Of a stretch of DNA of 64,000 nucleotides, positions 1-64,000 are shown piece after piece. The stretch comes from a virus. Numbering within the stretch: position 1 is the first letter of the stretch; each line of letters begins with the position of its first letter. The position numbers and the translations under genes are program-made. Location of the stretch: IMG/VR virus record IMGVR_UViG_3300032050_000037, positions 49,073 to 113,072 of that record; one strand, 5' to 3'. A model generated the notes under the pieces. That model made no database searches, was not told the origin of the DNA, and saw only the letters and a list, made by a program, of their open reading frames with translations.

Positions 1-288
1 TTAAGTATATATTCATATTCTTCTGGAACATTAACATTACAAAATTCAATCGTTGTTAGTTCTTATGCTGCACAAGCAGGATCTGAATACAGCGAACTAT
101 TGTATCCAACAATTACAAAGGTAGCTGCAGTTACTACTGGAAATACAATAAATGCTTTAGGATATGTAGGCACATATTTTGATACTACATCTGCCACAAA
201 TACTGGCACTAAAGGAACATCTGTAGGACTAGTTAGCCTTCCAGCAGTTGAAAAAATAGGTAATCAATTAGACAATTTCTCAGCATAA
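1..288 (+). CDS. C-terminal part of a phage structural protein (5' end outside window)
   Basis: The reading frame is open from base 1 to the stop at 286-288, so this is the 3' end of a longer gene. The visible ~95 residues are rich in Ser, Thr, Gly and small hydrophobics with no charged clusters, as in beta-rich tail or fibre proteins. It lies upstream of small genes that include two more structural-looking proteins (1204-2036). The family is not recognised; a virion role is inferred from composition and context only. Confidence 0.6.
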   Translation, partial: LSIYSYSSGTLTLQNSIVVSSYAAQAGSEYSELLYPTITKVAAVTTGNTINALGYVGTYFDTTSATNTGTKGTSVGLVSLPAVEKIGNQLDNFSA

Positions 289-294
289 TTGCTG

Positions 295-323
295 TAGACA
301 AAAATAAATATATTATGTATAAT
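295..323 (+). promoter_or_regulatory. Sigma70-like promoter TAGACA-N17-TATAAT
   Basis: TAGACA at 295-300 and TATAAT at 318-323 are separated by 17 nt. The predicted start near 330 lies just before an AAGGAG ribosome site (331-336) and the ATG at 341. It separates the small-gene operon from the structural gene ending at 288. Confidence 0.6.
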
Positions 324-340
324 ATATAAAAAGGAGAAAA

Positions 341-589
341 ATGGCAGAAGAAATACTAGAGCCTGGTCAAAGACCAGAACTACCACCAGTAAAAATAGCA
401 TTTGTTATTGATGGAGAAGTTGTAGATATTTTACACACAGATGAAAGATTAGGTGCAATATTTACAAGTAATCCAATTATAAAAAATGTAACTGGAAATT
501 TATATACAGATGAAGGCGGTATAGTTTCAGTAGGAGCACTGTACGATGCAGAAACTGATACCTTTAGCCCTAAACCAATAGAGGAATAA
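341..589 (+). CDS. Conserved-type small phage protein, unknown function
   Basis: 82 residues, acidic, with AAGGAG ideally placed before the ATG. The middle resembles short phage proteins with a 'DGEVVD.L.TDERLGAIF' pattern that usually sit near tail genes; the name of that family is not known to me. It is the first gene of an operon: the next gene starts 1 nt after its stop. No signal, membrane segment or catalytic motif is visible. Confidence 0.75.
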   Translation: MAEEILEPGQRPELPPVKIAFVIDGEVVDILHTDERLGAIFTSNPIIKNVTGNLYTDEGGIVSVGALYDAETDTFSPKPIEE

Positions 590-590
590 T

Positions 591-866
591 ATGTCAGAAA
601 AAACACCTTTTCAAATTTGGAAAGAAAAAAATGCTGGTGACAAAGTTCGCCCTTGGGACTTATTAAATCCAAAAATTGGAAGAGTAGATGAAGAAACATT
701 TAAATATAGATATGAAAATCATTGTTTAAATTGTCCATCATTAATTAAAGCATCAAAAACTTGTAAAAAATGTGGATGTTTTATGACAGAAAAAGCTAAA
801 TTGCCACACGCTAGTTGTCCTTTGGGTAAATGGGGAGCAATAACTGAAACAAAGGATGTTATTTAA
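591..866 (+). CDS. Cysteine-rich zinc-binding phage protein
   Basis: 91 residues. Cysteines are arranged as C-x2-C (NCPS), C-x2-C-x-C (CKKCGC) and a final C in 'ASCPLGKW', which suggests one or two zinc sites. The closing W-G motif follows the last Cys, a layout recurring in small tailed-phage proteins next to tail genes. Its stop shares a base with the next start (TAATG), so the two are probably translationally coupled. The biochemical function is unknown. Confidence 0.75.
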   Translation: MSEKTPFQIWKEKNAGDKVRPWDLLNPKIGRVDEETFKYRYENHCLNCPSLIKASKTCKKCGCFMTEKAKLPHASCPLGKWGAITETKDVI

Positions 867-1090
867 TGGAGCTATCAGTACCAGAAAAAAATGCTATTAT
901 AAATGAACATTTAAAAAGTGTAGTAAATAATATTTATAATATAAATATGTTAATAATTCAAGAGTCTGCTATCACACCAATTAATCAAGAAGTAGTAGAT
1001 GCATTAAATATACAATTAGAAAATGCTTTTTTAAAGAAAGAAGCGCTACAAGCAGAACTAGAGAAAGTAAATAATGAGTCAGGAGAATAA
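866..1090 (+). CDS. Small helical/coiled-coil protein
   Basis: 74 residues, predicted mostly helical, with heptad-like Leu/Ile spacing and a Lys/Glu-rich C-terminus. The start overlaps the previous stop by one base, and the 3' end overlaps the next gene by 17 nt. No recognisable family. Confidence 0.7.
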   Translation: MELSVPEKNAIINEHLKSVVNNIYNINMLIIQESAITPINQEVVDALNIQLENAFLKKEALQAELEKVNNESGE

Positions 1091-1262
1091 GGCAAATTTA
1101 GTAATAACAGCCCTACAACAGCGTATTGGAGAAATGGTATCTAATTATGAAACTCAAATTGCAATTTTACGGGCAGAGATTACTCAACTTATGGAAGAAA
1201 AAAATGCTAAATTACAGGCTAAAGAAGAATACTCAGAGCATCTTAGTAACCTCACCAACTAA
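1074..1262 (+). CDS. Small coiled-coil protein
   Basis: 62 residues, almost entirely a coiled coil (regular hydrophobic positions from about residue 10 to 50, with Gln, Glu and Lys between). It overlaps the previous gene by 17 nt and the following reading frame by up to 59 nt. With its upstream neighbour it may form a helical pair; a structural or chaperone role is speculative. Confidence 0.65.
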   Translation: MSQENKANLVITALQQRIGEMVSNYETQIAILRAEITQLMEEKNAKLQAKEEYSEHLSNLTN

Positions 1263-1608
1263 TTTTCCATCTGGAATTGCTGTTAAAACATCTAAAGATG
1301 TTTATTGGATAAAAGATAATAAACGATATAGGCTTATATCTAAAAGAGCAGCGGAGTCATGGGCATTTAATACCGTAAATGCAACAGAAGAAGCATTAAG
1401 TTTAACTAAATTGGCTGGCAAGCTTGGATTTAGAGATGGAACTTTGATAAAAAACATAGCAGATGGTAAAATGTATTTAATATCTCAAAATAAAAAGAGG
1501 CATATAGTAGACCCAGATTCATTTATTAAATATGGAATAGATAGATCAAAGGTTATAGAGGTAAGCGAATCAGAAGCAAATTCGCATGAATTAGGAGAAA
1601 ATTTATAA
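1204..1608 (+). CDS. Putative structural protein with repeated 'DGTLIK...YLI...KKRHI' fold
   Basis: About 134 residues from the ATG at 1204. Further upstream starts (TTG 1126, ATG 1147) would only add a shadow of the overlapping coiled-coil gene. Two related segments ('KTSKDVYWIKDNKRYRLI' and 'IADGKMYLISQNKKRHIV') look like a duplicated beta-rich module seen in phage fibre and capsid-decoration proteins. The first ~16 residues overlap another frame and look non-native, so the true start, or a +1 frameshift from the preceding gene, is uncertain. Confidence 0.55.
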   Translation: MLNYRLKKNTQSILVTSPTNFPSGIAVKTSKDVYWIKDNKRYRLISKRAAESWAFNTVNATEEALSLTKLAGKLGFRDGTLIKNIADGKMYLISQNKKRHIVDPDSFIKYGIDRSKVIEVSESEANSHELGENL

Positions 1609-2036
1609 TGACCGAAAAATGGAAAGCAGTAACATTTAATGAGGGTGCTCCATTTGACCCAAATGATTTAAATCAATTACAATCTAATCTAACAGATGTA
1701 TTTACAACATCTAAGTCTTTATTAAATGCTACAAGAGATTCTAGTGGTCAAAATAGAGTTGCAATTGTTGATCAAGGTTTTGTAACAATAACATTGAAAG
1801 GCACCACCCCAGTAAATCAAACAGTAACATTTACATCATCATTTGTTGCTGGAACAGATACTGGATTTGTAGCGTCTGTAGGACAAGCATTAACAGCAGC
1901 ATTAGGAATAGTCTCAGTGTCAGCAGTTAAAAATTCTACAGGTACAGGCGGAACTATTTATGTTGCTACTAGCAATGCTAAAGCAACTGGAGATATAAAA
2001 ATTAATTGGATGGCAGCCCAACTTAAAACAATATAA
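1608..2036 (+). CDS. Putative minor structural protein (fibre-like)
   Basis: 142 residues. The start overlaps the previous stop (TAATG). An N-terminal segment with 'FNEGAPFDPNDLNQLQSN' is followed by a Thr/Ser/Val/Gly-rich beta region, typical of tail-fibre or baseplate-associated proteins. It is the last gene before a promoter-terminator pair, so it probably ends the structural operon. The virion role is inferred. Confidence 0.65.
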   Translation: MTEKWKAVTFNEGAPFDPNDLNQLQSNLTDVFTTSKSLLNATRDSSGQNRVAIVDQGFVTITLKGTTPVNQTVTFTSSFVAGTDTGFVASVGQALTAALGIVSVSAVKNSTGTGGTIYVATSNAKATGDIKINWMAAQLKTI

Positions 2037-2039
2037 TGC

Positions 2040-2078
2040 TTGACAGGATATAACAATATGTTAAAATATAGCATATTG
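2040..2078 (+). promoter_or_regulatory. Promoter TTGACA-N16-TAAAAT bracketed by an inverted repeat
   Basis: TTGACA at 2040-2045 and TAAAAT at 2062-2067. CAATATG (2054-2060) and CATATTG (2072-2078) form a perfect 7-bp inverted repeat flanking the -10. The start site would be near 2074, a few bases before a terminator hairpin. This could be an attenuated promoter for the metallophosphoesterase gene. Confidence 0.5.
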
Positions 2079-2082
2079 CACA

Positions 2083-2106
2083 AAGTCACGAAACCGTGAC
2101 TTTTTT
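2083..2106 (+). terminator. Rho-independent terminator
   Basis: AAGTCACG (2083-2090), loop AAAC, then CGTGACTT (2095-2102) running into TTTTTT (2101-2106). It lies between the structural operon and the gene at 2123, and directly downstream of the promoter at 2040. It therefore either closes the upstream operon or attenuates the new one. Confidence 0.8.
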
Positions 2107-2122
2107 AATTTAAGGATAATAG

Positions 2123-2929
2123 ATGTCTAATGATCTAAAATGGATGTTGTCATCAGATCAACAGTTCCCGTATCAAGATGATAAAGCCATTAAGCTTTGG
2201 TTTGAGGTAATGAAATGGTTCAAGCCAGATGTTGTAGATATTTTAGGAGATACAGACGACCAAGCCTGTTATAGTAAATATACAGAAGGCAGATCAGCAG
2301 AGTTTCTTAAGATGTATAAAGATGAAAATGGCGCAGCCATTATTCCATTAATGCAACATGAAGCAAAAGGTGCTCGTGATTTTTTTGCTCAAAATAGAAA
2401 AGTAGCTGGCAAGGATGCAGAATTATTTACTGCTTTAGGAAATCATGATGTTAGAATTTTTAATTATATAGACGCAAAACTTCCTGATTATATTAAAACA
2501 GTAACACCAGAATCTTTATGGAATTTAGATTCATTAGGTTATGATTATATTTATTATAATGAATTACCTAAAAAGCGTTATGGAGATATCCATGTTCATC
2601 ACGGATTATCTGTAGCAGACACTGGTGCAGTGCGTAAAGATATGAATGATCTTCAGGTTTCATTAATTCGTGGACATTCACATAGAATTGCTTCACACTT
2701 TCAAACATATGAATTAAGGAATAAAGGCAAAGGTGAAACTATTCGTGGGTACGAAATTGGACATATGTGTGATGAAAAGAGTTCTGGCATGAAGTATTCT
2801 CAGCACCATGATTGGCAAAAGGGATTTGCTATTGCACATATTGAAAATGGTAAATGGCCACATGTTCAAATTATTGAAATATCACCAGACTATTCTTGCG
2901 TGGTAGATGGAAAGGTGTTCAAAGTATAA
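2123..2929 (+). CDS. Calcineurin-like metallophosphoesterase
   Basis: 268 residues. The metal-binding motifs are in order: SSDQQ (residues 10-14, in place of the usual D-x-H), GDTDD (42-46), GNHD (106-109), HVHHG (157-161) and GHSH (184-187). This identifies a cytoplasmic two-metal phosphoesterase (nuclease, phosphodiesterase or nucleotide phosphatase). The first motif has Gln where His is common, which occurs in some branches and may alter metal 1 binding. AAGGAT precedes the ATG. It opens the replication operon, where phages often carry Mre11- or Lambda-type phosphoesterases; the substrate cannot be named. Confidence 0.85.
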   Translation: MSNDLKWMLSSDQQFPYQDDKAIKLWFEVMKWFKPDVVDILGDTDDQACYSKYTEGRSAEFLKMYKDENGAAIIPLMQHEAKGARDFFAQNRKVAGKDAELFTALGNHDVRIFNYIDAKLPDYIKTVTPESLWNLDSLGYDYIYYNELPKKRYGDIHVHHGLSVADTGAVRKDMNDLQVSLIRGHSHRIASHFQTYELRNKGKGETIRGYEIGHMCDEKSSGMKYSQHHDWQKGFAIAHIENGKWPHVQIIEISPDYSCVVDGKVFKV

Positions 2930-2930
2930 A

Positions 2931-3116
2931 ATGTGGTGTGCTAAATGTTCTGGCAGAGTATTTGTAGATAGAGTATTTTCTCAAAAACTTCATGTAGAGC
3001 TATTCTGTATTTTATGTGGCAAAAGGTGGATGATCAACAAAGAAACGAATAGATTTGGAAGATGGTTAGAAAAACAAGATCGGGAATACGCAAAAAATTT
3101 CTCTATTTCTTCTTGA
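2931..3116 (+). CDS. Small zinc-ribbon protein
   Basis: 61 residues from the ATG at 2931, one base after the metallophosphoesterase stop; an upstream in-frame ATG (2907) would overlap that gene. Two C-x2-C knuckles (CAKC near residue 3, CILC near residue 28) make a zinc ribbon, followed by a basic tail. Probably nucleic-acid or protein binding; the specific role is unknown. Confidence 0.65.
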   Translation: MWCAKCSGRVFVDRVFSQKLHVELFCILCGKRWMINKETNRFGRWLEKQDREYAKNFSISS

Positions 3117-3544
3117 ATAATAAATTACATAAAGTAATTAGATTATCAAAAGCAAGAGACGAGTTAATTGCTTGGTGCTATACAGATAAAAAAAGAGTGC
3201 TGTATTCATATGTAGATGTTAAAAAAAATATGGAAAACGCATATACTATAAAACAGGTGGGATTAATAATAGGAAGACATAAAGTTACTATTGAAGAATA
3301 TATACTTCAAGGTAAAATTAAAGAGCCACAGAAGGTGTATCCAATAAGTAATCCAGATAGTAAATGGTATAAATTTATGTTTAGTGAATCAGATATACTT
3401 AAATTACATGAATATATATTAGAAGCTGGATATACTAAAGACCTTCCATCAAAAACACAATTGCAGGCTCTTCTCAAACAGAACATGATATTGTATACTA
3501 AGACCGTTGACGGTTCATTTGTACCTGTATGGAAGGCGGAGTAA
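3062..3544 (+). CDS. MerR/excisionase-like helix-turn-helix protein
   Basis: Up to 160 residues. The core ('YTIKQVGLIIGRHKVTIEEYILQGKI', about residues 60-86) is a helix-turn-helix of MerR/excisionase type, followed by an 'SKWYKFMFSESDILKLHEYI' segment typical of phage HTH proteins. The first ~17 residues overlap the zinc-ribbon gene in another frame; a TTG at 3113 overlapping its stop is an equally good start. Probable DNA-binding regulator or replication accessory. Confidence 0.65.
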   Translation: MVRKTRSGIRKKFLYFFLNNKLHKVIRLSKARDELIAWCYTDKKRVLYSYVDVKKNMENAYTIKQVGLIIGRHKVTIEEYILQGKIKEPQKVYPISNPDSKWYKFMFSESDILKLHEYILEAGYTKDLPSKTQLQALLKQNMILYTKTVDGSFVPVWKAE

Positions 3545-3654
3545 TGTCAAATAGAATAGTTAAATGTGATATGTGTAATAAAGAAATTGAATTGCGCTGG
3601 GGAATATTTGGACATGACACATTAAATAGACATATAAAGGCAGAGCATAAATGA
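3544..3654 (+). CDS. 36-residue zinc-finger peptide
   Basis: ATG overlaps the previous stop (TAATG) and its own stop overlaps the next start (ATGA). C-x2-C (CDMC) near residue 8 and H-x4-H ('RHIKAEH') near the C-terminus give a single C2H2-like finger. Very short, but the coupling on both sides and intact zinc ligands support a real gene. Confidence 0.6.
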   Translation: MSNRIVKCDMCNKEIELRWGIFGHDTLNRHIKAEHK

Positions 3655-3851
3655 CCACAGTAAAAGTTGATCTATCATTTACTCGAAATCTTGGAAACTA
3701 TGAAAGTATAAAAATAGGTATTGGCGTAGAGGATGAAGTACGTTCTGGAGAAAATGTCGATACAGCAACAGAACGTGTTTATAAATTTGTAGAAGATAAA
3801 CTAATTCAAAAAACACAAGAAGTAGAAGAAGAGTTAAAACGTGGCAAATAA
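3651..3851 (+). CDS. Small protein, unknown function
   Basis: 66 residues: a beta-rich N-terminus ('TTVKVDLSFTRNLGNYESIKIGIGVED') and a helical, charged C-terminus. The pattern resembles a small protein often found beside replication genes in actinophages, but no function is known to me. Overlaps its neighbours by 4 and 11 nt. Confidence 0.7.
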   Translation: MTTVKVDLSFTRNLGNYESIKIGIGVEDEVRSGENVDTATERVYKFVEDKLIQKTQEVEEELKRGK

Positions 3852-4158
3852 TAAAGAGGCATATATTCTTTTAACAATGTATCAAAATATGTATAAAGAA
3901 AAATATGGTAAACTTCCTTCTTTAAATAAGTATAGAGAAAAATGGGCCATGCAAGATGTTGTTGATAGTATAGGGTATGAACGTGCTAAAGAATTATTGC
4001 AATATTATTTTACAACTGGTAAACATGGACATCCGCTTCAGTTTTTCTTTTTTAATTTTGATAAAATTGATATAATGCAAAAAGAAATTGAAAAAGATAA
4101 AAGAAATCGTAAAATATTACAAGAAGCAACTAAGAAATTAGTAGAGGGAGAAGAGTGA
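3841..4158 (+). CDS. Possible helicase-loader-like protein upstream of DnaB
   Basis: 105 residues from a GTG. All-helical and basic, with a conserved-looking 'GYERAKELLQYYF...HPLQFFFFNFDKI' core. It sits directly before the DnaB-like helicase with a 4-nt overlap, the usual place for helicase loaders or primosome accessories. That role is inferred only from position, size and helical character. Confidence 0.6.
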   Translation: MANNKEAYILLTMYQNMYKEKYGKLPSLNKYREKWAMQDVVDSIGYERAKELLQYYFTTGKHGHPLQFFFFNFDKIDIMQKEIEKDKRNRKILQEATKKLVEGEE

Positions 4159-5393
4159 ATACAGAAGCTACATTAATATCTGCTGTATGTAAAAATAAAG
4201 ATATAAGCACCCTATTAGCAGATAATGTTGATGACTTATTTACATCTCATAGGGATATTTGGGAAGGTCTTAAATCATATTATTATAAATTTAAAGCAGT
4301 TCCTGAAACTGGTGTGCTTCAAGAAAAATTTAAAGATTTCGAACCAGACTTAAACGTAAAGGCAGAAACTGGATATTACCTAGACAAATTAAAAAATGAA
4401 TATTTATCTGCACGATTAAAAAGTATTATTCTTCAAGGTGGATCTGCATTAAAAGAAGATGCAGCCTCTAGAGTATTAGCAGATATGCAAAGTAAACTTG
4501 CTGGACTTGCTAGGTTTACTAATAATGTAAGAGACTTAGATGTTACAGACCTAGAAGCAGCAGAAAGACATTTTATGTCTGTAAAAGATAGATCTTCCGC
4601 AATGGGCGGAAGTCCAGGAATAAAAACTGGATTTGAAGCAATTGATAAAGCATATCCTACAGGAATGGCTCCAGGACATTTAATTGTTGCAATTGGTTGG
4701 CCAGGAAAAGGTAAAACATGGTTTACTTCATATCTTGCATGTAAAGCTTGGGAGCAAGGATTTAAACCAATGATTATTTCTCTAGAAATGTCGCCAGAAA
4801 ATATGCGTGATCGTATTTATACAATGCTTGGCTCAGGTTTGTTTAAGGCATCAGATTTATCAAAAGGTGACATTAATATAGATGATTTTAGATCATGGGG
4901 TAATAAAAAGTTTGAAAATAAAAATGGATTTATTCTTGTTTCAAATGAAGGCGCAGGAGATGTAACTCCAGCAACAGTACAAGGTAAAATAGATCAGCAC
5001 AAACCAGACCTTGTTATTTTAGATTATCACCAATTATTTAATGATAATAAAAGAAGTAATTCTGAAGTAGAAAGAAATAGAAATATATCTCGTGAGTTTA
5101 AATTACTTGCTGTAACAAACAACATACCAGTTATTGATATTACTGCTGCTACAGCAGACGATATCTCAGATCAAGAAAATCCACCAATGATGTCTCAGGT
5201 TGCATGGTCTAAAGCTATTGAATATGATGCTGATATGGCTATGGCTATTCATAGATATCCTCAAACAAATCTTATTGAAGTTGTTTCTAGGAAAAATAGA
5301 CATGGTCATGATTTTGACTTCCATTTAGATTGGGATATCAATAGAGGTATTATTAAAGAGTTATACGATTATGTACCACCACAGCCAAATTAA
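4155..5393 (+). CDS. dnaB: DnaB-like replicative helicase
   Basis: 412 residues, slightly shorter than cellular DnaB (~450-470). A helical N-terminal domain (~1-110), then the RecA-fold ATPase: Walker A GWPGKGKT (181-188), 'ISLEMS' and 'LVILDYHQLF' (Walker B/DnaB signature) and a C-terminal 'SRKNRHG' region matching DnaB motif 4. It unwinds DNA at the phage fork and would work with the primase at 5601 and polymerase at 7378. Overlaps both neighbours, so it is part of a tight replication operon. Confidence 0.93.
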   Translation: MNTEATLISAVCKNKDISTLLADNVDDLFTSHRDIWEGLKSYYYKFKAVPETGVLQEKFKDFEPDLNVKAETGYYLDKLKNEYLSARLKSIILQGGSALKEDAASRVLADMQSKLAGLARFTNNVRDLDVTDLEAAERHFMSVKDRSSAMGGSPGIKTGFEAIDKAYPTGMAPGHLIVAIGWPGKGKTWFTSYLACKAWEQGFKPMIISLEMSPENMRDRIYTMLGSGLFKASDLSKGDINIDDFRSWGNKKFENKNGFILVSNEGAGDVTPATVQGKIDQHKPDLVILDYHQLFNDNKRSNSEVERNRNISREFKLLAVTNNIPVIDITAATADDISDQENPPMMSQVAWSKAIEYDADMAMAIHRYPQTNLIEVVSRKNRHGHDFDFHLDWDINRGIIKELYDYVPPQPN

Positions 5394-5664
5394 AAGATTT
5401 CAAATTGATGTAGAGTTTAGAGACGATTCAGATATTATTAGACTCAAAAATCAATATGAAAATATGTTAGTTCATCAAATGAGAGACAAAGGATATTCTA
5501 GAGTACTTGACATAGACACCGCATTTTCAGTAGAATTTACTGGTGAGACATGGAAGTTCTTAATGACTATTTATGGAATACATACAGGAAGGCGGAAGGC
5601 ATGGGAATCAGAGGGAATAACACAAGGCAAGTTAATTCCACGCAATATGCGCCAAACCATATAA
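5371..5664 (+). CDS. Small phage protein between helicase and primase
   Basis: 97 residues, overlapping DnaB by 23 nt and the primase start by 64 nt. Mixed alpha/beta with an acidic N-terminus and a basic C-terminus; no motif recognised. Position suggests a replication accessory, which is inference. Confidence 0.6.
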   Translation: MYHHSQIKRFQIDVEFRDDSDIIRLKNQYENMLVHQMRDKGYSRVLDIDTAFSVEFTGETWKFLMTIYGIHTGRRKAWESEGITQGKLIPRNMRQTI

Positions 5665-6599
5665 AATCAGTAGTTAAAGAAATAGGATTAAGAATTATTA
5701 GTGAATCTAATAATAATTTAGTTATATATTGTCCATTTCATAATAATACTCATAGTCCAAGTTTTTATATTAGCGAAGATAATGGAGCATGGCTCTGTTT
5801 TAACCCTTCATGCGGTGAAACTGGTAACATAATTCAGCTAGTTAAAAAAATTACTGGTAAAAATGATTTTGAATCTATAAGGCTGGTTGCAGCAAAGGAA
5901 GCACAGGCTTTAGATAATTTTGATGAAACCTTAAATTCAGTATTAGAAGATAAGCCTGAGTTTATTGAATTTGATCAAAAAAAATTAGATGAATTATATA
6001 TGGAATTAACATTTAATAAATTAGCTAGAGATTACTTTGAGTCTCGTGGAATAAATCAAGAATCTATAACATATTTTAAATTAGGATATTCTGAATCTCA
6101 AGGCATGGCTATTGTCCCAGTGCATAGCCCAGACGGAATTCCAGTAGGACTAGTTGGCAGATCAATATCAGAAAAGAAATTTAAGAATAGCACAAACTTG
6201 CCAAAGAACAAAACATTATTTAACATACATCGTGCTAAAAAAATAGGTGACCATGTAATAATTGTAGAATCAAGTTTTGATGCTATTAGAATACATCAAT
6301 CTGGATTTCCAAATGTGGTAGCCACACTAGGTGGACACATATCTACAGATAATATTAATTTATTAAATAGATATTTTAACAAAATTATTATCATGACAGA
6401 CGCAGATCAAGCTGGCAGAGAATTAGGAATATCAATATCTAATAAATTAAAGAATAAAGACATCTTGTGGGCTTCTTATTCTTATGGTAAGATATATCCA
6501 CATGATGCAAAAGATGCAGGAGATATGTCAGAAGAAGAAATAAAAATATGTATTAAAAATGCAGTTTCTGATATTGAATACAAATCTTGGAATTTATGA
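5601..6599 (+). CDS. dnaG: DnaG-type primase (CHC2 zinc domain + TOPRIM)
   Basis: 332 residues from the ATG at 5601, preceded by GGAAGG; an upstream ATG at 5550 lies deep inside the previous gene. Zinc site: C44-x2-H47 ... C66-x4-C71. The TOPRIM region is marked by 'VIIVESSFDAI' (catalytic Glu) and 'TDADQAGRE' (the D-x-D). It synthesises RNA primers on the lagging strand. It lacks the ~150-residue C-terminal helicase-binding domain of cellular DnaG, as in many phage primases. Confidence 0.92.
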   Translation: MGIRGNNTRQVNSTQYAPNHIKSVVKEIGLRIISESNNNLVIYCPFHNNTHSPSFYISEDNGAWLCFNPSCGETGNIIQLVKKITGKNDFESIRLVAAKEAQALDNFDETLNSVLEDKPEFIEFDQKKLDELYMELTFNKLARDYFESRGINQESITYFKLGYSESQGMAIVPVHSPDGIPVGLVGRSISEKKFKNSTNLPKNKTLFNIHRAKKIGDHVIIVESSFDAIRIHQSGFPNVVATLGGHISTDNINLLNRYFNKIIIMTDADQAGRELGISISNKLKNKDILWASYSYGKIYPHDAKDAGDMSEEEIKICIKNAVSDIEYKSWNL

Positions 6600-6653
6600 T
6601 ATAATAAAAAGACAGATAGATCTATACTATCAACTACAGAAAGAGGAAGCAAA

Positions 6654-7319
6654 ATGGGTCTTGTAAAAGGACTAAAAGATTTAAATAAAGTAATGGATAA
6701 ACCGCAATCATCTAGCGGAGACGGCAGTAAAGCTCGTTGGGTTAAATTAGATGACTCAGAAAGTGTTAAAATTAGATTTTTACAGGAATTAGATCCTGAC
6801 TCTCCACATTATAATGAAAAAAATAGTTTAGGTTTTATTGCTGTTGAGCATACAAATCCTAAAGACTATAAGCGTAAAGCTTTATGTACAATTGATGACC
6901 AAGGAAAATGTTGGGGATGTGAGCAGCATCGTAAGGATTACAAGGCAGGATGGAAAGGCCGTTCCCGTCTTTATATCAATGTCCTTGTAGATGATGGCAA
7001 AGAAGAGCCATATGTTGCCATCTTGTCTCAGGGTAGTAGTGGAAAGACTATTACTCCTACATTAATTGAATATGCTGGCGAAATGGGTAGCATTTCAAAT
7101 TTAATGTGGCGCATTAAGCGTACAGGCACAAAAACAGATACCAGTTATACAGCAATCCCTCTTGCTAAAGATGAAACACCATTTGATTCATCTGGATTGG
7201 AACTGTACGAATTGGAAAAGGTTGCAGTTCGTGACCTACCCTATACAGAGCAAGAAGCCTTCTTTAATGGTGAAGGCGGAGAAGAGCCATCAAACGCAAC
7301 AGGTAGCGTAGAGTGGTAA
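6654..7319 (+). CDS. Single-stranded DNA-binding protein (gp32-like, zinc-containing)
   Basis: 221 residues. The core 'SVKIRFLQELD...HYNEK' is followed by a zinc-type cluster (C..C-x2-C-x2-H in 'ALCTIDDQGKCWGCEQH') and an acidic C-terminal tail ending 'SVEW'. This layout is seen in phage gp32-like ssDNA-binding proteins, whose acidic tail contacts replisome partners. A TATAAT (6600-6605) and AGAGGAAG ribosome site precede it, so it can be transcribed separately at high level. It ends in a strong terminator at 7329. Confidence 0.75.
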   Translation: MGLVKGLKDLNKVMDKPQSSSGDGSKARWVKLDDSESVKIRFLQELDPDSPHYNEKNSLGFIAVEHTNPKDYKRKALCTIDDQGKCWGCEQHRKDYKAGWKGRSRLYINVLVDDGKEEPYVAILSQGSSGKTITPTLIEYAGEMGSISNLMWRIKRTGTKTDTSYTAIPLAKDETPFDSSGLELYELEKVAVRDLPYTEQEAFFNGEGGEEPSNATGSVEW

Positions 7320-7328
7320 ATTAAATAA

Positions 7329-7356
7329 ATAGGGGCTGGCTATTGTCAGCCCCTAT
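7329..7356 (+). terminator. Terminator hairpin with TATT loop
   Basis: AGGGGCTG (7331-7338) pairs with CAGCCCCT (7347-7354), extended by AT/AT outside and GC/GT inside, leaving loop TATT, then an A/T-rich run. It closes the ssDNA-binding protein gene. The -35 box of the next promoter begins inside the loop. Confidence 0.85.
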
Positions 7357-7371
7357 ATTATTTAGTAGAAT
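7343..7371 (+). promoter_or_regulatory. Promoter TTGTCA-N17-TAGAAT for a leaderless dnaE
   Basis: TTGTCA (7343-7348) starts in the terminator loop and runs into its 3' arm. TAGAAT is at 7366-7371, spacing 17 nt. The ATG of the polymerase is at 7378, 7 nt after the -10, so the transcript would start at or near the A of the start codon. The downstream string ATTATTTAGTAGAA recurs before the genes at 39715 and 43049. Confidence 0.75.
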
Positions 7372-7377
7372 GCTTTT

Positions 7378-10300
7378 ATGACAAATTTTGCTCACCTACA
7401 TGTCCATAGCTATTACAGCTTAATGGATGGATTAAATTCACCCAAAGCTCTAGCAGAAGCTGCAAAAAATAATGGACATACAGCAATTGCTATTACAGAT
7501 CATGGAACATTATCTTCTCATAGAGAAATGCAATTAGCATGTAAAGAAATTGGAATTAAGCCAATATTAGGTGTAGAGGCATACATATCACCAACAGATA
7601 GGTTTGATAGATCATCTAAAACAGATAAAAGTATTCAGGCATATAACCATATTATCCTTTTAGCCAAAAATATGAAAGGTTTAGAAAATATAAATATTTT
7701 ACAAGAAATTGCTTGGAACGAAGGATTTTATCATAAACCACGTATTGATAGAGAGGTATTAAAAGAATATGCGGAAGGTATTATTGTACTTAGTGGATGT
7801 CTTAATGGTCTTATTAGTAAATGCATTGAACGGCAGGAGTTCTCAGAAGCAAAACTTATACTCAAAGATTTTAAACAAACTTTTGGCGAAGATTTTTACA
7901 TTGAGGTTCAATCTCACAACCCACAAGAAATAAATAATAAATTATTAGAGTTTGCAAAAGAACTAGACATCAAACCAGTTGCAACATCAGATTCTCATTT
8001 TGCTAAAAAAGAAGACAAGGTTTTAGTTGAAGCTATGTTAATTCTATCTACATCTCCAAAATCAGATAAAGAATCAGATTTTGAGATGTCTAGAAATATA
8101 AGTAATATGATGGATAGGTTTAATTATTTATACCCAAATAGGAAAATATCATTTCAAGAACAAAATCTCTGGATTCAGTCTAGAAAAGAAATAGAAGAAG
8201 ATTTTAATAAAGTTGGGATAAATCGATCAGATATTTTTGATAATACAATAGAAATTGCTAATAAAATTGAAGAATACGATTTTAATAGTGGTCTAGACCT
8301 CCTCCCAGTACCCAAGACGGATGCAGATCAGAAACTGGCTGAGATGGCCTTTAAAGGCTTAGAAAGCCTACATCTGACCTCATCATGGCTAGGAAATGAC
8401 ATATATGAGCAAAGATTGATAGAAGAATTAGAAATTATTAAAGATAAAAGTTTTGCCTCATATTTCCTAGTAGTAGCAGACATGATTAATTGGGCTAAAG
8501 AAAATAATATTATGGTTGGTCCTGGTCGTGGCTCTGCTGCTGGTTCATTAGTATGTTATGCCCTAGGAATTACAGATGTAGACCCAATTGAATATGACTT
8601 ATTGTTTTTCCGATTTATTAATCCTGAGCGTAATGACTTCCCAGATATAGATACAGACTTTGAGGATCGTCGTCGCAAAGAGGTTAAAGATTATCTTAAA
8701 AAGAAATTTAAGCATGTAGCATCTATTTCAACATACACATATTTTAAAGATAAAGGCGTTATTAGAGATGCTGCTCGTGTATTTATGGTTCCACTACAAG
8801 ACGTAAATCGTGCAATGAAGTCAATTGATACATTTGAAGATTTTATGGAATCTCCTAACACAAAAGAATTTAGATCTAAATATCCAGAAGTGGTATGGCT
8901 TGCTGAAAGATTACGTGGAAAAATTAGATCAGTTGGAGTACATGCTGCAGGAGTTGTTGTTGCTAAAGATGATTTAAGAAAATATGCACCAATTGAATCT
9001 AGAGAAGACGCACAAGATAAAGTTTCTGGCAGAATACCAGTAGTAGCTTATGATATGGACACCGTAGCAGATATTGGTTTAATTAAATTAGATGCATTAG
9101 GCTTAAAAACATTATCAGTTATCTCAGATACATTAAAATCAATTAAAGAAAGATACAATAAAGATATTATTCTTTCTGATTTATCTTTAGATGATGCAGA
9201 GGTATATAGAGTATTAAGTGATGGATATACAAAAGGTGTATTCCAAGCTGAAGCTACTCCGTATACAAATTTATTAATTAAAATGGGTGTAGATAAATTT
9301 GAAGATCTTGCTGCTTCAAATGCTTTAGTGCGTCCAGGTGCCATGAACACGGTAGGTGCTTCATATATTAATAGAAAACATGGATTTGAAGATGTAGAAT
9401 ACGTTCATGAAATTATGAAACCTTTTACTGAAAATACATATGGTGTTATCATATATCAAGAGCAAGTTATGCAAGCTTGCGTTTATTTAGGAGGGATGAC
9501 TTGGTCTGAGGCTGATAAAGTTCGTAAGATCATAGGAAAGAAAAAGGATGCAAAAGAATTCGACCAGTTCAAGGATAAATTTATTGATGGGGCTTCAAAA
9601 CACATTTCTAAGAAAAAAGCCGAATCCCTATGGCATGATTTCGAAGCTCACGCAGGTTATTCTTTTAACCGTAGTCATGCCGTTGCTTATTCTATGCTTT
9701 CTTATTATACTGCTTGGCTTAAAAAGTATTACCCTCTTGAGTTCATGTTTTCAGTACTTAAAAATGAAAATGATAAAGATGCTAGGACAGAATATTTAAT
9801 TGAAGCAAAAAGATTAAACTTAAAAATATTATTGCCACACATCAATGAATCAGAAGTTTATTTTTCTTTAAAAAATGATGCAATTCAATTTGGATTAGCT
9901 GAAATTAAATTTATATCTGATAGTATTGCAAATAAAATTATAGAAAAGAGACCGTATGAATCGTATGCAGATTTCATTAAAAAAGCCTCTGCCAAAGGCA
10001 GCGGTATTAACAGCAGGGCTATTACTGCTCTTAATAACATTGGTGGGGCTGCTTTTACGGATAATCAGCGTAATAACAAAGAAAAAGAAAATTATTACGA
10101 ATATTTAGGAATACCGACTTTTAATACAGATTTGCCTCCACGAATTAAAGCACAGGCAAGGCCAATAGAAGATTTTGATGATCTTGGATCCTTTCCAATG
10201 TTTGGGATGGTAAAAAGTATTAAACGTGGTACTGGTTGGGCCAGAGTAGAATTAGTAGATGAAACAGGATCAATTGGTTTATTCCATCATGAACAAACTC

Positions 10301-10659
10301 AAATTGAAACTGGACAGATGTACTTTATTCTTGTAGGAGATAATCGTATTGCTAGGTATATTAAAATAAACGATATCGATCCAAACGGCTCAGACTTATT
10401 TGTAGATTATTTGTATAGAAAAGAATACGATATGGAAGATAATGAAATGATGGTAATTAATTTTAATCCATATAAAACAAAAGCTGGAAAAACGATGGCA
10501 CATATTGTTATGACAAATAAAAATAAAGAATTAACAAGAGCTATTGCATTCCCATCTATGTATCCACAAGTATTAGCAAAAATGCGTGAGGGAATGAAAT
10601 GTAAACCTGTTCTGTCTAAATTAGATGATGGAACCTTAATGATAAAGGAAGTAAAATGA
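7378..10659 (+). CDS. dnaE: DNA polymerase III alpha subunit (DnaE type) with PHP domain
   Basis: 1093 residues, near the usual ~1160. N-terminal PHP domain ('HLHVHS' 6-11, 'ITDHGTL' near 40), palm with 'GPGRGSAAGS' from 381 and the catalytic 'PDIDTDF' (422-428), then the fingers/HhH region ('YSFNRSHAVAYSMLSYYTAWLKK') and a C-terminal OB-like part. This is the phage replicative polymerase of family C, as in some large actinophages. No ribosome site is seen and the -10 is 7 nt away, so it is probably a leaderless mRNA. The 3' end overlaps the next gene by 4 nt. No intein or frameshift seen. Confidence 0.95.
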   Translation: MTNFAHLHVHSYYSLMDGLNSPKALAEAAKNNGHTAIAITDHGTLSSHREMQLACKEIGIKPILGVEAYISPTDRFDRSSKTDKSIQAYNHIILLAKNMKGLENINILQEIAWNEGFYHKPRIDREVLKEYAEGIIVLSGCLNGLISKCIERQEFSEAKLILKDFKQTFGEDFYIEVQSHNPQEINNKLLEFAKELDIKPVATSDSHFAKKEDKVLVEAMLILSTSPKSDKESDFEMSRNISNMMDRFNYLYPNRKISFQEQNLWIQSRKEIEEDFNKVGINRSDIFDNTIEIANKIEEYDFNSGLDLLPVPKTDADQKLAEMAFKGLESLHLTSSWLGNDIYEQRLIEELEIIKDKSFASYFLVVADMINWAKENNIMVGPGRGSAAGSLVCYALGITDVDPIEYDLLFFRFINPERNDFPDIDTDFEDRRRKEVKDYLKKKFKHVASISTYTYFKDKGVIRDAARVFMVPLQDVNRAMKSIDTFEDFMESPNTKEFRSKYPEVVWLAERLRGKIRSVGVHAAGVVVAKDDLRKYAPIESREDAQDKVSGRIPVVAYDMDTVADIGLIKLDALGLKTLSVISDTLKSIKERYNKDIILSDLSLDDAEVYRVLSDGYTKGVFQAEATPYTNLLIKMGVDKFEDLAASNALVRPGAMNTVGASYINRKHGFEDVEYVHEIMKPFTENTYGVIIYQEQVMQACVYLGGMTWSEADKVRKIIGKKKDAKEFDQFKDKFIDGASKHISKKKAESLWHDFEAHAGYSFNRSHAVAYSMLSYYTAWLKKYYPLEFMFSVLKNENDKDARTEYLIEAKRLNLKILLPHINESEVYFSLKNDAIQFGLAEIKFISDSIANKIIEKRPYESYADFIKKASAKGSGINSRAITALNNIGGAAFTDNQRNNKEKENYYEYLGIPTFNTDLPPRIKAQARPIEDFDDLGSFPMFGMVKSIKRGTGWARVELVDETGSIGLFHHEQTQIETGQMYFILVGDNRIARYIKINDIDPNGSDLFVDYLYRKEYDMEDNEMMVINFNPYKTKAGKTMAHIVMTNKNKELTRAIAFPSMYPQVLAKMREGMKCKPVLSKLDDGTLMIKEVK

Positions 10660-10895
10660 GCAAAACTCCTGCAGAGATATATCAAGCAATGAATGCTACT
10701 AATATTTTAGTAGCAATTTTAGATTCACAAAAAAAGATATCTGTTCCGCTAGATGTATTTTTAAATGCCTCTAATGAAGATAAAAATTTAAGTGTTGAAT
10801 ATAACGAGGATATAGCCTCGTTTGTTTTTGAACTAAAGGATAAAATTGAACAACAAAATATTGATAAGAATGTTGAATCAAATACAAATGAATAA
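10656..10895 (+). CDS. Small protein, paralogue of the gene at 11245
   Basis: 79 residues. The N-terminal ~60 residues align by eye with the protein at 11245: 'AT/MNAT..LVAIL..Q.K.SVP.D.F' then 'V.Y..D...F.FEL'. The two copies flank the MazG gene. Function unknown; a role with MazG or the polymerase is possible only by position. Overlaps dnaE by 4 nt. Confidence 0.7.
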   Translation: MSKTPAEIYQAMNATNILVAILDSQKKISVPLDVFLNASNEDKNLSVEYNEDIASFVFELKDKIEQQNIDKNVESNTNE

Positions 10896-11229
10896 TTTAA
10901 TAACTGATTATGGTTTAGATGCCTTATCTGCAATTCTTCATGAAACAGCTATAGAAAAAGGATTTTGGGACGGTGAATATAACTATGACAAAATTGGAAA
11001 CAAGTTGGCATTGGTACATTCTGAAGTAACTGAAGTCTTAGAAGCAATAAGAAAATCAAAAGGTAGTGAGCATATTGTTGAAGAAATGGCCGATATAATT
11101 ATTCGTTTATTAGATATATATGCTGCTATGAGAAATGAAAATGATATTGTTCATAGCTTAGATGAAGTTATGGATAAAAAAATTAATATAAATAAAAGTA
11201 GACCAAGACTTCACGGAAATTTATTTTAA
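10888..11229 (+). CDS. MazG-like nucleotide pyrophosphohydrolase
   Basis: 113 residues from the ATG at 10888, overlapping the previous stop by 8 nt; a TTG at 10846 would need a 50-nt overlap. 'KLALVHSEVTEVLEAIRKSKG' and 'EEMADIIIRLLD' carry the E-x2-E and E-x2-D metal ligands of all-alpha NTP pyrophosphohydrolases. These hydrolyse (d)NTPs or alarmones to monophosphates; many phages carry one to sanitise nucleotides or lower ppGpp. Single-domain phage type. Confidence 0.82.
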   Translation: MNNLITDYGLDALSAILHETAIEKGFWDGEYNYDKIGNKLALVHSEVTEVLEAIRKSKGSEHIVEEMADIIIRLLDIYAAMRNENDIVHSLDEVMDKKININKSRPRLHGNLF

Positions 11230-11244
11230 TGGTATAATCGTATG

Positions 11245-11571
11245 ATGAATCAAAAAGACCTTGAAACAATATTTAATAATTTACGAGCAACAACAGCTTT
11301 TGTAGCAATATTAAAACATCAAGGCAAAGTATCGGTACCAGCAGATATTTTTAAAGAATTACTAAATGAACAATCTTGGCCAAATGATTTTATTACTAAA
11401 AATGGAAGTGCTATGTGCGTTACTTACGATAAAGATTTAAATGAATTTGGTTTTGAATTAATGTACGAAGACGACGGATACAGACCAACAAATTCTATAG
11501 GATTTCAATGTACAAGAGGAAATTTAGAAGTAGGATATATAGATTACAATAGCCCATATTATAGAAAGTAG
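11245..11571 (+). CDS. Small protein, paralogue of the gene at 10656; leaderless
   Basis: 108 residues. TATAAT at 11233-11238 lies 7 nt before this ATG and there is no ribosome site, so the transcript is probably leaderless (an ATG 3 nt upstream is the alternative). It shares the 'AFVAILKHQGKVSVPADIF' core with the 10656 protein but adds a C-terminal ~40-residue extension. Function unknown. Confidence 0.7.
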   Translation: MNQKDLETIFNNLRATTAFVAILKHQGKVSVPADIFKELLNEQSWPNDFITKNGSAMCVTYDKDLNEFGFELMYEDDGYRPTNSIGFQCTRGNLEVGYIDYNSPYYRK

Positions 11572-11576
11572 TTTAA

Positions 11577-12581
11577 ATGACAATTGAAATAAATGAAATA
11601 TTATCTAAACTAGATCCAAAAACTAGAGATAGAGTTCAGTCAGCTCAAAGTGTTCAGGTAAAAAAACAAGTTACTCCAAGTATTGGATTAAATATGGCGT
11701 TGCGTGGAGGACTTCCATATGGTCGTCAAGTTTTAGTATGGGGCAATAAGTCTGCTGGAAAATCTTCTTTTTGTTTACAAATGATAGGCATGGCACAAAA
11801 AGAAGGAAAAGTATGTGCATGGATAGATGCTGAAGCATCTTACGATCCAGCATGGGCAGAACAACTTGGTGTAGATTCAGAAAAATTAATTTATTCGCCA
11901 GCAAAAACAGTTAATGATATGGTAGATGTCGCAACTAAATTAATGGAAGCAGATGTTGATTTAATTGTTGTAGACTCTATCTCTGCATTATTGCCAGCTA
12001 TTTATTTTGAAAAAGATGGAAATGAATTAAAAGATTTACAAGATACAAAACAAATAGGCGCTGAAGCAAAGGATATGACCCACGCAGTCAAAATGTTAAA
12101 CTATGCAAACAAAAATACATTACTTGTTCTTATCTCCCAACAAAGAAACCAATTTGGATCTATGCATGCCAGCCATATACCTACGGGAGGAATGGCAGTC
12201 AAATTCTTTTCCACCACTGTTATTAAGTTATGGTCTTCCGAGGCTGAGGCTAATGCTATCAAGGCTGGCGTTAAAGTTGGCGATAAAATTATTGAGCAAA
12301 GAGTCGGCAGACCAGTTAATTGGATTGTTGATTACAGCAAAGTATCCCCACCAAATTTATCTGGGCAATACGACTTCTATTATCAAGGAGAAACTTTAGG
12401 AGTTGATAAAGTAGGAGAAACTTTAGATGTTGCAGAAATGTGTGGGCTTGTAGAAAAAGGCGGAGCTTGGTATACAGTAGATGGAGAAAGATTACAGGGA
12501 CGAGCTAAAGCAGTACAGTATTTAAAAGATAATCCAGATGTTGCTAACAAATTAATTGAGGAAATAAATGCCAAGTCTTAA
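11577..12581 (+). CDS. recA: RecA/UvsX-like recombinase
   Basis: 334 residues, close to RecA length. Walker A GNKSAGKS (56-63), Walker B 'LIVVDSISAL', and a mobile L2-like segment with 'SQQRN' and 'HIPTGGMAVKFFSTTVIKLW'. It catalyses homologous pairing and strand exchange in phage replication and repair. It lies directly upstream of small nucleic-acid proteins and a nuclease, consistent with a recombination module with 14641 and 15706. The divergent sequence is phage-type, not a recent host copy. Confidence 0.92.
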   Translation: MTIEINEILSKLDPKTRDRVQSAQSVQVKKQVTPSIGLNMALRGGLPYGRQVLVWGNKSAGKSSFCLQMIGMAQKEGKVCAWIDAEASYDPAWAEQLGVDSEKLIYSPAKTVNDMVDVATKLMEADVDLIVVDSISALLPAIYFEKDGNELKDLQDTKQIGAEAKDMTHAVKMLNYANKNTLLVLISQQRNQFGSMHASHIPTGGMAVKFFSTTVIKLWSSEAEANAIKAGVKVGDKIIEQRVGRPVNWIVDYSKVSPPNLSGQYDFYYQGETLGVDKVGETLDVAEMCGLVEKGGAWYTVDGERLQGRAKAVQYLKDNPDVANKLIEEINAKS

Positions 12582-12759
12582 TGAGTTTTTTACAAAACCA
12601 GAAATTTTACATAAAAAAGATTTAGAAAAAATATCTGGAATAAAACCATGTTCTAAATGTGATAAAAATGCTGAAGAAGCTTTTTGGGACCCAGATACAT
12701 TTATTATGTCTTGGAACTGTCCAGATGGCCATGCAAATCAAATAAAGGTTAATGGATAA
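12568..12759 (+). CDS. Small zinc-binding protein
   Basis: 63 residues. C-x2-C (CSKC) near residue 28 and C-x3-H ('CPDGH') near 51 form a probable zinc site. Overlaps recA by 14 nt and the next gene by 1 nt. Function unknown. Confidence 0.65.
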   Translation: MPSLNEFFTKPEILHKKDLEKISGIKPCSKCDKNAEEAFWDPDTFIMSWNCPDGHANQIKVNG

Positions 12760-13067
12760 TGTCTGAAAGATCAGAAGCAAAACGAGATGGTGCTAAACAA
12801 CAAAAAAATAGTGGACGTGGAAACTATCAAAAAGGAGATGCCCAATGGCGTAATTTTGTGGTAGACTATAAAGAATATGAAAAAAGCATTTCAATATCTC
12901 AAAGCATTTGGTCCAAGATATGCACAGACACATTCAAAGTAAGTAGAGATAAGCACCCAGTACTAAAAATAATATTGGGTAAGGATAATTCAAAAACTAG
13001 GCTTGCTGTGATAGAATGGTCTTTATTAGAACAAATTTTAGATTGTTGGGAGAAAAATAATGAATAA
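12759..13067 (+). CDS. Putative nuclease/Holliday-junction-resolvase-like protein
   Basis: 102 residues. The N-terminal 'SGRGNYQKGDAQWRNFVVDYKEYEKS' followed by a helical/beta core matches the general pattern of small actinophage proteins annotated as resolvase-like nucleases, with D-x-K ('DYK') as a possible catalytic pair. Position after recA fits. The fold is not certain; an unrelated DNA-binding protein is possible. Confidence 0.5.
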   Translation: MSERSEAKRDGAKQQKNSGRGNYQKGDAQWRNFVVDYKEYEKSISISQSIWSKICTDTFKVSRDKHPVLKIILGKDNSKTRLAVIEWSLLEQILDCWEKNNE

Positions 13068-14016
13068 AATAAATATAATGCCTCAAGTGACTGTTTATAG
13101 AGATATATTATCTGAGAATGATATTAATCTATTATTAAATCAAATATATGAATCTCAAAAAGATATTGTGGATCTTGAAAAAACAAAACCAGAAGAGTCT
13201 GTATATAGAGACTATCACGGCCCACAGCCAGAATTAAGAAACGATAATAGTTTAATTTATACATGGACTCCTTGGTATACATTCGGATTAAGAAGTATAT
13301 GGTCAGACCCATATGATATGAAAAAAAATAAAAAAGAGCACATTAAGGGTTTTAGTTTAATAAGAAATGCTATAAAAACTGTTCATTTTGATTATTTAAA
13401 TGATTGGAAAGATAATGGAAAATGGACTTATGAAATAACTGATTGGGACATCATGGCCCCAGATAGAGAAGATGCTAGTAATATGAGCTTATCTACATTT
13501 GAAATATTACAACATAAATTAAATTTAGAAGAAGATTATACAATTGCAGTACATACAGATTGGCATAATCATAGAGAAGAAGAGCCTGGACCAAAGCAAA
13601 TAATTACATATACAATTTATTTAAATGACGATTATGAAGGCGGAGAAATTGATTTTGTTGATGAAGAAAATAAAAAAGTTTTTGTATATAAACCTAAAAA
13701 GGGAGACATTACTGTATTCCCATCAGGAAGACCATTTTGGCATGGAGCAAGGTCTGTAAAATCTCAACCTAATAAAATATTTATTAGGTCATTTTCTATA
13801 TTTAGAAGCCCAGGAAGTAAAGATTGGATTTATGGAGTTAGAACAAATGGTCTTGCTAAATGGATAGAAATGCAAAATGAAAAAATTAAAAATGTTGTTG
13901 AAGATGGAGAAGTAGGAAGACAATTAGTTTATAAAGGACAAGAACCAAATAAATTAAAAAGAGTTATTCCGATCTTCGTGGAATCAGAAGAATATATTGA
14001 TGGAAGGAAAATATAA
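13060..14016 (+). CDS. 2-oxoglutarate/Fe(II)-dependent dioxygenase (prolyl-hydroxylase type)
   Basis: 318 residues. Iron facial triad H165-x-D167 ('HTDWH') and H228 ('FWHGARSV'), with R243 as the likely 2OG anchor. Between them lies 'YLNDDYEGGEIDFVD', the signature of the prolyl-4-hydroxylase superfamily (P4Hc). A ~150-residue N-terminal extension has no recognised domain. It probably hydroxylates a protein side chain, with DNA base oxidation as the alternative. One of six such oxygenases in this window, embedded in the recombination operon with 8-nt and 1-nt junctions. Confidence 0.88.
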   Translation: MNKINIMPQVTVYRDILSENDINLLLNQIYESQKDIVDLEKTKPEESVYRDYHGPQPELRNDNSLIYTWTPWYTFGLRSIWSDPYDMKKNKKEHIKGFSLIRNAIKTVHFDYLNDWKDNGKWTYEITDWDIMAPDREDASNMSLSTFEILQHKLNLEEDYTIAVHTDWHNHREEEPGPKQIITYTIYLNDDYEGGEIDFVDEENKKVFVYKPKKGDITVFPSGRPFWHGARSVKSQPNKIFIRSFSIFRSPGSKDWIYGVRTNGLAKWIEMQNEKIKNVVEDGEVGRQLVYKGQEPNKLKRVIPIFVESEEYIDGRKI

Positions 14017-14017
14017 A

Positions 14018-14158
14018 ATGTCTAGCGGAAAATATAAAAGACATGATGGATTTAACAAAATGCAAATAAAAAATGGCAGAATTGTTAGATTAAGAAAAGA
14101 CGGTACTGTTAAAGCTGACATGGGAGCATTTCCTAAAGACAAAAGGATAGTAAAATGA
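14018..14158 (+). CDS. Small basic protein
   Basis: 46 residues, highly basic (Lys/Arg throughout), starting one base after the oxygenase stop and overlapping the next start by 4 nt (ATGA). A beta-hairpin-like 'NGRIVRLRKDGTVKADMG' is visible. Function unknown. Confidence 0.6.
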   Translation: MSSGKYKRHDGFNKMQIKNGRIVRLRKDGTVKADMGAFPKDKRIVK

Positions 14159-14310
14159 AAGAAGTTTTTCTAACCACATTAACTGGTGCTGGAGTAGGAG
14201 CAGTATTTGCTTTATTTAAACTTCCAGTACCTGCACCGCCAGTATTTGCTGGGGTAATGGGTATAGTAGGATTATGGATAGGATATGGACTGATAGGTAA
14301 AATTTTATAA
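14155..14310 (+). CDS. XapX-domain (DUF1427-like) membrane peptide
   Basis: 51 residues with two hydrophobic helices joined by a proline-rich turn ('LPVPAPPVFAG') and repeated Gly, the pattern of the XapX family of ~50-residue inner-membrane proteins. Its role is unknown in bacteria. ATGA overlap upstream and TAATG overlap downstream show it is an integrated operon member. A holin-like or membrane-anchor function is only a guess. Confidence 0.65.
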   Translation: MKEVFLTTLTGAGVGAVFALFKLPVPAPPVFAGVMGIVGLWIGYGLIGKIL

Positions 14311-14648
14311 TGACTGAATCTAAAAATACTCTTGAACTAATTAGTGACATCACAGAATTTAATGATCTTCATGAGTTTATGAAAGATGAACATTTAGATA
14401 AAGCTTTAGCAATTGTGGTAAAATTACTAATGAATCCAGACGTACCGTCTGCAAAAGCTCCACATTTAATAATGGAATTGCAGGCAATGTCAACAAAATT
14501 TGCAGTAATGGCTTCGGTATATTCTACAATTATGAAAGACAAGGCTGGAACAGAAAATAATAATAAAAAGAATGTTTACTATTCAGTAAAGGAGTCCATA
14601 GACAAACTTGTAGATGCCCTCAAGTATGTTGTTAGATATAATGGCTAG
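14310..14648 (+). CDS. Helical protein of unknown function
   Basis: 112 residues, all-helical, with an acidic N-terminal part and basic C-terminus ('ESIDKLVDALKYVVRYNG'). Precedes the nuclease gene with an 8-nt overlap; a shared operon suggests an accessory in recombination. No motif recognised. Confidence 0.7.
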   Translation: MTESKNTLELISDITEFNDLHEFMKDEHLDKALAIVVKLLMNPDVPSAKAPHLIMELQAMSTKFAVMASVYSTIMKDKAGTENNNKKNVYYSVKESIDKLVDALKYVVRYNG

Positions 14649-15444
14649 AGAAATAGTAAATAATTTAAAATTTAAAAAATACAATGGTAAATTTAACATT
14701 GAAGAATTTTCTAAATTATTAGATGATGCATACCTAGCAACAAAAAGGCCAGATGGTTTAATGACTAAAAAATCATTTAGCCCAAGTAGTTTTGGATACG
14801 GCAATGGAAATTGTCCAAGATATTGGTATATGGCATTTTCTGGTGCAACATTTATAGATAATAACGATGCTAAAGCAATTGCAAATATGTCTCATGGAAC
14901 TCAAGCTCATGAAAGATTACAAAAACTAATACAAAATCAATCATCAGATTTGTTTAAAACAAATTCTATGAAAGAAGTTAAAACTGAAGTAGAGATAACA
15001 AATGAATATCCGCCAATTCGTGGATTTATTGATCTTGTAATTAATTGGGATGATGAAGAAGTTATTGGAGAAATAAAGACAGCTAAGCAAGAAGTTTGGG
15101 ATACTAGACAAGCTGAAATGTCTCCTTCATCAAATCATATGCTTCAGCTTTTAACATATATGAAATTACGTAATGCAAAAGAAGCATTTTTTCTATATGA
15201 AAATAAAAATACACAAGAGATATTACTTATCCCAATACAATTAACAGAAAAAAATAAAAAAATTATTGACGATCTTTTTATTTGGTTATGCGAAGTATAT
15301 GATAATTTTAAGGATGGGGGATTGCCAATGAGACCATTCACCAAAACTTCATATTCCTGTAAAGGATGTCCTATTAAAAAAGAATGCTGGTCAGCAGAAA
15401 CTGGAACAGTACAGATAGCAGCATATGAGGCACCAGACTTATGA
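14641..15444 (+). CDS. Cas4/RecB-like PD-(D/E)XK exonuclease with Fe-S cysteines
   Basis: 267 residues from the ATG at 14641 (an in-frame ATG at 14614 is less likely). Conserved nuclease elements: 'GTQAHERL' helix, 'IRGFIDLVINW' (catalytic Asp) and 'EVIGEIKTAK' (E-x-K). Four cysteines, one in 'NCPRYWY' and three in 'YSCKGCPIKKECW', bracket the domain as in the 4Fe-4S Cas4/AddB family. It probably resects DNA ends for recombination with the RecA-like protein. Confidence 0.82.
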   Translation: MAREIVNNLKFKKYNGKFNIEEFSKLLDDAYLATKRPDGLMTKKSFSPSSFGYGNGNCPRYWYMAFSGATFIDNNDAKAIANMSHGTQAHERLQKLIQNQSSDLFKTNSMKEVKTEVEITNEYPPIRGFIDLVINWDDEEVIGEIKTAKQEVWDTRQAEMSPSSNHMLQLLTYMKLRNAKEAFFLYENKNTQEILLIPIQLTEKNKKIIDDLFIWLCEVYDNFKDGGLPMRPFTKTSYSCKGCPIKKECWSAETGTVQIAAYEAPDL

Positions 15445-15719
15445 TATGTTTTAATTCAGAATGCGCTAAAAACTTTAATCCTAAAACTCATAATCAAAAG
15501 TACTGCTCAGACGAATGCTGTCGAATTGCTACAAATCGTAGAATAATGGAAAAATATTATGAAAAAAAGGCTATTAAAAGTGGAGCACACAGAATTTGTA
15601 AAAATTGTAAAACTAAATTAAGTAGATATAATCAATCCAACATTTGTTCTACTTGTGAAAAAAATATTGATTATCAAAGTAAAAAAATTATATGGAGCAT
15701 ATTAGGTGACATTAGCTAA
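15441..15719 (+). CDS. Double zinc-ribbon protein
   Basis: 92 residues. N-terminal 'C....C...F.PK..NQKYCSDECC' and C-terminal C-x2-C ... C-x2-C ('CKNC', 'CSTC') give two zinc-binding knuckles separated by a basic helix. The N-terminal part is like zinc motifs attached to HNH or replication proteins. Located between two nucleases; nucleic-acid binding is likely. Confidence 0.65.
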   Translation: MICFNSECAKNFNPKTHNQKYCSDECCRIATNRRIMEKYYEKKAIKSGAHRICKNCKTKLSRYNQSNICSTCEKNIDYQSKKIIWSILGDIS

Positions 15720-16272
15720 CTTAGTTAAAATAAAAGCTAATAAAGTTTTAGGAATAGATGCCTCCACTAACTCCGTTGCATTTTGCCTTATGGAAAATAA
15801 TAAACCATTAAAGTGGGGTAAAATTGAATTTAAGGGCGCAACTATATATGAAAAAATATATGATGCTAAAATAAAAACTAATTTAATGTTAGAAGAACTA
15901 AAGTCAGATTATATTGCAGTAGAAGGTGCAGTCCTTGTCAGATCAGCAGATGCTGTGATAAAATTATCATATGTCTATGGAGTTGTTATTGCTGAGCTTA
16001 TGTCTACTGGCGCTGAGGTTATTACTATTAGTCCATCCTCGTGGCAGGCATTCATTGGCAACAAAAATCCAACGAAAGATGAAAAGTCTGCAATAAGATT
16101 AAAGAATCCTGGATATGCAGATTCTTGGTATAAAAACCAGTTACGCAACATGCGTAAACAAAGAACGGTAGATTATTTTAATAATAAATATAGTCTATCC
16201 TTAAATGATTTCGACGTAGCAGATGCTTTTGGAATTGCTTATTATTCAAATGAGGTATTAACTAAACGATGA
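15706..16272 (+). CDS. RuvC-like Holliday junction resolvase
   Basis: 188 residues from a GTG. RNase-H-fold acidic residues: D18 in 'GIDAST', E73 in 'VEGA', D170 and D173 in 'DVADAFG'. This is the order and spacing of RuvC, which cuts four-way junctions. It would act after RecA and the polymerase to resolve replication and recombination intermediates before packaging. Overlaps the upstream zinc gene by 14 nt and the next by 4 nt. Confidence 0.87.
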   Translation: MTLANLVKIKANKVLGIDASTNSVAFCLMENNKPLKWGKIEFKGATIYEKIYDAKIKTNLMLEELKSDYIAVEGAVLVRSADAVIKLSYVYGVVIAELMSTGAEVITISPSSWQAFIGNKNPTKDEKSAIRLKNPGYADSWYKNQLRNMRKQRTVDYFNNKYSLSLNDFDVADAFGIAYYSNEVLTKR

Positions 16273-16430
16273 AATGTGAACATGTTTATAAGCATATGGG
16301 CTCAGAAATATGTCCAAAGTGCAATATGCCAACTCATGAAATTGATTGGGAAAAACAAAGAGAATTAAATAAAGAATGGCTAAAGAAAAATCCAGACGCT
16401 TGGAAAAATACTGGGTGGTGGTCTATATAA
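16269..16430 (+). CDS. Small zinc-binding peptide
   Basis: 53 residues. C-x2-H (CEHV..H) at the N-terminus and C-x2-C ('CPKC') near residue 15, then a Trp/Lys-rich tail. Overlaps the RuvC gene by 4 nt. A frequent type of small phage zinc protein; function unknown. Confidence 0.6.
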   Translation: MKCEHVYKHMGSEICPKCNMPTHEIDWEKQRELNKEWLKKNPDAWKNTGWWSI

Positions 16431-16573
16431 AGTTATATCAAAGTAAAGATTGGCTATATCGTAGATATATAGTTCAAAAGAAAACAGTTACTGAAATTTC
16501 TAAAGAATGTAAAGTTTCTGCTATGACTATACAAAGATACTTAGAGCAATTTGGATTAATTAAAAAGAGATGA
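16376..16573 (+). CDS. Small helix-turn-helix DNA-binding protein
   Basis: Up to 65 residues. The C-terminal 45 residues carry 'KKTVTEISKECKVSAMTIQRYLEQFGL', a clear homeodomain-like/resolvase-type HTH. The N-terminal ~15 residues overlap the zinc peptide in another frame; GTG starts at 16415 or 16418 would give a ~50-residue HTH-only protein. Probable transcription regulator. Its 3' end overlaps the glycosyltransferase start by 4 nt. Confidence 0.6.
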   Translation: MAKEKSRRLEKYWVVVYIKLYQSKDWLYRRYIVQKKTVTEISKECKVSAMTIQRYLEQFGLIKKR

Positions 16574-17265
16574 ATATAGCCTATAAGCTTTTCCATTTAC
16601 CAAGAGATCATGATAGAAATAAATTAGTTGAAAATGTTCATTCTAATTTGCTTAAAAATATAAAAATTCTAGATACAGATACTATCAAAATTTCATCATA
16701 CGATGAATATGTTAATTTTAAAAATCAAAATTTAGATTTTAATATAGATATTAATGGATACAATTTAGACAACAAGCAGGGCTGGAGATATGGCGAAGTT
16801 GGAATATGGGCAAGCAACTGGCTGGCATGGAAAAACTTTATTGATTCTGATTATGACTATTTAATATTAATGGAAGACGATATTATTTTATATGACAATT
16901 TTTTAATTGAATTAGAAAAATATATGAAACAATTGCCAAAAAGATTTGACGCATTTCATGCATTCTGTCCAGCAGATCAAGATCATAAATATAATACTTC
17001 GCTAGATATATCAGATGAATTATGCTCATCTTATCAAGACTGGTCTGCTGCCTGCTATATAGTAAGCAGAACAGGTGCTCAAAAAATGATACATTTTGCA
17101 AGTAATGGTATAAACTTACCATTAGATTGGTTTATGTTTAGACAAAAACATTTATTAGAAGTGTTTACTTTAAAGCCAGATGCTAAAAGAATTTGCGACA
17201 TATTGTCAATAGAGTCAACATTTCAAACAAAAGAAGATAGGAAAATTTTAAATGGGATACTCTGA
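16570..17265 (+). CDS. GT25-family glycosyltransferase
   Basis: 231 residues. 'RYGEVGIWASNWLAWKNF' followed by 'YLILMEDDIIL' is the hallmark of family GT25 (LPS beta-galactosyltransferases and collagen hydroxylysine galactosyltransferases), with E-D-D as the metal/sugar-nucleotide site. No transmembrane part, so cytoplasmic. It opens a run of sugar genes (methyltransferase, GT32), all with overlapping ends. The acceptor is unknown; it may be a phage structural protein or a host glycan. Confidence 0.85.
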   Translation: MNIAYKLFHLPRDHDRNKLVENVHSNLLKNIKILDTDTIKISSYDEYVNFKNQNLDFNIDINGYNLDNKQGWRYGEVGIWASNWLAWKNFIDSDYDYLILMEDDIILYDNFLIELEKYMKQLPKRFDAFHAFCPADQDHKYNTSLDISDELCSSYQDWSAACYIVSRTGAQKMIHFASNGINLPLDWFMFRQKHLLEVFTLKPDAKRICDILSIESTFQTKEDRKILNGIL

Positions 17266-17770
17266 TCCAACAAATAAACCTTGGACTAAAGAAAAAATAA
17301 TTGAAATAAATCCAAAAACAGTTCTTGATGTTGGGGCTGGTCAAGGCGTATACCTTGATTTAATTAGAGATGGCCTTGGTTCTGGAGTAATAATAAACGC
17401 AGTAGAGGTGTGGCAGCCATATATAGATCAATTTAATCTAGAAAATAGATATGATAAATTATTTGCTATGGATGTTAAAGATATGAATAATTTTAAATAT
17501 GACCTTGTAATACTTGGAGATGTTTTAGAACATATGTCAGAAGAGTCAGCGGTTGAACTTTGGAATAGAATATCTCAACAGGCAAGAAATGCCATCATAT
17601 CTATTCCTATTATTCATTACCATCAAGATGCAATTAATGGAAATCCATATGAGGTTCATGTGGAAGAAGATTGGAACACCGAAAGGGTTTTAAAAACTTT
17701 TAAAGGAATTGTGGAGCATAAAGAATTTCCAGTGACAGGAGTATTCATAGCGAAATTTGATAATCAATGA
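17252..17770 (+). CDS. SAM-dependent methyltransferase (class I)
   Basis: 172 residues. 'VLDVGAGQG' is the SAM-binding motif I, and 'DLVILGDVLEHM' is motif IV in a form typical of small-molecule and sugar methyltransferases. Overlaps both glycosyltransferase genes (14 and 4 nt), so it probably methylates the same glycan or its precursor. Confidence 0.82.
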   Translation: MGYSDPTNKPWTKEKIIEINPKTVLDVGAGQGVYLDLIRDGLGSGVIINAVEVWQPYIDQFNLENRYDKLFAMDVKDMNNFKYDLVILGDVLEHMSEESAVELWNRISQQARNAIISIPIIHYHQDAINGNPYEVHVEEDWNTERVLKTFKGIVEHKEFPVTGVFIAKFDNQ

Positions 17771-18480
17771 TTCCAAAGATTATCTGGCAAACTTACAAAG
17801 ACCCATTTGATCAATTGCAGCCATATATGCTGGATGCAGTAAATACGTGGAAGACATTAAATCCTGAATATGAATATAGATATATGGATGATAGTCAAGC
17901 TGCACAATTTATTTTAGAAGAATATGGGCAAGAGTGGCATGATTTATTTGTCGGACTTCCAGTAGGAGTAATGCGTGGTGATTTGTGGAGATATATGATC
18001 ATTTATAAATACGGTGGAGTATATACAGATTTAGATACAGAATGTTTGAATCCAATTAATACATGGTTAAATGAAGAATATGAAATGATTGTTTGTCCTG
18101 AAACTGATATTCATTTTTGCCAATGGACATTTGCTGCATCCGCTGGAAATCCTATTTTAAAATCAGTCCTAGATACAATTAAAGAAAAATTAATTAATCC
18201 GACTTATGGATCTCCACATTTTGTTCATACCCACACAGGACCAGATATATGGACTAAAGGTATTCTTAAAGCATTAAATATTCAGGTTAACAATTTAATT
18301 GATGATTACCTATTGTTAAATTCATCAGATAATGCTAAACTATATAAATTCCACTGTTATGGTGGAGAAAATTGGCGGATATTCCATTTTATTGACGTTA
18401 AACATATTTATGGTAGTCAAAAATGGGAAGACGGATACGTTCAATGGATTGAAGATCCACTAGTGAAAGGTACAAGATGA
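17767..18480 (+). CDS. GT32-like glycosyltransferase with DXD motif
   Basis: 237 residues. 'IPKIIWQTYKD', 'WRYMIIYKYGGVYTDLDTE' (the D-x-D metal/sugar-nucleotide site) and 'HTHTGPDIW' match the Gly_transf_sug/OCH1-type GT32 family. A cytoplasmic enzyme. Works in a translationally coupled set with the GT25 and the methyltransferase. Confidence 0.87.
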   Translation: MIPKIIWQTYKDPFDQLQPYMLDAVNTWKTLNPEYEYRYMDDSQAAQFILEEYGQEWHDLFVGLPVGVMRGDLWRYMIIYKYGGVYTDLDTECLNPINTWLNEEYEMIVCPETDIHFCQWTFAASAGNPILKSVLDTIKEKLINPTYGSPHFVHTHTGPDIWTKGILKALNIQVNNLIDDYLLLNSSDNAKLYKFHCYGGENWRIFHFIDVKHIYGSQKWEDGYVQWIEDPLVKGTR

Positions 18481-18806
18481 GCTTAAAGCCAGTATTCGAA
18501 GATATAAAAGAATTTAGATGTGAAGACTTATATCTATTAACAGTAGGTACAGCAGCAGGTCAAGAAATTTGGAATACCTGTCATGAAATTGCTCATATGC
18601 TTATTGAAAAAAATATATCATATGGAAATTCAGCCTTAGATCCTGTTCGTATATTTTCAAAAGCAGGTCCTAGAGAGCAACTGCATGTCCGTATTGATGA
18701 TAAATTAAATAGACTTATGAAGGGCACAGATTATCCTGGAGATAATGATATTGATGATTTAATTGGATATTTAGTATTGCTTAAAATAGCAAAATCTCAA
18801 TCTTAG
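18477..18806 (+). CDS. Nucleotide-modification-associated domain protein (DUF1599-like)
   Basis: 109 residues. 'ISYGNSALDPVRIF', 'RIDDKLNRLMKG' and 'DIDDLIGYLVLL' reproduce the signature of the phage 'nucleotide modification associated domain 1' family, thought to act in base or nucleotide modification or pyrophosphohydrolysis. It ends the sugar-gene run and precedes the terminase promoter. If active in base modification, it could connect with the oxygenases and the carbamoyltransferase; that link is inference. Confidence 0.75.
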   Translation: MSLKPVFEDIKEFRCEDLYLLTVGTAAGQEIWNTCHEIAHMLIEKNISYGNSALDPVRIFSKAGPREQLHVRIDDKLNRLMKGTDYPGDNDIDDLIGYLVLLKIAKSQS

Positions 18807-18827
18807 TCAACTAAAATATGGTATAAT
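18804..18827 (+). promoter_or_regulatory. Promoter with TAGTCAACTA box and TATAAT
   Basis: TAGTCAACTA (18804-18813) and TATAAT (18822-18827), the ATG of the terminase small subunit following 8 nt later (18836), so the mRNA is nearly leaderless. TAGTNNACTA boxes recur at 49725, 62692 and 63258. Confidence 0.5.
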
Positions 18828-18835
18828 AAATTAAT

Positions 18836-19369
18836 ATGGAAATTGAATTATCTGATCATTTTGATCGTATGAATAAAGTTGTTGCCGAACTTTTAAAGGG
18901 CAATAATCCGACCCAGATTGCCTCTCTGACGGGCTTTAAACGTTCTGATGTAGTAGAACTTATAGATGAGTGGAAAACCGTCGTATACAACGATACAAGC
19001 TCTAAGGAACGGGCTAAAGAGGCTATTTCAGGAGCAGACCAACATTACTCAATGTTAATTAAAGAAGCCTGGAAAACTGTAGAGGACGCAGATCAGGCAG
19101 GTCAATTAAATGTAAAAGCAAACGCTCTTAAATTAATTTCAGATATTGAAACAAAAAGAATTACTATGCTTAAAGAAGTAGGTCTTTTAGATAATGCTGA
19201 ATTAGCATCACAAATTGCTGAAACAGAACATAAGCAAGAAATATTAGTTAAAATATTAAAAGAAGTTACATCTTCTTGTCCTAAATGTAAAATGGATGTT
19301 GCAAAAAGATTATCACAAATAACTGGAATAGTAGAGCCAGTAATAATAGATTCAGGAGAAGCATTATAA
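18836..19369 (+). CDS. terS: Terminase small subunit
   Basis: 177 residues. An N-terminal helix-turn-helix ('NPTQIASLTGFKRSDVVELI'), a long helical oligomerisation region and a C-terminal C-x2-C segment ('SSCPKCKMDVA') match actinophage small terminase subunits that recognise packaging DNA. Located just upstream of the large subunit, separated only by an oxygenase gene. The call rests on architecture and context, since small terminases diverge strongly. Confidence 0.72.
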   Translation: MEIELSDHFDRMNKVVAELLKGNNPTQIASLTGFKRSDVVELIDEWKTVVYNDTSSKERAKEAISGADQHYSMLIKEAWKTVEDADQAGQLNVKANALKLISDIETKRITMLKEVGLLDNAELASQIAETEHKQEILVKILKEVTSSCPKCKMDVAKRLSQITGIVEPVIIDSGEAL

Positions 19370-19926
19370 TGTTTGAAAATTTTAAAAGAATTGGTGAAGA
19401 AATATATGTTTATGAAAATTTTTTATCCAAAGAAGAGTCAAACAATATAGTTGATATATTAGAAAAAATTAATGAAGAAGAATGGATTAAAGAAAATAAT
19501 TTTTCTAGAACAGAACCATTGTCTGAAATTATTAAATTAAGAAATAGAATTAATACCATGATACCAGAAGGCTTATATCTTGGAAAAGCAAGCACTGCAA
19601 CTAGGTTGGTCAAAGGAAATTTTTGGGGAGAACATTCTGATATACATGATTTTACTGAAGCAGAAAATCTATCTAAGCTATACGTTGAAGGAACTCCATA
19701 TAAAGAGTTAGAATTATCAATTTATGGTTTAGTAGTATATTTAAATAAATTTGAAGGCGGAGAAATATATTATCCGACACAAAATATAATTTATGCTCCA
19801 AATCAAGGAGACATGGTAATACATAGTGCATTACCAATTGCTTTGCATGGTGTAAAGCCAGTAATATCTGAAAAAAGATACTCATATAGTAATCACATAT
19901 ATAAGAAAGTAAAAGTCCCAGCATAA
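19369..19926 (+). CDS. 2OG-Fe(II) dioxygenase between the terminase genes
   Basis: 185 residues. Iron ligands H89-x-D91 ('EHSDIHDF') and H160 ('ALHGVKPV'), with 'YLNKFEGGEIYYP' between them and an Arg-containing 'KRYSYSNH' strand for 2OG. Minimal P4Hc-type domain without extensions. It is inserted between small and large terminase with one-base overlaps on both sides, an unusual place for a metabolic enzyme. Paralogous to 43721 and 44448. Confidence 0.88.
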   Translation: MFENFKRIGEEIYVYENFLSKEESNNIVDILEKINEEEWIKENNFSRTEPLSEIIKLRNRINTMIPEGLYLGKASTATRLVKGNFWGEHSDIHDFTEAENLSKLYVEGTPYKELELSIYGLVVYLNKFEGGEIYYPTQNIIYAPNQGDMVIHSALPIALHGVKPVISEKRYSYSNHIYKKVKVPA

Positions 19927-21716
19927 TGTCTTTTGATTTTTCTGATTTAATTGATATTTTAGATGGCGAAGAATTTGAAGAGCGCCCAGTAGACCTAAAA
20001 ACATTTGTTACTAGTCCAGAATATCTAGGATTGCCACCACTTTCAGAATATCAATATACATTAATTGAAAAAGGTTCTCAAATATATAAAGAGTCTACCT
20101 TAATTAAATTATTTGGAGAAGAGGAAGGCAAACGGAGATTTAAACAGACTTGTACAGAAATCATTGCTCAATTGGGTAAGGGTTCAGGAAAAGACTATAC
20201 ATCTACAATATCAGTTTCCTATATGGTTTACTTATTATTATGTTTAAAAGATCCAGCAACATATTACGGAAAACCACCTGGAGATACAATTGATATTATT
20301 AATATTGCTGTTAACGCACAGCAAGCAAACAACGTATTTTTTAAAGGATTTAAAACACGTATAGATAGAAGTCCATGGTTTGTAGGAAAATATGATCCAA
20401 AAGCTTCTGAGATTAGATTTGATAAAAATGTAAATGTATACTCAGGACATTCAGAAAGAGAAGCTTTTGAAGGGTATAACGTAATTGCTGTCATTCTAGA
20501 CGAAATTTCTGGCTTCGCCACAGAAAATACAACTGGACATGATCAAGCTAAAACCGCAGATGCAATATACGATATGTATCGTGGATCTGTAATATCACGC
20601 TTTCCAGATTACGGTAAAGTAATTTTACTTTCATTTCCTCGTTTTAAAAATGATCCAATCCAAAAATTTTACGACTCAGTAGTAGCGGAAAAAGAAACTA
20701 TTATTAAATCTAAAATTTTAAAAATGAATGAAGACCTACCAGACGGAACGCAGGGTAATGAAATAACGGTTGAATGGGAAGAAGATCATATAATTTCATA
20801 TAATATTCCTAAAGTATATGCACTTAAAAGACCAACCTGGGACGTAAATCCTACTAAAAAAATTGAAGATTTTAAAATAGAATTTTATAAAAACATGCCA
20901 GATGCACTAAGTCGTTTTGCTTGCATGCCACCAGAAGCAATAGATGCATTTTTTAAATCAAGAGAAAAAATTGAATTAGCTTTTAATAATACTGCATTAG
21001 CCATAGATCAATTTGGAAGATTCGAAAATTGGTTCGCCCCAGATCCAGACAAAGATTATTTTATACACGTAGATTTAGCACAAAAACATGACCACTGCGC
21101 TGTGTCTTTAGCTCATGTTCAAAAATGGGTAAACGTAAAAGTAACAGATACTTACTCACAACCAGCACCAATAGTTGAAGTTGATGCAATAAGATATTGG
21201 ACACCTACTGCAGATAAATCAGTAGATTTTACCGAAGTTAAAGATTATATATTGGCTTTAAGAACTAAGGGATTCAAAATAAAAATATGCACATTTGACC
21301 GATGGAACTCTCATGATATGATGCAACAACTTAAACAATATGGAATAAATACTGAAATTTTATCTGTTGCTAAAAAACATTATGACGACATGGCAATGGT
21401 TGTATTAGAAGAAAGACTACATGGGCCACATATTCCATTATTAATAGATGAGTTACTTCAATTAAAAATTATGAGAGATAAAGTTGATCACCCAAGAAAA
21501 GGATCTAAAGACTTAGCAGATGCCGTATGTGGATCAATTTATAATGCTATAAGTAGAACTAGGTTTGATTCAAATCAAGAAATCAAAATTCATACATATG
21601 AATCAATGAGTTTTGAAGATCATAATACAGAAGAAGTCTTTGTACAAAATATGATAAGAGCTCCAAGAATGCCAGAAGATTTAAAAGAGTCAATAGACAG
21701 GATGATGACAATATGA
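19926..21716 (+). CDS. terL: Terminase large subunit
   Basis: 596 residues. An atypical Walker A 'LGKGSGKD' (lysine at 89), Walker B 'VILDEI' (D192-E193), and a C-terminal RNase-H-like nuclease with 'HVDLAQKHDHCAVSL', 'FDRWNSHDM' and 'DLADAVCG' acidic motifs. It powers DNA packaging and cuts the concatemer. The length fits large-genome actinophages. Its mRNA begins at the promoter before 18836. The portal and capsid are not in this window. Confidence 0.92.
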   Translation: MSFDFSDLIDILDGEEFEERPVDLKTFVTSPEYLGLPPLSEYQYTLIEKGSQIYKESTLIKLFGEEEGKRRFKQTCTEIIAQLGKGSGKDYTSTISVSYMVYLLLCLKDPATYYGKPPGDTIDIINIAVNAQQANNVFFKGFKTRIDRSPWFVGKYDPKASEIRFDKNVNVYSGHSEREAFEGYNVIAVILDEISGFATENTTGHDQAKTADAIYDMYRGSVISRFPDYGKVILLSFPRFKNDPIQKFYDSVVAEKETIIKSKILKMNEDLPDGTQGNEITVEWEEDHIISYNIPKVYALKRPTWDVNPTKKIEDFKIEFYKNMPDALSRFACMPPEAIDAFFKSREKIELAFNNTALAIDQFGRFENWFAPDPDKDYFIHVDLAQKHDHCAVSLAHVQKWVNVKVTDTYSQPAPIVEVDAIRYWTPTADKSVDFTEVKDYILALRTKGFKIKICTFDRWNSHDMMQQLKQYGINTEILSVAKKHYDDMAMVVLEERLHGPHIPLLIDELLQLKIMRDKVDHPRKGSKDLADAVCGSIYNAISRTRFDSNQEIKIHTYESMSFEDHNTEEVFVQNMIRAPRMPEDLKESIDRMMTI

Positions 21717-21952
21717 ATATATACCAGGAAAAAGCAAAAGAATGTAAATGCTGTGGGAAGCATGTTCCACTTCCAACAACATTAAAAGAATATAATGGAA
21801 TAACAGTATGCCCTACTACATTTTCTAATATAGTAGAATATGCTAGAATATGGAATGCTGCAGGAAGTAGACCTTCGGGAAGTATAAGAAAACATTTTTC
21901 TGAATACGTTCAGCAAATAGTTGAAAATGAATTAAATAAAAAGGATATCTAA
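21713..21952 (+). CDS. Small zinc-binding protein
   Basis: 79 residues. 'CKCCGKHVPLP' gives C-x-C-C, with another Cys in 'GITVCP', suggesting a zinc ribbon. The C-terminal half is helical. ATGA overlap with terL. Function unknown. Confidence 0.65.
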   Translation: MNIYQEKAKECKCCGKHVPLPTTLKEYNGITVCPTTFSNIVEYARIWNAAGSRPSGSIRKHFSEYVQQIVENELNKKDI

Positions 21953-21954
21953 TT

Positions 21955-22935
21955 ATGAGTGTTAGCATTTCCAGCAATGAAATAAAAGTAGGAAATCTAA
22001 GATATTTTTCAGATGAAAATCTCATAAGTATAGTAGATGAAAAATTTACTTTAGAAAGTCAAGATAAAAAACATTTTTTTGCTGAAGATAATAGGTCTTT
22101 TAAAATTCTATCTAGCCAACCTAAAATTTTAATTAAAGTTCATCAAAATCCTCTTCACAATGTAATAAATACTTATGGAACAATTTTAAATTGTTTAAAT
22201 ATTTTTGAAAATCCATTATTTATTTTTAATACTTATAATTTAAGGCCAGGGTACTTAAATCATAATCTAATTGAATTTTTTTATTGTTTTTTAAAAGATA
22301 ATAATATAAATAGAATGTTCTTAGATCCTGCATTACATTCTCAAATATTAATCGATAATTTTTATTTTGCAATGCAATCAGACGACCAGCCAGTACCAAA
22401 TCCAATTAATAAAATTAATGAAAAATTTTTAGACTATGTCGATAGAGATTATGAGCCATTTAGAAAAGTGTATGTAAGCAGAAAAAATATTGTGCCTAAA
22501 ACTTATGAATTTGAAAAAAAGCAAGATTTACTTAAAGATTTTAAAGAAAGATTATCTGATGAATATATATTAGAAAAGTATTTTCAAGATAAAAATTTTG
22601 AGATAGTCTATCCAGAAAATTTTAATTCATTTATAGAGCAAATAAACTATTTTAGTGAAGTTAAAACACTTATTTCTTTAAGTGGAGCAAGTGCAATGAA
22701 TGGAATTTTTATGAAACCAAAAACTAATATTCTAGAAATATCAACAGAATTAGTTACTCCACATAATTCAAGAGAGCATGGAGGATTCATTAGAGCACAA
22801 CATCATTTTTTTCATAACATTTCATATGAAAGAGATATATATTTTTATTCTATAAAAAATGATACCAAAAAGTCTGAGGACATAATTAATAAAATAGAAT
22901 CAAATAAATTTTTAAAGGAGTTAGTTAATGAATAA
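21955..22935 (+). CDS. GT61-like (DUF563) glycosyltransferase
   Basis: 326 residues. The C-terminal half has the GT61 pattern: 'KVYVSRKN', then 'FEIVYPENFNSFIEQINYF', 'LISLSGASAMNGIFM' and 'ILEIS'. Family members transfer xylose, GlcNAc or other sugars. No membrane segment is seen. AT-rich codon use like its neighbours. It begins the second sugar module, followed at -8 nt by the nucleotidyltransferase fusion. Confidence 0.72.
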   Translation: MSVSISSNEIKVGNLRYFSDENLISIVDEKFTLESQDKKHFFAEDNRSFKILSSQPKILIKVHQNPLHNVINTYGTILNCLNIFENPLFIFNTYNLRPGYLNHNLIEFFYCFLKDNNINRMFLDPALHSQILIDNFYFAMQSDDQPVPNPINKINEKFLDYVDRDYEPFRKVYVSRKNIVPKTYEFEKKQDLLKDFKERLSDEYILEKYFQDKNFEIVYPENFNSFIEQINYFSEVKTLISLSGASAMNGIFMKPKTNILEISTELVTPHNSREHGGFIRAQHHFFHNISYERDIYFYSIKNDTKKSEDIINKIESNKFLKELVNE

Positions 22936-24037
22936 TTTAAATATTGTTATTCCTATGGCTGGGCTAGGTACTAGATTTATAAATGCTGGTATTTTAGAAC
23001 CAAAACCACTAATAAAAGTAAATAAAAAATATTTAATAGAACATTCTGTATCAACTTTAGGAATAAAAGCTAGATATATTTTTATAACTAGAAATTATGA
23101 AAACGAAAATCATAACAGAAAACTTTCAGATTTATTAAAAACAATATCTCCAGAAAGCATAGAAATTAAAATAGACACTTTAACTAGTGGTGCTACCGAA
23201 ACTGTTCTGTATGCTAAAGAATATATTAATAATGATAATCCATTAATTATTACAAATTGTGATCAAATAATCAATTGGAATAGTCAAGATTTTTTAGAAT
23301 TTGTTAGCGACGATAATTGTGACGGAGCAGTTGTATTATTTAAATCAAATGATTTAAAAAATAGTTTTGCTGAAATTAATAATAATTTAGTTACAAAAAT
23401 TGCTGAGAAAGAAAGTATTAGTGATAATGCTCTAGTAGGAATACATTATTGGAAAAATGGAAAAGATTTTGTATTTTCAGCACAAAATTTATTAAATACT
23501 TTTAGAAAATTAGGAACTCCAGAGTGTTATATTTCTGAAACATATAATTATTTAATAGAAAATAATAAAAAAATATATCCATATTTTTTACAAAAACACG
23601 CCTACATTGCTCTAGGGACACCAGAAGATCTAGAAAAATATAATGGAAAAGTTAGAGAGTACTATACAGAAAAACCAAAAACAATATTTTGCGATATTGA
23701 TGGAACTATATTAAAACATTCACATAGATTTAGTGATATAGGAAAAGCAGACCCAGAAATTTTAAATGGAGTATTAAATAAATTTAATGATTGGGATTCT
23801 AAAGGATATAAAATTATTTTAACTACCGCAAGAAAAGAATCAGCTAGAAGTATAACAGAAAAACATTTACAAAGTCTTGGTTTATGCTGGGATATGTTAT
23901 TGATGAACATGACAAGCGGAAATAGATTTTTAATCAACGATAAACTTTTACCAGAAGACAATAACCGTGCTACTGCAATTAACTTAATTACAGATTCTGG
24001 ATTTGATACTATAAATTGGACAGAGTATGGATTATGA
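22928..24037 (+). CDS. Bifunctional sugar nucleotidyltransferase-HAD phosphatase
   Basis: 369 residues. N-terminal NTP-transferase domain (~1-235): 'IPMAGLGTRF' at the nucleotide-binding loop, 'EPKPLIKV' and 'NCDQII'. C-terminal HAD domain (~250-369): 'FCDIDGTIL' (nucleophile Asp), 'LTTARKE' and 'LINDKL'. Together these could dephosphorylate and activate a sugar-phosphate to NDP-sugar for the GT61 upstream. Fused NTP-transferase/HAD proteins occur in capsule loci. Overlaps the GT61 by 8 nt and the cupin by 4 nt. Confidence 0.85.
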   Translation: MNNLNIVIPMAGLGTRFINAGILEPKPLIKVNKKYLIEHSVSTLGIKARYIFITRNYENENHNRKLSDLLKTISPESIEIKIDTLTSGATETVLYAKEYINNDNPLIITNCDQIINWNSQDFLEFVSDDNCDGAVVLFKSNDLKNSFAEINNNLVTKIAEKESISDNALVGIHYWKNGKDFVFSAQNLLNTFRKLGTPECYISETYNYLIENNKKIYPYFLQKHAYIALGTPEDLEKYNGKVREYYTEKPKTIFCDIDGTILKHSHRFSDIGKADPEILNGVLNKFNDWDSKGYKIILTTARKESARSITEKHLQSLGLCWDMLLMNMTSGNRFLINDKLLPEDNNRATAINLITDSGFDTINWTEYGL

Positions 24038-24354
24038 TAATAGATAATATTAAAAATATGAAAATGGGTTGGTTTATAGGAGATTTCGACCCATCAGTTT
24101 ATAAAACAAAAGAGTTTGAGGTTGGATATAAAGAGCATATTGCAGGAGAGCAATATGGTCATCATTACCATTCTAAAATTAAAGAAATTAATTTTTTAAT
24201 AGAAGGAACTATGTTTATTCATAATAAAGAATTAAATGCTGGAGACATATTTATTTTAGAACCATTCGAAATAGCAGACCCAGAATTTATAACTAATTGC
24301 AAAATTATATGTATAAAAATACCTGGGATAGTTGGAGATAAAATAAATATATGA
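24034..24354 (+). CDS. Cupin-fold protein, possible sugar-modifying enzyme
   Basis: 106 residues from the ATG at 24034 (ATGA overlap). 'GEQYGHHYHSKIKEINFLIEG' carries the H-x-H ... E metal ligands of cupin motif 1, and 'LNAGDIFILEP' is motif 2. Small single-domain cupins in sugar clusters are epimerases, isomerases or metal-binding accessories. The reaction is not defined. Confidence 0.75.
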   Translation: MIIDNIKNMKMGWFIGDFDPSVYKTKEFEVGYKEHIAGEQYGHHYHSKIKEINFLIEGTMFIHNKELNAGDIFILEPFEIADPEFITNCKIICIKIPGIVGDKINI

Positions 24355-24440
24355 TTAAAAAAATTATTAATAAAATTAAATTTATTCTATGGATTAAAAA
24401 AAATAAAAAAGCTTTTAAAAAAAGGAATTTTTTATACTAA
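24351..24440 (+). CDS. 29-residue lysine-rich peptide
   Basis: Starts in the ATGA overlap with the cupin and ends on the base that begins the next ATG. About one third Lys/Arg with regularly spaced Ile, Leu, Phe and Trp, so it should form an amphipathic cationic helix. A second peptide of the same type lies at 26215. The exact packing of start and stop codons argues against chance. Confidence 0.55.
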   Translation: MIKKIINKIKFILWIKKNKKAFKKRNFLY

Positions 24441-25171
24441 TGATGCATTTAGATTATAGATTAGCTGATAAATTTAATGATATAGATTATAGATGTGATG
24501 ATTTTAAAAAAAATCATGATGGTAAACATATATTGTTTATAGGAGACTCATTTGCTGCAGGAGACGGTTTAGAAAAAGAAGAAACATGGTGTTATAGAGT
24601 ATATAAAAAAATATCGGAAATAGAAAAAACTAGTGGTTATTTTAATTTAGGAACATCTGGCTCAGCAATTAGTGATTCTATAGATCAATTTTTTAAGTAT
24701 TGCTATCTATATTCTAATCCAGATGTAGTTTTTTTTGTAACAACTGAATTTAATAGAGAAGAAAGATATGGATTGTTTAAGGAAGACCATAGAAATTCTT
24801 TTATTTATAGAATTTATTTGTATTTAGAACAATATTGTAGATCTAATAATATAAAATTATATACATTTTCTTGGATTAAATCAATAAATTTAAAACAACC
24901 AAAAAGAATTACTAAGGGTCCTTCCTGGTTAGAATTAGCAAACTCTAAGTATGAATTAATTAATAATCATGATATATTAAATAGATTTGAAACATTTTAT
25001 GATTATGATAAAGATTATATGATGAAAAAAGTTTTTGAGTATGATAGATTGTCAAATAATGATTTAAATTCATTATGGGCAAGAGATAATTTACATCCAG
25101 GTACATCTTTTCATAAATTTTATTGTGATTTTATATTTGATAAATATTTGATTGGAAAAAATAATGGATAA
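24440..25171 (+). CDS. SGNH/GDSL-family hydrolase
   Basis: 243 residues. 'LFIGDSFAAGDGL' holds the nucleophile Ser (GDS block I), 'NLGTSGSA' the Gly block II, 'TTEFNRE' a variant Asn block III, and 'DNLHPG' the D-x2-H block V. Typically removes or transfers O-acetyl groups on glycans. No signal peptide is seen, so cytoplasmic. Part of the sugar module with related proteins at 25164 and 48330. Confidence 0.8.
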   Translation: MMHLDYRLADKFNDIDYRCDDFKKNHDGKHILFIGDSFAAGDGLEKEETWCYRVYKKISEIEKTSGYFNLGTSGSAISDSIDQFFKYCYLYSNPDVVFFVTTEFNREERYGLFKEDHRNSFIYRIYLYLEQYCRSNNIKLYTFSWIKSINLKQPKRITKGPSWLELANSKYELINNHDILNRFETFYDYDKDYMMKKVFEYDRLSNNDLNSLWARDNLHPGTSFHKFYCDFIFDKYLIGKNNG

Positions 25172-26231
25172 CACTTATACAGAAATGTTTTATGATTGTA
25201 TAATTAACAAATTAGACAATAAATATTTTAAATATTATCCAAGCATTGTAGATAAAATATATTATAATGAATTTTATAATTATACTGATAAAGATTATGG
25301 AGTTATTGAAAATAGATTTTCTTTATTTAAAAAAATAGATCCTGAAATAGATTTTATTTTAAATAAAGATGGATTTAGATCACCAGAATTTAAAGAAAAT
25401 ATTGATTTTTTAATAGCTGGATGTTCAAATACTATGGGGGATGGATTAAGAACAGATAAAATTTGGTATGAATTATTATTAAAGGATAGTAAGTACACAT
25501 ATAATTCAATAGCACAGGCTGGTGAGAGCATTAATAGTCAGGTTGAAAAAATTTTTACTTACATAAAAAAATACAATAATCCAAAAAATATTTTATTTTT
25601 AATGCCAAATTTTGAAAGAATTAAAATTTTTAATTCTCCCATGTTTTTTACCTCCCATAAATTTGAAAATTATATATCAACACACTATGAATCAAATACA
25701 GATATTTACTATACTAACATGGATGATAAAACTAATATAAATTATTCAAATAAATCAATTGATGACTTAAATTCTTCTATAATATTTGATAATCAAAATG
25801 AAATAAAATATTTTAAAAGACCACTTTTGGCAGAAGAAGTTATACCTATACAAATGGCTCATATGTATTCTGCACAGAGTATAAATATTTTAGAAACATA
25901 TTGTAAAAAAACTAATATAAATTTATTATATGGCACTTGGGACTTACATTCAAATGAACTTTTAAAAAAACTTTCTAATGATAATAATTTTACAAATTTT
26001 ATTGATCTAGAAAATAATAATTGGGTAAGAAAAAATTTAACTGATTATCCTATATACATAATAGACAGTTGTCATAGAGAATTTATTAAAGATATTTATT
26101 TCAATGTAGCGTTAGATTACTATATAAATGAAAAAGAAAGTGCACATTTAGGTTTTCATAGACATATACATATAAGAGATATTTTTGCAAAACAATTAAA
26201 CGATAGGTATGGATATGATTTTAAAGTTTAA
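25164..26231 (+). CDS. SGNH-like protein, paralogue of 48330
   Basis: 355 residues from the ATG at 25164. 'FLIAGCSNTMGDGL' resembles SGNH block I with Cys-Ser in place of the GDS glycine-aspartate-serine, followed by 'NSIAQAGESINSQVEKIF' (block II-like) and a C-terminal 'HLGFHRHIHIRDIF' with His residues. The same elements occur in 48330-49238. Probably an acyl-modifying enzyme of the glycan cassette; altered block I makes activity uncertain. Confidence 0.68.
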   Translation: MDNTYTEMFYDCIINKLDNKYFKYYPSIVDKIYYNEFYNYTDKDYGVIENRFSLFKKIDPEIDFILNKDGFRSPEFKENIDFLIAGCSNTMGDGLRTDKIWYELLLKDSKYTYNSIAQAGESINSQVEKIFTYIKKYNNPKNILFLMPNFERIKIFNSPMFFTSHKFENYISTHYESNTDIYYTNMDDKTNINYSNKSIDDLNSSIIFDNQNEIKYFKRPLLAEEVIPIQMAHMYSAQSINILETYCKKTNINLLYGTWDLHSNELLKKLSNDNNFTNFIDLENNNWVRKNLTDYPIYIIDSCHREFIKDIYFNVALDYYINEKESAHLGFHRHIHIRDIFAKQLNDRYGYDFKV

Positions 26232-26298
26232 ATATTATTTACATAGATTTAAATTAAAATTTAAAAAAAATAAAAAAAGAGACAGGTATATATATTGA
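26215..26298 (+). CDS. 27-residue lysine/aromatic-rich peptide
   Basis: Overlaps the 3' end of the previous gene by 17 nt and its stop overlaps the TTG start of the carbamoyltransferase (TTGA). Composition (Lys, Arg, Tyr, Phe, Leu) and size match the peptide at 24351. Both may be membrane- or nucleic-acid-interacting peptides, or spacer peptides for translational coupling. Confidence 0.5.
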   Translation: MILKFKYYLHRFKLKFKKNKKRDRYIY

Positions 26299-27776
26299 TA
26301 ATACTTGGAATTAATGAAACTTCGCATGATGCATCTTTATCATTAATTGAAGATGGGAATATCTTATTTGCTGGTCATGCTGAAAGATATAGCAAGAAAA
26401 AAAATGATTGGTATATCAATAATGATTTAATTAGTGATGCCCTGCAATACGGTTTTCCAGATCAGATAGCATATTATGAAAATCCATTATTAAAAGCTTC
26501 TAGATTATTATTAAAGGGTGGAAATGGTAATTGGGTTCCAAAATATCAAATTAAAAATATATTTAATAAAACCGTACCAGTTAAATATTTCAAACATCAT
26601 TATTCGCATGCATGTGCTGGATATTATACAAGTAAATTCGATGATGCAGTTATAGTTGTTTTGGATTCTATAGGAGAATGGAATACTTCTACAATATGGA
26701 CGGGAGAAGGAGACAAAGTTAAATTAAAACATAAACAAAATTATCCATTTAGCTTTGGATTATTCTATTCTGCTTTTACACAACTAGTAGGATTAAAACC
26801 AAATGAAGAGGAATATATTTTTATGGGTATGGCTGGCTATGGAAACCCAGATAGATATTTTGATCAAGTAAATTCTTATTTTCCATCAATTACAAAACAA
26901 AAATATAATTTTCATAAAGGAATATATGATTTTAATTGGGGAAGTATTCCATGTATGGCTGGATGGGAGAATAACTCTAAGTCTTGGTTTGATCAAAGAA
27001 ATTTTGATTTAGCAGCAGCAGTCCAAAAGGTTTATACATTAAGACTTTTAGAATTTATGAAGTATGCAAAAGGTATAACTGGTAAAAATAAACTAGTTTT
27101 TATGGGCGGATGTGCTTTAAACTGTTCTGCTAATACTTTTTTATGGGATATATTTAAAGATATTTGGATAATGCCTAACCCAGGAGATGCTGGATCATCT
27201 TTAGGCGCAGCTGCTGCATTATATGGAAAACATTTAAATTGGAACAATCCTTATCTTGGATATAATATTAAAGGAGAATATCCAGTAGATAAAATAATTT
27301 CTGAGTTAAAAGAAAATAAAATTGTTGCAGTTGCAAACGGACGTGCAGAGTATGGACCTAGAGCATTAGGAAACAGAAGTATATTAGCCGATCCAAGAGA
27401 CCCAGATATAAAAAATAAAGTTAATTTAATTAAACAAAGAGAAATGTTTAGACCATTTGCGCCAGTTATAATGGAAGAATGTGCATCAGAATGGTTTGAA
27501 ATGGAATTTACATCACCTTACATGCAATATGCAGTAAAATGTAAAAAACCAGAGATAGTTCCGTCTGTGGTTCATGTAGATGGAACTTCTAGAGTACAAA
27601 CAGTAAATAGAAATCAGCATAGAGGTCTTTGGAGAGTATTAAATAAATTTTATCAAGAAACAGGAGTGCCATTATTATTAAATACTAGTTTAAATATTAA
27701 AGGGCAGCCTTTATTAAATGATATTGCTGATATTAATTTATGGAAATCTATTTATAAAAGTGATATACTAACTTAA
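26295..27776 (+). CDS. NodU/CmcH/TobZ-family carbamoyltransferase
   Basis: 493 residues from a TTG. Kae1-like N-terminal domain: 'GINETSHDASLSLIEDG', 'HHYSHA' (metal His), 'DSIGEWNTSTIW' and 'FMGGCALNCSAN'. C-terminal YrdC-like domain: 'GRAEYGPRALGNRS' from 349, 'FRPFAPVI' and 'LLLNTSLN'. Full length, catalytic elements intact. It transfers a carbamoyl group from carbamoyl phosphate via an adenylate to a hydroxyl. Substrate candidates are a sugar of the cassette's glycan or, as described for some virus-encoded relatives, hydroxymethylcytosine in DNA. Confidence 0.92.
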   Translation: MIILGINETSHDASLSLIEDGNILFAGHAERYSKKKNDWYINNDLISDALQYGFPDQIAYYENPLLKASRLLLKGGNGNWVPKYQIKNIFNKTVPVKYFKHHYSHACAGYYTSKFDDAVIVVLDSIGEWNTSTIWTGEGDKVKLKHKQNYPFSFGLFYSAFTQLVGLKPNEEEYIFMGMAGYGNPDRYFDQVNSYFPSITKQKYNFHKGIYDFNWGSIPCMAGWENNSKSWFDQRNFDLAAAVQKVYTLRLLEFMKYAKGITGKNKLVFMGGCALNCSANTFLWDIFKDIWIMPNPGDAGSSLGAAAALYGKHLNWNNPYLGYNIKGEYPVDKIISELKENKIVAVANGRAEYGPRALGNRSILADPRDPDIKNKVNLIKQREMFRPFAPVIMEECASEWFEMEFTSPYMQYAVKCKKPEIVPSVVHVDGTSRVQTVNRNQHRGLWRVLNKFYQETGVPLLLNTSLNIKGQPLLNDIADINLWKSIYKSDILT

Positions 27777-28366
27777 TGAATAAAGTTTTAATCATAGGTG
27801 GCACAGCCAGATCTTCTAAATTAATAATAAAATCATTAGAAAAAGAAAATTTTATAATAGATTTAATAACTTACAGGCAAAAAAATAAAATTTATGGAGA
27901 ATATAACTGGAAGTATTTAGATTTTGAAGATTATGAATCTGTTTTAAATTTTATTAGAGACCTACCAGTAAATTACTATAGTAAAATAATTTTTTTATCT
28001 GGAAATTCCATATCAGATAATATAACAAAAATTAATATAAAAGAATTAAAACTGTTTTATGACTCATATTTATTTAATTATAACTTATTAATTATAAATT
28101 GCATAAAATCATTAAATGAAAATGGACATATTATCTTCATATCCTCAGTTGCTGCAAATAAAGCAATTTTAGACGCACATTATTCATCAGTAAAAGCTGG
28201 CAATCAAGCTTTAGTTAAATCTTTATCTTTGCATGTAAAAGAAAATCAAGCAATGATTTCAATATCTCCGTCAACCATAACAGAAGAAATAAGAAATGAT
28301 ATGGTAAATATAATATTAAGTGTAAATAAAAATGATAATGGTAAAATTTTTGAATTAGGCTATTGA
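27776..28366 (+). CDS. Short-chain dehydrogenase/reductase
   Basis: 196 residues. N-terminal 'LIIGGTARSS' replaces the usual Gly-rich loop, 'IFISSVAANKA' is the Ser strand, and 'HYSSVKAG' contains the catalytic Y-x3-K. Slightly short for SDRs (~250), lacking much of the C-terminal substrate lid. Likely reduces or epimerises a sugar or keto group in the glycan pathway. Start overlaps the carbamoyltransferase stop by one base; last gene before the tRNA promoter. Confidence 0.78.
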   Translation: MNKVLIIGGTARSSKLIIKSLEKENFIIDLITYRQKNKIYGEYNWKYLDFEDYESVLNFIRDLPVNYYSKIIFLSGNSISDNITKINIKELKLFYDSYLFNYNLLIINCIKSLNENGHIIFISSVAANKAILDAHYSSVKAGNQALVKSLSLHVKENQAMISISPSTITEEIRNDMVNIILSVNKNDNGKIFELGY

Positions 28367-28391
28367 CTAATTAATATACTATATATATAAT
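28363..28391 (+). promoter_or_regulatory. Promoter TTGACT-N17-TATAAT for tRNA-Met
   Basis: TTGACT (28363-28368) overlaps the SDR stop codon; TATAAT at 28386-28391. The predicted start near 28398 is 7 nt before the tRNA 5' end, a short processed leader. Confidence 0.75.
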
Positions 28392-28404
28392 TATATTGTT
28401 ATGA

Positions 28405-28478
28405 GCAACAGTAGCTTAGTTGGTTAAAGCCCCGAACTCATAATTCGGCAATCGTAGGTTCAAGTCCTACCTGTTGCA
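28405..28478 (+). tRNA. tRNA-Met (CAT anticodon)
   Basis: Acceptor GCAACAG/CTGTTGC with all 7 pairs, D-arm GCTT/AAGC, anticodon stem CCGAA/TTCGG with loop CTCATAA (CAT), T-arm GTAGG/CCTAC with TTCAAGT, discriminator A. CCA is not encoded. G1-C72 pairing and the absence of GGG/CCC in the anticodon stem indicate an elongator, or possibly a lysidine-modified tRNA-Ile, not an initiator. Confidence 0.92.
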
Positions 28479-28490
28479 CAAAGGAGCAAA

Positions 28491-28787
28491 ATGGAAGAGC
28501 CAGGGGAAGACGATTTATTTCAATATTATTTAGAAATAGGAGCAATTGAAATAGCTGGAATAGATCCTGATGGGGAGTTAATTTTTAAAGTAACAGAATA
28601 TGCAGAGGAAGTTGCTCCAGAATTGTGGGATTCGCATACAAATTATGTTGATAAAACTTTAATAGATTTATTTAATAAGGACTTAATTTCAGTTGAATAT
28701 GATGAAAATTTACAGGCAACTATAAGTTTAACACCAGAAGCATATAAAATAATAGAAGAAAAAGGTATTAGGCCAATTGATGAATAA
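28491..28787 (+). CDS. Small acidic phage protein, unknown
   Basis: 98 residues, strongly acidic, with AAGGAG before the ATG, 12 nt after the tRNA. A C-terminal winged-helix-like pattern ('LIDLFNKDLISVEYDENLQATISLTPEA') is visible. Comparable small proteins occur in actinophages without known function. Confidence 0.72.
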   Translation: MEEPGEDDLFQYYLEIGAIEIAGIDPDGELIFKVTEYAEEVAPELWDSHTNYVDKTLIDLFNKDLISVEYDENLQATISLTPEAYKIIEEKGIRPIDE

Positions 28788-28813
28788 TGCTATAATACAT
28801 ATAGGAGGTCAAT

Positions 28814-28996
28814 ATGCCATATAATATTAGACAAGGTGCTGCAGGCTGTAAGGGTTTTGCAGTAGTAAATGATAAAGGTGAACTAAAAGGATGTCATCCA
28901 AGCAAATCTAGAGCATTAGCACATCAAAGAGCTTTGTACGCAGCAACTGCAAATGAGCAAAAAATGTCTGAAGATAAGAAAAAGAAAATATTTTAA
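28814..28996 (+). CDS. Small basic protein with 'CKGFAVV...GCHPSK' motif
   Basis: 60 residues with an excellent AGGAGG ribosome site. 'GCKGFAVVNDKGELKGCHPSKSRALAHQRALYA' is a small domain also seen attached to phage prohead protease or portal proteins. Function unknown; two Cys could bind metal. One-base overlap with the nuclease gene. Confidence 0.7.
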   Translation: MPYNIRQGAAGCKGFAVVNDKGELKGCHPSKSRALAHQRALYAATANEQKMSEDKKKKIF

Positions 28997-29403
28997 TGTA
29001 CGAATATAGAGTTAAAAAAATAACTGGTGTTGTAGACGGCGATACTTTAGATGTAGATATAGATCTTGGGTTTAATGTTTCTTTTTCTCAAAGAGTTAGG
29101 ATGGCTGGCATAGATACACCAGAATCAAGGACTTCAGATAAATTTGAAAAAGCTCTTGGTTTAGAGTCAAAAGAATATTTAAAATATAAAATTAAAGATG
29201 CAAAAGAAATTGTAATTAAAACAGAAAAACCAGATTCTTCAGAAAAATATGGAAGAATTCTTGGATGGCTATATTTAGATGGATCAAAACAATCAGTTAA
29301 TGAACAAATGATTGAAGATGGATATGCCTGGGGATATATGGGAGAAACTAAGGTTAAAGATTTTGCAGTCTTGGCTGAGAAGAGAAAAAAGAGTGGAAAG
29401 TAA
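28996..29403 (+). CDS. Staphylococcal-nuclease-like (SNase/thermonuclease) protein
   Basis: 135 residues. 'GVVDGDTLDVDI', 'RVRMAGIDTPES' (catalytic Arg and Asp region) and 'EKYGRILGWLYLDG' (second Arg) match the SNase OB-fold. No signal peptide, so intracellular, with a Ca-dependent DNA/RNA nuclease role such as host DNA degradation or repair. Length is typical of single-domain SNases. Confidence 0.88.
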   Translation: MYEYRVKKITGVVDGDTLDVDIDLGFNVSFSQRVRMAGIDTPESRTSDKFEKALGLESKEYLKYKIKDAKEIVIKTEKPDSSEKYGRILGWLYLDGSKQSVNEQMIEDGYAWGYMGETKVKDFAVLAEKRKKSGK

Positions 29404-29585
29404 TGCCAATATATGAATACTCATGCATAACATGCGACACTTCTATTGAAATAAATAGAAAATTTGATGATCAAGAAATAATTCCTCCATGCAACTCATG
29501 TGGATACGGTATGACTAGATCTTATAGCTCAGTAGGAGTTCAATTTAAAGGTTCTGGATTTTATAAAACAGACAATCCAAAATAA
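29403..29585 (+). CDS. FmdB-type zinc-ribbon protein
   Basis: 60 residues. 'MPIYEYSCITCD' with C-x2-C, then 'CNSCG' and the closing 'GSGFYKTD' are the FmdB_reg zinc-ribbon signature. Family members are small proteins linked to regulation or metal handling; the phage role is unknown. Overlaps the nuclease by one base. Confidence 0.85.
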   Translation: MPIYEYSCITCDTSIEINRKFDDQEIIPPCNSCGYGMTRSYSSVGVQFKGSGFYKTDNPK

Positions 29586-29588
29586 TGA

Positions 29589-29628
29589 TATAATATATTA
29601 GTACCTGCCATTTGGGGGTACTAATATA
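29589..29628 (+). promoter_or_regulatory. TATAAT and 12-bp inverted repeat upstream of hsp20
   Basis: TATAAT at 29589-29594 overlaps a perfect 12-bp inverted repeat (29594-29605 and 29617-29628, arms TATATTAGTACC/GGTACTAATATA, 11-nt loop). It ends 10 nt before the AAAAGGAG ribosome site of the Hsp20 gene. It could be an operator at the start site or a structured leader controlling translation of the heat-shock gene. Confidence 0.55.
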
Positions 29629-29651
29629 ACTTGCTTAAAAGGAGAAAAAAT

Positions 29652-30059
29652 ATGATGAAAGATCCATGGGCCATTTTTAATGACCCTTTTTTTATTGGTT
29701 TTAATCACACATTAAATAGATTAAACCATGTATATTCAGAAAACCAATCGTATCCACCATACAATGTAATTAAACTAGATGAGGATTCTTATCAAGTTGA
29801 AATTGCTGTTGCTGGATTTGATAAAAAAGATATTGAAGTAACAGTAGACAACTCAACCCTTATTGTAAAAGGAAACAAAGAAGAAACAGAAACTCAATTT
29901 GTACATAAGGGTATTGCAACACGTAAATTCACAAGATCATTTGCGCTTGGCGAATATATGGAAGTTGTAGGTGCTGATTTTGAAAACGGTATGCTGCGAA
30001 TCAGCGTAGACAGAGTTATCCCAGAAGAAAAGAAGCCAAAGACTATTAAAATAAAATAA
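29652..30059 (+). CDS. hsp20: Hsp20/alpha-crystallin small heat-shock protein
   Basis: 135 residues from the ATG at 29652 (a second ATG follows at once), preceded by AAAAGGAG. The alpha-crystallin domain runs from 'YPPYNVIKLDEDSYQVEIAV' through 'IEVTVDNSTLIVKGN' to 'GADFENGMLRISV', with a C-terminal basic tail carrying an I-x-I-like 'TIKIK'. It is an ATP-independent holdase. Hsp20 genes are common in aquatic T4-like phages, probably aiding capsid assembly or host proteostasis. Confidence 0.93.
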   Translation: MMKDPWAIFNDPFFIGFNHTLNRLNHVYSENQSYPPYNVIKLDEDSYQVEIAVAGFDKKDIEVTVDNSTLIVKGNKEETETQFVHKGIATRKFTRSFALGEYMEVVGADFENGMLRISVDRVIPEEKKPKTIKIK

Positions 30060-30183
30060 TAGTATAATAGAAATCTGCATCTCGTCACTGAGAAGTCGCA
30101 GATTCGTCGGGGGAGACAGCGACATTAAATATCTGGATAGACCTGAGCACGTCTCAAAACTGCTCTTTAACATTAAGGATTTT
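30060..30183 (+). other. Structured 5' leader of the JmjC-like gene
   Basis: About 120 nt with no reading frame. TATAAT lies at 30064-30069, then AATCTGC and GCAGATT arms (about 30071-30105) enclose a possible hairpin, followed by a G-rich 'TCGTCGGGGGAGACAGCGAC' segment. It is locally GC-richer than the flanks. It may be a structured leader or small RNA; no known riboswitch class was recognised. Confidence 0.4.
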
Positions 30184-30756
30184 ATGAATATAAATGAGAT
30201 AAAAGAACAATTGTCTGATGCTAAAAAAAATACAACACATTTTTTATTAAAAGGATTTTTTAAAAATACTCCATCTTGGGAAGATATATTTGAACATCTA
30301 TCATATGAATACTTTAATAAACCAGATTTAAACTTCCCAGACTCTTGGATAGTAAACGGTGGTGTTGCAACACAAAAAAATCAATTTTATGCACAAATAA
30401 GAGACTCTAGTTTTTATAAACAATATAATGATGTTTTAGAGTGTTTTAATAATCTTTTGGATAAAAATGGAGCTTCTGGTGCTGCATTTTTAGATTTAAT
30501 ATCCAATAGTAAAAAAGTATCATTCCACAACGACCCAGCAGATCAATTTCATTGGCAGATAAAAGGAAAATCAATATGGCAATTTAAAAAACAACATAAT
30601 GATGATAACGAACAGGTAGATGCAGAAATTGAAGTAGAAGAAGGAGACGTAATCTTTCTGCCAGATGGCATATATCATTCAGTTAGTACAAAATCTGCAA
30701 GATGTGGAATAACAGTAATGTATTCTTTAAGAAAAGGAATTGTTGCAAACTCTTAG
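30184..30756 (+). CDS. JmjC/cupin-like 2OG-Fe(II) oxygenase
   Basis: 190 residues. 'VSFHNDPADQFHWQIKGKSIWQF' carries the H-x-D iron pair, and 'VEEGDVIFLPDGIYHSV' supplies the second His, in the order of cupin_8/JmjC hydroxylases (FIH-like). These hydroxylate protein side chains or tRNA-related substrates. Distinct from the five P4Hc-type oxygenases here. A long structured leader precedes it. Confidence 0.78.
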   Translation: MNINEIKEQLSDAKKNTTHFLLKGFFKNTPSWEDIFEHLSYEYFNKPDLNFPDSWIVNGGVATQKNQFYAQIRDSSFYKQYNDVLECFNNLLDKNGASGAAFLDLISNSKKVSFHNDPADQFHWQIKGKSIWQFKKQHNDDNEQVDAEIEVEEGDVIFLPDGIYHSVSTKSARCGITVMYSLRKGIVANS

Positions 30757-30785
30757 ACAACTAAGATAAATTAAATAAAAAATCA

Positions 30786-30822
30786 TGTTATAATTTCCAT
30801 GTAACAAAAATTTTGTTGCATT
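30786..30822 (+). promoter_or_regulatory. Extended -10 promoter and palindrome before the secreted repeat protein
   Basis: TGTTATAAT (30786-30794) is an extended -10. Downstream, AACAAAA/TTTTGTT form a short palindrome (about 30803-30817) in the leader. The GGAG ribosome site at 30823-30826 then serves the TTG start at 30833. Confidence 0.5.
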
Positions 30823-30832
30823 GGAGATCCAA

Positions 30833-33250
30833 TTGAAGAGAAAGTTAAAGCTATTTATAGCTGGCCTATTTGTAACTGGCTGGCTATTTTTTGTTGGTCC
30901 CAGTTATGCATATGCAACAGAAAATATTAATCAAGAACAGGTAGTAATAAGCCCAGCTCAACAAGCGGTAAATACAGCAATTGCAACCGCAACAACAGAA
31001 GTTCAACAAGCTATTGCAGCTACAGATTCTGCAACAGTACTAGTGGCAACAGCACAAACAGAATTAACACAGGCTCAATCCGCAGTAACTCAGGTCAATC
31101 AAAGTATATCTACAGCACAAATAGCAGTAAATGCAGTTGATACTGCAACTACAACAATAAATAATATAGACTTAACAATAAATCCAACAGATCAAAGTTC
31201 TCAAGTAGTTCAAGATGCAAAACAAACTATAACTACTGCCCAAACAGCAATAGATAGTATTACTGTAACTACTGCACAGACAGAAATATTACAGGTTTCT
31301 ACTGCAAAAACAGAAGCTTCTACTGCACAAGCAACAGCACAAACTGAACTTACTCAAGCAAATATAGCAATTGATAATGCTCAGACAGCAGTAAATAATT
31401 TGCAAGCAACAATTGGAACAACCACAAATGTTCTTGCTGGCGTAGATGATGCTGGTATCCGCATGAATCTTCCATTTAATTTACAAATGGGTGGAACTTT
31501 ATATAATAATGTTTATGTTGGGTCTAATGCAACAATTACATTTGGAGTAGATGAAGGGTGGGTATATTATCAAACACCCAACGCCCCTTCGGTTTCTATT
31601 GCTGGATGGGACTGGACTACTTGGAGCACAGGAACTGGAATTACATATTCAACAACAGGATCTTCATTGGACATTGCGTGGGACCTTCGTCCATATCCAC
31701 AACAAGATGCATCTACACAAATGGTTCAAATTAGATTTAATGCTGATGTAAATCCAAATGATGGTGCATGGATGGCAAATGTGACTGCTACTGGACCTAT
31801 TCCAAATGGCGCTAGATTTAATTATAGAGAAACTACTAATGGAACAATTATTCCAATTGAAGATACAAATACAGGTTCTGGTTTTGCTGGACAAATAAGT
31901 CAAGGTACAACATTTACTCCTTATGTAGATCCAAATACATCAACTGTTCAAGCAGCAGTAGATGCAGCAAATGCTGTTATTACACAATTAAATCAAAGTC
32001 TAAGCCCAGTCGTTTCTCAAAATAGCATTAATACTTCTTCAATAAATTCTATTAATACATCATCATTGACTAATGCTATTAATTCAGCATCAAATTCAAA
32101 AACAAATTTACAAACTTCTTTGAATACAAAAGCATCTCAACTTACAACTGCTATTAATAATAATATTCCAACTCCTGCACCGATATTATCTACACCAGTT
32201 GTCGATGGCACAACAGTAACTGTTGCCCCAGAATTACCAACAGGATATACAGCAAATACTTGGTTTTATCAAGTAATTACAGATGATCCAAATGCAGAAA
32301 ATCCATATGAAGGACAAACATTAAATACCGACGGAGCCCCAGAATCAATTCAATTAGCTGGCTTGACAGAAGGTGCTACATATACAATTAGAGTTGCTAA
32401 CTGGTCTGGCCCAGTAAGCCAATATACCGAAACTGTTATTTCAATTCCAGCAATACAAAGTTCTAACTTAATTAGTGGTGGACTAACACCAGTTGAACCA
32501 CCTGTTGAAGAACCACCTGTTGAAGAACCACCTGTTGAAGAACCACCTGTTGAAGAACCACCTGTTGAAGAACCACCTGTTGAAGAACCACCTGTTGAAG
32601 AACCAACTGAAGAAGAACCAATAGAAGAGCCAGCTGAAGAACCAGCTGAAGAAGAAACTCCATTAACTGTAGAAGAGATTGTTTCAGTTGTAGAAGATTT
32701 AATAGCAGATGGAAATCTAACAGCATCAGATGCAGAAGCTGTATTAGATGCATTAATGTCTGACGGAGAAATTACATCATCAGAAGTTAATAATCTTTCA
32801 GAAGCGTTATCTGAAGATGGAGTTTTAACAATTGCAGAAAAAGAAATAGTTGCAGATGCCCTTATTGCAGCAGCAGACGGAGAACCAGTAGCTGCAGCAA
32901 ATATTGAAGCAGCAGGACTTGAATATCGTGATCTTCCACCACAAATTCCAGTAGAGGTTAGAGAAGATGCAAATGGAAATCCTGTAGTTATTACAGCAGA
33001 GGTAGCATCAGCTTTATTAACATTAGAATCCCCAGCAGCTTTAGTAGGAGCAATTGCTGGATGTTTCAATCCAGATGAAGCAATTGAAGGTTTAACAGAA
33101 GAACAACAATGTGAAGTATTTAAGGCGCTTGCAAATATTGGGGCAGATATGAGTCCACAAGAAAGGCAAAAGGCTAAGGAAGTTCTTGTAGCAGCAGTTT
33201 TAGTTGGACAAGTAATTCTAGGTAGTTCAATTTTGAGAATAAGGGGGTAA
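30833..33250 (+). CDS. Large secreted/surface protein with coiled coil, beta domain and PPVEE repeats
   Basis: 805 residues from the TTG at 30833, chosen because GGAG lies 6 nt upstream. N-terminal signal peptide ('LKLFIAGLFVTGWLFFVGPSYAYA'). Then an Ala/Thr/Gln-rich coiled coil (~30-200), a beta-sandwich-like domain (~205-360), a second helical linker, an FN3-like segment (~450-540), seven PPVEE repeats, three DG-(N/E/V)-(L/I)-T EF-hand-like loops and a C-terminal hydrophobic stretch. Probably exported and surface-attached; it may be a virion decoration or alter the infected cell surface. Lies directly before the lysis genes. Confidence 0.82.
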   Translation: MKRKLKLFIAGLFVTGWLFFVGPSYAYATENINQEQVVISPAQQAVNTAIATATTEVQQAIAATDSATVLVATAQTELTQAQSAVTQVNQSISTAQIAVNAVDTATTTINNIDLTINPTDQSSQVVQDAKQTITTAQTAIDSITVTTAQTEILQVSTAKTEASTAQATAQTELTQANIAIDNAQTAVNNLQATIGTTTNVLAGVDDAGIRMNLPFNLQMGGTLYNNVYVGSNATITFGVDEGWVYYQTPNAPSVSIAGWDWTTWSTGTGITYSTTGSSLDIAWDLRPYPQQDASTQMVQIRFNADVNPNDGAWMANVTATGPIPNGARFNYRETTNGTIIPIEDTNTGSGFAGQISQGTTFTPYVDPNTSTVQAAVDAANAVITQLNQSLSPVVSQNSINTSSINSINTSSLTNAINSASNSKTNLQTSLNTKASQLTTAINNNIPTPAPILSTPVVDGTTVTVAPELPTGYTANTWFYQVITDDPNAENPYEGQTLNTDGAPESIQLAGLTEGATYTIRVANWSGPVSQYTETVISIPAIQSSNLISGGLTPVEPPVEEPPVEEPPVEEPPVEEPPVEEPPVEEPPVEEPTEEEPIEEPAEEPAEEETPLTVEEIVSVVEDLIADGNLTASDAEAVLDALMSDGEITSSEVNNLSEALSEDGVLTIAEKEIVADALIAAADGEPVAAANIEAAGLEYRDLPPQIPVEVREDANGNPVVITAEVASALLTLESPAALVGAIAGCFNPDEAIEGLTEEQQCEVFKALANIGADMSPQERQKAKEVLVAAVLVGQVILGSSILRIRG
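32498..32602 (+). repeat. Seven tandem 15-bp repeats (PPVEE)
   Basis: Seven identical in-frame copies of CCACCTGTTGAAGAA starting at 32498 and every 15 bp after. They encode a Pro-Val-Glu-Glu stalk between the adhesin-like and EF-hand-like parts. Exact identity at DNA level implies recent expansion by slippage, so copy number probably varies between isolates. Confidence 0.95.
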
Positions 33251-33252
33251 AT

Positions 33253-33441
33253 ATGAACTGGTTAAAGAAAAGAGCAATTGCTATTCTTAGTGAGAATTTT
33301 ACATTTCTAGGATTTTTTGTAGCCTGGGTTGTTCTTGAGGGTAGTGCAAAAACAGTTGTTGGATATGTAACATTAGCCTCTGTAGCTATATGGTTTTTAA
33401 CTATAGGCATTAGAGAAAGAGCCGAAAAAGAAGAAGAATAG
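33253..33441 (+). CDS. Small membrane protein with two TM helices
   Basis: 62 residues. Two hydrophobic helices (~15-33 and ~37-52) with a charged 'RERAEKEEE' tail. Located between a secreted protein and the lysis module, so a holin-like role is possible but unproven. Starts two bases after the previous stop. Confidence 0.7.
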   Translation: MNWLKKRAIAILSENFTFLGFFVAWVVLEGSAKTVVGYVTLASVAIWFLTIGIRERAEKEEE

Positions 33442-33473
33442 CCTACTAAATTCATATTTGCTATAATAGACTT

Positions 33474-33671
33474 ATGAAAAAATTAAAGGTGTTTTTAGCT
33501 TCTAGCCTTTTAGTCCTGTCTATAAGCGGATGCGGATACGATGGACATTATCGTTATCCATGTCAGGACCCAGCAAATTGGGAAAAAGCAGAATGTAAAC
33601 CACCTATCTGTACAGCTAACGGAGCATGTCCAGAAGATTTAGCAGATACTAAGGAAAATACAAATGGCTAG
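33474..33671 (+). CDS. Phage lipoprotein; leaderless
   Basis: 65 residues. Signal peptide with lipobox 'LSISGC', cleavage before Cys20, then a Cys-rich mature part ('CGYDGHYRYPCQDPANW...CKPPICTANGACPEDL'). Similar Cys-rich lipoproteins recur in marine and freshwater phages, possibly for superinfection exclusion. The extended -10 TGCTATAAT (33459-33467) ends 7 nt before the ATG, predicting a leaderless mRNA. Confidence 0.82.
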   Translation: MKKLKVFLASSLLVLSISGCGYDGHYRYPCQDPANWEKAECKPPICTANGACPEDLADTKENTNG

Positions 33672-34074
33672 AGAAAGACTAACACCAGCAGAATTAGACG
33701 CAAGATTAAAATTTATTTTAGGAATTACATTAGGATCAATTCTTTTTATTACAGCAGTAGGCATTATGTATGCTTTAATATTTGTAACACAGCCAATTAC
33801 TGGTCAATCTGAGAATGATAAAATGTTTTTCAATGTCCTAGGATCAGTAGCAACATTTATTACAGGAACATTAGCTGGACTTTTAATTGGCCAATCTGGT
33901 GCTAAAGATATTATGTCTGCACAATTAGCTAACAAAGAAATGGATGCAAAAAATACACAAGCAGATAAAAAATTAGAAGCAGAAATTGATGAAGCAAAAG
34001 CTCGTAGATTAGCAAAACCAGACGGAGCAATGCCAGAAGAACAACCTGTAGATACAAATTGGGATAAGGATTAA
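33664..34074 (+). CDS. Membrane protein with two TM helices, possible holin
   Basis: 136 residues. TM helices at ~17-40 and ~56-76, then a charged coiled-coil C-terminus with Glu/Lys/Ala. It lies immediately before the CHAP endolysin (2-nt gap), the classic holin position. The long cytoplasmic tail is also compatible with a structural membrane protein. Confidence 0.68.
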   Translation: MARERLTPAELDARLKFILGITLGSILFITAVGIMYALIFVTQPITGQSENDKMFFNVLGSVATFITGTLAGLLIGQSGAKDIMSAQLANKEMDAKNTQADKKLEAEIDEAKARRLAKPDGAMPEEQPVDTNWDKD

Positions 34075-34076
34075 TA

Positions 34077-34661
34077 ATGTCAGCACAAGGAACAGCAGAA
34101 AAATTTGTTGAAGTTGCTAAAGCTGAAATTGGTACTGTAGAAGGACCAAAAGACAATGAAACAAAATATGGTGCATTTACTAAAGCTAATTTTCAACCAT
34201 GGTGTGGATCATTTGTTATGTGGTGTGCAAATGAAGCAGGAGTAAAAGTTCCTAACACAGTTTATACTCCAGGCGGAGCAGCAGCATTTAAAAAAGCTGG
34301 TCAATGGATTGACGGAGACATTGCAGATCCAGAGCCAGGAGATGTTGCATATTTTGATTTCCCATCAGACGGTGTAGATAGAATTTCTCATGTTGGAATA
34401 GTTATGACTGACAATGGAGATGGAACCGTTTGGTGTATTGAAGGAAATACTTCTGGAGACCCTAAAGGAAGTCAAAGAAATGGTGGAGAAGTTTGCAAAA
34501 AGCTTCGTGCATATAAGAAAAATAAAAAGAATATAATGGTTTCAATTGTTGGATTTGGAAGACCTAAATTTGGAGCAAGCCTTGTTAAAAAATCTGAACC
34601 TGTTGCAAAAACAACTAAAAAAGCAAAAACATGTTCAGAGTGTGGTCAAGCAATTAAATAA
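34077..34661 (+). CDS. CHAP-domain endolysin
   Basis: 194 residues. Catalytic Cys43 in 'WCGSFVMWC' and His105 in 'ISHVGIV', with 'GDVAYFDF' and 'IEGNTSG' completing the CHAP amidase/endopeptidase fold (~1-165). A Lys-rich linker and C-x2-C tail ('CSECGQ') may be a small wall- or metal-binding end. No signal peptide, so it needs a holin. Degrades peptidoglycan at lysis. Confidence 0.9.
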   Translation: MSAQGTAEKFVEVAKAEIGTVEGPKDNETKYGAFTKANFQPWCGSFVMWCANEAGVKVPNTVYTPGGAAAFKKAGQWIDGDIADPEPGDVAYFDFPSDGVDRISHVGIVMTDNGDGTVWCIEGNTSGDPKGSQRNGGEVCKKLRAYKKNKKNIMVSIVGFGRPKFGASLVKKSEPVAKTTKKAKTCSECGQAIK

Positions 34662-34805
34662 ATGAATACCTATAGAGTAAAATTAGAGGTAGAGGTAGAA
34701 GTAGAAGCCTTTGATGAAAATGATGCTCTAGACTATGCAAATGATATATTTGGTGTAGACGATGAAATAACAAACGTTAAAGTAATTAGCGTTAAGGAGA
34801 AATAA
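34662..34805 (+). CDS. Small acidic protein
   Basis: 47 residues, alternating Val/Glu beta strand followed by an acidic helix and a second strand ('ITNVKVISVKEK'): a mini ferredoxin-like half. Shares its last base with the next start. Function unknown. Confidence 0.65.
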   Translation: MNTYRVKLEVEVEVEAFDENDALDYANDIFGVDDEITNVKVISVKEK

Positions 34806-35659
34806 TGGCAAAAGAAGGATACAAACCAACCGCTGGCATGCAATCTGCAGCCCGTCGTGCAATTAAATTAAAAGAACAAGGTAAAGCTAAGGGAGCTGGA
34901 ACAGCAGTAGGCTGGACTCGTGCAGGACAACTTGCTAGAGGAGAAACCCTCAGCCTTTCAACAGTTAAGCGTATGTATTCTTTCTTTTCACGTCATGAAG
35001 TAGATAAAAAAGGTAAGGACTGGGATAATGCAGAAAATCCATCTAATGGAAAGATTATGTGGTTAGCATGGGGCGGAGACGCAGGATTCTCTTGGTCACG
35101 TAAAATTGTAGAACGTGAAAAAAATATGAAAAAGTCTTTAACACATGATGATTTAGTAGAAGAAATTAAAGACATGCTTGATGACGCAATTAATCCAGCA
35201 GATACAGTAATTGAAATTCCAGATGATGAAGATATTGCAAAAGCCCTTCGTCCAGAAATTACAAAAGAACAATTAGGAATGGTAATTGAGCATTTAATGG
35301 AAGCAATTGAAGGAATGATCGAGGTTCCAGAAGAAGATTCTGAAGAGGAATCAGATTCAGCAGAAATGGAAACAGAAGATGCTGGCGAATCCAACCCAGC
35401 CCCAATTGGAGATCCAATGAAAAATGAAATTAATTGGCCAGTTGCAAAATCTAAAGATTCTGAGGATTCTGAAGATTATGAATCAGATAATGAAGAAGAA
35501 GATAAATGGGACAATTTGCAAAAAGCATGTTGGTCTGGATATAAACAAGTAGGAATGAAAGAAAAAAATGGTCGCATGGTCCCAAATTGCGTACCAGTAA
35601 ATAGTGTTAAAAAATCATTATGGGATGGAAAATTTAATCCATCTTCGATAAAAAAATAA
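34805..35659 (+). CDS. Phage protein with N-terminal 'GWTRAGQLARGE' domain and acidic linker
   Basis: 284 residues. The N-terminal ~105 residues ('GMQSAARRAIKLK...WTRAGQLARGETLSLSTVKRMYSFFSRHEVDKKG...WLAWGGDAGFSW') form a domain also found in phage head-maturation or capsid-associated proteins. A long acidic Glu/Ser/Asp region follows, then a C-terminal 'ACWSGYKQVGMKEKNGRMVPNCVP' motif common in phage virion proteins. A structural or scaffold-related role is inferred. Confidence 0.68.
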   Translation: MAKEGYKPTAGMQSAARRAIKLKEQGKAKGAGTAVGWTRAGQLARGETLSLSTVKRMYSFFSRHEVDKKGKDWDNAENPSNGKIMWLAWGGDAGFSWSRKIVEREKNMKKSLTHDDLVEEIKDMLDDAINPADTVIEIPDDEDIAKALRPEITKEQLGMVIEHLMEAIEGMIEVPEEDSEEESDSAEMETEDAGESNPAPIGDPMKNEINWPVAKSKDSEDSEDYESDNEEEDKWDNLQKACWSGYKQVGMKEKNGRMVPNCVPVNSVKKSLWDGKFNPSSIKK

Positions 35660-35671
35660 TATAAAAATCAG

Positions 35672-35714
35672 TTGACAAGGCTTTTAGTATCCCTGTATAA
35701 TAGTATACAGGGAT
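35672..35714 (+). promoter_or_regulatory. Promoter TTGACA-N18-TATAAT inside a 10-bp inverted repeat
   Basis: TTGACA (35672-35677) and TATAAT (35696-35701). ATCCCTGTAT (35689-35698) and ATACAGGGAT (35705-35714) form a perfect inverted repeat overlapping the -10 and +1. AGGG (35709-35712) could alternatively pair with CCCT just downstream. It drives the WhiB operon. Confidence 0.72.
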
Positions 35715-35737
35715 TAGCCCTTTATATTTAAGGAAAA

Positions 35738-35968
35738 ATGTTACATTTAAACGAACGTGGCGTAGATATATTTATAAATAAATATAAATCATTTACTAGT
35801 GAAGCATACTGGAACAATTATGATTTAATTATTTGGAAAAAAAATAATAATGGATTTTTTAATATAAAAGGAATATTTAATAAAGCTTGGGGAATAGCAG
35901 ATAAAGTATCTGTAAACAATAAAGGAATGTGGGTTTTACCTAAACAATATGTCAAGTATTTTAAATGA
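35738..35968 (+). CDS. Small basic protein, unknown
   Basis: 76 residues with AAGGAA before the ATG. Rich in Lys, Asn and Trp; 'WVLPKQYVKYF' at the C-terminus. Overlaps whiB by 20 nt, suggesting coupled expression. Confidence 0.68.
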   Translation: MLHLNERGVDIFINKYKSFTSEAYWNNYDLIIWKKNNNGFFNIKGIFNKAWGIADKVSVNNKGMWVLPKQYVKYFK

Positions 35969-36260
35969 TCTTGGAGTAGATAAAGAAGATTTAGATTGGT
36001 GGCATCTTGCTATTTGTAGAGGCATGGATACTAATCTTTTTTATGATAAATACGAAAATGATGAAAAAATTGCAAAAAATATTGACGAAGCCTGCTTAGC
36101 ATGCCCAGTAATATCAATGTGTTATAAATCTGGAATTCAAAATAATGAGTATGGAGTTTGGGGTGGAGTATATTTAAGTTCTGGCTCTATAGATAAAAAT
36201 AAAAATTTACATAAAACAAATGAAGTTTGGAAAAGATTAAAAGTTAAAAATGTATATTGA
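35949..36260 (+). CDS. whiB: WhiB-family Fe-S transcription regulator
   Basis: 103 residues. Four cysteines in the WhiB order ('CRGMD' ... 'ACLACP' ... 'MC') bind a 4Fe-4S cluster, followed by the 'GVWGG' turn. The C-terminal DNA-binding tail is Lys-rich. WhiB proteins occur only in Actinobacteria and their phages, so this is the best host marker in the window. Phage WhiB proteins bind host sigma factor A and can redirect transcription, which fits the unusual promoters here. Confidence 0.92.
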   Translation: MSSILNDLGVDKEDLDWWHLAICRGMDTNLFYDKYENDEKIAKNIDEACLACPVISMCYKSGIQNNEYGVWGGVYLSSGSIDKNKNLHKTNEVWKRLKVKNVY

Positions 36261-36570
36261 TAAAAATAAAGATCATTTTAAATACGGAATAAATCAATGG
36301 ACTGGTGAACCAAACAAACCAGTTTTTTATACACCAGAAATGGCAAAAGCTTTAAGAGGAATAACTAAACCAGTAAACAACTTACAAATGGATGTTGTTA
36401 AATATCCAGAGTTTTTAGCATTAAGATTATATGAGGATAACTTTATACAATTTACAGGTACTAAAAAAGAAATGGTCATTGACTATGTAGCAAAAGTAAA
36501 AAAATTGCTAGAGTCGTATGGCGTAAGATGTGAGCTGGAAGGAGTTCCAAGTGAAAGAATATTACGATAG
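36250..36570 (+). CDS. Small protein, unknown
   Basis: 106 residues, overlapping whiB by 11 nt. Mixed alpha/beta, with a C-terminal half 'LRLYEDNFIQFTGTKKEMVIDYVAKVKKLLESYGV' that looks like a compact beta-alpha fold. No motif recognised. Confidence 0.7.
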   Translation: MYIDKNKDHFKYGINQWTGEPNKPVFYTPEMAKALRGITKPVNNLQMDVVKYPEFLALRLYEDNFIQFTGTKKEMVIDYVAKVKKLLESYGVRCELEGVPSERILR

Positions 36571-36754
36571 AGTTTTAATTGTATTTATTCATGAACTGGG
36601 ACTATATGGATCAACAGAAAGATTGGGAGCATTTGCATCTCCAATTAAGTATACACAAGATGGAGTGGAGCATGAAGAATTGATAGACAATTCAGAATTT
36701 TCAATTATGGATGAAATTGTTTTTAGTCATGTAGAGGAAGATAATAATGGATAA
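36551..36754 (+). CDS. Small protein, unknown
   Basis: 67 residues from the GTG at 36551, chosen because AAGGAG lies 8 nt upstream (an ATG at 36530 lacks a site). Acidic, beta-rich N-terminus. Overlaps neighbours by 20 and 8 nt. Confidence 0.6.
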   Translation: MKEYYDRVLIVFIHELGLYGSTERLGAFASPIKYTQDGVEHEELIDNSEFSIMDEIVFSHVEEDNNG

Positions 36755-36983
36755 AGTTCTTTGCTATTCTTGCAATAAATCAAAAAATAAATTAAATGTA
36801 AAAAAATCAACATTGCTTCCAATAAATTTATTAATGTGTGAAGGATGTATCAATGAAAAATTTGAACCAAGATGGCTTATTATAATTGCTGGAAGACAAT
36901 CTGGTGCAGATTTGGTTAGAGATTTTATATTAAAGAAAAAATATATTGGAAATGAAATATCTGCTTCTGAATTATTAATTTAA
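36747..36983 (+). CDS. Zinc-binding phage protein
   Basis: 78 residues. C-x2-C (CYSC) and C-x2-C (CEGC) knuckles in the first half, then 'EPRWLIIIAGRQSGADLVRDFILKKKYIGNEI', a pattern repeated in small proteins of diverse aquatic and actinobacterial phages. Function unknown. Confidence 0.72.
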   Translation: MDKVLCYSCNKSKNKLNVKKSTLLPINLLMCEGCINEKFEPRWLIIIAGRQSGADLVRDFILKKKYIGNEISASELLI

Positions 36984-37012
36984 TAAAGATATTACGGTAT
37001 AATTAATGTATA

Positions 37013-37330
37013 ATGAACCTAGACCTGAACGCTATAATTATTGCAATCGCTGCTGCGATATTGTCTGGCATGGGGACGGCAATTATTGCTGGACTGAACG
37101 AGAATAAAAAAGAAAAAAACAGACAAAGAGAACGAGAACAAGATCAATTAAAATTAGAGGTCAAAGACCTTAAAATTGAATTATATCAATTAGAAAAAGA
37201 ATTAACTGACTGGAAAGATAAATATTACGATGCCCTTCAAGAATTAATTTTAATTAAATCTGAACTAGAAAATGTGCTTAGGAATATATCTGATGGGGAA
37301 AATATACATAATTTCGACACAGAATTTTAA
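37013..37330 (+). CDS. Membrane-anchored coiled-coil protein
   Basis: 105 residues. One N-terminal TM helix (~7-27) then a long charged coiled coil (~32-95). TATAAT at 36998-37003 lies 10 nt before the ATG, so the leader is very short. Rz/spanin-like in outline, but a monoderm-type host would not need one; function unknown. Confidence 0.7.
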   Translation: MNLDLNAIIIAIAAAILSGMGTAIIAGLNENKKEKNRQREREQDQLKLEVKDLKIELYQLEKELTDWKDKYYDALQELILIKSELENVLRNISDGENIHNFDTEF

Positions 37331-37348
37331 ATTTAGTATACTAGTATT

Positions 37349-37918
37349 ATGACAGCAGTGGTAGCCCTTATTCATGAAAACAAAGTCCTCTTAGGAGGAG
37401 ACTCTGCTGCATCTGATGATAAAAGTGGATTAATTTTTTCAAGAATAGATCCAAAAGTTTTTAAAGTAGGACAATTTGGAATTGCATTTGTTGATAGTTT
37501 TAGAATGGGACAGATACTTCAGTACAATTGGGCTCCACCTAAATATACTCCCAATGCTGGTTTTAAAAATTTAGATAAATTTATGAGAACTAAGTTTGTA
37601 GAATCAGTTAAAGAAGCATTTAAAGAACAGGGTTACGGAAATCAAACAGCAGGCTCTACAGAAGATGGTGACGAAGGCGGAGTATTTTTAATTGCCGTAC
37701 AAGGCACTGGACGTATTTTTACTATGGATACAGATTTTCATATAGGCGAAGCAGATTTACAGTATATGGCAGAAGGAGCTGGTCAAGAAATAGCCCTAGG
37801 GTCTTTGTTCTCTACAGCATCTATTAAAACACCTCGTAAACGTGTCAGAATGGCGCTAGAAGCTGCTTCAAAGTTTAACATGTCAGTTAGACCACCCTTT
37901 ACAATCATAGAGGTTTAG
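37349..37918 (+). CDS. Proteasome/HslV-like Ntn-hydrolase; leaderless
   Basis: 189 residues. A Thr directly after the initiator Met is the expected N-terminal nucleophile. 'GGDSAAS' places Asp at position 17 relative to that Thr and 'DPKVFKV' supplies the Lys near 33-35, as in proteasome beta subunits; 'GAGQEIALGSL' matches the C-terminal Gly/Ala block. No propeptide. TATACT (37337-37342) is 7 nt before the ATG: leaderless. It could process phage proteins or block the host proteasome. Confidence 0.78.
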   Translation: MTAVVALIHENKVLLGGDSAASDDKSGLIFSRIDPKVFKVGQFGIAFVDSFRMGQILQYNWAPPKYTPNAGFKNLDKFMRTKFVESVKEAFKEQGYGNQTAGSTEDGDEGGVFLIAVQGTGRIFTMDTDFHIGEADLQYMAEGAGQEIALGSLFSTASIKTPRKRVRMALEAASKFNMSVRPPFTIIEV

Positions 37919-37931
37919 AGTATAATTAACT

Positions 37932-38141
37932 ATGGACATAAATAATCTTAAGCCAGAAAACTATGATAAGGCGATGGATTTAAGAGGAACACCAACTCAC
38001 GTATGTCCATGCGGATGCTACATATGGAATGTTAAAGCTATATTTTATGATTATGAAATTGTTCAATATTTTATAGACATGGAATGTGCAAACTGCGGAA
38101 GTTTAGCAACCGCCCCAACACCAGAGGATAGACCAGAATGA
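37932..38141 (+). CDS. Zinc-ribbon protein; leaderless
   Basis: 69 residues. 'CPCGC' and 'CANCG' form a two-knuckle zinc ribbon around an aromatic beta hairpin. TATAAT (37921-37926) ends 6 nt before the ATG and there is no ribosome site. ATGA overlap downstream. Function unknown. Confidence 0.7.
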   Translation: MDINNLKPENYDKAMDLRGTPTHVCPCGCYIWNVKAIFYDYEIVQYFIDMECANCGSLATAPTPEDRPE

Positions 38142-38308
38142 GAAAGTCAGAAAGAATTAGACAAATAGAAATTCAATTAATTAAACTTGAATTTGAATTA
38201 GATTTATTAAACAATATGCTTGTAACTCTTTTAGAGGCAAATAACCTACCACAACCACAATTAGACGCTGGAAAATGGTATCAAAGAAGGCTAGACAAAA
38301 ACTCTTGA
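38138..38308 (+). CDS. Small coiled-coil protein
   Basis: 56 residues: a leucine-rich amphipathic helix (~3-40) and a short basic tail. Its stop codon lies within the TTGACA box of the next promoter. Confidence 0.65.
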   Translation: MRKSERIRQIEIQLIKLEFELDLLNNMLVTLLEANNLPQPQLDAGKWYQRRLDKNS

Positions 38309-38339
38309 CAATATCGTATATATTTTAGTAAAATATACG
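38305..38339 (+). promoter_or_regulatory. Promoter TTGACA-N18-TAAAAT with dyad, for leaderless subtilase
   Basis: TTGACA (38305-38310), TAAAAT (38329-38334). CGTATA (38315-38320) and TATACG (38334-38339) with inner TTTTA/TAAAA form an inverted repeat over the -10. The ATG at 38341 is 7 nt after the -10, so the mRNA is leaderless. Confidence 0.72.
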
Positions 38340-38340
38340 A

Positions 38341-39462
38341 ATGAATAAAAAACTAATAAGCGCAATATCAATACTATCAATACTATCTACTGTCTTTATT
38401 ACTGTGGGCGCCAAGGCGGATCAACAGGCTCCCACTTTAGCTATTCTTGACACAGCAATAGACACATCTTTACCTATTTTTAAAGATAAGATTGTTCATG
38501 AAGTTTGTGTTTTAGAATGGAACTCTTGTCCAAATGGGCAAAAATTTATGGAGGGCACAGGATCTGCTACCCTTCCATTTAACATAATTTCTAAAAATGG
38601 TTTTGATCATGGAACTCAGATGGCATCTGTTGCTATTAGAACTAATCCAAATATTAAAATTGTATTTATTAGAATTATTGGAAATACCTCTTCTGGACTA
38701 AGACAATCTACTGGTGAAACTGGAGTTTCATTAGCATTGAAATGGGTATCAGAAAATCAATCAAGATTTAATATACAGGCTGTTGCTATGTCTCAGGCAA
38801 ACCATAATATACTTACAACATTAACAGACTATTGTCCAGCAACACCAATGTTGCGTGGCACAATATCTACTCTTGTTGCTAAAGAAGTTCCTGTATTTTT
38901 TGCAGCAGGAAACATGAGAGATCTTTCTAGACTATCGTGGCCAGCATGTATAAACGAATCTATTTCTATTGGAATGGCAGATCAATATGAACAAATTGAT
39001 AATTATTCTAATTTTGATAAAGATAGATTAGATTACTATGCTAATGGAAATATGCAAGTATTAATTCCAGGTGGAGAAATTAGAAATGCAGCAGGATCTT
39101 CTATTTCCACACAAGTTGTTGCTGCAACATGGATTTCTATAAAATCAGCAAAACCAGGAATTCCATATGCTGAAGTTATTAATACACTTAACCTAATGTC
39201 AAAACCTATTAAGGGTGCAAGAGGGCAATATGGAAAATTAATTCCATCTTCTCAAATTGCAATTACTAAACAAACTCCAACAGCCACTCCGCCTGTTACA
39301 AAAACACCAGAGCAATTGGCTGCTGAAGCTAAGGCTAATTTAATACTAGAAGCAAATAAAGCAATAGCACAAGCAGAAGCACAATATCAGGCTGAAGTTA
39401 AAGCAGCATCAGATAAACTTGCTGCAATTAAAGCAGAATGGGCTAAAAAAATAAATGGATAA
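38341..39462 (+). CDS. Secreted subtilase (S8) family serine protease
   Basis: 373 residues. Signal peptide (1-26, 'A-K-A' before D27). Catalytic triad D37 ('ILDTAID'), H90 ('DHGTQMAS') and S254 ('AAGSSIST'), with oxyanion N191 ('AAGN'). All are in subtilase order. A C-terminal Pro/Thr linker and Ala/Lys/Glu coiled coil (~310-370) may anchor it. A secreted protease in a phage could remodel the host surface or attack competing phages; rare but intact here. Confidence 0.85.
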   Translation: MNKKLISAISILSILSTVFITVGAKADQQAPTLAILDTAIDTSLPIFKDKIVHEVCVLEWNSCPNGQKFMEGTGSATLPFNIISKNGFDHGTQMASVAIRTNPNIKIVFIRIIGNTSSGLRQSTGETGVSLALKWVSENQSRFNIQAVAMSQANHNILTTLTDYCPATPMLRGTISTLVAKEVPVFFAAGNMRDLSRLSWPACINESISIGMADQYEQIDNYSNFDKDRLDYYANGNMQVLIPGGEIRNAAGSSISTQVVAATWISIKSAKPGIPYAEVINTLNLMSKPIKGARGQYGKLIPSSQIAITKQTPTATPPVTKTPEQLAAEAKANLILEANKAIAQAEAQYQAEVKAASDKLAAIKAEWAKKING

Positions 39463-39661
39463 ATTAACTGTTCTTGAAGAAATAATAAAAGAAGTTTCAA
39501 CAGAACTATATCAAAAGTGGTATAACTCAGTACCAGAATCTGATAAAAACGAAGAGGCATCTCAGGCTATGGCAAAAAATGCAGGAGAAACAACATTTTT
39601 TGTTATACAAACTTTTATGAATAAATTTAACTCTGCAGCGGAAGAGTTAAAAGATAAATAA
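39455..39661 (+). CDS. Small acidic helical protein
   Basis: 68 residues, helical, acidic, ATG 8 nt inside the subtilase 3' end. Ends 5 nt before the terminator. Function unknown; the tight link suggests co-expression with the protease. Confidence 0.65.
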   Translation: MDKLTVLEEIIKEVSTELYQKWYNSVPESDKNEEASQAMAKNAGETTFFVIQTFMNKFNSAAEELKDK

Positions 39662-39666
39662 ACATC

Positions 39667-39690
39667 ATGGGCGGTCTATTGACCGCCCAT
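39667..39690 (+). terminator. Terminator hairpin with TATT loop
   Basis: ATGGGCGGTC (39667-39676) pairs perfectly with GACCGCCCAT (39681-39690); loop TATT. Followed by TTATTATTTAG. Same design as the hairpin at 7329, and again the next promoter's -35 starts in the loop. Confidence 0.87.
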
Positions 39691-39707
39691 TTATTATTTA
39701 GTAGAAT
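39679..39707 (+). promoter_or_regulatory. Promoter TTGACC-N17-TAGAAT nested in the terminator
   Basis: TTGACC (39679-39684) spans the hairpin loop and 3' arm; TAGAAT at 39702-39707. Transcription would start at or next to the ATG at 39715. Confidence 0.75.
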
Positions 39708-39714
39708 GGATACC

Positions 39715-40200
39715 ATGCAAACATTTTTACCATATGCAGCAAAAAGAGACAGTCTTGATGCTTTAGACAATAAGCGTCTTAACAAACAAATACTAGAATC
39801 TTATCAGATACTAAATATATTAACTGGTATGTCTAAATCTAATGCTTGGCGTAACCATCCTGCAGTACTTATGTGGAAAGGAGCCGAAGCTGAACTTTAT
39901 AGGTATGCTATGACAGCAGTTTGTCTTGCAGATGCTCGTGGAATTAAAGTAGATAAAAATAAACAAAATATTCAAAAACTTTCAAGGTCTCGTAAATCTT
40001 TAATCTGGGGGGATGATACTCCTAAATGGGCTATAAATCCTACAACTATTAAGCTGGTTACAACTACACATCAAGCAAATCTATATAAAAAAGATCCTAT
40101 ATATTATGAAAAATTTGCAGATTCAGTCAACTCAAAGTATAATAAGCCTTGTTGTGAAGGGTGCCAATATTATTGGCCTACTCATAAGGAGAAGGTGTGA
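39715..40200 (+). CDS. Pyr_excise (pyrimidine-dimer glycosylase-like, MSMEG_6728-type) protein; leaderless
   Basis: 161 residues from the ATG at 39715, 8 nt after the -10 (in-frame ATGs at 39667 and 39706 lie in or before the hairpin/-10). 'MQTFLPYAAKRDSLDALDNKRLNKQILE' and 'WRNHPAVLMWKGAEAELYRYAM' are the family signature. Members are annotated as related to T4-type pyrimidine dimer glycosylases; activity is unverified. A C-x2-C near the end may bind zinc. UV damage repair would suit a surface-water phage. Confidence 0.72.
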   Translation: MQTFLPYAAKRDSLDALDNKRLNKQILESYQILNILTGMSKSNAWRNHPAVLMWKGAEAELYRYAMTAVCLADARGIKVDKNKQNIQKLSRSRKSLIWGDDTPKWAINPTTIKLVTTTHQANLYKKDPIYYEKFADSVNSKYNKPCCEGCQYYWPTHKEKV

Positions 40201-40499
40201 TAGTAACTGATTCTAATTTTGAAGACACAATTAATAGTCATAAAATAATTTTAATTGATTTTTGGGCAGAATGGTGTAGACCATGCAAAATGTTCAGTCC
40301 AATATTAGATGAAGTTTCTAATGATACTGGAATTTGGGTGGGTAAAATAAATGTTGATGAAAATAAAATAAAGTCGTCTGAATATGAAGTTATTAGTATT
40401 CCAACAACAATCTTATTTCAATACGGAAAACCTGTAAAAAAAATTATTGGAGCTAAACCAAAACATATTTTAATGGAAGAGATAAAAGAATGGCTATAG
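40197..40499 (+). CDS. trxA: Thioredoxin
   Basis: 100 residues from a GTG (GTGA overlap). Redox motif W26-C-R-P-C30 (the more usual form is WCGPC), cis-Pro in 'SIPTTILF' and 'IDFWAEWC' strand. It may serve ribonucleotide reductase, the polymerase as processivity factor, or thiol peroxidases. The Arg in the motif is seen in some actinobacterial and phage homologues. Confidence 0.93.
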   Translation: MIVTDSNFEDTINSHKIILIDFWAEWCRPCKMFSPILDEVSNDTGIWVGKINVDENKIKSSEYEVISIPTTILFQYGKPVKKIIGAKPKHILMEEIKEWL

Positions 40500-40666
40500 A
40501 TTTTCTAGATGTTCAATCATGGTATGAATATGGTCGTGAAAAAAACTGGGTAACAGAAGTATTTTGTAATACGCATGAGGGGCCACCTTTATCTGATGAA
40601 GAAATGGAAGAATGGGAAGATGGCGGAGACCCTTGTAGTTTTCATATTAAATTCACAGAAGAATAA
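40490..40666 (+). CDS. Small acidic protein with 'EVFCNTHEGPPL' motif
   Basis: 58 residues, overlapping trxA by 10 nt. 'VFCNTHEGPPLSDEEMEEWEDGGDPCSFHI' repeats a pattern common in small actinophage proteins (Cys-x2-His ... Cys-x2-His). Possible metal site; function unknown. Confidence 0.68.
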   Translation: MAIDFLDVQSWYEYGREKNWVTEVFCNTHEGPPLSDEEMEEWEDGGDPCSFHIKFTEE

Positions 40667-40767
40667 ACACAACAAAAATATTGGTTAAGCGTCTATATAT
40701 ATGAGCGTATGCTCAAAATAGAATTCCATTTTGATAAAAAAATGGATATAAAGGAGAAAAATAAATA
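40667..40767 (+). promoter_or_regulatory. 5' leader of secreted protein gene with hairpin
   Basis: About 100 nt without a reading frame. TCCATTTT (40725-40732) and AAAATGGA (40739-40746) pair as a hairpin just before the AAAGGAG ribosome site. A smaller GAGC/GCTC dyad lies about 15 nt upstream. The hairpin could protect or regulate this probably abundant mRNA. Confidence 0.45.
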
Positions 40768-41781
40768 ATGAAGTCATTAAAAAAGATTGCCGTTGCTTCG
40801 GCTGCAGCCCTAGCACTATTAGGCATTCAATCAATTAATGCATCAGCAGCACCTCTTGCGGTAACTGTTGCTGGTTCAGCAAATGCTACAACATCTACAG
40901 CGCCTGCGACTGCGAACGTTCCAGCCGACAATACAGTAGATTCAGCAGATGCAATTGCTATTGCAGCAACTGCAGATACTGGTACAGTAGTAACATTTAC
41001 TGCATCAAGTACAGTTAAGTTAGTAACAGCTTTGAGCGCTACAAATGCAGTAGTAAATGCTTCAGCAGGAACTGCAACATATTCTGCAACTTCAGCAGGA
41101 TCAGCAATTACTGTTTATGCTTATACAACATCAACAACAACAGGATCTGTAACCGTTGTTAATGGTTCATATTCAACAATTGTTTATGTAAAAGGAATTG
41201 CAGGAGCAGTTTCTAACGTAGGAGTATCCGTACCAACTGCAGTAGCAGTAGGAACTATCCCATCAATTACAGTAAACACAACAGACGTATTTGGAAATGC
41301 AGTTTCTGATACTGTGACAGCAACACTAATTGGTGGAACTTGGGCAGATGGCTCAATTTCTAAGCAAATTGTAACATCTACTGCAGCTCAAGTTGCAGCA
41401 GATTCAACCCTAGTGCTAGGATCTAAAAAAGAAAACCTAGCAGTAGCAGTAGTTGGAACTGTTACAGTTGCAGTAACTGGTGCAACATCAGCAACAGCCG
41501 TAACTGGATTAAATGTTCCAGTAAAAGCAGTTGTGGCATCATTTACAGTAACTGATTTAAATGGAACAATTGCACAATTGCAAGCACAAATTAATTCTTT
41601 GTCCAAGCAATTATCAGATGCTAATTCAGTAATTGCTGCAAATAAAATTGCAGCAGATGCAGCAGCAGCAGCAAAAGTTATTGCTGACGCAGCAGTAATT
41701 AAGGAAAAAGCCGATTACAATAAGTTGGCTACAGCCTGGAACAAGGCATTTCCTAAAAAGAAGGTTGCTTTAAAGAAGTAA
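40768..41781 (+). CDS. Secreted Ala/Thr/Val-rich Ig-like protein with coiled-coil C-terminus
   Basis: 337 residues with a strong AAAGGAG. Signal peptide ('KKIAVASAAALALLGIQSINASA', cleaved near A27). Two or three bacterial-Ig/invasin-like beta segments (~30-255; 'VTVNTTDVFGNAVSDTVTATL'), then a coiled coil ('IAQLQAQINSLSKQLSDANSVI') and a basic C-terminus. Looks like surface-layer-associated proteins of aquatic actinobacteria. The role may be surface masking, adhesion or virion decoration. Followed by a strong terminator, so probably monocistronic and highly expressed. Confidence 0.82.
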   Translation: MKSLKKIAVASAAALALLGIQSINASAAPLAVTVAGSANATTSTAPATANVPADNTVDSADAIAIAATADTGTVVTFTASSTVKLVTALSATNAVVNASAGTATYSATSAGSAITVYAYTTSTTTGSVTVVNGSYSTIVYVKGIAGAVSNVGVSVPTAVAVGTIPSITVNTTDVFGNAVSDTVTATLIGGTWADGSISKQIVTSTAAQVAADSTLVLGSKKENLAVAVVGTVTVAVTGATSATAVTGLNVPVKAVVASFTVTDLNGTIAQLQAQINSLSKQLSDANSVIAANKIAADAAAAAKVIADAAVIKEKADYNKLATAWNKAFPKKKVALKK

Positions 41782-41794
41782 ATTCTTTATATTA

Positions 41795-41825
41795 AAAGGG
41801 CAGGGGAAACCTTGCCCTTTTTTTA
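41795..41825 (+). terminator. Strong rho-independent terminator
   Basis: AAAGGGCAGGG pairs with CCTTGCCCTTT around a GAAA tetraloop, followed by TTTTTTT. Closes the monocistronic secreted-protein gene. Confidence 0.92.
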
Positions 41826-41846
41826 TATAAATGATAGAATATATGT

Positions 41847-41972
41847 GTGGATTACATAGAGGATCAAATAAGGCAAAAAATATTGGATGAAATTAGATAT
41901 TTAGAATTACCTTATGAATGGAAACCACGAGAAGTAATAGATTATATAATTAGAAAAATTGGCAGGGAATAA
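41847..41972 (+). CDS. Small helical protein, leaderless GTG start
   Basis: 41 residues. The extended -10 TGATAGAAT (41832-41840) ends 7 nt before the GTG and there is no ribosome site. Charged amphipathic helix with 'LPYEWKPREVIDYIIRKI'. Short, but promoter placement supports it. Function unknown. Confidence 0.55.
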   Translation: MDYIEDQIRQKILDEIRYLELPYEWKPREVIDYIIRKIGRE

Positions 41973-41973
41973 A

Positions 41974-42192
41974 ATGGATAGCAAAAAAAGAAGTTTGTTT
42001 AAAGCTCTAACTTGGCCAGCAGTTCATATATTGTTTGTTGGAACTATGGTTTATTTTTTTGAAAAATTACTTACTGGAGAAGCCCATTGGGAATATGCTG
42101 GTGCTTTTGCTTTAATTTATACATTGTGCGAAATATTTGGGTTCTTTTTACATGAAAGAGCATGGGCTAAATTTGGAAATAGGATTAAGTGA
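41974..42192 (+). CDS. DUF2061-like small membrane protein
   Basis: 72 residues from the ATG at 41974 with GGGA upstream. 'SLFKALTWPAVHIL' start, two TM helices (~16-34 and ~44-62) and the closing 'HERAWAKFG' match the DUF2061 family of small inner-membrane proteins. Function unknown in bacteria. Confidence 0.78.
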   Translation: MDSKKRSLFKALTWPAVHILFVGTMVYFFEKLLTGEAHWEYAGAFALIYTLCEIFGFFLHERAWAKFGNRIK

Positions 42193-42335
42193 TTTCTAAA
42201 GAACAAATGGACTCTCCATACGTAGAGAGTTTATGCGAAAAAAAAGACTGTAATAATAAGGCAACTAGAATAATTAAAGATTTAAACCTATATTCATGGG
42301 TTTGTGAGTCATGTTATGGGAAATATAGATCCTAA
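42189..42335 (+). CDS. Small zinc-binding protein
   Basis: 48 residues from a GTG (GTGA overlap). Cysteines 'LCEKKDCNN' and C-x2-C ('CESC') near the end form a probable zinc site. Function unknown. Confidence 0.55.
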   Translation: MISKEQMDSPYVESLCEKKDCNNKATRIIKDLNLYSWVCESCYGKYRS

Positions 42336-42359
42336 TCCTATAAATGCTATAATTGAGTA

Positions 42360-42431
42360 ATGGATGGACTTCTAGACCCATCTAAATACAAACCTATAGG
42401 AGAAATAAAATGTCAGACGGAAAAAATTTAA
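42360..42431 (+). CDS. Possible 23-residue leaderless leader peptide
   Basis: Extended -10 TGCTATAAT (42345-42353) ends 7 nt before the ATG. The frame runs 23 codons and overlaps the ribosome site and start of the 42410 gene by 22 nt. This layout fits a leader peptide coupling translation of the following gene, but a simple 5' UTR is also possible. Confidence 0.35.
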   Translation: MDGLLDPSKYKPIGEIKCQTEKI

Positions 42432-42568
42432 CAGGCTTCAATGAGGCAAAGCCAGCAGGTTCTTCACCATGGGCTACAGAGTCATACACAGAAGCTCCAA
42501 AAGCAGCATTCCCTGCAACAGATAAATCATCACAAGATGGCGCAGGACTAAACAACGGCGGTAAGTAA
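42410..42568 (+). CDS. Small protein, unknown
   Basis: 52 residues with AGGAG before the ATG. Gly/Ala/Ser/Pro-rich, low complexity ('GFNEAKPAGSSPWATESYTEAPKAAFPATDKSSQDGAGLNNGG'), probably disordered. Followed by three similar small genes. May be a small virion or decoration component; unproven. Confidence 0.6.
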   Translation: MSDGKNLTGFNEAKPAGSSPWATESYTEAPKAAFPATDKSSQDGAGLNNGGK

Positions 42569-42570
42569 TA

Positions 42571-42720
42571 ATGTGTGTAGAATGCGGATGTGAATCAGTA
42601 GGAAGCGAAACAGGAATTGTTTCAGCTCCTATGTTAGATGTAACAAGAGATGGAGAAGCAGGACTAACATTAAATATGACTGCAACTTCAGAACAAAGAG
42701 AAAGATTTATTAATGAGTGA
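42571..42720 (+). CDS. Small Cys-containing protein, unknown
   Basis: 49 residues starting 'MCVECGCES' (three Cys within six residues), then an acidic body. Starts 2 nt after the previous stop and overlaps the next gene by 8 nt. The N-terminal cluster could bind metal. Confidence 0.58.
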   Translation: MCVECGCESVGSETGIVSAPMLDVTRDGEAGLTLNMTATSEQRERFINE

Positions 42721-42931
42721 AAATGGTACAGGAATGGCAACTCCGCCAAACAATGAACCATCTGGAGCTTTAACTTCTCAAGAAGTTGGTCGTAAAAATC
42801 CAACACAGGGTAAGTTTAAATCTGGAATTCAAGATAAAAGATCATTAACCAGAATAGATAGAAATAAACACGGTATTCGTAGAGAAACAAATATCGGAGT
42901 AAAAAGAACTGGTAGATCTAAGAAAGTATAA
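42713..42931 (+). CDS. Small basic, disordered protein
   Basis: 72 residues. Gly/Pro-rich N-terminus, strongly basic C-terminus with many Arg/Lys ('RRETNIGVKRTGRSKKV'), so nucleic acid or capsid interior binding is plausible. Overlaps its neighbour by 8 nt. Confidence 0.62.
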   Translation: MSENGTGMATPPNNEPSGALTSQEVGRKNPTQGKFKSGIQDKRSLTRIDRNKHGIRRETNIGVKRTGRSKKV

Positions 42932-42933
42932 AT

Positions 42934-43035
42934 ATGTGTAAACAATCAATATGCGACTCTTCGGAGTTGCATATTGATATTTTAAGAACAATAGATGATC
43001 AGATAGACGACGCAGAACAAACAGGAATTATTTAG
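42934..43035 (+). CDS. 33-residue acidic peptide
   Basis: Starts two bases after the previous stop; two Cys near the start, acidic helix after. Its stop lies in the ATTATTTAGTAGAA string preceding the methyltransferase. Function unknown. Confidence 0.5.
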   Translation: MCKQSICDSSELHIDILRTIDDQIDDAEQTGII

Positions 43036-43048
43036 TAGAAAGACTTTT

Positions 43049-43693
43049 TTGAGTAGAAAACCTTATTTAAGAGTAGCAGATGTTTTACTAGAAAGAGCTG
43101 TAAAAGATTCTGCTGATTATGCTGAACAAAATATGAAAGACGCCTTAGTCTTTTTTGATGAGAGTAAAGAATCAATGTGGCGTTATTGTTTAAAACAATT
43201 AAAATTTTATGGCATAATGGCTGAATTTGGTGTATTTAATGGTAAATCAATTAATTATATAAGTTCATTATTACCAAACTATAAATTTTACGGATTTGAT
43301 TCTTTTACAGGACTTAAAGAAGATTGGTCTGGTTGGGAGTGGTCTCAAGGAGATTTTTCATTAAATGGAGTTATGCCTGAAGTTAATAATAATGTTGAAC
43401 TAATTCCTGGATATTTTGATGAATCTTTACCAGACTGGTTGTCTAAAAATAATGGCCCATTTGCGTTTATTAATATTGATTGTGATACTTATGAGTCAAC
43501 TAAAACTGTTTTAAATTTATTAGGGAAAAATAGAATAGTGAAAGGTACAGTTATTATATTTGATGAATATTTTGGATATAATAATTGGAGATCTCATGAG
43601 TTTAAGGCTTGGCAAGAGTTTGTTTTAAATAATGATATAAAATATAAATATTTAGCCTTAAATCATTTACAGGTAGGAATTATTGTTCAATGA
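43049..43693 (+). CDS. TylF/MycF-like O-methyltransferase
   Basis: 214 residues from a TTG at 43049. 'IMAEFGVFNGKSINYISSLL' (SAM motif), 'YGFDSFTGLKEDW', 'GYFDESLPDWL', 'FINIDCDTYEST' and 'IIFDEYFG' (metal-binding Asp/Glu) match the macrocin O-methyltransferase family, which methylates sugar hydroxyls. TAGAAA lies 8 nt before the TTG, within the recurring ATTATTTAGTAGAA string, so probably leaderless. Likely acts on the phage-directed glycan. Confidence 0.85.
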   Translation: MSRKPYLRVADVLLERAVKDSADYAEQNMKDALVFFDESKESMWRYCLKQLKFYGIMAEFGVFNGKSINYISSLLPNYKFYGFDSFTGLKEDWSGWEWSQGDFSLNGVMPEVNNNVELIPGYFDESLPDWLSKNNGPFAFINIDCDTYESTKTVLNLLGKNRIVKGTVIIFDEYFGYNNWRSHEFKAWQEFVLNNDIKYKYLALNHLQVGIIVQ

Positions 43694-43720
43694 TTAAATA
43701 TATGATAGAATATAGACATA

Positions 43721-44446
43721 ATGTTTTATAATCGACCAGACTGCATCCAAATTGCTGAAGGAATATATGTCTTTAAAAACTATATTCCAGAAGAAATGTG
43801 CAATAGATTTTCTACAATATTAGATAAATTCGAAGAAAATAGATTTAAAGAAGATAAAAACTATATTCCTTGGTATGACGATAAAATGAGTCCATCGGTA
43901 CCAGAAGCCTTAGATTTGTGGGAACATGTGTCTGATCTTATTTATCCAGAGTATGTTATAAATCCACAATCACAATTCATATGTTCAAGACCAGGACAAG
44001 AAGGAATGTTTGTTCACTGTGATAGCCCTGGTAAAGAAAATGCTCATGAATTAACTCAAGAAGATAGTTATTCAACCTGTAGCATAATTGATTTTGGAGT
44101 TGTTGCATATATATCAAATTTTGAAGGTGGAGAAATATTTTATCCTGCTTTTTCAAAAGATGGAATTTTAAAATCAGAAAATAATTTTGATGAATCAGAT
44201 GAATTAATATACAAGCCTGGACTTGGAGACGTAGTTATACACAAATCAGAAGCTCCATATTTTCATGGAACAAAACCAGTATTGTCTGGTGTTAGATATG
44301 CCTTTTCTTGTTTTGCTACAAACATAGCACAAGTACCAGGAACTTTTTATTCATATAAAAGCCCAGAGTATTTAGAAAAAATTAAAGACAGGTCACAAGA
44401 GTCTTTTGATAATTGGTTGAATCCTATACAAAATAGCAAGGTTTAA
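43721..44446 (+). CDS. 2OG-Fe(II) dioxygenase
   Basis: 241 residues. H99-x-D101 ('FVHCDSPG') and H182 ('YFHGTKPV') with an Arg-containing 'GVRYAFSCF' strand; 'YISNFEGGEIFYP' between. Clear paralogue of 44448 (shared 'PGKENAHELTQEDSYSTC' region) and more distant from 19369. TGATAGAAT (43703-43711) is 10 nt before the ATG, an almost leaderless start. Probable protein or sugar hydroxylase. Confidence 0.88.
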   Translation: MFYNRPDCIQIAEGIYVFKNYIPEEMCNRFSTILDKFEENRFKEDKNYIPWYDDKMSPSVPEALDLWEHVSDLIYPEYVINPQSQFICSRPGQEGMFVHCDSPGKENAHELTQEDSYSTCSIIDFGVVAYISNFEGGEIFYPAFSKDGILKSENNFDESDELIYKPGLGDVVIHKSEAPYFHGTKPVLSGVRYAFSCFATNIAQVPGTFYSYKSPEYLEKIKDRSQESFDNWLNPIQNSKV

Positions 44447-44447
44447 T

Positions 44448-45269
44448 ATGTTTACAAAAAACAATAATATAAAACAAATTGCAGAAGAAATATGGATATA
44501 TAAAAATTTTATTTCAGAAGAAGAAAATAATAAAATAACTTCTTTAATGAAAGAATATGAAAATACATTTAAAGATAAAAAAGAAGCTTTTGTTTACAAA
44601 AATCAACATATTGATTGGTATAAAGATAAAACTGGCCCACTGCTAATTGATTTAAAGCCAATATGGGACAAAATATCCTATCTTCTATACCCAGAACACT
44701 ATATTCATCCACAACTTTTTGTTAACGTAATGAGACCTGGAGATGAAGGCATGTTCATACATGCAGATAGTCCAGGAATGAATATGGAGCATAAATTAAC
44801 ACAATTAGATAGATGGAGTACATGCTGTAGATTAAGTCATGGAATAGTAACATATTTTGGAGATTACGAGGGTGGAAACATTTATTATCCTAATATTGAA
44901 AAAGATGGATCTATTAAACAACGACCTCAAGATGATCAAGATTGTTTAGAAGTTGAAGTAAACCCAAGAGATTTAGTAATTCATGGAGCATGTCATCCAT
45001 GGGAACATGGGGTAAGAAAAATAACTGGCGGTACTAGATATGCTTATTCTAATTTTGCAATGGAAAAAGAACATGCGCCTGGAACTTTTGAGCTGTTTGA
45101 CCCAGAAAAACATCCTTTTATGAAAGAAGAAGAGGAAATAATTAGTTGGGTAAATACTGTACATCCAGAAACAACTTTTTGTAAAAAGAAATGCATTTGT
45201 GGACAATCTAAAGATTTTCCATATTGCGATAATACCCATAAAATAATTAATAAAAAATTAATTGACTAA
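44448..45269 (+). CDS. 2OG-Fe(II) dioxygenase fused to a CDGSH-type iron-sulfur motif
   Basis: 273 residues. Oxygenase domain (~1-225): H105-x-D107 ('IHADSPG') and H187 ('WEHGVRKI'). At the C-terminus C249-x-C251 ... C260-D-x2-H264 ('CICGQSKDFPYCDNTH') reproduces the exact ligand spacing of CDGSH (mitoNEET-type) 2Fe-2S proteins, with Asn for the central Gly. The fused cluster could supply electrons or sense redox state. Starts 1 nt after its paralogue's stop; the paralogue lacks the Fe-S tail. Confidence 0.85.
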   Translation: MFTKNNNIKQIAEEIWIYKNFISEEENNKITSLMKEYENTFKDKKEAFVYKNQHIDWYKDKTGPLLIDLKPIWDKISYLLYPEHYIHPQLFVNVMRPGDEGMFIHADSPGMNMEHKLTQLDRWSTCCRLSHGIVTYFGDYEGGNIYYPNIEKDGSIKQRPQDDQDCLEVEVNPRDLVIHGACHPWEHGVRKITGGTRYAYSNFAMEKEHAPGTFELFDPEKHPFMKEEEEIISWVNTVHPETTFCKKKCICGQSKDFPYCDNTHKIINKKLID

Positions 45270-45290
45270 TTTGTTACAATATTGTAAAAT
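45262..45290 (+). promoter_or_regulatory. Promoter TTGACT-N17-TAAAAT with 14-bp palindrome, leaderless output
   Basis: TTGACT (45262-45267) overlaps the previous stop; TAAAAT at 45285-45290. TTACAATATTGTAA (45274-45287) is a perfect palindrome over the -10. The next ATG is 7 nt after the -10. Confidence 0.75.
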
Positions 45291-45296
45291 AAATTA

Positions 45297-45431
45297 ATGT
45301 TAAATAAAATAAAATGCAAGTTGTTTGGACATCCTTTGTTTAGATATACGTCCTGTCCATTTACTATGAAAAAATATTTTATTTGTGATTCTTGTGGATA
45401 TATAAAAGACGCCAATGGAGAAAATATATGA
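45297..45431 (+). CDS. Small zinc-binding protein; leaderless
   Basis: 44 residues. C..H ('CKLFGH'), a Cys in 'YTSCPF' and C-x2-C ('CDSCGY') suggest a zinc ribbon. Leaderless (-10 7 nt upstream). ATGA overlap downstream. Confidence 0.6.
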   Translation: MLNKIKCKLFGHPLFRYTSCPFTMKKYFICDSCGYIKDANGENI

Positions 45432-45694
45432 GAAAGCTTTTAAATGGAGAAACAGTAGAATCATATGAAAATGCTATAGATTTAACTATTCATACAAAAG
45501 CACCAGCTAAATGGAAATTAATTGATATGGAAACTGGTCAGGAGTATGTGGGCTCTGCAGAACCAAATGAGTATGGTAAATGGATCAGGATTAAAGATAA
45601 AGAAATATCTGAAGCTGGGTACTCAACAGGTAAATGGTCCGATGACGGTGACTGGAATATTCCAATAACTCCATTTAGAGATAAATTAAGATGA
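45428..45694 (+). CDS. Small protein, unknown
   Basis: 88 residues from the ATG at 45428, preceded by GGAG. Beta-rich: 'WKLIDMETGQEYVGSAEPNEYGKWIRIKDKE', resembling a small beta-barrel found in aquatic phages. Function unknown. Confidence 0.68.
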   Translation: MRKLLNGETVESYENAIDLTIHTKAPAKWKLIDMETGQEYVGSAEPNEYGKWIRIKDKEISEAGYSTGKWSDDGDWNIPITPFRDKLR

Positions 45695-45849
45695 TTAAAT
45701 TTAGAAGTCCAATATACTGGGAACATAAGTTAAATGGTTTAGTGAATAAACTTTGTTATACATGCGGAAATAGATACGATACTACTTTTAAAAAAATAGA
45801 AAAAAAACAAGATAAATGTCCTTATTGTAAATATAGGGAATATGAATAA
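45691..45849 (+). CDS. Small zinc-ribbon protein
   Basis: 52 residues, basic; C-x2-C (CYTC) and C-x2-C (CPYC) knuckles 20 residues apart. ATGA overlap upstream and one-base overlap downstream. Confidence 0.62.
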   Translation: MIKFRSPIYWEHKLNGLVNKLCYTCGNRYDTTFKKIEKKQDKCPYCKYREYE

Positions 45850-46112
45850 TGAAAGAATTTGATGCATATTGTAAATATTGTGAGATGGTTGTAAGGGGTA
45901 AAACTACAGCTATAAATCAATTGGAGTCTGGAAATTATCTATACATAGGGGAATGCCTAGTATGTTTATATGAAATTAGAAGAATTGTGCCTAAAAATAA
46001 AATTGAAAATAGTATTCCTGGTTATCAAAAAACTCCGCCAGAGTGGTGCGATGATTGCGTATCTCCACCAGGATCTCCATGTCCAGTTTGTGGATGTACA
46101 CATAATTGTTAA
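45849..46112 (+). CDS. Cysteine-rich zinc-binding protein
   Basis: 87 residues with ten Cys in C-x2-C pairs (CKYC, CLVC, CDDC, CPVCGC), enough for two zinc sites. Last gene before the KatG promoter. Function unknown. Confidence 0.65.
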   Translation: MKEFDAYCKYCEMVVRGKTTAINQLESGNYLYIGECLVCLYEIRRIVPKNKIENSIPGYQKTPPEWCDDCVSPPGSPCPVCGCTHNC

Positions 46113-46118
46113 ATACTA

Positions 46119-46148
46119 TTGACTAAATAAGTATAAATATTATATAAT
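46119..46148 (+). promoter_or_regulatory. Promoter TTGACT-N18-TATAAT for katG
   Basis: TTGACT (46119-46124) and TATAAT (46143-46148). A ~20-nt leader with AGAAAGAG leads to the ATG at 46177. A dedicated promoter suggests katG is expressed on its own. Confidence 0.72.
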
Positions 46149-46176
46149 AGATTATCTACTAGTAGAAAGAGAAATA

Positions 46177-48219
46177 ATGAGCGAAGCAAAATGCCCATTT
46201 ACGGGTAATGCATTAAACAATCAAAAAACATCAAATGCAGATTGGTGGCCTAATCAATTAGATTTGTCAGGATTAAGAAAGCATTCAGAAAAATCTGACC
46301 CAATGTCAGATGATTTTAATTATGCGAAAGAGTTTGAAAGTTTAGATCTTGATGCTATTAAAAAAGATATTGATTATCTTTTAACTACTTCGCAAGAATG
46401 GTGGCCTGCAGACTATGGTAACTATGGCCCATTCTTTATTCGTATGGCATGGCATTCAGCAGGTACATATAGAATTTCAGATGGTCGTGGTGGTGCTGGA
46501 GAAGGTCTACATAGATTTGCTCCACAAAACTCTTGGCCAGATAATGGTAATTTAGATAAGGCCCGTCGTTTGCTATGGCCTATTAAACAAAAATATGGAA
46601 AGAAAATTTCGTGGGCAGACCTTATGATTCTTGCAGGAAATGTTGCTCTTGAAAATATGGGATTTAAAACATTTGGTTTTGCTGGTGGCCGTGAAGATGT
46701 CTGGGAATCAGACGATACATATTGGGGATCAGAAAAAGAGTGGCTTGCAGACAATCGTTATAGCGGAGATCGTGAATTAGAAAATCCATTAGCTGCAGTT
46801 CAAATGGGATTAATTTATGTTAACCCAGAAGGCCCTAATGGAAATCCAGATCCAGTTCTTTCTGCAAAAGATATTCGTGAAACCTTTGCTCGTATGGCAA
46901 TGAATGATGAGGAAACAGTTGCACTTATTGCAGGTGGACATGCATTTGGTAAAGCACATGGTGCTGGCGATCCTTCACATGTTGGTCCAAATCCAGAAGC
47001 TGCCCCAATTGAAGATATGGGTCTTGGATGGAAAAACTCATTTGGAAAAGGTAATGCAGAAGACACAATTACAAGTGGTATTGAAGGTGCATGGACTGCA
47101 ACTCCTACTAAATGGGATAACTCATATCTTAAATTACTATTTAAATATGAATGGAAACAAACAAAGAGTCCTGCAGGAGCTACACAATGGATACCTACAG
47201 ATGAATCTGCTGCTAATTTAGTTCCAGATGCTCATATTGAAGGTAAATTCCATGCCCCAGTAATGACAACAGCAGACCTTGCTTTGCGATTCGATCCAGA
47301 ATATGAAAAAATTTCAAAGAAATTCCTTGAAGATTTTGATTATTTCTCAAATGTTTTTGCTCGTGCTTGGTTTAAGTTAACTCATAGAGACATGGGCCCA
47401 ATTGCAAGATATCTTGGTAAAGATGTACCATCAGAAGAATTAATTTGGCAGGATCCAGTTCAATCATCTAATATTAATATTGAAATAGATGCTATTAAGA
47501 ATAAGATTAAATCATCTGATATACCTATGTCACACTTTGTAGAGACCGCTTGGGCTTCTGCATCTACTTTCCGTAAAACAGATAAGCGTGGTGGCGCAAA
47601 TGGTGCCCGTATTAGATTACAGCCTCAAAATACATGGGAAATTAATAATAAGCCATCAATATTAAATGTTATTAGCTTCTTAGAATCTATTAAGGATAGT
47701 TTTAATGCATCACTTGCAGATTTAATTGTTTTAGCAGGATGTGCAGCAATTGAAAAAATTACTGGAGATCAAGTAGAGGTTCCATTTATTGCTGGTCGTG
47801 GAGATGCTACACAAGAGCAAACAGATATTGAATCATTTGCTGTTCTTGAGCCAAAGTTTGATGGTTTCCGTAACTATGTTCAGGAAGGTATACCAACCCC
47901 AGAAGAGGTTTTGTTAGTAGAAAAAGCTAACCTATTAGGTCTAACACCAGTAGAAATGGTTCTATTGTTATCTGGAATGCGAATGCTAAGTAATGAAAAA
48001 CTAGACAATAGTTATTTAGTTGATCTACTTTCCTATATTAATGCTGATCAGGCAAACGGGGTTCCTAGAGTGGATCTAATTATTGCATCTAATTCAGAAC
48101 TTCGTGCAATTGCTGAAGTATATGCCTCAGATGATGCAAAAGATAAATATATTAAAGACTTTATTTCAGCGTGGGATAAGGTTATGATGCTAGACCGATT
48201 TGATGTAAAGAAGGGCTAA
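46177..48219 (+). CDS. katG: Catalase-peroxidase KatG
   Basis: 680 residues (cellular KatG ~730-740), both domains present. Distal heme residues R89, W92, H93 ('[11 protein letters not shown]'); adduct partners Y214 ('YVNPEGP') and M240 ('RMAM') complete the W-Y-M triad; proximal H255 ('[12 protein letters not shown]'). The C-terminal domain retains '[16 protein letters not shown]' and '[11 protein letters not shown]' but lacks an insert before 'RVDLI', explaining the length. It destroys H2O2. An intact katG in a phage is exceptional; it may protect the infected, catalase-poor aquatic host. Confidence 0.95.
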
Positions 48220-48221
48220 TC

Positions 48222-48320
48222 ATGTTTTATTTGTTACATTCATCAGCTATTATTTTATTAATGTTAGGTTCATATGGCTTAGGCTACAGGAAAGCCAATT
48301 ATAAAATAAAAATTAAATAA
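48222..48320 (+). CDS. 32-residue single-TM peptide
   Basis: Starts two bases after katG. One hydrophobic helix ('LLHSSAIILLMLGSYGLGY') and a basic tail 'RKANYKIKIK'. Follows a pattern of short membrane or basic peptides next to SGNH-like genes in this genome. Function unknown. Confidence 0.5.
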   Translation: MFYLLHSSAIILLMLGSYGLGYRKANYKIKIK

Positions 48321-48329
48321 AAAATTAAT

Positions 48330-49238
48330 ATGAATAATGACTATTTAGATAATGTATATTTGCCATTTATAAATAGCGAATTAAAAAATCATATTTTTAA
48401 TAATTATAACAGCTCTTTTAAAGAAAAAGATATTGAATATAAAATTAATAATTTTGGTTATAGAGGAACAGATTTTATAGAAAATGTAGATTTGTTATCG
48501 CTAGGATGTTCAAATACTTTTGGATTTGGGATTCCTAGCGAATACTCTTGGCCAGAATTATTAAAATCTAACAAGATTAAAACAATAAATTCTTTAGCTT
48601 CACCTGGAGACAGTGCCCAAGGGCAAGTAATAAAATTTTTTCAATACGTCAAACAATTTGGAAATCCTAAAAATGTAGTTGGAGTTTTTCCATGTTATAG
48701 AGCAGAATTTCCTTTAGAAAAGAATAAATGGGAAATATCTTCTAAAGAAAAAAAATTTACAATATTGCATAAAAATAAAGCAAGTATTACATTAGTAGAT
48801 TCGCATAACACTAATTTTGAAAAATATCATAAATCTCCATATGATCCTAATAAATTATTAACTACTGAAATTACAAGATACTATACTCATACTTTTATAA
48901 ATATTTTAGAAATTTATTGCAAAAATTTTAATATTAATTTTAAATATAGTATTTATGAACATGATTATAATTATGATTTTTTTGACGATGATATGAATTA
49001 TTTAGGTTCTTTAAAAGATTACATGTTAAATTATAGCAATAATTATTTTGCAATTGATTATCCAATACCTACATTATTAATTTCTAACGAAGAACTATCT
49101 TTTAAGTGTCATTCTGAATATGCTGATAATAAATATTTTTATAGGGCAAATGATTATATTCCTAATAAAATATCAGGACATTGGGGATTACATAGAAATT
49201 TACACGTTGCGGAAACTATTAATAAGTTATTAGTTTAA
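48330..49238 (+). CDS. SGNH-like protein, paralogue of 25164
   Basis: 302 residues. 'LLSLGCSNTFGFGI' (block I-like with Cys-Ser), 'NSLASPGDSAQGQVIKFFQYVKQFGNPKNVVGVFP' and a C-terminal 'HWGLHRNLHVAETI' mirror the 25164 protein in order. Very AT-rich codon use. Probably modifies a glycan or lipid; substrate unknown. Its distance from the first copy (23 kb) suggests duplication and dispersal. Confidence 0.68.
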   Translation: MNNDYLDNVYLPFINSELKNHIFNNYNSSFKEKDIEYKINNFGYRGTDFIENVDLLSLGCSNTFGFGIPSEYSWPELLKSNKIKTINSLASPGDSAQGQVIKFFQYVKQFGNPKNVVGVFPCYRAEFPLEKNKWEISSKEKKFTILHKNKASITLVDSHNTNFEKYHKSPYDPNKLLTTEITRYYTHTFINILEIYCKNFNINFKYSIYEHDYNYDFFDDDMNYLGSLKDYMLNYSNNYFAIDYPIPTLLISNEELSFKCHSEYADNKYFYRANDYIPNKISGHWGLHRNLHVAETINKLLV

Positions 49239-49245
49239 TATAAGA

Positions 49246-49725
49246 TTGGAATATAAAATAGGTAAAAGGCATAGAGTCAAGCCAGACTGTGGTTCACGTT
49301 CTGGTTATGATTGGCACAGAAGAGATGCAAAAGAACTGCCTTGTGATAGATGCAGGGAAGCTGAAATACAATATTGGCGGAATGAACTAATTAGGCGTGG
49401 CGATCAAATAAGAGCCAATAGTCGTAAATCTCGTGCTAAAAGATTATCAATATTATCAAACAATACTATATTAGAAAAAGATATATTAGAAAAATACGGA
49501 ACAGATTGCCATATATGCAAAAAGCCAATAGATCTCAACGCACCCAGACAAGTAGGAAAACCAGGATGGGAGAACGGTCTACATATTGACCATGTAATCC
49601 CTTTATCTAAAGGAGGGCCAAATACAATTGAAAATACAAAACCTTCTCACGGATATTGTAATATAACAAAGAATGCTACATTAATTAAAGAATACATATG
49701 GCTACAAGATAAGCTATTTGATTAG
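49246..49725 (+). CDS. HNH endonuclease
   Basis: 159 residues from a TTG. N-terminal zinc-like part ('C...HRRDAKELPCDRC') and C-terminal HNH domain: 'CHICKKPID', 'LHIDHVIPLSKGG' and 'NTKPSHGYCNITKN' with the H-N-H and structural Cys residues intact. May be a packaging-associated nuclease or a free-standing homing-type nuclease. No intron or split gene is seen nearby. Confidence 0.85.
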   Translation: MEYKIGKRHRVKPDCGSRSGYDWHRRDAKELPCDRCREAEIQYWRNELIRRGDQIRANSRKSRAKRLSILSNNTILEKDILEKYGTDCHICKKPIDLNAPRQVGKPGWENGLHIDHVIPLSKGGPNTIENTKPSHGYCNITKNATLIKEYIWLQDKLFD

Positions 49726-49754
49726 TTGACTAGAATATATAGATAATATATACT
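49725..49754 (+). promoter_or_regulatory. Promoter TTGACT-N17-TATACT within a TAGTTGACTA box
   Basis: TAGTTGACTA (49724-49733) contains the -35 TTGACT (49726-49731). TATACT at 49749-49754. Drives the small-gene operon at 49804-50867. Confidence 0.7.
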
Positions 49755-49803
49755 ATATACATCCCAATTAGTGAAAGCGAAAAGTGCGGCGGAAAGAGAG
49801 AAC

Positions 49804-50010
49804 ATGCAGTCAGTACCTGACCTTAGAAATGAAACCCTTAATTTAATAGATGATTTCATACTAGATCATATAGAGGATTTTAGCCATGAGGAGCTAATTT
49901 GGATTATAGAGGAGTTAGAGCAGTTAGCAAAATCTTTCTATAAGAAGTTCAAGGTAATGATAGATGAAGATATAGAGGAGTTGGCGGAGGAATTGGATGA
50001 TGATGATTAG
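49804..50010 (+). CDS. Small acidic helical protein
   Basis: 68 residues from the ATG at 49804 (GGAAAGAGAG upstream; an in-frame GTG at 49771 is too close to the transcription start). Highly acidic, helical ('EELIWIIEELEQLA', 'EELDDDD'), DNA-mimic-like in charge. Function unknown. Confidence 0.65.
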   Translation: MQSVPDLRNETLNLIDDFILDHIEDFSHEELIWIIEELEQLAKSFYKKFKVMIDEDIEELAEELDDDD

Positions 50011-50269
50011 ATATTTTAAGTTTAGAAATGCCCTCAGAAAGCTAATTAAAGAAAATGATGAGTTACTTGCCCTATTAGCCAAGTCAGAGTTAGATGAGAT
50101 AAGATACGAGTACTTTAATATGTCTTGGATAGATGATTATGATGGTCTATGGCGTGGGTGGATATACAATGAAAAGAATAATAGATACCTATTTGATGAT
50201 CTAGGGTCAAAGGATTTAGTTGAATATTGGAGTTATCAAGAGGAATGGGAAAAGTCTCTTGAGAAGTAA
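49997..50269 (+). CDS. Small protein, unknown
   Basis: 90 residues, overlapping the previous gene by 14 nt. Helical N-terminus and Trp/Tyr-rich second half ('SWIDDYDGLWRGWIY'). No family recognised. Confidence 0.65.
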   Translation: MMMIRYFKFRNALRKLIKENDELLALLAKSELDEIRYEYFNMSWIDDYDGLWRGWIYNEKNNRYLFDDLGSKDLVEYWSYQEEWEKSLEK

Positions 50270-50411
50270 ATTACGTTGTCATGGATGTGAAAATTCTGGT
50301 CAACTGTTTTTACATGTTATGGAAGAGAAATTTATATACGCTTTATGTCAAAAATGTGTAGCAATACAATTAGACATTGAATATTATATGAGAAAGGATG
50401 GCAGTTTATGA
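50259..50411 (+). CDS. Small zinc-ribbon protein
   Basis: 50 residues from a TTG at 50259 overlapping the previous stop (ATG 50220 would need a 50-nt overlap). C-x2-C (CHGC) and C-x2-C (CQKC) with a beta hairpin between. Function unknown. Confidence 0.58.
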   Translation: MRSKLRCHGCENSGQLFLHVMEEKFIYALCQKCVAIQLDIEYYMRKDGSL

Positions 50412-50548
50412 AGAAGGTTATATTGTTACTCATGGCTATTATTGGGGTGACTGCAGGAGTTTTAGGAGTATTATTTACTCGTTTTTCAAAGAATATGGAA
50501 AGCTGGGAAATGGCTTGGGATGATGAGAAAGAGGACAATGCTCTGTAA
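50408..50548 (+). CDS. Small single-TM protein
   Basis: 46 residues: N-terminal TM helix ('VILLLMAIIGVTAGVLGVLF') and an acidic C-terminal tail. ATGA overlap upstream. Function unknown. Confidence 0.62.
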   Translation: MKKVILLLMAIIGVTAGVLGVLFTRFSKNMESWEMAWDDEKEDNAL

Positions 50549-50729
50549 ATGCGATCAATCCAGCATGTTCCCTAGATGCAATAAAAATCCAGATTATTGC
50601 ATAAAACTGGAGAAAATCGTAGATACATCAAATCCTAATGTAGTCCATATAATATATCCAAATGGGCGGGACGTACCAGAAGAGATGCTAGATCCTAATA
50701 TAGGAGGATTTCTCGGTAGAAAGAAATGA
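50538..50729 (+). CDS. Small Cys-rich protein
   Basis: 63 residues from the ATG at 50538 (GAGG upstream). Cysteines 'CKC', 'RCNK' and 'YCIK' may bind zinc; C-terminus 'DPNIGGFLGRKK'. Overlaps the preceding gene by 11 nt. Confidence 0.58.
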   Translation: MLCKCDQSSMFPRCNKNPDYCIKLEKIVDTSNPNVVHIIYPNGRDVPEEMLDPNIGGFLGRKK

Positions 50730-50747
50730 TATAATATTTATACCAAT

Positions 50748-50867
50748 ATGAACAATAACCAAGATAAATGCTATTACTGCAATAGAGAAGGCATATACAC
50801 ACAACCTGTGGATTATGCCATTGTAAGCGTATGCAGCAAACACTTCAATATGGCATCAGCATCCTAG
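50748..50867 (+). CDS. 39-residue zinc-binding peptide
   Basis: C-x2-C ('CYYC') near residue 8 and C-x2-H ('CSKH') near 31. TATAAT (50730-50735) is 12 nt upstream with no ribosome site. Last plus-strand gene before the convergent boundary. Confidence 0.52.
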   Translation: MNNNQDKCYYCNREGIYTQPVDYAIVSVCSKHFNMASAS

Positions 50868-51371
50868 ATTCCCCCCTTCATTTAAACCTCTAAAAACCCC
50901 CTTTAAAGCCCATTTAGAGCTATATCTAGATCATATAGAGAAAAACAAATACTATCAATTTATCAGCAAATATTACTAATTATATATATAGACATTATAT
51001 GAGTAATTGAGCGATTCCCCATAATACTCCATAATACTCCACATGTCCCCACATATATCAAATGTTCAGGGATTTGTCAAGACCTCTCGTAAATGGCATA
51101 TTTTGCCCACTTTGTCAAGAGATTTTTGACATAATTTGGGCATAAATATATGCTAAATTTGCTAGACATTTTGCTATATTTATTATACATTTAGTCTAAT
51201 TTATATTATATTTATCTATATTATTAGACATTCTTCTATAAATTTCAGGGATTTTTTATAAGCTATCGTAAAGGGGATATTCTGCCCACGTTCCCACACA
51301 TAAAAATAGGACATATATATCCAAAATGTACATACAGTACAAATCGGACATTATGTCCTATATATGTTTAA
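50868..51371. other. AT-rich intergenic region between convergent gene blocks
   Basis: 504 bp without credible genes, between the last plus-strand gene and the last minus-strand gene. Contents: a direct repeat of CCATAATACT near 51020, two related segments with 'CAGGGAT...TCGTAAA.GG.ATATT.TGCCCAC' (about 51068-51103 and 51247-51290), many A/T runs, and the palindrome GGACATTATGTCC (51346-51358). No clear terminator with T-tract was found on either strand. An origin or packaging-related site is possible. Confidence 0.5.
51069..51290. repeat. Two imperfect copies of a ~40-bp intergenic element
   Basis: Copy 1 near 51068-51103 and copy 2 near 51247-51290 share CAGGGATTT, then (C)TCGTAAA, GG.ATATT and TGCCCAC in the same order, in an otherwise A/T-simple region. 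Repeats of this kind often mark regulatory or replication sites. Confidence 0.5.
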
Positions 51372-51563
51372 TTATTTATTTATATATGTTACTGATACTG
51401 GTCCACATAGTTCATTGTATCTATCTAATTCCGCCTGCTTTTTTGCCTTCTCTATTTTCTTCCATTTACGGAATGAAGCTAGGGCATGATTCTTATCTTT
51501 GCCCCGCTTCGGATCCGTCCATTTCTTTGCCTTTTTATTTGGAGTCCCTACGGGCTTGCTCAT
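51372..51563 (-). CDS. Small basic protein
   Basis: 63 residues, very Lys-rich ('KKAKKWTDPKRGKDKNHALASFRKWKKIEKAKKQAE'), likely nucleic-acid binding. It is the last gene of the minus-strand block and overlaps its upstream neighbour by 4 nt. Function unknown. Confidence 0.65.
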   Translation of the reverse strand: MSKPVGTPNKKAKKWTDPKRGKDKNHALASFRKWKKIEKAKKQAELDRYNELCGPVSVTYINK

Positions 51564-51829
51564 GCTAGTGGCTCATGCATTTCTATTACCTCAGCAAGAT
51601 GAGAGGCTAACATTAAAGCCTCAGAGGTTATACCCTCTGCCCAATAAGGTTCAAAATTGCCTGCTTGTTGTTTAATAATTTCCTTCATTAACTCCATAAG
51701 TCTATCTTGGGTATATAGAGGAAATCTATTTACAATAACGCTGGCGGCAATTACTGGATTAAACCAATGGTTGTCTAATACCTCTTGTAGTTGTTCAGCA
51801 ATTTTATCTTCATCTGTTTTCTTTGCCAT
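51560..51829 (-). CDS. Small helical protein
   Basis: 89 residues, helical, with 'YTQDRLMELMKEIIKQQ'. Follows a nested terminator-promoter element. Function unknown. Confidence 0.68.
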   Translation of the reverse strand: MAKKTDEDKIAEQLQEVLDNHWFNPVIAASVIVNRFPLYTQDRLMELMKEIIKQQAGNFEPYWAEGITSEALMLASHLAEVIEMHEPLA

Positions 51830-51852
51830 ATCCGCCTATTCCTTGTCTTTAG

Positions 51853-51907
51853 ATTATATCAAAAAGGTTGGGGAAGGTCAAGGGCACGTACTCTCAACCC
51901 TCCCCAA
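51853..51907 (-). promoter_or_regulatory. Terminator with nested promoter TTGACC-N17-TATAAT (minus strand)
   Basis: On the minus strand TTGGGGAGGGT (51907-51897) pairs with ACCTTCCCCAA (51878-51868), then CCTTTTT: a terminator for the gene at 51919. The -35 TTGACC (51881-51876) lies at the base of the loop/3' arm and TATAAT at 51858-51853, spacing 17. Thus termination and re-initiation share the same DNA. Confidence 0.75.
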
Positions 51908-51918
51908 TGTTTAATAGT

Positions 51919-52062
51919 TTACTTAGTCAGCTTAGCTTCTGCAGTAAACTTGATACCGTTCTTCTCTGCTTCAGAGAGAGCCTGCTTAGCAGCACCTGAG
52001 AAGCGACCACGCTTGCCCACTGTAATGCCCTTTGAGGCTAGATATTCACGCTTTGTTGTCAT
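51919..52062 (-). CDS. Lsr2-tail-like RGR DNA-binding peptide
   Basis: 47 residues. 'YLASKGITVGKRGRFSGAAKQALSEAEKNGIKF' holds an R-G-R motif in a helix-turn-helix-like setting, like the AT-DNA-binding end of actinobacterial Lsr2, and recurs as a short protein in actinophages. Could counteract or mimic Lsr2 silencing of AT-rich DNA. AGAAAGG precedes the ATG. Confidence 0.65.
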   Translation of the reverse strand: MTTKREYLASKGITVGKRGRFSGAAKQALSEAEKNGIKFTAEAKLTK

Positions 52063-52074
52063 TGTGTTACCTTT

Positions 52075-52494
52075 CTAAATACCCTGTGCTCCGCCTTGAA
52101 GCGCCAGGTCCTGCCCATATTCAGTTGTATTATCTGACTCTTCGTCAGAATCCTCGTCCAGCCATCCGTCGTCATCTAGAGAAGCAATGAATTCATTGTC
52201 GATCATCCAGTCCATGACAGCCTCATCCATTAATTCGGCCCCGTATTCAAGAGTAAAATCGGCAGGCGGGTTATCCCAGAGTTTCTCCCAGATAACATCT
52301 AATGTAGTTCCATCAGTAACAGTATAATCATTAGCAAAGTCATCTTGAGAATAATTATTAAATTTATCTCTGATTATGTCCCAGGCCCAAAGCCATACTA
52401 ATGAAGCACCAATTGGCAAATCATTTAAAACAGAAACCATTTTATCTAATTGAAGTCTTACTTTTGTTCCAAGTTCTTTATCTTTATTATCCAC
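52075..52494 (-). CDS. Acidic protein, unknown
   Basis: 139 residues, strongly acidic in the second half ('DDDGWLDEDSDEESDN'), Trp-rich first half. No motif recognised. Overlaps the upstream gene by 8 nt. Confidence 0.7.
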   Translation of the reverse strand: MDNKDKELGTKVRLQLDKMVSVLNDLPIGASLVWLWAWDIIRDKFNNYSQDDFANDYTVTDGTTLDVIWEKLWDNPPADFTLEYGAELMDEAVMDWMIDNEFIASLDDDGWLDEDSDEESDNTTEYGQDLALQGGAQGI

Positions 52495-52771
52495 GTTTTT
52501 GCGCCCTTTCGTTGATAGCGAATGATAAATTATACGTCAGAGTATAGATTCCTGTCAAGGCGTCTAATTGGCCCTCCCAATATTTACGCTCCATGGATTC
52601 CATTGCGTCATCATAGTCATTCTCTTCCTCTATACGCTTAGCTTCCAGGTATTCCTGTTCAGCTTTATACATAAGGTTCTTTAATTCCCCATGTAGGATG
52701 TCTGTGCCTGTTTCTCCCATATCTACTAATTTTTGTAGGCGGGGGTCAAGAGTATCAGTTTTATAACTCAT
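52487..52771 (-). CDS. Small helical protein, unknown
   Basis: 94 residues from the ATG at 52771, preceded by TTGGAG (the longer in-frame start at 52795 lacks a site). Helical and acidic ('AEQEYLEAKRIEEENDYDDAMESMERKYWEG'). Overlaps the next upstream gene by 11 nt. Confidence 0.65.
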   Translation of the reverse strand: MSYKTDTLDPRLQKLVDMGETGTDILHGELKNLMYKAEQEYLEAKRIEEENDYDDAMESMERKYWEGQLDALTGIYTLTYNLSFAINERAQKRG

Positions 52772-52916
52772 TATACATCTCCAATACATGTTCAATAGAA
52801 TCTATTTGTCCTTTTAAATAATGCCAATCAAATGTCTCAATATCTTGCATTTGATTCATGTCCTGGTACAGGCTAGTTAAATGTATTTTCATATATTCAA
52901 TTAAACTATTAGACAT
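52761..52916 (-). CDS. 51-residue helical protein
   Basis: Helical, with many Met, Leu and Gln ('YMKIHLTSLYQDMNQMQDIETFDWHYLKGQIDSIEHVLEMY'). Overlaps both neighbours (8 and 11 nt), supporting a real operon member. Function unknown. Confidence 0.58.
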   Translation of the reverse strand: MSNSLIEYMKIHLTSLYQDMNQMQDIETFDWHYLKGQIDSIEHVLEMYNEL

Positions 52917-53076
52917 CTTCTGATATATATCCTTCTGCTAATAGACCTTCAAAGAAGTCCCATACAATTAATAATTGTTTATACTGTTGTTCTTCACCCT
53001 GAGACTTGGCGGTATCAATAGCCCAAGTAAGACTATTACCAAATGCCTGTATATCTTTATATGTATAACCTAACAT
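52909..53076 (-). CDS. 55-residue helical protein
   Basis: Acidic helix pair; 'WAIDTAKSQGEEQQYKQLLIVWDFFEGLLAEGY'. Shares its first base with the stop of the 53076 gene. Function unknown. Confidence 0.58.
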   Translation of the reverse strand: MLGYTYKDIQAFGNSLTWAIDTAKSQGEEQQYKQLLIVWDFFEGLLAEGYISEDV

Positions 53077-53315
53077 TATTTTTCCTCATCCCATTCAATA
53101 TAATATTCATCATCTTTATTTAAATTATAATGTTTATTAAATCTACCTTTCAGATAATTTGAATCTGACATATCTGCAATACGCCAATCTGCATAGAATT
53201 GTCCTTCATTTAGATTTTCATACATCCAGTCATCTAATAATTGTTCAGCAATTGTTTGCAGTTCTGCGTCAATTACCATTTGATTTTCATTATCTAGAAA
53301 TGATGTTTCCGCCAT
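53076..53315 (-). CDS. Small acidic protein
   Basis: 79 residues with AACGAAAGGA before the ATG. Acidic; 'AELQTIAEQLLDDWMYENLNEGQFYADWRI' helix. First gene of the operon from the promoter at 53342. Function unknown. Confidence 0.7.
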   Translation of the reverse strand: MAETSFLDNENQMVIDAELQTIAEQLLDDWMYENLNEGQFYADWRIADMSDSNYLKGRFNKHYNLNKDDEYYIEWDEEK

Positions 53316-53341
53316 TTTATTCCTTTCGTTAGTATGACCTA

Positions 53342-53364
53342 ATTATAATTCATACCACTGACAT
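53342..53364 (-). promoter_or_regulatory. Minus-strand promoter ATGTCAGT-N9-TATAAT
   Basis: Box ATGTCAGT (53364-53357), 9 nt, then TATAAT (53347-53342). Member of the 13-copy promoter family. A GTGTGTATCACAC dyad lies just upstream (about 53374-53386). Confidence 0.75.
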
Positions 53365-53418
53365 TTGTCTATATGGTGTGTATCACACAAAGCTTGATCA
53401 AATTTCCAGGAAATATAC

Positions 53419-53600
53419 TTGACATCCGTAAAAGAGATATGCTACCCTCATGTCTTTTTGTGGGCAAATCCCCCAGCTATAAAACTAGGGGATCAGGAAG
53501 AGTGGCTGCTAGGACCTCAACGAAAGGAAAAACCTGCTTTACTTAGCAACTCGATTAGTTGCACCACTCGTATAGATAGGCACCCAGGCCTACCAATATT
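53419..53600. ncRNA. Structured non-coding region carrying the block's ribosome-site motif
   Basis: No reading frame. On the plus strand, TTGACA (53419-53424) and TGCTACCCT (53440-53448) could start an RNA near 53455. That RNA would have hairpins ATCCCCC/AGGGGAT (53468-53493) and GAGTGG/CCACTC (53500-53569), the latter enclosing GCAACT/AGTTGC (53546-53562). AACGAAAGGA (53519-53528), the ribosome-site motif of this block, lies in the loop region. If transcribed from the minus strand (TGTTATAAT near 53590-53582), the RNA would carry the complement, TCCTTTCGTT, and could pair with the block's mRNAs. Strand not decided. Confidence 0.45.
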
Positions 53601-53608
53601 ATAACATA

Positions 53609-54013
53609 TTAGACGAGTAGTCTTTCCATTGCATACTTCTCACAGAATGCTTCTAGGTCCATGGTAAAGATTGCTTCATTCTTCATACCTAAAACTTTAT
53701 TCTCTAGGTTACGATGGTCGTCCTGTTCGTGCAATGAGAATGTTCGCTCTTGCCAATTAATCACGGCAATCTTGTGCTCATTGTCACCAATAGCATTTAC
53801 TTGCAGGCCCCATCCAGTCTCCATATTCCATTGGTCGCCGATTAGATGACTAATAGTAATACGTGTTGCATATGATTCATCATTCCAACGAGGACGGGCA
53901 GCAATAACAGCATCCGCTAATTTGCCTAGCATGTTATATCCAGCCCAGTGTCCATATAGACATATGGTGTCTCCTGCTCCATCTACGAATACAAAGTTTG
54001 CTCTGTCTCCCAT
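53609..54013 (-). CDS. Actinophage-type protein, unknown
   Basis: 134 residues. 'MGDRANFVFVDGAGDTICLYGHWAGYNMLGKLADAV' is a recognisable motif of small proteins widespread in actinophages and occasional plasmids; function unknown. Starts 1 nt before the end of its upstream neighbour's spacing region, same operon as 54015. Confidence 0.75.
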   Translation of the reverse strand: MGDRANFVFVDGAGDTICLYGHWAGYNMLGKLADAVIAARPRWNDESYATRITISHLIGDQWNMETGWGLQVNAIGDNEHKIAVINWQERTFSLHEQDDHRNLENKVLGMKNEAIFTMDLEAFCEKYAMERLLV

Positions 54014-54014
54014 T

Positions 54015-54203
54015 TTAAACCGCCTTTTCTAGTTGAGGTGTTTCTTCCGTTTTATTTAATTCTATCATTTCATAGGCCCACTTGTCTAGGCTTTCTGAAT
54101 TCTTATTTCGGTGATGCCCGCAAAATGCCAGCTCACCAGATGTGCTACGGGCTAACCATTTAGCCTGAGCTGAGCATGAATCACATTTAATCCATTCGCT
54201 CAT
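54015..54203 (-). CDS. DUF7455-like zinc protein
   Basis: 62 residues. 'CDSCSAQAKWLARSTSGELAFCGHH' (C-x2-C ... C-x2-H-H) matches the small DUF7455 family of Actinobacteria. Probably a zinc-binding accessory; function unknown. ATGA overlap with the upstream gene. Confidence 0.78.
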   Translation of the reverse strand: MSEWIKCDSCSAQAKWLARSTSGELAFCGHHRNKNSESLDKWAYEMIELNKTEETPQLEKAV

Positions 54204-54346
54204 AGTTTATTGCTCTCTATCATGTCTGATAATCTATCTAGTAACCAGGAATCGATATCGTTAATATCAATCTCTCTTAGTTTCTCAATTAATTCCTCAC
54301 GAGCAAATTTATACCCGTCCTGGAATCCATCTTTATAATCAGACAT
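54200..54346 (-). CDS. 48-residue helical protein
   Basis: 'YKDGFQDGYKFAREELIEKLREIDINDIDSWLLDRLSDMIE': begins with an 'FQDGY' helix frequent in small phage proteins. Overlaps both neighbours (4 and 1 nt). Function unknown. Confidence 0.62.
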   Translation of the reverse strand: MSDYKDGFQDGYKFAREELIEKLREIDINDIDSWLLDRLSDMIESNKL

Positions 54347-54561
54347 TACAATCCTCTCAAATATCCAGTAGGTTCATATTCAGCGACATAAGTTTCTTTT
54401 AAATTAAACTTATCTCTAATCCTACTTACCTTCTCAATATTACCAGTTCCGATATTGAAAGTCAATGATGTCATGGGCTGAGGATCCAGCCCAATCAAAT
54501 CTGCTTCCCAGTAAGCAGCCTTTAGTGCTTGCTGGGATGGAGCGGTTAGTTCGATATACAT
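54346..54561 (-). CDS. Small protein, unknown
   Basis: 71 residues from the ATG at 54561 (TAATG overlap with the upstream gene). 'YIELTAPSQQALKAAYWEADLIGLDP' beginning and 'KETYVAEYEPTGY' end suggest a compact alpha/beta fold. Function unknown. Confidence 0.65.
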   Translation of the reverse strand: MYIELTAPSQQALKAAYWEADLIGLDPQPMTSLTFNIGTGNIEKVSRIRDKFNLKETYVAEYEPTGYLRGL

Positions 54562-55178
54562 TACCAATCCACATCCGCATCTTCAACATCAAATGTATCT
54601 ACAGTTAAATCACCATTGTATGAATCAATAGTTAGATTATCTTGTAGGAAGTATTTAGCATCAAAGTTTTCAACTTCCTCTAAAGGAATTTCATATTCAG
54701 CCTCAACACTAATTTGAGCGGTTATACGAATTGTTTGCTTTGGCTCGTGTCCAAGGATTTCACAAAGGTCACGAAGAATGTCTTCCTTATCTATATTTGG
54801 GTTGTACCAGCCATCTGCAGTTAAGTTAGATGTGATTTGATTAATTAAACTAACATTCTGCATAAGCGTCTTCTCAGTGTACTTAACTTGGTCTAATTGA
54901 TATTCCAGGCTAGTTACCTTGATTGTTGGGTAAGTTACCTCACCGTCGGTAATCGACTTGTATGTCACAAGTAGATTAGGGTTATAGGTCTCAGGGACCG
55001 TATTTGTTTCCATTTCTTTCCTTTCGTTGTTTGGGTGTATTGTAGCATCTTCCACTGACAATAGATTACATTCTATTCCACAGTGCCAAATGTTTCTGAA
55101 TTCATCTTTACGAGTTACCTCTATTAAAGCATCACATTCTGTGCAGAGATGTGAATCTTTAAACCAGCTTTCTGTCAT
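54561..55178 (-). CDS. Zinc-ribbon protein with in-frame internal promoter and second start
   Basis: 205 residues from the ATG at 55178 (GGTGGAA upstream, ATGA overlap with 55175). The first ~45 residues hold C-x2-C ('CTEC') and 'HCGIEC', a zinc site. The rest is acidic alpha/beta with no family. A complete family promoter (55061-55039) and AACGAAAGGA ribosome site lie inside, leading to an in-frame ATG at 55013 that would give a 150-residue short form. Either two isoforms are made, or a once-separate zinc gene lost its stop. Confidence 0.65.
   Translation of the reverse strand: MTESWFKDSHLCTECDALIEVTRKDEFRNIWHCGIECNLLSVEDATIHPNNERKEMETNTVPETYNPNLLVTYKSITDGEVTYPTIKVTSLEYQLDQVKYTEKTLMQNVSLINQITSNLTADGWYNPNIDKEDILRDLCEILGHEPKQTIRITAQISVEAEYEIPLEEVENFDAKYFLQDNLTIDSYNGDLTVDTFDVEDADVDW
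55039..55061 (-). promoter_or_regulatory. Minus-strand promoter TTGTCAGT-N9-TACAAT (inside a gene)
   Basis: Box TTGTCAGT (55061-55054), 9 nt, TACAAT (55044-55039), with TGC before the -10. Followed by AACGAAAGGA and ATG 55013. It lies inside the longer reading frame from 55178. Confidence 0.75.
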
Positions 55179-55942
55179 GCTTCCACCTTTTCTAATAGAG
55201 AAACGTGTGTATCGCATTGTGCCATAGCCTCTTCATCTTGCCAAGAGCCTTGGTTACATTCTGAACAGAATTCACCACAGTCATTGTCACAATAACTTAA
55301 TGTGTCAAAAGATTGGCAGGCATAGCAACGATTCTCATATTCTAGAATCTCTGTGACATCACCACGGACAATCTCTAACTCTCCGCCCCAACCTTGCTCC
55401 TCTTCATATTCTAAAGTAAGCAAAGAGTTAGGAACCATATTAGATAGTTTAGTTAGAATTGTGACGGCAGGAGACCAAGCAGTATTATATTTATATATAA
55501 GCCAGTTATCATCACCGTCTGATTTATATTCAAGTAATTCTGTATCAGGATATTCCTCATCATCTGATACAGCAACATCCCATTTGGTACCCCAATTAGA
55601 GTTATTCCATGAATACCAATCTTTAGCGGTTTTAGCACGTTCAACAGATTTAGCAAACCAATCAGGGTCATTATTTATATCTATACCACTGCGGTCAGGT
55701 TGCTGTGCATATTCCTCATCTGTAATTCCATCATCCTTATATGAATGAATGTTGAAGAATGCAAATACAGGATTACTATATGTTACTTGTTTAATTTTAG
55801 TTGGGAATCCATGTGCACTAATGTCTCCCATTCCATGATTCTCTATTGCTAATGTAAATGGAGCATTTAGTTTATCCTTGATATAATCTATCTCAGACTT
55901 AGGTCCTTGGATTGTTAATGTGTTATATACCCAGTTTGGCAT
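55175..55942 (-). CDS. YubB ferredoxin-like (DUF1281) protein with zinc-ribbon tail
   Basis: 255 residues from the ATG at 55942 behind AACGAAAGGA. 'MPNWVYNTLTIQGPKSEID' and 'YNTAWSPAVTILTKLSNM...LTLEYEEEQGWGGELE' match the DUF1281/YubB plasmid and phage family. A C-terminal zinc ribbon (CYAC ... CDNDCGEFCSEC) is added. Such proteins occur on plasmids and phages beside anti-restriction genes; function unproven. Confidence 0.75.
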   Translation of the reverse strand: MPNWVYNTLTIQGPKSEIDYIKDKLNAPFTLAIENHGMGDISAHGFPTKIKQVTYSNPVFAFFNIHSYKDDGITDEEYAQQPDRSGIDINNDPDWFAKSVERAKTAKDWYSWNNSNWGTKWDVAVSDDEEYPDTELLEYKSDGDDNWLIYKYNTAWSPAVTILTKLSNMVPNSLLTLEYEEEQGWGGELEIVRGDVTEILEYENRCYACQSFDTLSYCDNDCGEFCSECNQGSWQDEEAMAQCDTHVSLLEKVEA

Positions 55943-55966
55943 ATTATTCCTTTCGTTGTTGGCCCA

Positions 55967-55989
55967 ATTATAGCGGATGAGACTGACAA
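55967..55989 (-). promoter_or_regulatory. Minus-strand promoter TTGTCAGT-N9-TATAAT
   Basis: Box TTGTCAGT (55989-55982), 9 nt, TATAAT (55972-55967). Drives 55942 and the genes behind it. Confidence 0.78.
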
Positions 55990-56062
55990 TTACAAGCATT
56001 TTCAGGAAAAAAATCCCCTTGCCGTAAGGAAGAAAATCGGCCTTCACCATCTGGGGGCTTTG

Positions 56063-56136
56063 CGATCCGTATGAGACTTGAACTCACGACCTCTACCGTG
56101 ACAGGGTAGCGCTCTAACCAACTGAGCTAACGGACC
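56063..56136 (-). tRNA. tRNA-Asp (GTC anticodon)
   Basis: Acceptor GGTCCGT/ACGGATC (one G-T pair), D-arm GCTC/GAGC, anticodon stem CTACC/GGTAG with loop CTGTCAC (GTC), T-arm GTCGT..., discriminator G; CCA not encoded. It lies between the DUF932 gene and the 55942 operon, transcribed with them on the minus strand. Confidence 0.9.
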
Positions 56137-56142
56137 TAAGAG

Positions 56143-56160
56143 GGGCCCCTTGCGGGGCCC
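56143..56160. terminator. GC-rich hairpin terminator after the DUF932 gene
   Basis: GGGCCCC (56143-56149), loop TTGC, GGGGCCC (56154-56160). Very stable; the T-rich side is on the plus strand (ATTTATTT), while the minus strand has only CTCTT. Probably acts between DUF932 and tRNA-Asp or as a processing stop. Confidence 0.65.
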
Positions 56161-56166
56161 ATTTAT

Positions 56167-57183
56167 TTAGATGAGTTGCAAATTAGTTTGAACAACTTTA
56201 AGCAGACGATTTTTTTCTGCGTTAATAGTTGCATCAAATCCACTTGCAGAGGCTAACAGATTTTCATTGTTAGCACCACGAGCAGAACGGTGCCAATCTA
56301 AACGCTCAGTTAAAGCATTAAGAGCACCCCACGCATTACCAGCGATTGTATGATTAAATTCGCCAGTATAAATATCGTTGATTAAATCAACTTTATTTTG
56401 CCATTTTTTAACAGCACCCTTAGTATCCTTAGTAGGTTTAGGATATGCAGCCAAAATGATATCGTTAAATTGTTGAGCAGTAATTTCCTTCTCAATCATC
56501 AACTTAGCCATTTTATCGAATTCATCCATGTATGCATTAGCAAGACCTAAAGTCTCACGAGCAACTTGCACACGACCTTGTGCGGTTTGTGTGTGGCGAA
56601 TTTTGAATGATTGCTTTACGCCATCACGCTTTTTTGTACGACCTAACGCAAGGTTAAGAGTGTTAGCACATACAACACGAACAGGTGTAATGCTTGCTTG
56701 AATAGCAATAGTTCCGTCATGTGATGTGTTAATAAGCAAATAAGTTTTTACTTTATCTGCCACGCCATTAGGGTCTAATACAGTCTCACGCTCTAATGCA
56801 AGAGAGCCGAATACAACACGACCACCACGAATTGAGCCAGCAGTCTCCCAACGTCCACCGCCGTCAAGAATGTTATCTCCGAATGCAAATAATTCTTCAT
56901 TTTGCAATGGTACATAACGCTCACCAACAATTCCTAAAACGTCGGTTTGTGTTTTGTCCGTAGGATTAGTACGCACAACATATTGATAGTTTTTATCGCT
57001 TGTTAATGTAGATGGAATTTCTAATTCCTCTAAGCGAACATTCCAACCATTAAGGTTAGCAGCCTCTAGCATTTCGCTAGTTGTTTTTTCTTCTGTGAAC
57101 ACAGTACCTAAACCATGCCACGCAGGTTCACGGAATGATGCAAAACTTGCAACACCGTTTTGAGTTTCTAACTCATGAGCCAT
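56167..57183 (-). CDS. DUF932 phage/plasmid-like protein
   Basis: 338 residues with AACGAAAGGA before the ATG. 'PAWHGLGTVF', 'RYVPLQNEELFAFGDNI', 'VFGSLALERETVL' and 'TPVRVVCANTLNLAL' are the DUF932 signature. The family occurs in phages and plasmids, often highly expressed early; function unknown. Codon use here is richer in GC than the plus-strand genes, suggesting expression level or origin effects. Confidence 0.88.
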   Translation of the reverse strand: MAHELETQNGVASFASFREPAWHGLGTVFTEEKTTSEMLEAANLNGWNVRLEELEIPSTLTSDKNYQYVVRTNPTDKTQTDVLGIVGERYVPLQNEELFAFGDNILDGGGRWETAGSIRGGRVVFGSLALERETVLDPNGVADKVKTYLLINTSHDGTIAIQASITPVRVVCANTLNLALGRTKKRDGVKQSFKIRHTQTAQGRVQVARETLGLANAYMDEFDKMAKLMIEKEITAQQFNDIILAAYPKPTKDTKGAVKKWQNKVDLINDIYTGEFNHTIAGNAWGALNALTERLDWHRSARGANNENLLASASGFDATINAEKNRLLKVVQTNLQLI

Positions 57184-57211
57184 TTTTTATCCTTTCGTTT
57201 TGAGTTGCCTA

Positions 57212-57234
57212 ATTTTAACACACATGACTGACAT
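57212..57234 (-). promoter_or_regulatory. Minus-strand promoter ATGTCAGT-N9-TAAAAT
   Basis: Box ATGTCAGT (57234-57227), 9 nt, TAAAAT (57217-57212) preceded by TGT. Drives the DUF932 gene. Confidence 0.78.
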
Positions 57235-57262
57235 TGACAAGACTAACACACATTTTCAGGAG

Positions 57263-57294
57263 TTATCCACAAGGGCCCGTAAACCTGTGGAAAA
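57263..57294. promoter_or_regulatory. DnaA-box-like pair TTATCCACA / TGTGGAAAA
   Basis: TTATCCACA (57263-57271) is an exact consensus DnaA box; TGTGGAAAA (57286-57294) is a near-match in inverse orientation. They lie between the terminator at 57295 and the DUF932 promoter. A similar cluster is at 61451-61524. Confidence 0.5.
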
Positions 57295-57313
57295 CCCCGC
57301 AGCTACTTGCGGG
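57295..57313 (-). terminator. Minus-strand terminator
   Basis: On the minus strand CCCGCA AGTAG CTGCGGGG, then TTTTCC. Closes the unit containing the gene at 57373. Confidence 0.65.
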
Positions 57314-57372
57314 CAGGGGAAGATGGGCCAGGGATCTAGATGATTACACGACACAAACCTGGCCCAAGATTA

Positions 57373-57585
57373 TTAGATTAGACTATGAATGTCCTCTGGA
57401 AAGAAAGCAGCAAATATTTTTTTATTTTGATTAGTATCAAAAACATATGCTTTGATATTGCCTTGAAATCTATTTAGATTATCTTTTACAAGACGGGTTA
57501 AAGAATTACGATTTAAGTTTTCTTCTGAGTAGATAGTTAAATCGTGAGCTTTATTAGCATCATATATTTCTACACGATAACGCAT
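57373..57585 (-). CDS. Small protein, unknown
   Basis: 70 residues with AAAGGA before the ATG. 'MRYRVEIYDANKAHDLTIYSEENLNRNSLTRLVKDNLNRFQGNIKAYVFD' looks like a small ferredoxin-like alpha/beta fold that recurs in actinophages. Function unknown. Confidence 0.7.
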   Translation of the reverse strand: MRYRVEIYDANKAHDLTIYSEENLNRNSLTRLVKDNLNRFQGNIKAYVFDTNQNKKIFAAFFPEDIHSLI

Positions 57586-57612
57586 TTTATTCCTTTTGTA
57601 GTAGGGACATGA

Positions 57613-57647
57613 ATTGTAGCATGGGGGCTAGGTTTTGTCTAGCCCCC
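57613..57647 (-). promoter_or_regulatory. Terminator with nested promoter TAGACA-N17-TACAAT (minus strand)
   Basis: GGGGGCTAG/CTAGCCCCC form a 9-bp hairpin (57623-57631 and 57639-57647). On the minus strand the -35 TAGACA (57641-57636) spans the 5' arm and loop, and TACAAT is at 57618-57613 (spacing 17). The hairpin sequence thus closes the 57655 gene and opens the 57585 gene. Confidence 0.72.
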
Positions 57648-57654
57648 GCTAAGA

Positions 57655-58077
57655 TTACAAGTATCTTGCGATAGCGTTGTAAGTAGAAGTAGAAACTACC
57701 TCCTCATCGGTCATCTTGAGAATACGGATAGCATTTTCCATTTCCTCTTTCATTTCACGATAAGTATGAAGGTGAATAACCTCGTAGTCCTTTTCAGGCT
57801 CTTTTGGAAAATCCTTTTCATCGCATACAAGGTCAAAATCTACATTGAGAGTTTTGTTCCAAGAGCGATAGTTGGTGCGTAGGTTTTCTGCTTTTGCTAT
57901 TTGAGCAACGGCATACTTACCAAGTTCCTTTGACCACTTCTCACGGGCTTTATTATACTTTGCTTCGTTTTCATCTTGTTTCTTAAAGTCAGCCTCTACT
58001 TGTGCTAACTTTGCTTCTAAGGCTTTGATAACCTTAGCAGTAGGTATTTTTACCTGTATTGCTTTTCCTCTTGCCAT
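57655..58077 (-). CDS. Coiled-coil protein, unknown
   Basis: 140 residues; basic N-terminus, coiled coil (~15-75) with 'ALEAKLAQVEADFKKQDENEAKY', and an acidic helical C-terminus. Behind AACGAAAGGA. Function unknown. Confidence 0.72.
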   Translation of the reverse strand: MARGKAIQVKIPTAKVIKALEAKLAQVEADFKKQDENEAKYNKAREKWSKELGKYAVAQIAKAENLRTNYRSWNKTLNVDFDLVCDEKDFPKEPEKDYEVIHLHTYREMKEEMENAIRILKMTDEEVVSTSTYNAIARYL

Positions 58078-58106
58078 TTATTTTTCCTTTCGTTGGGTTT
58101 TGGTTT

Positions 58107-58142
58107 ATTATAGCGGATACCACCGACAAGCAGTATCCGCTA
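58107..58142 (-). promoter_or_regulatory. Minus-strand promoter TTGTCGGT-N9-TATAAT within a 10-bp inverted repeat
   Basis: Box TTGTCGGT (58129-58122), 9 nt, TATAAT (58112-58107). TAGCGGATAC (58111-58120) and GTATCCGCTA (58133-58142) are perfect inverted arms around the box. Drives 58077. Confidence 0.8.
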
Positions 58143-58146
58143 ACTA

Positions 58147-58290
58147 TTACTTAACTGATACTGAAGTCCAGCGTTCTTTGCCATTTACATCTAGCAAGAC
58201 ACGATTTACTCCGCTTGGGTGATTATCAATAGCCTTGATAATTCCAGTAATACCACTTTGAGTAGTTGTGTATAGTTGTCCGATTTCCAT
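58147..58290 (-). CDS. 47-residue beta-rich protein
   Basis: ATG at 58290 behind AACGAAAGGA (a longer in-frame start lies before the promoter -10 and is excluded). 'IGQLYTTTQSGITGIIKAIDNHPSGVNRVLLDVNGKERWTSV' looks like a small SH3-like barrel. Function unknown. Confidence 0.65.
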   Translation of the reverse strand: MEIGQLYTTTQSGITGIIKAIDNHPSGVNRVLLDVNGKERWTSVSVK

Positions 58291-58315
58291 TTTGTTTCCT
58301 TTCGTTTGAAGTTGT

Positions 58316-58350
58316 ATTATAGCACCCACCACCGACAATTAGTAGTCGGT
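58316..58350 (-). promoter_or_regulatory. Minus-strand promoter TTGTCGGT-N9-TATAAT with inverted half-site
   Basis: Box TTGTCGGT (58338-58331), 9 nt, TATAAT (58321-58316). A second GTCGGT in inverse orientation (58345-58350) forms a dyad with it. Drives 58290. Confidence 0.78.
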
Positions 58351-58617
58351 TTCAGGTAGCCAAGCCTCTAGGTGGTGAGCCTCTACAATAGCGCAGGCAG
58401 GTGCTTTAGTCATGCCCTTCCAAGATACGCCTTCAGGTAGAGTTATCTTTCTGTTATAGTCCTCATCGTAGTAAGCATCAATAGCATCTATACAAGGTTG
58501 GATCATAGATTTAGGAACGGGTGGGTAATGATTACCCTGTAAGTGCATTCCTATCTGAGTTTCCAAGTCTAAGTCTAATAAGCCATCGGCTAATTCTGTT
58601 GCTAGATTACTCCCCAT
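58339..58617 (-). CDS. Small protein, unknown
   Basis: 92 residues, acidic N-terminus, 'YPPVPKSMIQPCIDAIDAYYDEDYNRKITLPEGVSWKGMTKAPACAIVEAHHLEAW'. The latter half resembles small actinophage proteins. Its 3' end overlaps the promoter box of the next unit; 11-nt overlap with the upstream gene. Confidence 0.68.
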   Translation of the reverse strand: MGSNLATELADGLLDLDLETQIGMHLQGNHYPPVPKSMIQPCIDAIDAYYDEDYNRKITLPEGVSWKGMTKAPACAIVEAHHLEAWLPETDY

Positions 58618-58891
58618 TATTATCCTCCTCCAAGATAGTTTCGGTTAAGTTGTCCATTTCGTTAATACTATCAACAAGGTCTGACATTTGTTGTTCAGTT
58701 AATAATACTTTAGTAGTAAGGTCTGCTACTTTGCTTGCTAACGCTACTGAATACATATAGATATATCTAGGGAATTGATTATCATTAAGTTCATTTCTGC
58801 GTGTGTGTAGTTCGCCAGCCAATGCCATAATTTCATCATCATATATGGCTTCTTTGGTTGCGCTTGCTATTGATATTGCTGTTGCTAACAT
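58607..58891 (-). CDS. Helical protein, unknown
   Basis: 94 residues, helical, acidic C-terminus. AAAGGA precedes the ATG. First gene after the promoter at 58915. Function unknown. Confidence 0.68.
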   Translation of the reverse strand: MLATAISIASATKEAIYDDEIMALAGELHTRRNELNDNQFPRYIYMYSVALASKVADLTTKVLLTEQQMSDLVDSINEMDNLTETILEEDNNGE

Positions 58892-58914
58892 ATTTTCCTT
58901 TCGTTGTGTATGGA

Positions 58915-58937
58915 ATTATATCAGTATTAACTGACAT
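58915..58937 (-). promoter_or_regulatory. Minus-strand promoter ATGTCAGT-N9-TATAAT
   Basis: Box ATGTCAGT (58937-58930), 9 nt, TATAAT (58920-58915), TGA before the -10. A CRP-like palindrome lies upstream at 58965-58980. Confidence 0.8.
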
Positions 58938-58964
58938 TTATTGCGACACGCCCATATTTTCCAG

Positions 58965-58980
58965 GGTGATTTACATCACA
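58965..58980. promoter_or_regulatory. CRP/GlxR-like site GGTG-N8-CACA
   Basis: GGTGATTTACATCACA, internally GTGAT/ATCAC symmetric. Centred about 64 bp upstream of the predicted start of the 58915 promoter, a class-I activator distance. Confidence 0.6.
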
Positions 58981-58999
58981 CCCATAACGACACGCCCGA

Positions 59000-59018
59000 C
59001 CCCGCAGCTAGTGTGGGG
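59000..59018. terminator. GC hairpin between transcription units
   Basis: CCCCGCA/TGTGGGG (59000-59006 and 59012-59018) with T-run on the plus strand. Lies just downstream of the 59023 gene on the minus strand; probably a unit boundary. Confidence 0.5.
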
Positions 59019-59022
59019 GCTT

Positions 59023-59151
59023 TTATCCGCTAAGCCCGTCTCCATTTGAATCATATTTATTATAAGTAACTAAATAAATTATTATTGCGAATGGGGCCAC
59101 TAGTACCAACGATAACAGGGCCCCAATTATTTCTCCGATTAAAAAATCCAT
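59023..59151 (-). CDS. 42-residue single-TM peptide
   Basis: ATG at 59151, 4 nt after the gp88-like stop. 'FLIGEIIGALLSLVLVAPFAIIIYLV' is one TM helix, followed by an acidic tail with 'DSNGDG'. Last gene of its unit. Function unknown. Confidence 0.58.
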   Translation of the reverse strand: MDFLIGEIIGALLSLVLVAPFAIIIYLVTYNKYDSNGDGLSG

Positions 59152-59155
59152 GGAC

Positions 59156-59905
59156 CTACTTTTTACTAGCAGAAAATCTAACATCTGCTTTTCCAAATAC
59201 ACACAAGCCACACGATACACAAGCGGAACCATTAGCAGAAATTAGCGGAATGCTTTTATTATTTTCAGGACATTTAGCGCCAGGCTTACCGATTAATTCT
59301 TTCATAGTATTTTCGGTGACAGCAAAAGTTTTTCCTAAATAAGCCAATCTAATTTTAGTACCAGTCTTACGCAGATCATGCGCTATATCTTTATTCTCAT
59401 CATCCGTAGAATAATAAAGAGACAAGTTATCAATACCGTCTAGGATAATGGCAGCAGACTTTACACGAGTGTACACCCAGAATTGCACGTCGACATTATT
59501 ATTAATAACAGTCTTCCATGCATATGCATAAGTATCATTAAAGAAATCGCCGTCCCAGTGGATACGGAATAACTTTTTAGCATTGCGCTTATCACAATCT
59601 TTTTTAAAGTCATCAATCATTGCAGATAGAAGAGAAACCATAGTTTCTTGATCAGCGTCTTTTAATAAATTCCAATTATGCATGAGCACGTCTTTAACGC
59701 CTTTATATACTTTTTCTAATTTGCCTGCATAGCATACGCTTTCGCACACGCTAGTGGCGCCAGGACATGAGAATGCTTTTCCTGCAGGCAGCCCGAATGT
59801 ATTTGCAATTGTAGGAGTTTTACCGTTAGGGGAAACGGCATTAGCTACTTTACGATCATTAGATCTTTTTAACATGGGAGGAATTATAGCAGCTTGAGCT
59901 GACAT
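59156..59905 (-). CDS. Mycobacteriophage L5 gp88-like protein
   Basis: 249 residues. 'KTPTIANTFGLPAGKAFSCPGATSVCESVCYAG' (Cys-rich N-terminus), 'LFRIHWDGDFFNDTYAYAW' and a C-terminal 'CVSCGLCVFGKADVRF' define the gp88 family found in actinophages and plasmids. The Cys layout suggests an Fe-S or zinc centre. The family function is unknown. Confidence 0.85.
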   Translation of the reverse strand: MSAQAAIIPPMLKRSNDRKVANAVSPNGKTPTIANTFGLPAGKAFSCPGATSVCESVCYAGKLEKVYKGVKDVLMHNWNLLKDADQETMVSLLSAMIDDFKKDCDKRNAKKLFRIHWDGDFFNDTYAYAWKTVINNNVDVQFWVYTRVKSAAIILDGIDNLSLYYSTDDENKDIAHDLRKTGTKIRLAYLGKTFAVTENTMKELIGKPGAKCPENNKSIPLISANGSACVSCGLCVFGKADVRFSASKK

Positions 59906-60060
59906 TATAGGTCCCCCATTTCTGCATCAGCCATGCGTGTCATAGCCCAATCTTGCGCTAGATCACGATCATACACGGCCATGCCTTCGCTAGTATAACC
60001 ACGGGCACAAATTGTGCAAATAGAATAGTTTGTGCAATAGCAGGAATTGATATCGTTCAT
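59905..60060 (-). CDS. Small Cys-rich protein
   Basis: 51 residues. 'CYCTNYSICTICARG' gives C-x-C and C-x2-C pairs. Its stop shares a base with the gp88-like ATG, so coupled. GAAAGG precedes its ATG. Confidence 0.62.
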   Translation of the reverse strand: MNDINSCYCTNYSICTICARGYTSEGMAVYDRDLAQDWAMTRMADAEMGDL

Positions 60061-60087
60061 TAGTTGACCTTTCGTTAAGTTGAGAGA

Positions 60088-60110
60088 ATGCTATCAGGTC
60101 AGACTGACAT
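60088..60110 (-). promoter_or_regulatory. Minus-strand promoter ATGTCAGT-N9-TAGCAT
   Basis: Box ATGTCAGT (60110-60103), 9 nt, TAGCAT (60093-60088), TGA before the -10. Drives 60060 and the gp88-like gene. Confidence 0.72.
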
Positions 60111-60149
60111 TTACAAATCGACACGCCGAATTCCAGGAATTTTTAAATA

Positions 60150-60165
60150 TGTGTCTTAAATCACA
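60150..60165. promoter_or_regulatory. CRP/GlxR-like site TGTG-N8-CACA
   Basis: TGTGTCTTAAATCACA, about 76 bp upstream of the predicted start from the 60088 promoter. Matches the CRP-family half-site spacing TGTGA-N6-TCACA except one position per arm. Confidence 0.55.
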
Positions 60166-60167
60166 AA

Positions 60168-60192
60168 GCGCCCCCACAGCTTTTGTGGGCGC
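60168..60192. terminator. Strong hairpin terminator
   Basis: GCGCCC-c-CACA pairs with TGTGGGCGC (one bulge) around a short loop. On the minus strand it is followed by TTTGTGATTT. Separates the 60213-60704 genes from the next promoter. Confidence 0.68.
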
Positions 60193-60212
60193 ATCGAACA
60201 TTTGTTCTAATA

Positions 60213-60312
60213 TTATCTAGAAGCTTTTTTATGTTTTATTTTTCTAGTATATTTTTTTTTATTGCGAACAGGTTGCGCCGCATTACTACGGCGCAATTCC
60301 TGAATTCGTTTT
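60213..60312 (-). CDS. Possible small basic peptide, start unclear
   Basis: An open frame ending at 60213 is Lys/Arg-rich ('LRRSNAAQPVRNKKKYTRKIKHKKASR'). Its usable start is unclear: a TTG lies in the strong hairpin 60273-60296, and the earlier ATG is inside the neighbouring gene. Basic composition favours a real nucleic-acid-binding peptide, but it could be non-coding. Confidence 0.3.
60273..60296. repeat. 8-bp-stem hairpin TTGCGCCG/CGGCGCAA
   Basis: Perfect GC-rich stem (60273-60280, 60289-60296) with an 8-nt loop in an AT-rich setting, without T-tract. Stable RNA structure at the start of the possible basic peptide; may control its translation. Confidence 0.6.
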
Positions 60313-60315
60313 ACT

Positions 60316-60507
60316 TTATTTCGAAGAGTAGTTTGGAATATGATAACCACCAGCCTTATAAAAAATTTGTGCGTCAAACTTTGGATTATCTTTCGCAAAC
60401 ATTAAAGCAAAATCAACAACAACTTTAGAGAATAAAGCGGGGTGAACTTTATCGCTCATATATTTTAGAATTTCAGCGGTAGCAACATAGTCTTTACGGG
60501 TCATCAT
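60316..60507 (-). CDS. Conserved-type actinophage protein, unknown
   Basis: 63 residues. 'RKDYVATAEILKYM....HPALFSKVVVDFALMFAKDNPKFDAQIFYKAGGY' matches a short protein motif repeated in many actinobacterial and other phages ('R-K-D-Y ... F ... D-N-P-x-F-D ... F'). Function unknown. ATGA overlap with the upstream gene. Confidence 0.72.
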   Translation of the reverse strand: MMTRKDYVATAEILKYMSDKVHPALFSKVVVDFALMFAKDNPKFDAQIFYKAGGYHIPNYSSK

Positions 60508-60704
60508 TTTGCCGACACCAATCCAATCGCATTAAAGTTTTTTGTATACATTTTGCCATTTGGCATTTCTAAATTATAGGTTGCGTATTCTTTAGCAAAT
60601 CCATAGTCTTTACATCTAGCAAAAGCCTCAAACGCTTCTAATGCGTCAGAGAATTGGTGTGTAAATTCTAGGTTGCCGTCATAGTAAGTAAATAGTTTAT
60701 ACAT
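60504..60704 (-). CDS. Small protein, unknown
   Basis: 66 residues from the ATG at 60704 behind AACGAAAGGA. 'MYKLFTYYDGNLEFTHQFSDALEAFEAFARCKDYGFAKEYATYNLEMPNGKMYTKNF': a small alpha/beta fold common in phages. Function unknown. Confidence 0.7.
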   Translation of the reverse strand: MYKLFTYYDGNLEFTHQFSDALEAFEAFARCKDYGFAKEYATYNLEMPNGKMYTKNFNAIGLVSAK

Positions 60705-60749
60705 TAGTTTTCCTTTCGTTGGGTTGAACATAGGCATTTTGTTATTGTT

Positions 60750-60783
60750 ATTGTATCGCTTACCACCGACAAAGTGGCAAGCG
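60750..60783 (-). promoter_or_regulatory. Minus-strand promoter TTGTCGGT-N9-TACAAT with inverted arms
   Basis: Box TTGTCGGT (60772-60765), 9 nt, TACAAT (60755-60750). CGCTT-a-CCAC (60757-60766) and GTGG-c-AAGCG (60774-60783) form an inverted repeat around the box. Confidence 0.78.
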
Positions 60784-60814
60784 TTGAGCAATCATCACAG
60801 AGAAAAATTTCCAT

Positions 60815-60958
60815 TTAGAAATCCAATTCTAAACTTTGTGGATTACATAAGCAAGGCTCAAGGTCAAAAGTATCCTCGTTGCCATAGTAAAGCCAACCTT
60901 GTCCGTAGCATGTGCCACAGTTTTTAATTTCCTCTAGTAGAGATTTTATTTTTGCCAT
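60815..60958 (-). CDS. Small zinc-binding protein
   Basis: 47 residues behind AACGAAAGGA. C-x2-C with 'CGTCYGQGW' (DnaJ-zinc-finger-like knuckle) and 'CLC' near the end. Function unknown. Confidence 0.65.
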   Translation of the reverse strand: MAKIKSLLEEIKNCGTCYGQGWLYYGNEDTFDLEPCLCNPQSLELDF

Positions 60959-60987
60959 TTTAGTTTTCCTTTCGTTTTGTTAGCGGT

Positions 60988-61010
60988 ATTGTATCAGTTA
61001 TCGCTGACAA
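60988..61010 (-). promoter_or_regulatory. Minus-strand promoter TTGTCAGC-N9-TACAAT
   Basis: Box TTGTCAGC (61010-61003), 9 nt, TACAAT (60993-60988) with TGA before it. The box overlaps the last codons of the 60994 gene, whose TGA stop forms the extended -10. Drives 60958. Confidence 0.75.
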
Positions 61011-61140
61011 TTGGCAAAACGGGAGAGCCTTCCAACTCTAACCCAATTTCTAAATCTAACAATTCTTCGGAAGTGGCTTCGGATAAATCTACCCAGCCAG
61101 CCCCGTTTTCATTAACACGGAAAATTTCTATGTATCCCAT
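60994..61140 (-). CDS. Small acidic protein
   Basis: 48 residues, TAATG overlap with the upstream gene. Acidic ('LSEATSEELLDLEIGLELEG'). Its 3' end encodes the next promoter's box. Function unknown. Confidence 0.6.
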   Translation of the reverse strand: MGYIEIFRVNENGAGWVDLSEATSEELLDLEIGLELEGSPVLPIVSDN

Positions 61141-61343
61141 TATTCACCGACTTTCACCGCTATTGTGCGGAATTTATTTTTCAAAGTATGAGGAGAAAAG
61201 ATTTCTACCAAATACGCTTCGGTATTTTCTCCATACCAAATTGGTTGATTAGATTTCTCTGCTGAAACAATTTCTCCAGTAAGAGTTTTTGAATTATAGG
61301 TTTTACCAATTAGTAAATCCTCAATTGTGTATAAGTTAGCCAT
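61140..61343 (-). CDS. Small beta-rich protein
   Basis: 67 residues behind AACGAAAGGA. 'YTIEDLLIGKTYNSKTLTGEIVSAEKSNQPIWYGENTEAYLVEI' looks like a small beta-barrel. Function unknown. Confidence 0.68.
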   Translation of the reverse strand: MANLYTIEDLLIGKTYNSKTLTGEIVSAEKSNQPIWYGENTEAYLVEIFSPHTLKNKFRTIAVKVGE

Positions 61344-61369
61344 TTAAGTTTTCCTTTCGTTATGTCGTT

Positions 61370-61404
61370 ATTTTAACATAATCCACCGACAATTACCACC
61401 GACA
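61370..61404 (-). promoter_or_regulatory. Minus-strand promoter TTGTCGGT-N9-TAAAAT with second direct box
   Basis: Box TTGTCGGT (61392-61385), 9 nt, TAAAAT (61375-61370), TGT before it. A second box-like GTGTCGGT (61404-61397) lies 12 bp upstream in the same direction. Confidence 0.78.
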
Positions 61405-61430
61405 CGCCGTAAATTACAAGAATGTAATTA

Positions 61431-61446
61431 TGTGTTCTTAATCACA
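61431..61446. promoter_or_regulatory. CRP/GlxR-like site TGTG-N8-CACA
   Basis: TGTGTTCTTAATCACA, about 75 bp upstream of the start predicted for the 61370 promoter, the same distance as at 60150. Confidence 0.55.
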
Positions 61447-61450
61447 CGAG

Positions 61451-61524
61451 TTATCCACGACACGCCCGAAGTTTTCCACAGATTTCCAGGGTTTTCCACA
61501 ATCTGTTCATAAACCTGTGGATAA
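61451..61524. promoter_or_regulatory. Cluster of DnaA-box-like sequences (origin candidate)
   Basis: TTATCCACG (61451-61459), TTTTCCACA (61472-61480 and 61492-61500) and TGTGGATAA (61516-61524, inverse TTATCCACA) lie within 74 bp, with no gene in the interval. It sits between the 61370 promoter and the upstream operon's last gene. Candidate host-DnaA binding region for replication initiation or DnaA-linked control. Confidence 0.5.
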
Positions 61525-61576
61525 CCCCCACAAAAGCCTGCGGGCAGCTGTCGCCCTTGTCAAGGCGACACGCCGA

Positions 61577-61675
61577 TTATTCTTTGTGAGGTTGCTCACA
61601 TACGCATTTAGTATATGCGCCAGCGTTAAGCCTGCCACATTTAGGGCAGGTATAGAATCCGCTAGGGTTAGCCAT
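61577..61675 (-). CDS. 32-residue zinc-binding peptide
   Basis: 'YTCPKCGRLNAGAYTKCVCEQPH' carries C-x2-C and C-x-C, a rubredoxin-like zinc knuckle. Shares its first base with the previous stop. Last gene of the 62284 operon. Confidence 0.58.
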   Translation of the reverse strand: MANPSGFYTCPKCGRLNAGAYTKCVCEQPHKE

Positions 61676-61809
61676 TATCTACCCCACTTATATCCTACTA
61701 GATCGCAAGCGTATCCGTCTGCGGTATTGTGGCAGTTAGCATAGACGGGCTCAGAGTATAAATCAAATAGCGCAATCGCTATCAGTAAAGCAATCGCTAA
61801 CCTAATCAT
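61675..61809 (-). CDS. 44-residue exported peptide
   Basis: N-terminal signal-like helix ('RLAIALLIAIALFDLYSEPVYA') with likely cleavage after A24, and a mature part with two Cys ('NCHNTADGYACDLV') that could form a disulfide. Possible secreted microprotein. ATGA overlap upstream. Confidence 0.58.
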   Translation of the reverse strand: MIRLAIALLIAIALFDLYSEPVYANCHNTADGYACDLVGYKWGR

Positions 61810-61946
61810 TTACGACCCTTCCACAATTTAACACCGATTACAATAATAAAAGCGGTGGCAATACTTAGCCAATTAAACTCAGTATAAAACCAATCAGTAG
61901 AAATCGTTAAACCAAAATCGCTTAATTCTAAATCAAAATAAATCAT
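61806..61946 (-). CDS. 46-residue single-TM peptide
   Basis: C-terminal TM helix ('WLSIATAFIIVIGVKLW') and basic end 'KGRK'. Overlaps both neighbours. Function unknown. Confidence 0.58.
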   Translation of the reverse strand: MIYFDLELSDFGLTISTDWFYTEFNWLSIATAFIIVIGVKLWKGRK

Positions 61947-62119
61947 TATTCGGCACTCTCCCAATCTAGTGTTAATTCATTTTCGATTACCTCATCAAGG
62001 CTAATCATGTCCTCATCAAATAGGCTCTCCTCATTATGTTTATCTATCGCCTCTAGTTCGTCTAGGTGGCGATAAGCGTCTGCGACATCTGCTTGAATAG
62101 TGTCCCATTTAGTCATCAT
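61946..62119 (-). CDS. 57-residue acidic protein
   Basis: Begins with tandem ATGs (62119 or 62116) behind AGGAG. Strongly acidic helices. Shares its last base with the following start. Function unknown. Confidence 0.62.
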   Translation of the reverse strand: MMTKWDTIQADVADAYRHLDELEAIDKHNEESLFDEDMISLDEVIENELTLDWESAE

Positions 62120-62125
62120 TAGTTA

Positions 62126-62284
62126 TTACTCCTGTTCCATTTTAGAGATAAAGTAAGAGAACTTTATCTGAGGTTTAACGCTGTTTAGTTCGTCTATTGT
62201 TTTTACTACATCTTTCATAGATGAAGCGGTGAAGCCAATGCCCTTTAGTTGAGAGCCTTGCCATATTGAGTATGTTATTTTCAT
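62126..62284 (-). CDS. 52-residue protein, unknown
   Basis: Behind AACGAAAGGA. 'KITYSIWQGSQLKGIGFTASSMKDVVKTIDELNS': small alpha/beta fold. First gene of a five-gene operon from the 62313 promoter. Confidence 0.63.
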   Translation of the reverse strand: MKITYSIWQGSQLKGIGFTASSMKDVVKTIDELNSVKPQIKFSYFISKMEQE

Positions 62285-62312
62285 TTAGTTTTCCTTTCGT
62301 TGTTATGAGATA

Positions 62313-62353
62313 AATCTAGCACATGCTACCGACAAAACGCAAGCCTTGTCGGT
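62313..62353 (-). promoter_or_regulatory. Minus-strand promoter TTGTCGGT-N9-TAGATT with inverted second box
   Basis: Box TTGTCGGT (62335-62328), 9 nt, TAGATT (62318-62313) with TGC before it. A second TTGTCGGT in the opposite direction (62346-62353) makes a perfect 8-bp dyad. Confidence 0.78.
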
Positions 62354-62363
62354 GTGATGTTGC

Positions 62364-62477
62364 TCACCAACATGATGAGCAAGAGCAATGGGATTGATGT
62401 CCCTTAGTAAACGGAGTATGAGCAGGACCTTGTCCCTCATAGGCGATACATGTATCACAAGTTAATTCGTTATTCAT
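62364..62477 (-). CDS. 37-residue Cys-rich peptide
   Basis: 'CDTC' near residue 7 and 'CSCSSC' at the end form a probable zinc site. ATG behind AACGAAAGGA. First minus-strand gene of the block; possible regulator. Confidence 0.55.
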   Translation of the reverse strand: MNNELTCDTCIAYEGQGPAHTPFTKGHQSHCSCSSCW

Positions 62478-62503
62478 ATTTATATCCTTTCGTTATATAT
62501 ATA

Positions 62504-62526
62504 ACTCTACATGAGGGGACTGACAA
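62504..62526 (-). promoter_or_regulatory. Minus-strand promoter TTGTCAGT-N9-TAGAGT
   Basis: Box TTGTCAGT (62526-62519), 9 nt, TAGAGT (62509-62504). Outermost member of the promoter family. Confidence 0.7.
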
Positions 62527-62538
62527 TTTCCACTAGAC

Positions 62539-62630
62539 AAATCGGACATGTCGGACATTTTCAAAACTTTTTCAAAATATTCATGTGATATACACCACAT
62601 ATGGTCGCTCTAATAGGACAAATCGGACAT
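62539..62630. repeat. AAATCGGACAT repeats at the block edge
   Basis: AAATCGGACAT at 62539-62549 (followed by TCGGACATTTT) and 62620-62630. The same 11-mer occurs at 51341-51351, at the other end of the minus-strand block. A flanking repeat pair; may be a recombination or protein-binding site. Confidence 0.6.
62584..62599. promoter_or_regulatory. CRP/GlxR-like site TGTG-N8-CACA
   Basis: TGTGATATACACCACA, about 94 bp upstream of the start from the 62504 promoter. ATGTG/CACAT arms are symmetric. Confidence 0.55.
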
Positions 62631-62727
62631 TTTAAATATGTGTATCATACAAATAAAATCTCTATTAACATTTTATGAAATCTGATATTATAGTCGACTA
62701 GAATAAAATATAGTATACTGAATATAT

Positions 62728-62800
62728 TGATCCATAGCTCAATCGGCAGAGCAGTCGACTGTTAATCGACAGGTTCTTGGTTCGAGTCCAAGTGGATCAG
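62728..62800 (+). tRNA. tRNA-Asn (GTT anticodon)
   Basis: Acceptor TGATCCA/TGGATCA (7 pairs), D-arm GCTC/GAGC, anticodon stem GTCGA/TCGAC with loop CTGTTAA (GTT), T-arm CTTGG/CCAAG with TTCGAGT, discriminator G as expected for Asn. CCA not encoded. A TAGTCGACTA box and TATACT (62713-62718) lie upstream. Confidence 0.93.
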
Positions 62801-62820
62801 CAAAAAAGCGGGAGGGAAAT

Positions 62821-62913
62821 ATGGAACATAATAAATTAACACCAGAAGGTGCCATGACTATTGGCGCTGTATTGGTGGCAGTATTTATTCTTGCTATTGT
62901 TATAGCATCTTAA
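62821..62913 (+). CDS. 30-residue single-TM peptide
   Basis: GGGAGGG precedes the ATG. 'GAMTIGAVLVAVFILAIVIAS' is one TM helix. Sits between two tRNA genes, probably on the same transcript. Function unknown. Confidence 0.55.
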   Translation: MEHNKLTPEGAMTIGAVLVAVFILAIVIAS

Positions 62914-62918
62914 TTTTT

Positions 62919-62990
62919 GGCTTCATCGTCTATCGGTTAGGACTCCAGATTTTCAATCTGGCAAGACGGGTTCGATTCCCGTTGGAGCTA
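62919..62990 (+). tRNA. tRNA-Glu (TTC anticodon)
   Basis: Acceptor GGCTTCA/TGGAGCT (G1-T72 and T5-G68 wobbles, as in actinobacterial tRNA-Glu), anticodon stem CCAGA/TCTGG with loop TTTTCAA (TTC), T-arm ACGGG/CCCGT with TTCGATT, discriminator A. CCA not encoded. Confidence 0.92.
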
Positions 62991-62993
62991 CAT

Positions 62994-63240
62994 TTGACAA
63001 AAATTTTTTAGTAATGTTATACTTCTAGCCTTGGACAGTTTTCGGAGATAATTTCAAGGGGTTAAACTCCAAGTGCGACAATGACGGAAATGTTATTAGT
63101 CTGGCTTATACATCCAGTATAGGTTCAACCGATGAATTGCAGGCTTACAACCTTAAAAGACAATTTCGGGGTCCTTTTCTTAAAAAGGGGTGTAGGGGTT
63201 GTATGCTCCAAATCTGGAAATATCCCTAAAAGAAATATAT
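62994..63240 (+). ncRNA. Candidate structured RNA downstream of tRNA-Glu
   Basis: TTGACA (62994-62999) and TATACT (63018-63023) with 18-nt spacing form a promoter. The next ~210 nt have no reading frame and are GC-richer than the flanks, with several short pairing segments (such as CCTTTT/AAAAGG near 63174-63189). Not a tRNA, tmRNA or recognised riboswitch. A phage small RNA is the best explanation. Confidence 0.45.
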
Positions 63241-63283
63241 AAATATAATATATATCTTAGTCAACTAGAATATGAGATAAATA

Positions 63284-63373
63284 ATGGATATAGATACATT
63301 TAAAAAGAAATTTGTAGCATCATTGCTAATTCTTATTGTTGCTTATCTAGCTATAGGCATAGCTTTAAGTTAA
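63284..63373 (+). CDS. 29-residue single-TM peptide
   Basis: Charged start 'DIDTFKKKF' then a TM helix ('ASLLILIVAYLAIGIALS'). A TAGTCAACTA box (63259-63268) with TAGAAT lies just upstream. Function unknown. Confidence 0.5.
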   Translation: MDIDTFKKKFVASLLILIVAYLAIGIALS

Positions 63374-63470
63374 AATATGCTTTATTGGCCTTCTAAGGCC
63401 TATATAAGAGTTTATTAGCATATAGGGTATACATGAGTATGGGTTCTCTTCTACCGCCGTCGCACTTCAA

Positions 63471-64000
63471 TTAGTCAATTAAAAATGAAATATCTTTTCT
63501 TGTTTTAATGACACAAGGAACTATTGTATGATTAGGATCATTATGTCTATCTATTGCAATAGAGTCTAATGAACTAAATATTTCTGGGGTGATTCTTTCA
63601 GCTTTTAATTTATTTTCATATGCATCTAAATACTCTTGAAATGTCATAGTTGGATTTTCTATTTTATTATATTCTCTTCTTTTTTCGATTTTCACTGATC
63701 CGTCGAAATATGATAAAAATTGTCTTATATAATATTTAGAATTTCCTTCTTTTAATCTCTTAACACCATGATATACATCTACAGGAAATATTAATCCGTC
63801 TCCTGCTTGCATTTTATATTCAAAATAATCCTCTACAAGCCAAGCCTCACCAGTCTCACCAGAGATAGCATCTACATATGGGACCTTTTCTACATTTTCA
63901 TGTTTAAAGAATATAATGTCTCCACCTTCGTAATCATCGTTAATATATATATTAAAATTAAAAGAATGATTTTGATCATAGGCTCCACCTTTAATTACAT
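63471..64000 (-). CDS. 2OG-Fe(II) dioxygenase (5' end outside window)
   Basis: The frame is open from the window edge to the stop at 63471 (about 176 residues visible). 'YINDDYEGGDIIFF' and 'MQAGDGLIFPVDVYHGVKRL' (second iron His), then 'YYIRQFLSYF' with the likely 2OG Arg, match P4Hc-type oxygenases. The first H-x-D pair lies beyond the window. The C-terminal ~90 residues are an extra helical part. Sixth oxygenase in the region. Confidence 0.83.
   Translation of the reverse strand, partial: VIKGGAYDQNHSFNFNIYINDDYEGGDIIFFKHENVEKVPYVDAISGETGEAWLVEDYFEYKMQAGDGLIFPVDVYHGVKRLKEGNSKYYIRQFLSYFDGSVKIEKRREYNKIENPTMTFQEYLDAYENKLKAERITPEIFSSLDSIAIDRHNDPNHTIVPCVIKTRKDISFLID

Follow-up and report, generated by a model that had tools for sequence, protein, structure and literature searches.

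A phage gene was found to encode a 2OG-Fe(II) oxygenase that carries a CDGSH module at its C-terminus, and modules of the same kind, about 20 residues long, were found fused to three other families of phage oxygenases and as free miniproteins encoded beside such enzymes. The repeated fusion to several enzymes of one class, together with the free form beside them, is good evidence that both act together, and a partnership of the CDGSH module with phage oxygenases is therefore well supported by the sequences. For the nature of this partnership we propose, with about even chances, that the module is a [2Fe-2S] redox partner whose electron would return the active-site iron to Fe(II).

Genomic context of the P0001 gene

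The window (the whole stretch of DNA that was analyzed, 64,000 nucleotides) is the final 64 kb of a 113,072-base IMG/VR virus record. Judged by the genes of the window, among them those for a large terminase subunit, a DnaB-like helicase and a DNA polymerase, the source is a tailed phage. The following features of the window were considered:

43721..44446, + strand: adjacent oxygenase homologue without tail; its stop codon ends one base ahead of the P0001 start codon
44448..45269, + strand: P0001, prolyl-hydroxylase-like 2OG-Fe(II) oxygenase with C-terminal CDGSH module (273 aa, ORF translation)
44760..44768, + strand: HxD iron-ligand motif, H105-A106-D107 (H105 and D107 invariant in the homologue alignment)
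45006..45038, + strand: distal iron ligand H187 to 2OG-binding R197, H+10 spacing (both invariant; P4H/PHD2 fold match)
45162..45242, + strand: conserved tail block, residues 239-265, HPETTFCKKKCICGQSKDFPYCDNTHK (codon variation, dN)
45192..45239, + strand: CDGSH signature, residues 249-264, ligands C249, C251, C260 and H264 (Pfam PF09360, position table)
45392..45694, + strand: small conserved phage protein, phrog_4098 (profile match)

A protein similar to phrog_4098 was read directly upstream of the free mini-CDGSH genes in the loci L099 and L189. Further downstream of P0001, positions 46177-48219 encode a catalase-peroxidase KatG (NCBIfam PRK15061, 1080 bits); a 687-aa protein reading as KatG is also encoded in L190, a locus from a related phage in which a free mini-CDGSH gene is present. 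The 113 kb record contains at least 11 matches to the 2OG oxygenase family PF13640, with examples at 13060-14016 and 19369-19926 of the window, and several of them form a tandem array that lies outside the window (record positions 16-21 kb). A Nol-like carbamoyltransferase gene (phrog_1601, 1.6e-104) is located at 26295-27776.

The oxygenase core of P0001

In the alignment of 35 homologues, the facial triad H105, D107 and H187 (HxD...H) was invariant, and so was R197, the basic residue for the 2OG carboxylate, which lies ten residues past the distal His H187. The AlphaFold model of P0001 had a mean pLDDT of 84.4 and a pTM of 0.83, with the core mostly above 90. The best solved match of the predicted core was the algal prolyl 4-hydroxylase 2jig (Z 14.9; 179 residues with an rmsd of 3.1 angstrom), and human PHD2 matched with Z 14.7; by these matches the predicted core has the double-stranded beta-helix fold. 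The oxygenase part of P0001 gave no 2OG match in Pfam or NCBIfam, where passing the cut-off is not part of the family definition, and the label "oxygenase" therefore rests on motif and fold. The adjacent paralogue showed a weak Pfam 2OG match (E 0.02, below cut-off) and matched phrog_61, 2OG-Fe(II) oxygenase (1.4e-7). The invariant H105, D107, H187 and R197 combined with the fold match to 2jig and PHD2 therefore place the predicted fold and iron site in the prolyl-hydroxylase group, with 2OG-dependent hydroxylation as the putative activity.

The CDGSH signature in the tail

The C-terminus of P0001 reads PETTFCKKKCICGQSKDFPYCDNTHKIINKKLID and contains the signature CxCxxSxxxPxCDNTH, formed by C249, C251, S254, P258, C260, D261, N262, T263 and H264. 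Compared with C-x-C-x2-(S/T)-x3-P-x-C-D-G-(S/A/T)-H, every position is matched except G. The position table and the PF09360 match thus bear out exactly what the preliminary description had read from this tail, namely the ligand spacing including the S and P positions, with N for G; its observation that the adjacent paralogue has no such tail was confirmed by translation and Pfam. The N was present in all nine distinct modules of the window family, and among 13 canonical viral CDGSH modules one had it as well. The zf-CDGSH profile PF09360 scored 27.8 bits against the whole protein (E 3.1e-6, cut-off 29.5) and 30.6 bits at P0001 in a six-frame search of the record, which is over the cut-off. When P0001 was shuffled 200,000 times, the four ligands came up 48 times, whereas the full signature did not appear at all; its chance expectation is about 1e-8 per protein.

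A second CDGSH-like match of the record (window 50529-50582, 15.5 bits) was dismissed because the His is absent. It belongs to a small ORF at 50520-50729 with the CDGSH-like sequence CKCDQSSMFPRCNKNPDYC, located near a gene resembling the neighbor of the mini-CDGSH ORF of L232 and L233 (MALCKCGLSDAYPECNGTH). Because of this neighbor, the small ORF is perhaps a decayed or altered mini-CDGSH copy.

The tail of P0001 holds a single CDGSH motif in which no beta-sandwich was recognized. AlphaFold left the module unplaced in the models of both the C- and the N-terminal fusion types (pLDDT about 44), and therefore no module-to-iron distance is given. A module of only about 20 residues lacking the beta-sandwich of solved CDGSH proteins could also be a structural zinc or substrate-docking knuckle, in which three Cys and one His, likewise a set of zinc ligands, hold Zn while the tail binds a substrate protein or another oxygenase; C245, another Cys that is conserved in the window family, would fit such a site. 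We consider this quite unlikely, since the non-ligand residues S, P and D, mostly G or N, and T/S were kept in all tabulated modules, standalone and fused, and the constancy of S, P and D is expected for a cluster site, not for a bare zinc site. In addition, the best solved match of the free miniprotein was the first motif of the two-motif CDGSH protein 3tbn (E 1.3e-7), and such proteins bind 2Fe-2S (PMC3174974).

Conservation of the tail and homologues without it

The P0001 protein search yielded 35 viral loci, and a core-only alignment, blind to the tail, yielded 39 IMG/VR loci at 67% identity or more. Lack of conservation in close relatives, which the preliminary description had named as the outcome that would count against the motif, was not what these loci showed: the tail was kept in every copy with an intact end among the 39. 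The block PETTFCKKKC(I/V)CGxSxDxPYCDNTHK was nearly constant across the P0001 family, including the additional conserved C245. Among 20 sequences, five of the 27 codons for residues 239-265 varied in amino acid and 21 only silently. The mean dN of these sequences was 0.045 for the tail block, compared with 0.148 in the core and 0.217 in the linker that immediately precedes the tail; silent sites were saturated, so dN alone was compared. No other part of P0001 is as constrained as the tail, on which purifying selection acts most strongly. This codon pattern, with 21 silent-only variable codons in a 27-codon block and a dN a third of that of the core, refutes a neutral or accidental tail without function. 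Homologues that are 48-50% identical presumably work without the tail, but a similar module is fused to four oxygenase families, and we leave a functionless tail practically no probability.

A total of 41 loci showed 38-50% identity to P0001. The tail was absent in all 40 that were intact, and the remaining one was cut by the contig end. The tail-less homologue of L060 apparently occupies the same locus as in L029, where the oxygenase gene is preceded by the same small ORFs and the same secreted lysozyme-like gene. The 110 kb contig of L060 and the 113 kb contig of L066 gave no CDGSH match at any position. Since these tail-less homologues occur in records with no CDGSH match at all, the oxygenase chemistry, as far as such genomes indicate, does not require the module and the module is not indispensable; the idea that every member needs the tail was rejected on the same grounds. 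In the tree of 36 homologues, the tail-bearing proteins formed one clade (100/100). Window-family phages other than the source encoded one or two additional mini-CDGSH ORFs, which might pair with the P0001-type tail.

CDGSH modules fused to other oxygenase families

The signature was searched with a degenerate DNA scan and with a stricter scan for the phage form CxCGRSxxYP(Y/F)CD (85 stretches, viral_contigs). C-terminal fusions of the P0001 type were found in at least 26 loci. Four further settings of the phage module were detected: three fusions, and free miniproteins. In fam1 (at least 23 loci) the module is N-terminal on a P4H-like oxygenase (PF13640 1.2e-9, CDGSH 1.2e-6), in fam2 (at least 15 loci) it is N-terminal on another oxygenase family (PF13640 3.4e-9, CDGSH 4.4e-6), and in fam3 (at least 8 loci) it is N-terminal on a JmjC-type oxygenase (PF08007, JmjC_2, 4.8e-7; CDGSH 1.8e-6). 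Among the matches listed, all fused mini-modules sat on oxygenases and none elsewhere. The fused fam1 proteins retain a Met at the start position of the unfused protein. Because near-identical contigs account for many of the loci, the locus counts overstate the number of independent events; safer counts are the four partner families and the three joins seen at a single position of the array. The fusion noted in the preliminary description is thus real and conserved, and it is not unique to P0001, as the module occurs on at least four oxygenase families and in free miniproteins.

An uncharacterised protein family of 247-291 aa is encoded directly after the CDGSH-JmjC fusion in L136 (6280-7068) and L103 (12618-13436), and close to a free mini-CDGSH gene in L107 (1545-2420) and L124 (7810-8553). 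The L136 copy had no Pfam match.

Free mini-CDGSH proteins and their gene neighborhoods

Free CDGSH miniproteins were detected in at least 39 loci, many of them 34-49 aa long by the called start. Their genes are located between oxygenase genes, often with 4-base overlaps. Neighbors were analyzed in 27 non-duplicate free-module loci, using adjacent genes of at least 100 aa and an oxygenase cluster defined by single-linkage. Genes of this cluster made up 35 of the 40 genes adjacent to free modules, compared with 84 of the 237 other genes of the same loci, and none of 20,000 within-locus permutations reached 35. Because the cluster was built by single-linkage, Pfam was run on the 40 neighbors, and PF13640 was found at E 0.01 or better in 32. 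The exceptions were the free modules of L120 and L194, which adjoin thyX instead of an oxygenase gene, and that of L189, which is also not next to an oxygenase gene. At the level of whole records, PF13640 was present in all 18 sampled mini-module records but missing from each of the 13 viral records that had a canonical CDGSH protein, a contrast that is supportive only, since several of the canonical-CDGSH records are short and may be of other origin.

One conserved array of oxygenases has as its neighbors a portal gene, a DUF6065 protein and tail-fibre proteins that carry S74 chaperone and collagen-like stretches. In L098, L108 and L184, a free 39-residue module ORF separates fam2 from fam1 and overlaps each of them by 4 bases. 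The same array has the module as the N-terminus of fam1 in L127 and L128, and as the N-terminus of fam2, with a plain fam1, in L105 and L133. Free mini-CDGSH genes were also found upstream of tail-less P0001 homologues in L107, L109, L115 and L118 (the L109 homologue being 40% identical), and in L141 such a gene, for a 37-residue miniprotein, lies 26 bases downstream of a tail-less homologue, in the same order as in the fusion. No electron-donor gene fixed beside the CDGSH module was found.

Two contigs of 3 kb each (L228 and L229) contain a 34-residue ORF, MCQCGRSLSYPVCDGSHGRPPVEPPPWDKEKQDD, near genes named from their sequences as AhpC-like and AhpD-like and an oxygenase-like ORF. The PVCD spelling of MCQCGRSLSYPVCDGSHGRPPVEPPPWDKEKQDD was missed by the DNA scans, and mini-CDGSH genes are therefore undercounted.

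The varied settings bear on the possibility that the module is a redox, pH or iron sensor, with the state of the cluster switching the oxygenase on or off and thereby coupling the enzyme to oxidative conditions in the infected cell. NEET clusters do switch with redox state and pH (PMC9737848), a KatG gene lies downstream in the window, and the AhpC-like and AhpD-like genes adjoin another mini-CDGSH in related phages. The module, however, is N-terminal in three families and C-terminal in another, or free, and such varied attachment makes a common allosteric contact less likely than a flexible or diffusing partner. A sensor is in our judgment decidedly improbable.

Free miniproteins within arrays would also suit a shared iron or cluster chaperone, the labile cluster of which loads or repairs the oxygenase center with no passing of electrons. 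NEET proteins hand [2Fe-2S] clusters to apo-proteins, the His ligand making the cluster labile (PMC9737848), and many iron enzymes are made at once, with 11 PF13640 matches in the window's own record. Against a chaperone, the iron that 2OG oxygenases take up is mononuclear Fe(II) and not a cluster, a module fused to one oxygenase would have difficulty serving the others, and an A-type Fe-S carrier gene was present in only one of 20 records. We regard this explanation as unlikely. The one carrier (PF01521, 4.4e-13) is encoded at L190:538-867, in a contig that also has a free mini-CDGSH and the KatG-like gene; PF01521 was absent from the 19 other records, and the idea that the phages bring their own Fe-S carrier was rejected for this reason.

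Comparison with known CDGSH proteins and oxygenases

In the CDGSH structures known so far, a beta-sandwich carries two modules (PMC3174974). Lin et al. (2011) distinguished seven CDGSH types and named fusions with a glutamate synthase domain and DUF1271; neither a dioxygenase nor a virus is mentioned in that text (PMC3174974). The phage module shares with types 1-7 (CISD/NEET) the full signature CxCxxSxxxPxCD(G/N)(T/S)H and PF09360, but it differs in its length of about 20 residues, its one motif, the lack of a recognisable beta-sandwich, the frequent N for G and the 2OG oxygenase as partner. Cellular CDGSH fusions with Fer4_19, glutamate synthase, ferritin-like and Rieske_2 domains were described by Sengupta et al. 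(2018), whose text has no mention of oxygenase, virus or phage (PMC5859297). Those fusions are alike in joining CDGSH to a redox or iron protein, Rieske_2 included, whereas they are cellular and the listed partners are not 2OG oxygenases.

With P4H/PHD2-type oxygenases (2jig, 3gze and PHD2), P0001 shares the double-stranded beta-helix core, HxD...H and the Arg at H+10, but it is only about 14% identical and has the CDGSH tail in addition. Cyanophages resemble the source phage in carrying several 2OG-Fe(II) oxygenase genes per genome (phrog_61; Sullivan et al., 2010, PMC3037559), and the paralogue at 43721 and fam1 both match phrog_61. The text of Sullivan et al. (2010) on cyanophages contains no iron-sulfur term (PMC3037559).

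A tblastn search of P0001 against 50,697 phage records returned nothing, and the fam1 and fam2 matches in these records did not cover the CDGSH module. Nothing was obtained with fam1 by tblastn against plasmids, and two short peptide patterns found no relative in cellular genome contigs; as the scans of cellular contigs were weak, a cellular 2OG-CDGSH counterpart may exist. In the literature on CDGSH and phage, titles and abstracts revealed none about such a protein. As far as the searches reached, no oxygenase-CDGSH fusion had been described in phages, in agreement with the preliminary description. Both domains belong to known families, and it is their combination and the free mini-module that appear to be new.

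Proposed role of the module

2OG oxygenases require Fe(II) and stall once the iron is oxidised. In collagen prolyl hydroxylase the iron is returned to Fe(II) by ascorbate, and bacteria are generally without ascorbate. We know of no good understanding of how bacterial and phage 2OG oxygenases with oxidised iron recover in an ascorbate-free setting. Both roles put forward in the preliminary description, reduction of the active-site iron by the cluster and redox sensing, are consistent with the data. In the redox-partner model, the simplest one, to which we give an even chance, the module would bind one [2Fe-2S] cluster via C249, C251, C260 and H264, and its electron would restore the active-site Fe(II) after uncoupled turnover or oxidation. 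Cellular thiols or flavins would recharge the cluster, a reaction reported for that of mitoNEET, and the free miniprotein would do the same electron job in trans. The mitoNEET cluster has a potential near 0 mV, is reducible by thiols, flavins and glutathione reductase, and is transferable to other proteins (PMC9737848). The arrays with N-terminal fusions adjoin tail-fibre genes, and virion proteins are for this reason a candidate substrate of these oxygenases. More broadly, we tentatively suggest, with less confidence than for the redox role itself, that phages may possess a general accessory system. Its dedicated reductant for a whole set of 2OG and JmjC oxygenases would be a self-contained CDGSH [2Fe-2S] module that measures about 20 residues and is either free or fused to one end of the enzyme.

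Significance

A module present on at least four oxygenase families would lend itself naturally to testing built-in iron rescue. It would give CDGSH proteins a role in phages and would show how little fold holds a cluster, should the module bind one as proposed. It also provides a way into the study of the many 2OG oxygenases encoded by aquatic phages, few of which have a known substrate. If the general accessory system, which we hold to be possible but on balance doubtful, is true, these enzymes would represent an iron-sulfur-assisted class of 2OG oxygenases, and the module would be a CDGSH protein far smaller than those described.

Follow-up and report, generated by a model that had tools for sequence, protein, structure and literature searches.

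A one-strand block of 14 predicted PafBC-type (RecA-NDp) promoters in the genome of a probable actinophage

Here, we report a family of 14 sites on the minus strand of a 113,072-bp viral record, in which a conserved box and its spacing to the -10 are those of the published RecA-NDp consensus. All positions refer to the window, i.e., the 64,000-nt stretch of the record that was analysed. We put the probability at roughly 0.78 that these sites are PafBC-dependent promoters, with the host PafBC as their predicted reader and with ssDNA or DNA damage as the trigger. The box element has been described before; what appears to be new is that it supplies the promoters of a phage gene block, and in the open-access literature, judged by titles and abstracts (subscription literature was outside the search), we found no study linking PafBC or RecA-NDp to phage promoters.

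The pattern WTGTCRGY-N9-TANNNT matches 14 times in the window; 100 dinucleotide shuffles gave 0.22 matches on average and 2 at most. In the whole record all 14 matches are confined to one block on the minus strand and none is on the plus strand, the reversed pattern matches once, and the sequence outside the window (113-kb genome searched) holds no further site. There are 24 boxes in the record, and the 10 outside the family have no -10 at spacing 9. The first-pass annotation had described 13 boxes on the minus strand, each exactly 9 nt before a -10. All 13 were located with that spacing, the -10 being TAnnnT, and the family is larger by one missed site whose box begins at 59905 (ATGTCAGC-N9-TATAAT). 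The candidate PafBC-type promoters are as follows.

62504..62526, minus strand: promoter 1, TTGTCAGT-N9-TAGAGT, upstream of a 37-aa ORF with start at 62477
62313..62335, minus strand: promoter 2, TTGTCGGT-N9-TAGATT, gene start 62284
61370..61392, minus strand: promoter 3, TTGTCGGT-N9-TAAAAT, gene start 61343; the commonest box-driven family in relatives
60988..61010, minus strand: promoter 4, TTGTCAGC-N9-TACAAT, gene start 60958
60750..60772, minus strand: promoter 5, TTGTCGGT-N9-TACAAT, gene start 60704
60088..60110, minus strand: promoter 6, ATGTCAGT-N9-TAGCAT, gene start 60060
59883..59905, minus strand: promoter 7, ATGTCAGC-N9-TATAAT, expected start on ATG 59875 of the GP88-family gene
58915..58937, minus strand: promoter 8, ATGTCAGT-N9-TATAAT, gene start 58891
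58316..58338, minus strand: promoter 9, TTGTCGGT-N9-TATAAT, gene start 58290
58107..58129, minus strand: promoter 10, TTGTCGGT-N9-TATAAT, gene start 58077
57212..57234, minus strand: promoter 11, ATGTCAGT-N9-TAAAAT, upstream of the DUF932 gene; partial -35 TTGTCA at 17 nt
55967..55989, minus strand: promoter 12, TTGTCAGT-N9-TATAAT, upstream of the Api92-like (DUF1281_C) gene
55039..55061, minus strand: promoter 13, TTGTCAGT-N9-TACAAT, gene start 55013; overlaps a longer ORF frame starting at 55178
53342..53364, minus strand: promoter 14, ATGTCAGT-N9-TATAAT, gene start 53315

The box WTGTCRGY is present in 14/14 sites, always exactly 9 nt from TAnnnT (i.e., 8 nt from the published gtg), with G at -21 in 7/14. 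The information content of the 14 sites lies in the box at -28 to -22, close to the initial estimate of about -29 to -22, at the G of -14 and in the -10. The -10 had also been said to be usually preceded by TG, and we find G at -14 in 12 and T at -15 in 9 of the 14 sites. A sigma70 -35 would lie 6 nt further upstream; it is weak overall, with little signal at -36 to -32, but partial -35 elements at 17-18 nt do exist at 57234 (TTGTCA), 61010 (TTGCCA) and 53364 (TAGACA); at least five of six letters of TTGACA are found at 3/14 sites. As noted before, the 13 sites then known precede minus-strand genes; all 13 lead into acgaaagg and then a start codon. The expected transcription start of the additional site falls on the ATG at 59875, so the mRNA of the GP88-family gene is predicted to be leaderless, with that ATG as its probable start. 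The block and the genes discussed below are given here.

52075..62477, minus strand: small-gene block under the promoter family, with a tRNA-Asp inside at 56062-56136
56167..57183, minus strand: DUF932 gene (PF06067, 165 bits), a promoter-swap test case
55175..55942, minus strand: Api92-like gene (PF18406), a promoter-swap test case
59156..59905, minus strand: GP88-family gene (PF17338, 187 bits), start probably ATG 59875
35949..36260, plus strand: phage WhiB gene (PF02467, 44.8 bits)

The RecA-NDp consensus is tTGTCRgtg-8nt-TAnnnT as quoted in PMC5656591, and box and spacing of the phage sites are identical to it. RecA-NDp/PafBC promoters, including the mycobacterial recA P1, belong to the LexA-independent DNA-damage response of actinobacteria, and PafBC is reported to act via the RecA-NDp motif (PMC6789036). 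The box is thus an actinobacterial PafBC/RecA-NDp element, which makes the host DNA-damage activator, not a new phage activator, its parsimonious reader. A dedicated recognition system had been postulated for the box, by a phage activator, a WhiB-SigA complex or a modified sigma contact; the motif supports such a system, and the last option comes near the known sigma adaptation by PafBC, whereas the first two fit less well.

As an independent test of identity, the phage pattern was run on the genome of Leucobacter edaphi, where it gave 18 sites against 2 with the reversed control. These include sites upstream of recA, ruvA, uvrB and polA (N-terminal domains matched; the polA call rests on 5'-3' exonuclease domains) as well as of a gyrase-B-type gene, SRAP and an exonuclease III-type gene. 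Positions -21 and -20, which the search leaves free, are G in 89% and 94% of the Leucobacter sites and in 72% and 63% of 714 viral sites. PafC was found in 13/13 of the Actinomycetota genomes having both at least four strict sites and a PafC scan (397 genomes; tallied by eye), and it was above the cut-off in 191/297 sampled Actinomycetota. The phage sites share with the bacterial promoters the tTGTCRgtg box, the 8 nt to TAnnnT, the -26 position and the G at -21/-20; a weak or absent -35 is common to both overall, with the exceptions at 3/14 window sites given above. They differ in having a stronger -10 (TATAAT), usually with TG at -15/-14, and in being clustered 14-fold in one block of phage-specific genes, whereas the bacterial ones are scattered at repair genes.

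The pattern of promoter plus leader is found with spacing 9 in at least 119 stretches of IMG/VR, against 1 each for the reversed, N10 and N8 controls. Among the 119 stretches listed, spacing 9 accounts for 671 boxes and no other spacing for more than 31, and no stretch has sites on both strands. A motif search in relatives, a check proposed with the first description, agrees with this: clusters of 3-16 sites, nearly always on one strand, are present in 30/30 IMG/VR records searched whole. A good -35 (at least 5/6 of TTGACA) is found at 18% of the 714 viral sites; in shifted controls the share is about 0.4%. The search for promoter plus leader in genomes of bacteria and archaea yielded 15 scattered single matches in unrelated taxa; none has a second site, and we rejected them as chance. 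The DUF932 gene has homologues in Streptomyces, Mycobacterium and other actinophages, and the DUF932 blocks of Stanwilliamsviridae and other actinophages resemble the present one in their homologous DUF932 (up to 55% identity) and in small genes of unknown function near the genome end. They differ in their promoters: 12 cultured actinophages, picked for DUF932 or WhiB homologues, have 0-2 sites per genome, which is chance level, and none is a carrier.

We collected 80 related loci from DUF932 alone, the motif not being used, and box density varies widely among them. On the strand of the boxes, promoters of the form TTGAC[AT]-N16-18-TAnnnT are more numerous in box-poor loci (Spearman -0.39, p = 4e-4; 80 loci), and the opposite strand of these loci displays no such fall of -35 promoters with box density. 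Orthologues of DUF932, Api92 and GP88 carry the box or TTGAC[AT]-N16-18-TAnnnT, some of them both, and in box-poor relatives the same genes are under ordinary TTGACA/TTGACT promoters. The promoter class tracks the box density elsewhere in the locus (DUF932, p = 3e-7; Api92, p = 9e-6; GP88, p = 0.01; duplicates were removed, and the p values ignore phylogeny). Hybrid DUF932 promoters also exist, with a perfect TTGACA plus box in the form TTGACA-TTGTCAG...TAAAAT. As far as sequence comparison goes, promoter class is exchanged at orthologous genes, and box and -35 are most simply read as serving one function, as sigma adaptation predicts. We lean, somewhat less firmly than on the identity of the sites, to the view that many uncultured aquatic actinophages, as one large group, gave up housekeeping -35 promoters throughout the block in favour of promoters for host PafBC, making the ssDNA-sensing activator of the host their expression switch; the -35 relatives would record this switch.

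PafBC is described as lodging between the promoter, where PafB contacts the -26 motif, and sigma-A domain 4, which is contacted by PafC; ssDNA in its WYL domains activates it (PMC11804915). On the phage genome, the PafB part of activated host PafBC would dock on the -26 box wTGTCRGTg while its PafC part keeps hold of sigma-A domain 4, and RNA polymerase-sigma-A would then start at promoters with a weak or missing -35. The trigger would be ssDNA in the infected cell, such as replication intermediates or the breakdown of host DNA, or host DNA that is already damaged. PafBC is ssDNA-activated in mycobacteria, and the block would therefore be turned on when ssDNA appears; the minus-strand block might form a delayed-early class or fire faster in damaged cells. 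The presence of PafBC in the host, its reading of these sites and the moment in infection at which they fire are inferred. Please note that the phage has stronger -10 elements than the bacterial promoters, which makes some basal activity possible, and that the strong TATAAT, the usual TG at -15/-14 and the good -35 at some of the 714 sites suggest that some sites may fire without the activator.

Could the phage bring its own reader? The first bases of the record recur at about window 63818-64000, so the genome is probably complete and circularly assembled, and the absence of a gene from it is fairly informative. A WYL-domain (PafBC-type) gene was found in 0/51 records, i.e., the phage and 50 relatives, by which we rejected a phage-encoded PafBC and regard the host PafBC as the likely reader. 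It is unlikely, though the best of the alternatives, that a phage-encoded, MotA-like activator of non-WYL type reads the box and recruits sigma-A, the likeness to the PafBC box being convergence or mimicry. T4 middle promoters, with sigma appropriation by MotA/AsiA, offer the model: there, a box takes over from the -35 close to its position, and the contact of sigma domain 4 is redirected for a class of phage genes. The present sites would be alike in both respects; however, in T4 the proteins are the phage's own and the box is centred near -30, whereas here the box is centred near -25.5 and matches the site of the bacterial activator. A phage-encoded activator would account for the high density of the box in phages and its restriction to one block, and for the stronger -10 elements of the phage, but the box, the spacing and the free flanking positions are identical to those of the bacterial element, and Pfam and PHROGs recognised no regulator among selected genes of the block. 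Near DUF932, box-rich relatives show an excess of two small gene families; these are missing from the window despite its 14 boxes. We rejected them as a phage co-factor found by gene-content correlation with box density, a test confounded by locus truncation.

The WhiB gene of the phage, which is related to solved WhiB3/WhiB1 structures, indicates an actinobacterial host. Its product bound to SigA, an idea of the first-pass annotation, is a quite improbable reader of the box, although a WhiB is encoded by the phage and by 21/50 motif-bearing records (many of them fragments), and the WhiB7/WhiB1-SigA complexes are, like PafBC, actinobacterial partners of sigma-A domain 4. WhiB7-type promoters retain the -35, with AT-rich DNA upstream of it, and the box is unlike them; we found no link between the box and a WhiB-dependent promoter. 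Nor does the distribution of the box follow WhiB: Streptomyces phage Annadreamy encodes a WhiB that ranks among the nearest homologues in the phage collection, and its 126 kb contain a single site, which is chance level; the recovered sequence of three long motif-bearing records (G002, G003, G022) holds no WhiB.

We likewise give little credence to plain extended -10 sigma-A promoters in which the box serves a repressor as operator, or some other protein that binds in the spacer, cf. the stoperators of mycobacteriophage L5. The strong G at -14 ahead of the -10 (12/14 sites) and the partial or perfect -35 at some sites would suit this, but box and -35 trade off across relatives, as expected for an activator that replaces the -35, and a repressor site needs no single fixed spacing. 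Least probable is that the boxes act as a decoy, weakening the response of the host to DNA damage by titration of its PafBC, with transcription secondary: 14 sites per genome multiplied by the phage copy number might do so, but every site has a good -10, a ribosome-binding site and start codon follow at conserved distance everywhere except at the leaderless site, and active PafBC binds solely with RNAP already on the promoter (PMC11804915).

The virus probably infects uncultured aquatic actinobacteria, with the genes of the block probably turned on by the DNA-damage sensor of the host. Our attempts at a closer host assignment gave the following. The recA locus of five low-GC (35-39%) Actinomycetota genomes and of one at 42% has no such promoter; among these six genomes only one (G276, 36% GC) has more than one genome-wide match, and at least two of its sites look incidental, so that we set it aside. 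Small rhodopsin-bearing genomes have PafC-like matches, but they were rejected as hosts for lack of such a recA promoter and for their high GC. Peroxidase homology was uninformative, with best matches of about 66% across many genomes.

So far, PafBC promoters have been known from the repair regulon of bacteria. As a DNA signature, one-strand clusters of wTGTCRGT-N9-TAnnnT would help to find this phage group in metagenomes, and the series of box and -35 orthologues is a natural promoter-swap set for how PafBC replaces the -35. If our reading of the sites as host PafBC promoters is true, it would be a new route of transcription takeover, in which a phage relies on borrowed sigma adaptation and supplies no sigma factor or activator of its own; phage gene expression would be tied to ssDNA in the cell, and pafBC status is predicted to affect infection.

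The record carries a direct terminal repeat of ~183 bp, in which window positions 63818-64000 match its opening ~183 bases; because of this repeat, the record probably represents a complete assembly that is circular (permuted) and ~112.9 kb long. Other genes recognized in the window are as follows.

4155-12581, plus strand: replication set (DnaB-like helicase, DnaG-like primase, Pol III alpha, and RecA-like recombinase)
21955-27776: sugar-type gene run (glycosyltransferase 61, nucleotidyltransferase-HAD fusion, and carbamoyltransferase)
37349-37918: 189-aa protein
38341-39462: phage-encoded subtilase
40197-40499: phage-encoded thioredoxin
46177-48219: phage-encoded haem peroxidase, matching PF00141 at 236 bits

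The Pol III alpha of the replication set is of the bacterial type (1093 aa), and no PafBC-type promoter was found at this plus-strand set. The haem peroxidase is ~66% identical over ~600 aa to many actinobacterial enzymes. By eye, the 189-aa product resembles a proteasome-beta-like Ntn hydrolase; Pfam and PDB sequence searches with it gave no match.

Hybrid promoters were seen 5' of the DUF932 gene in L293, L294, L337, L347, and others among the 80 related viral loci (L285-L364), with a layout in which a perfect TTGACA is directly followed by TTGTCAG and combined with an extended -10. Separately, two contigs (C22 and C39) of the sampled actinobacterial genome G350 hold several RecA-NDp-like sites arranged in runs with a spacing of ~133 bp, and these runs are perhaps a repeat array.

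At promoter 7 (window 59875-59905, minus strand), the expected +1 falls on an ATG of the GP88-family gene, so that a leaderless phage mRNA is predicted for this gene.
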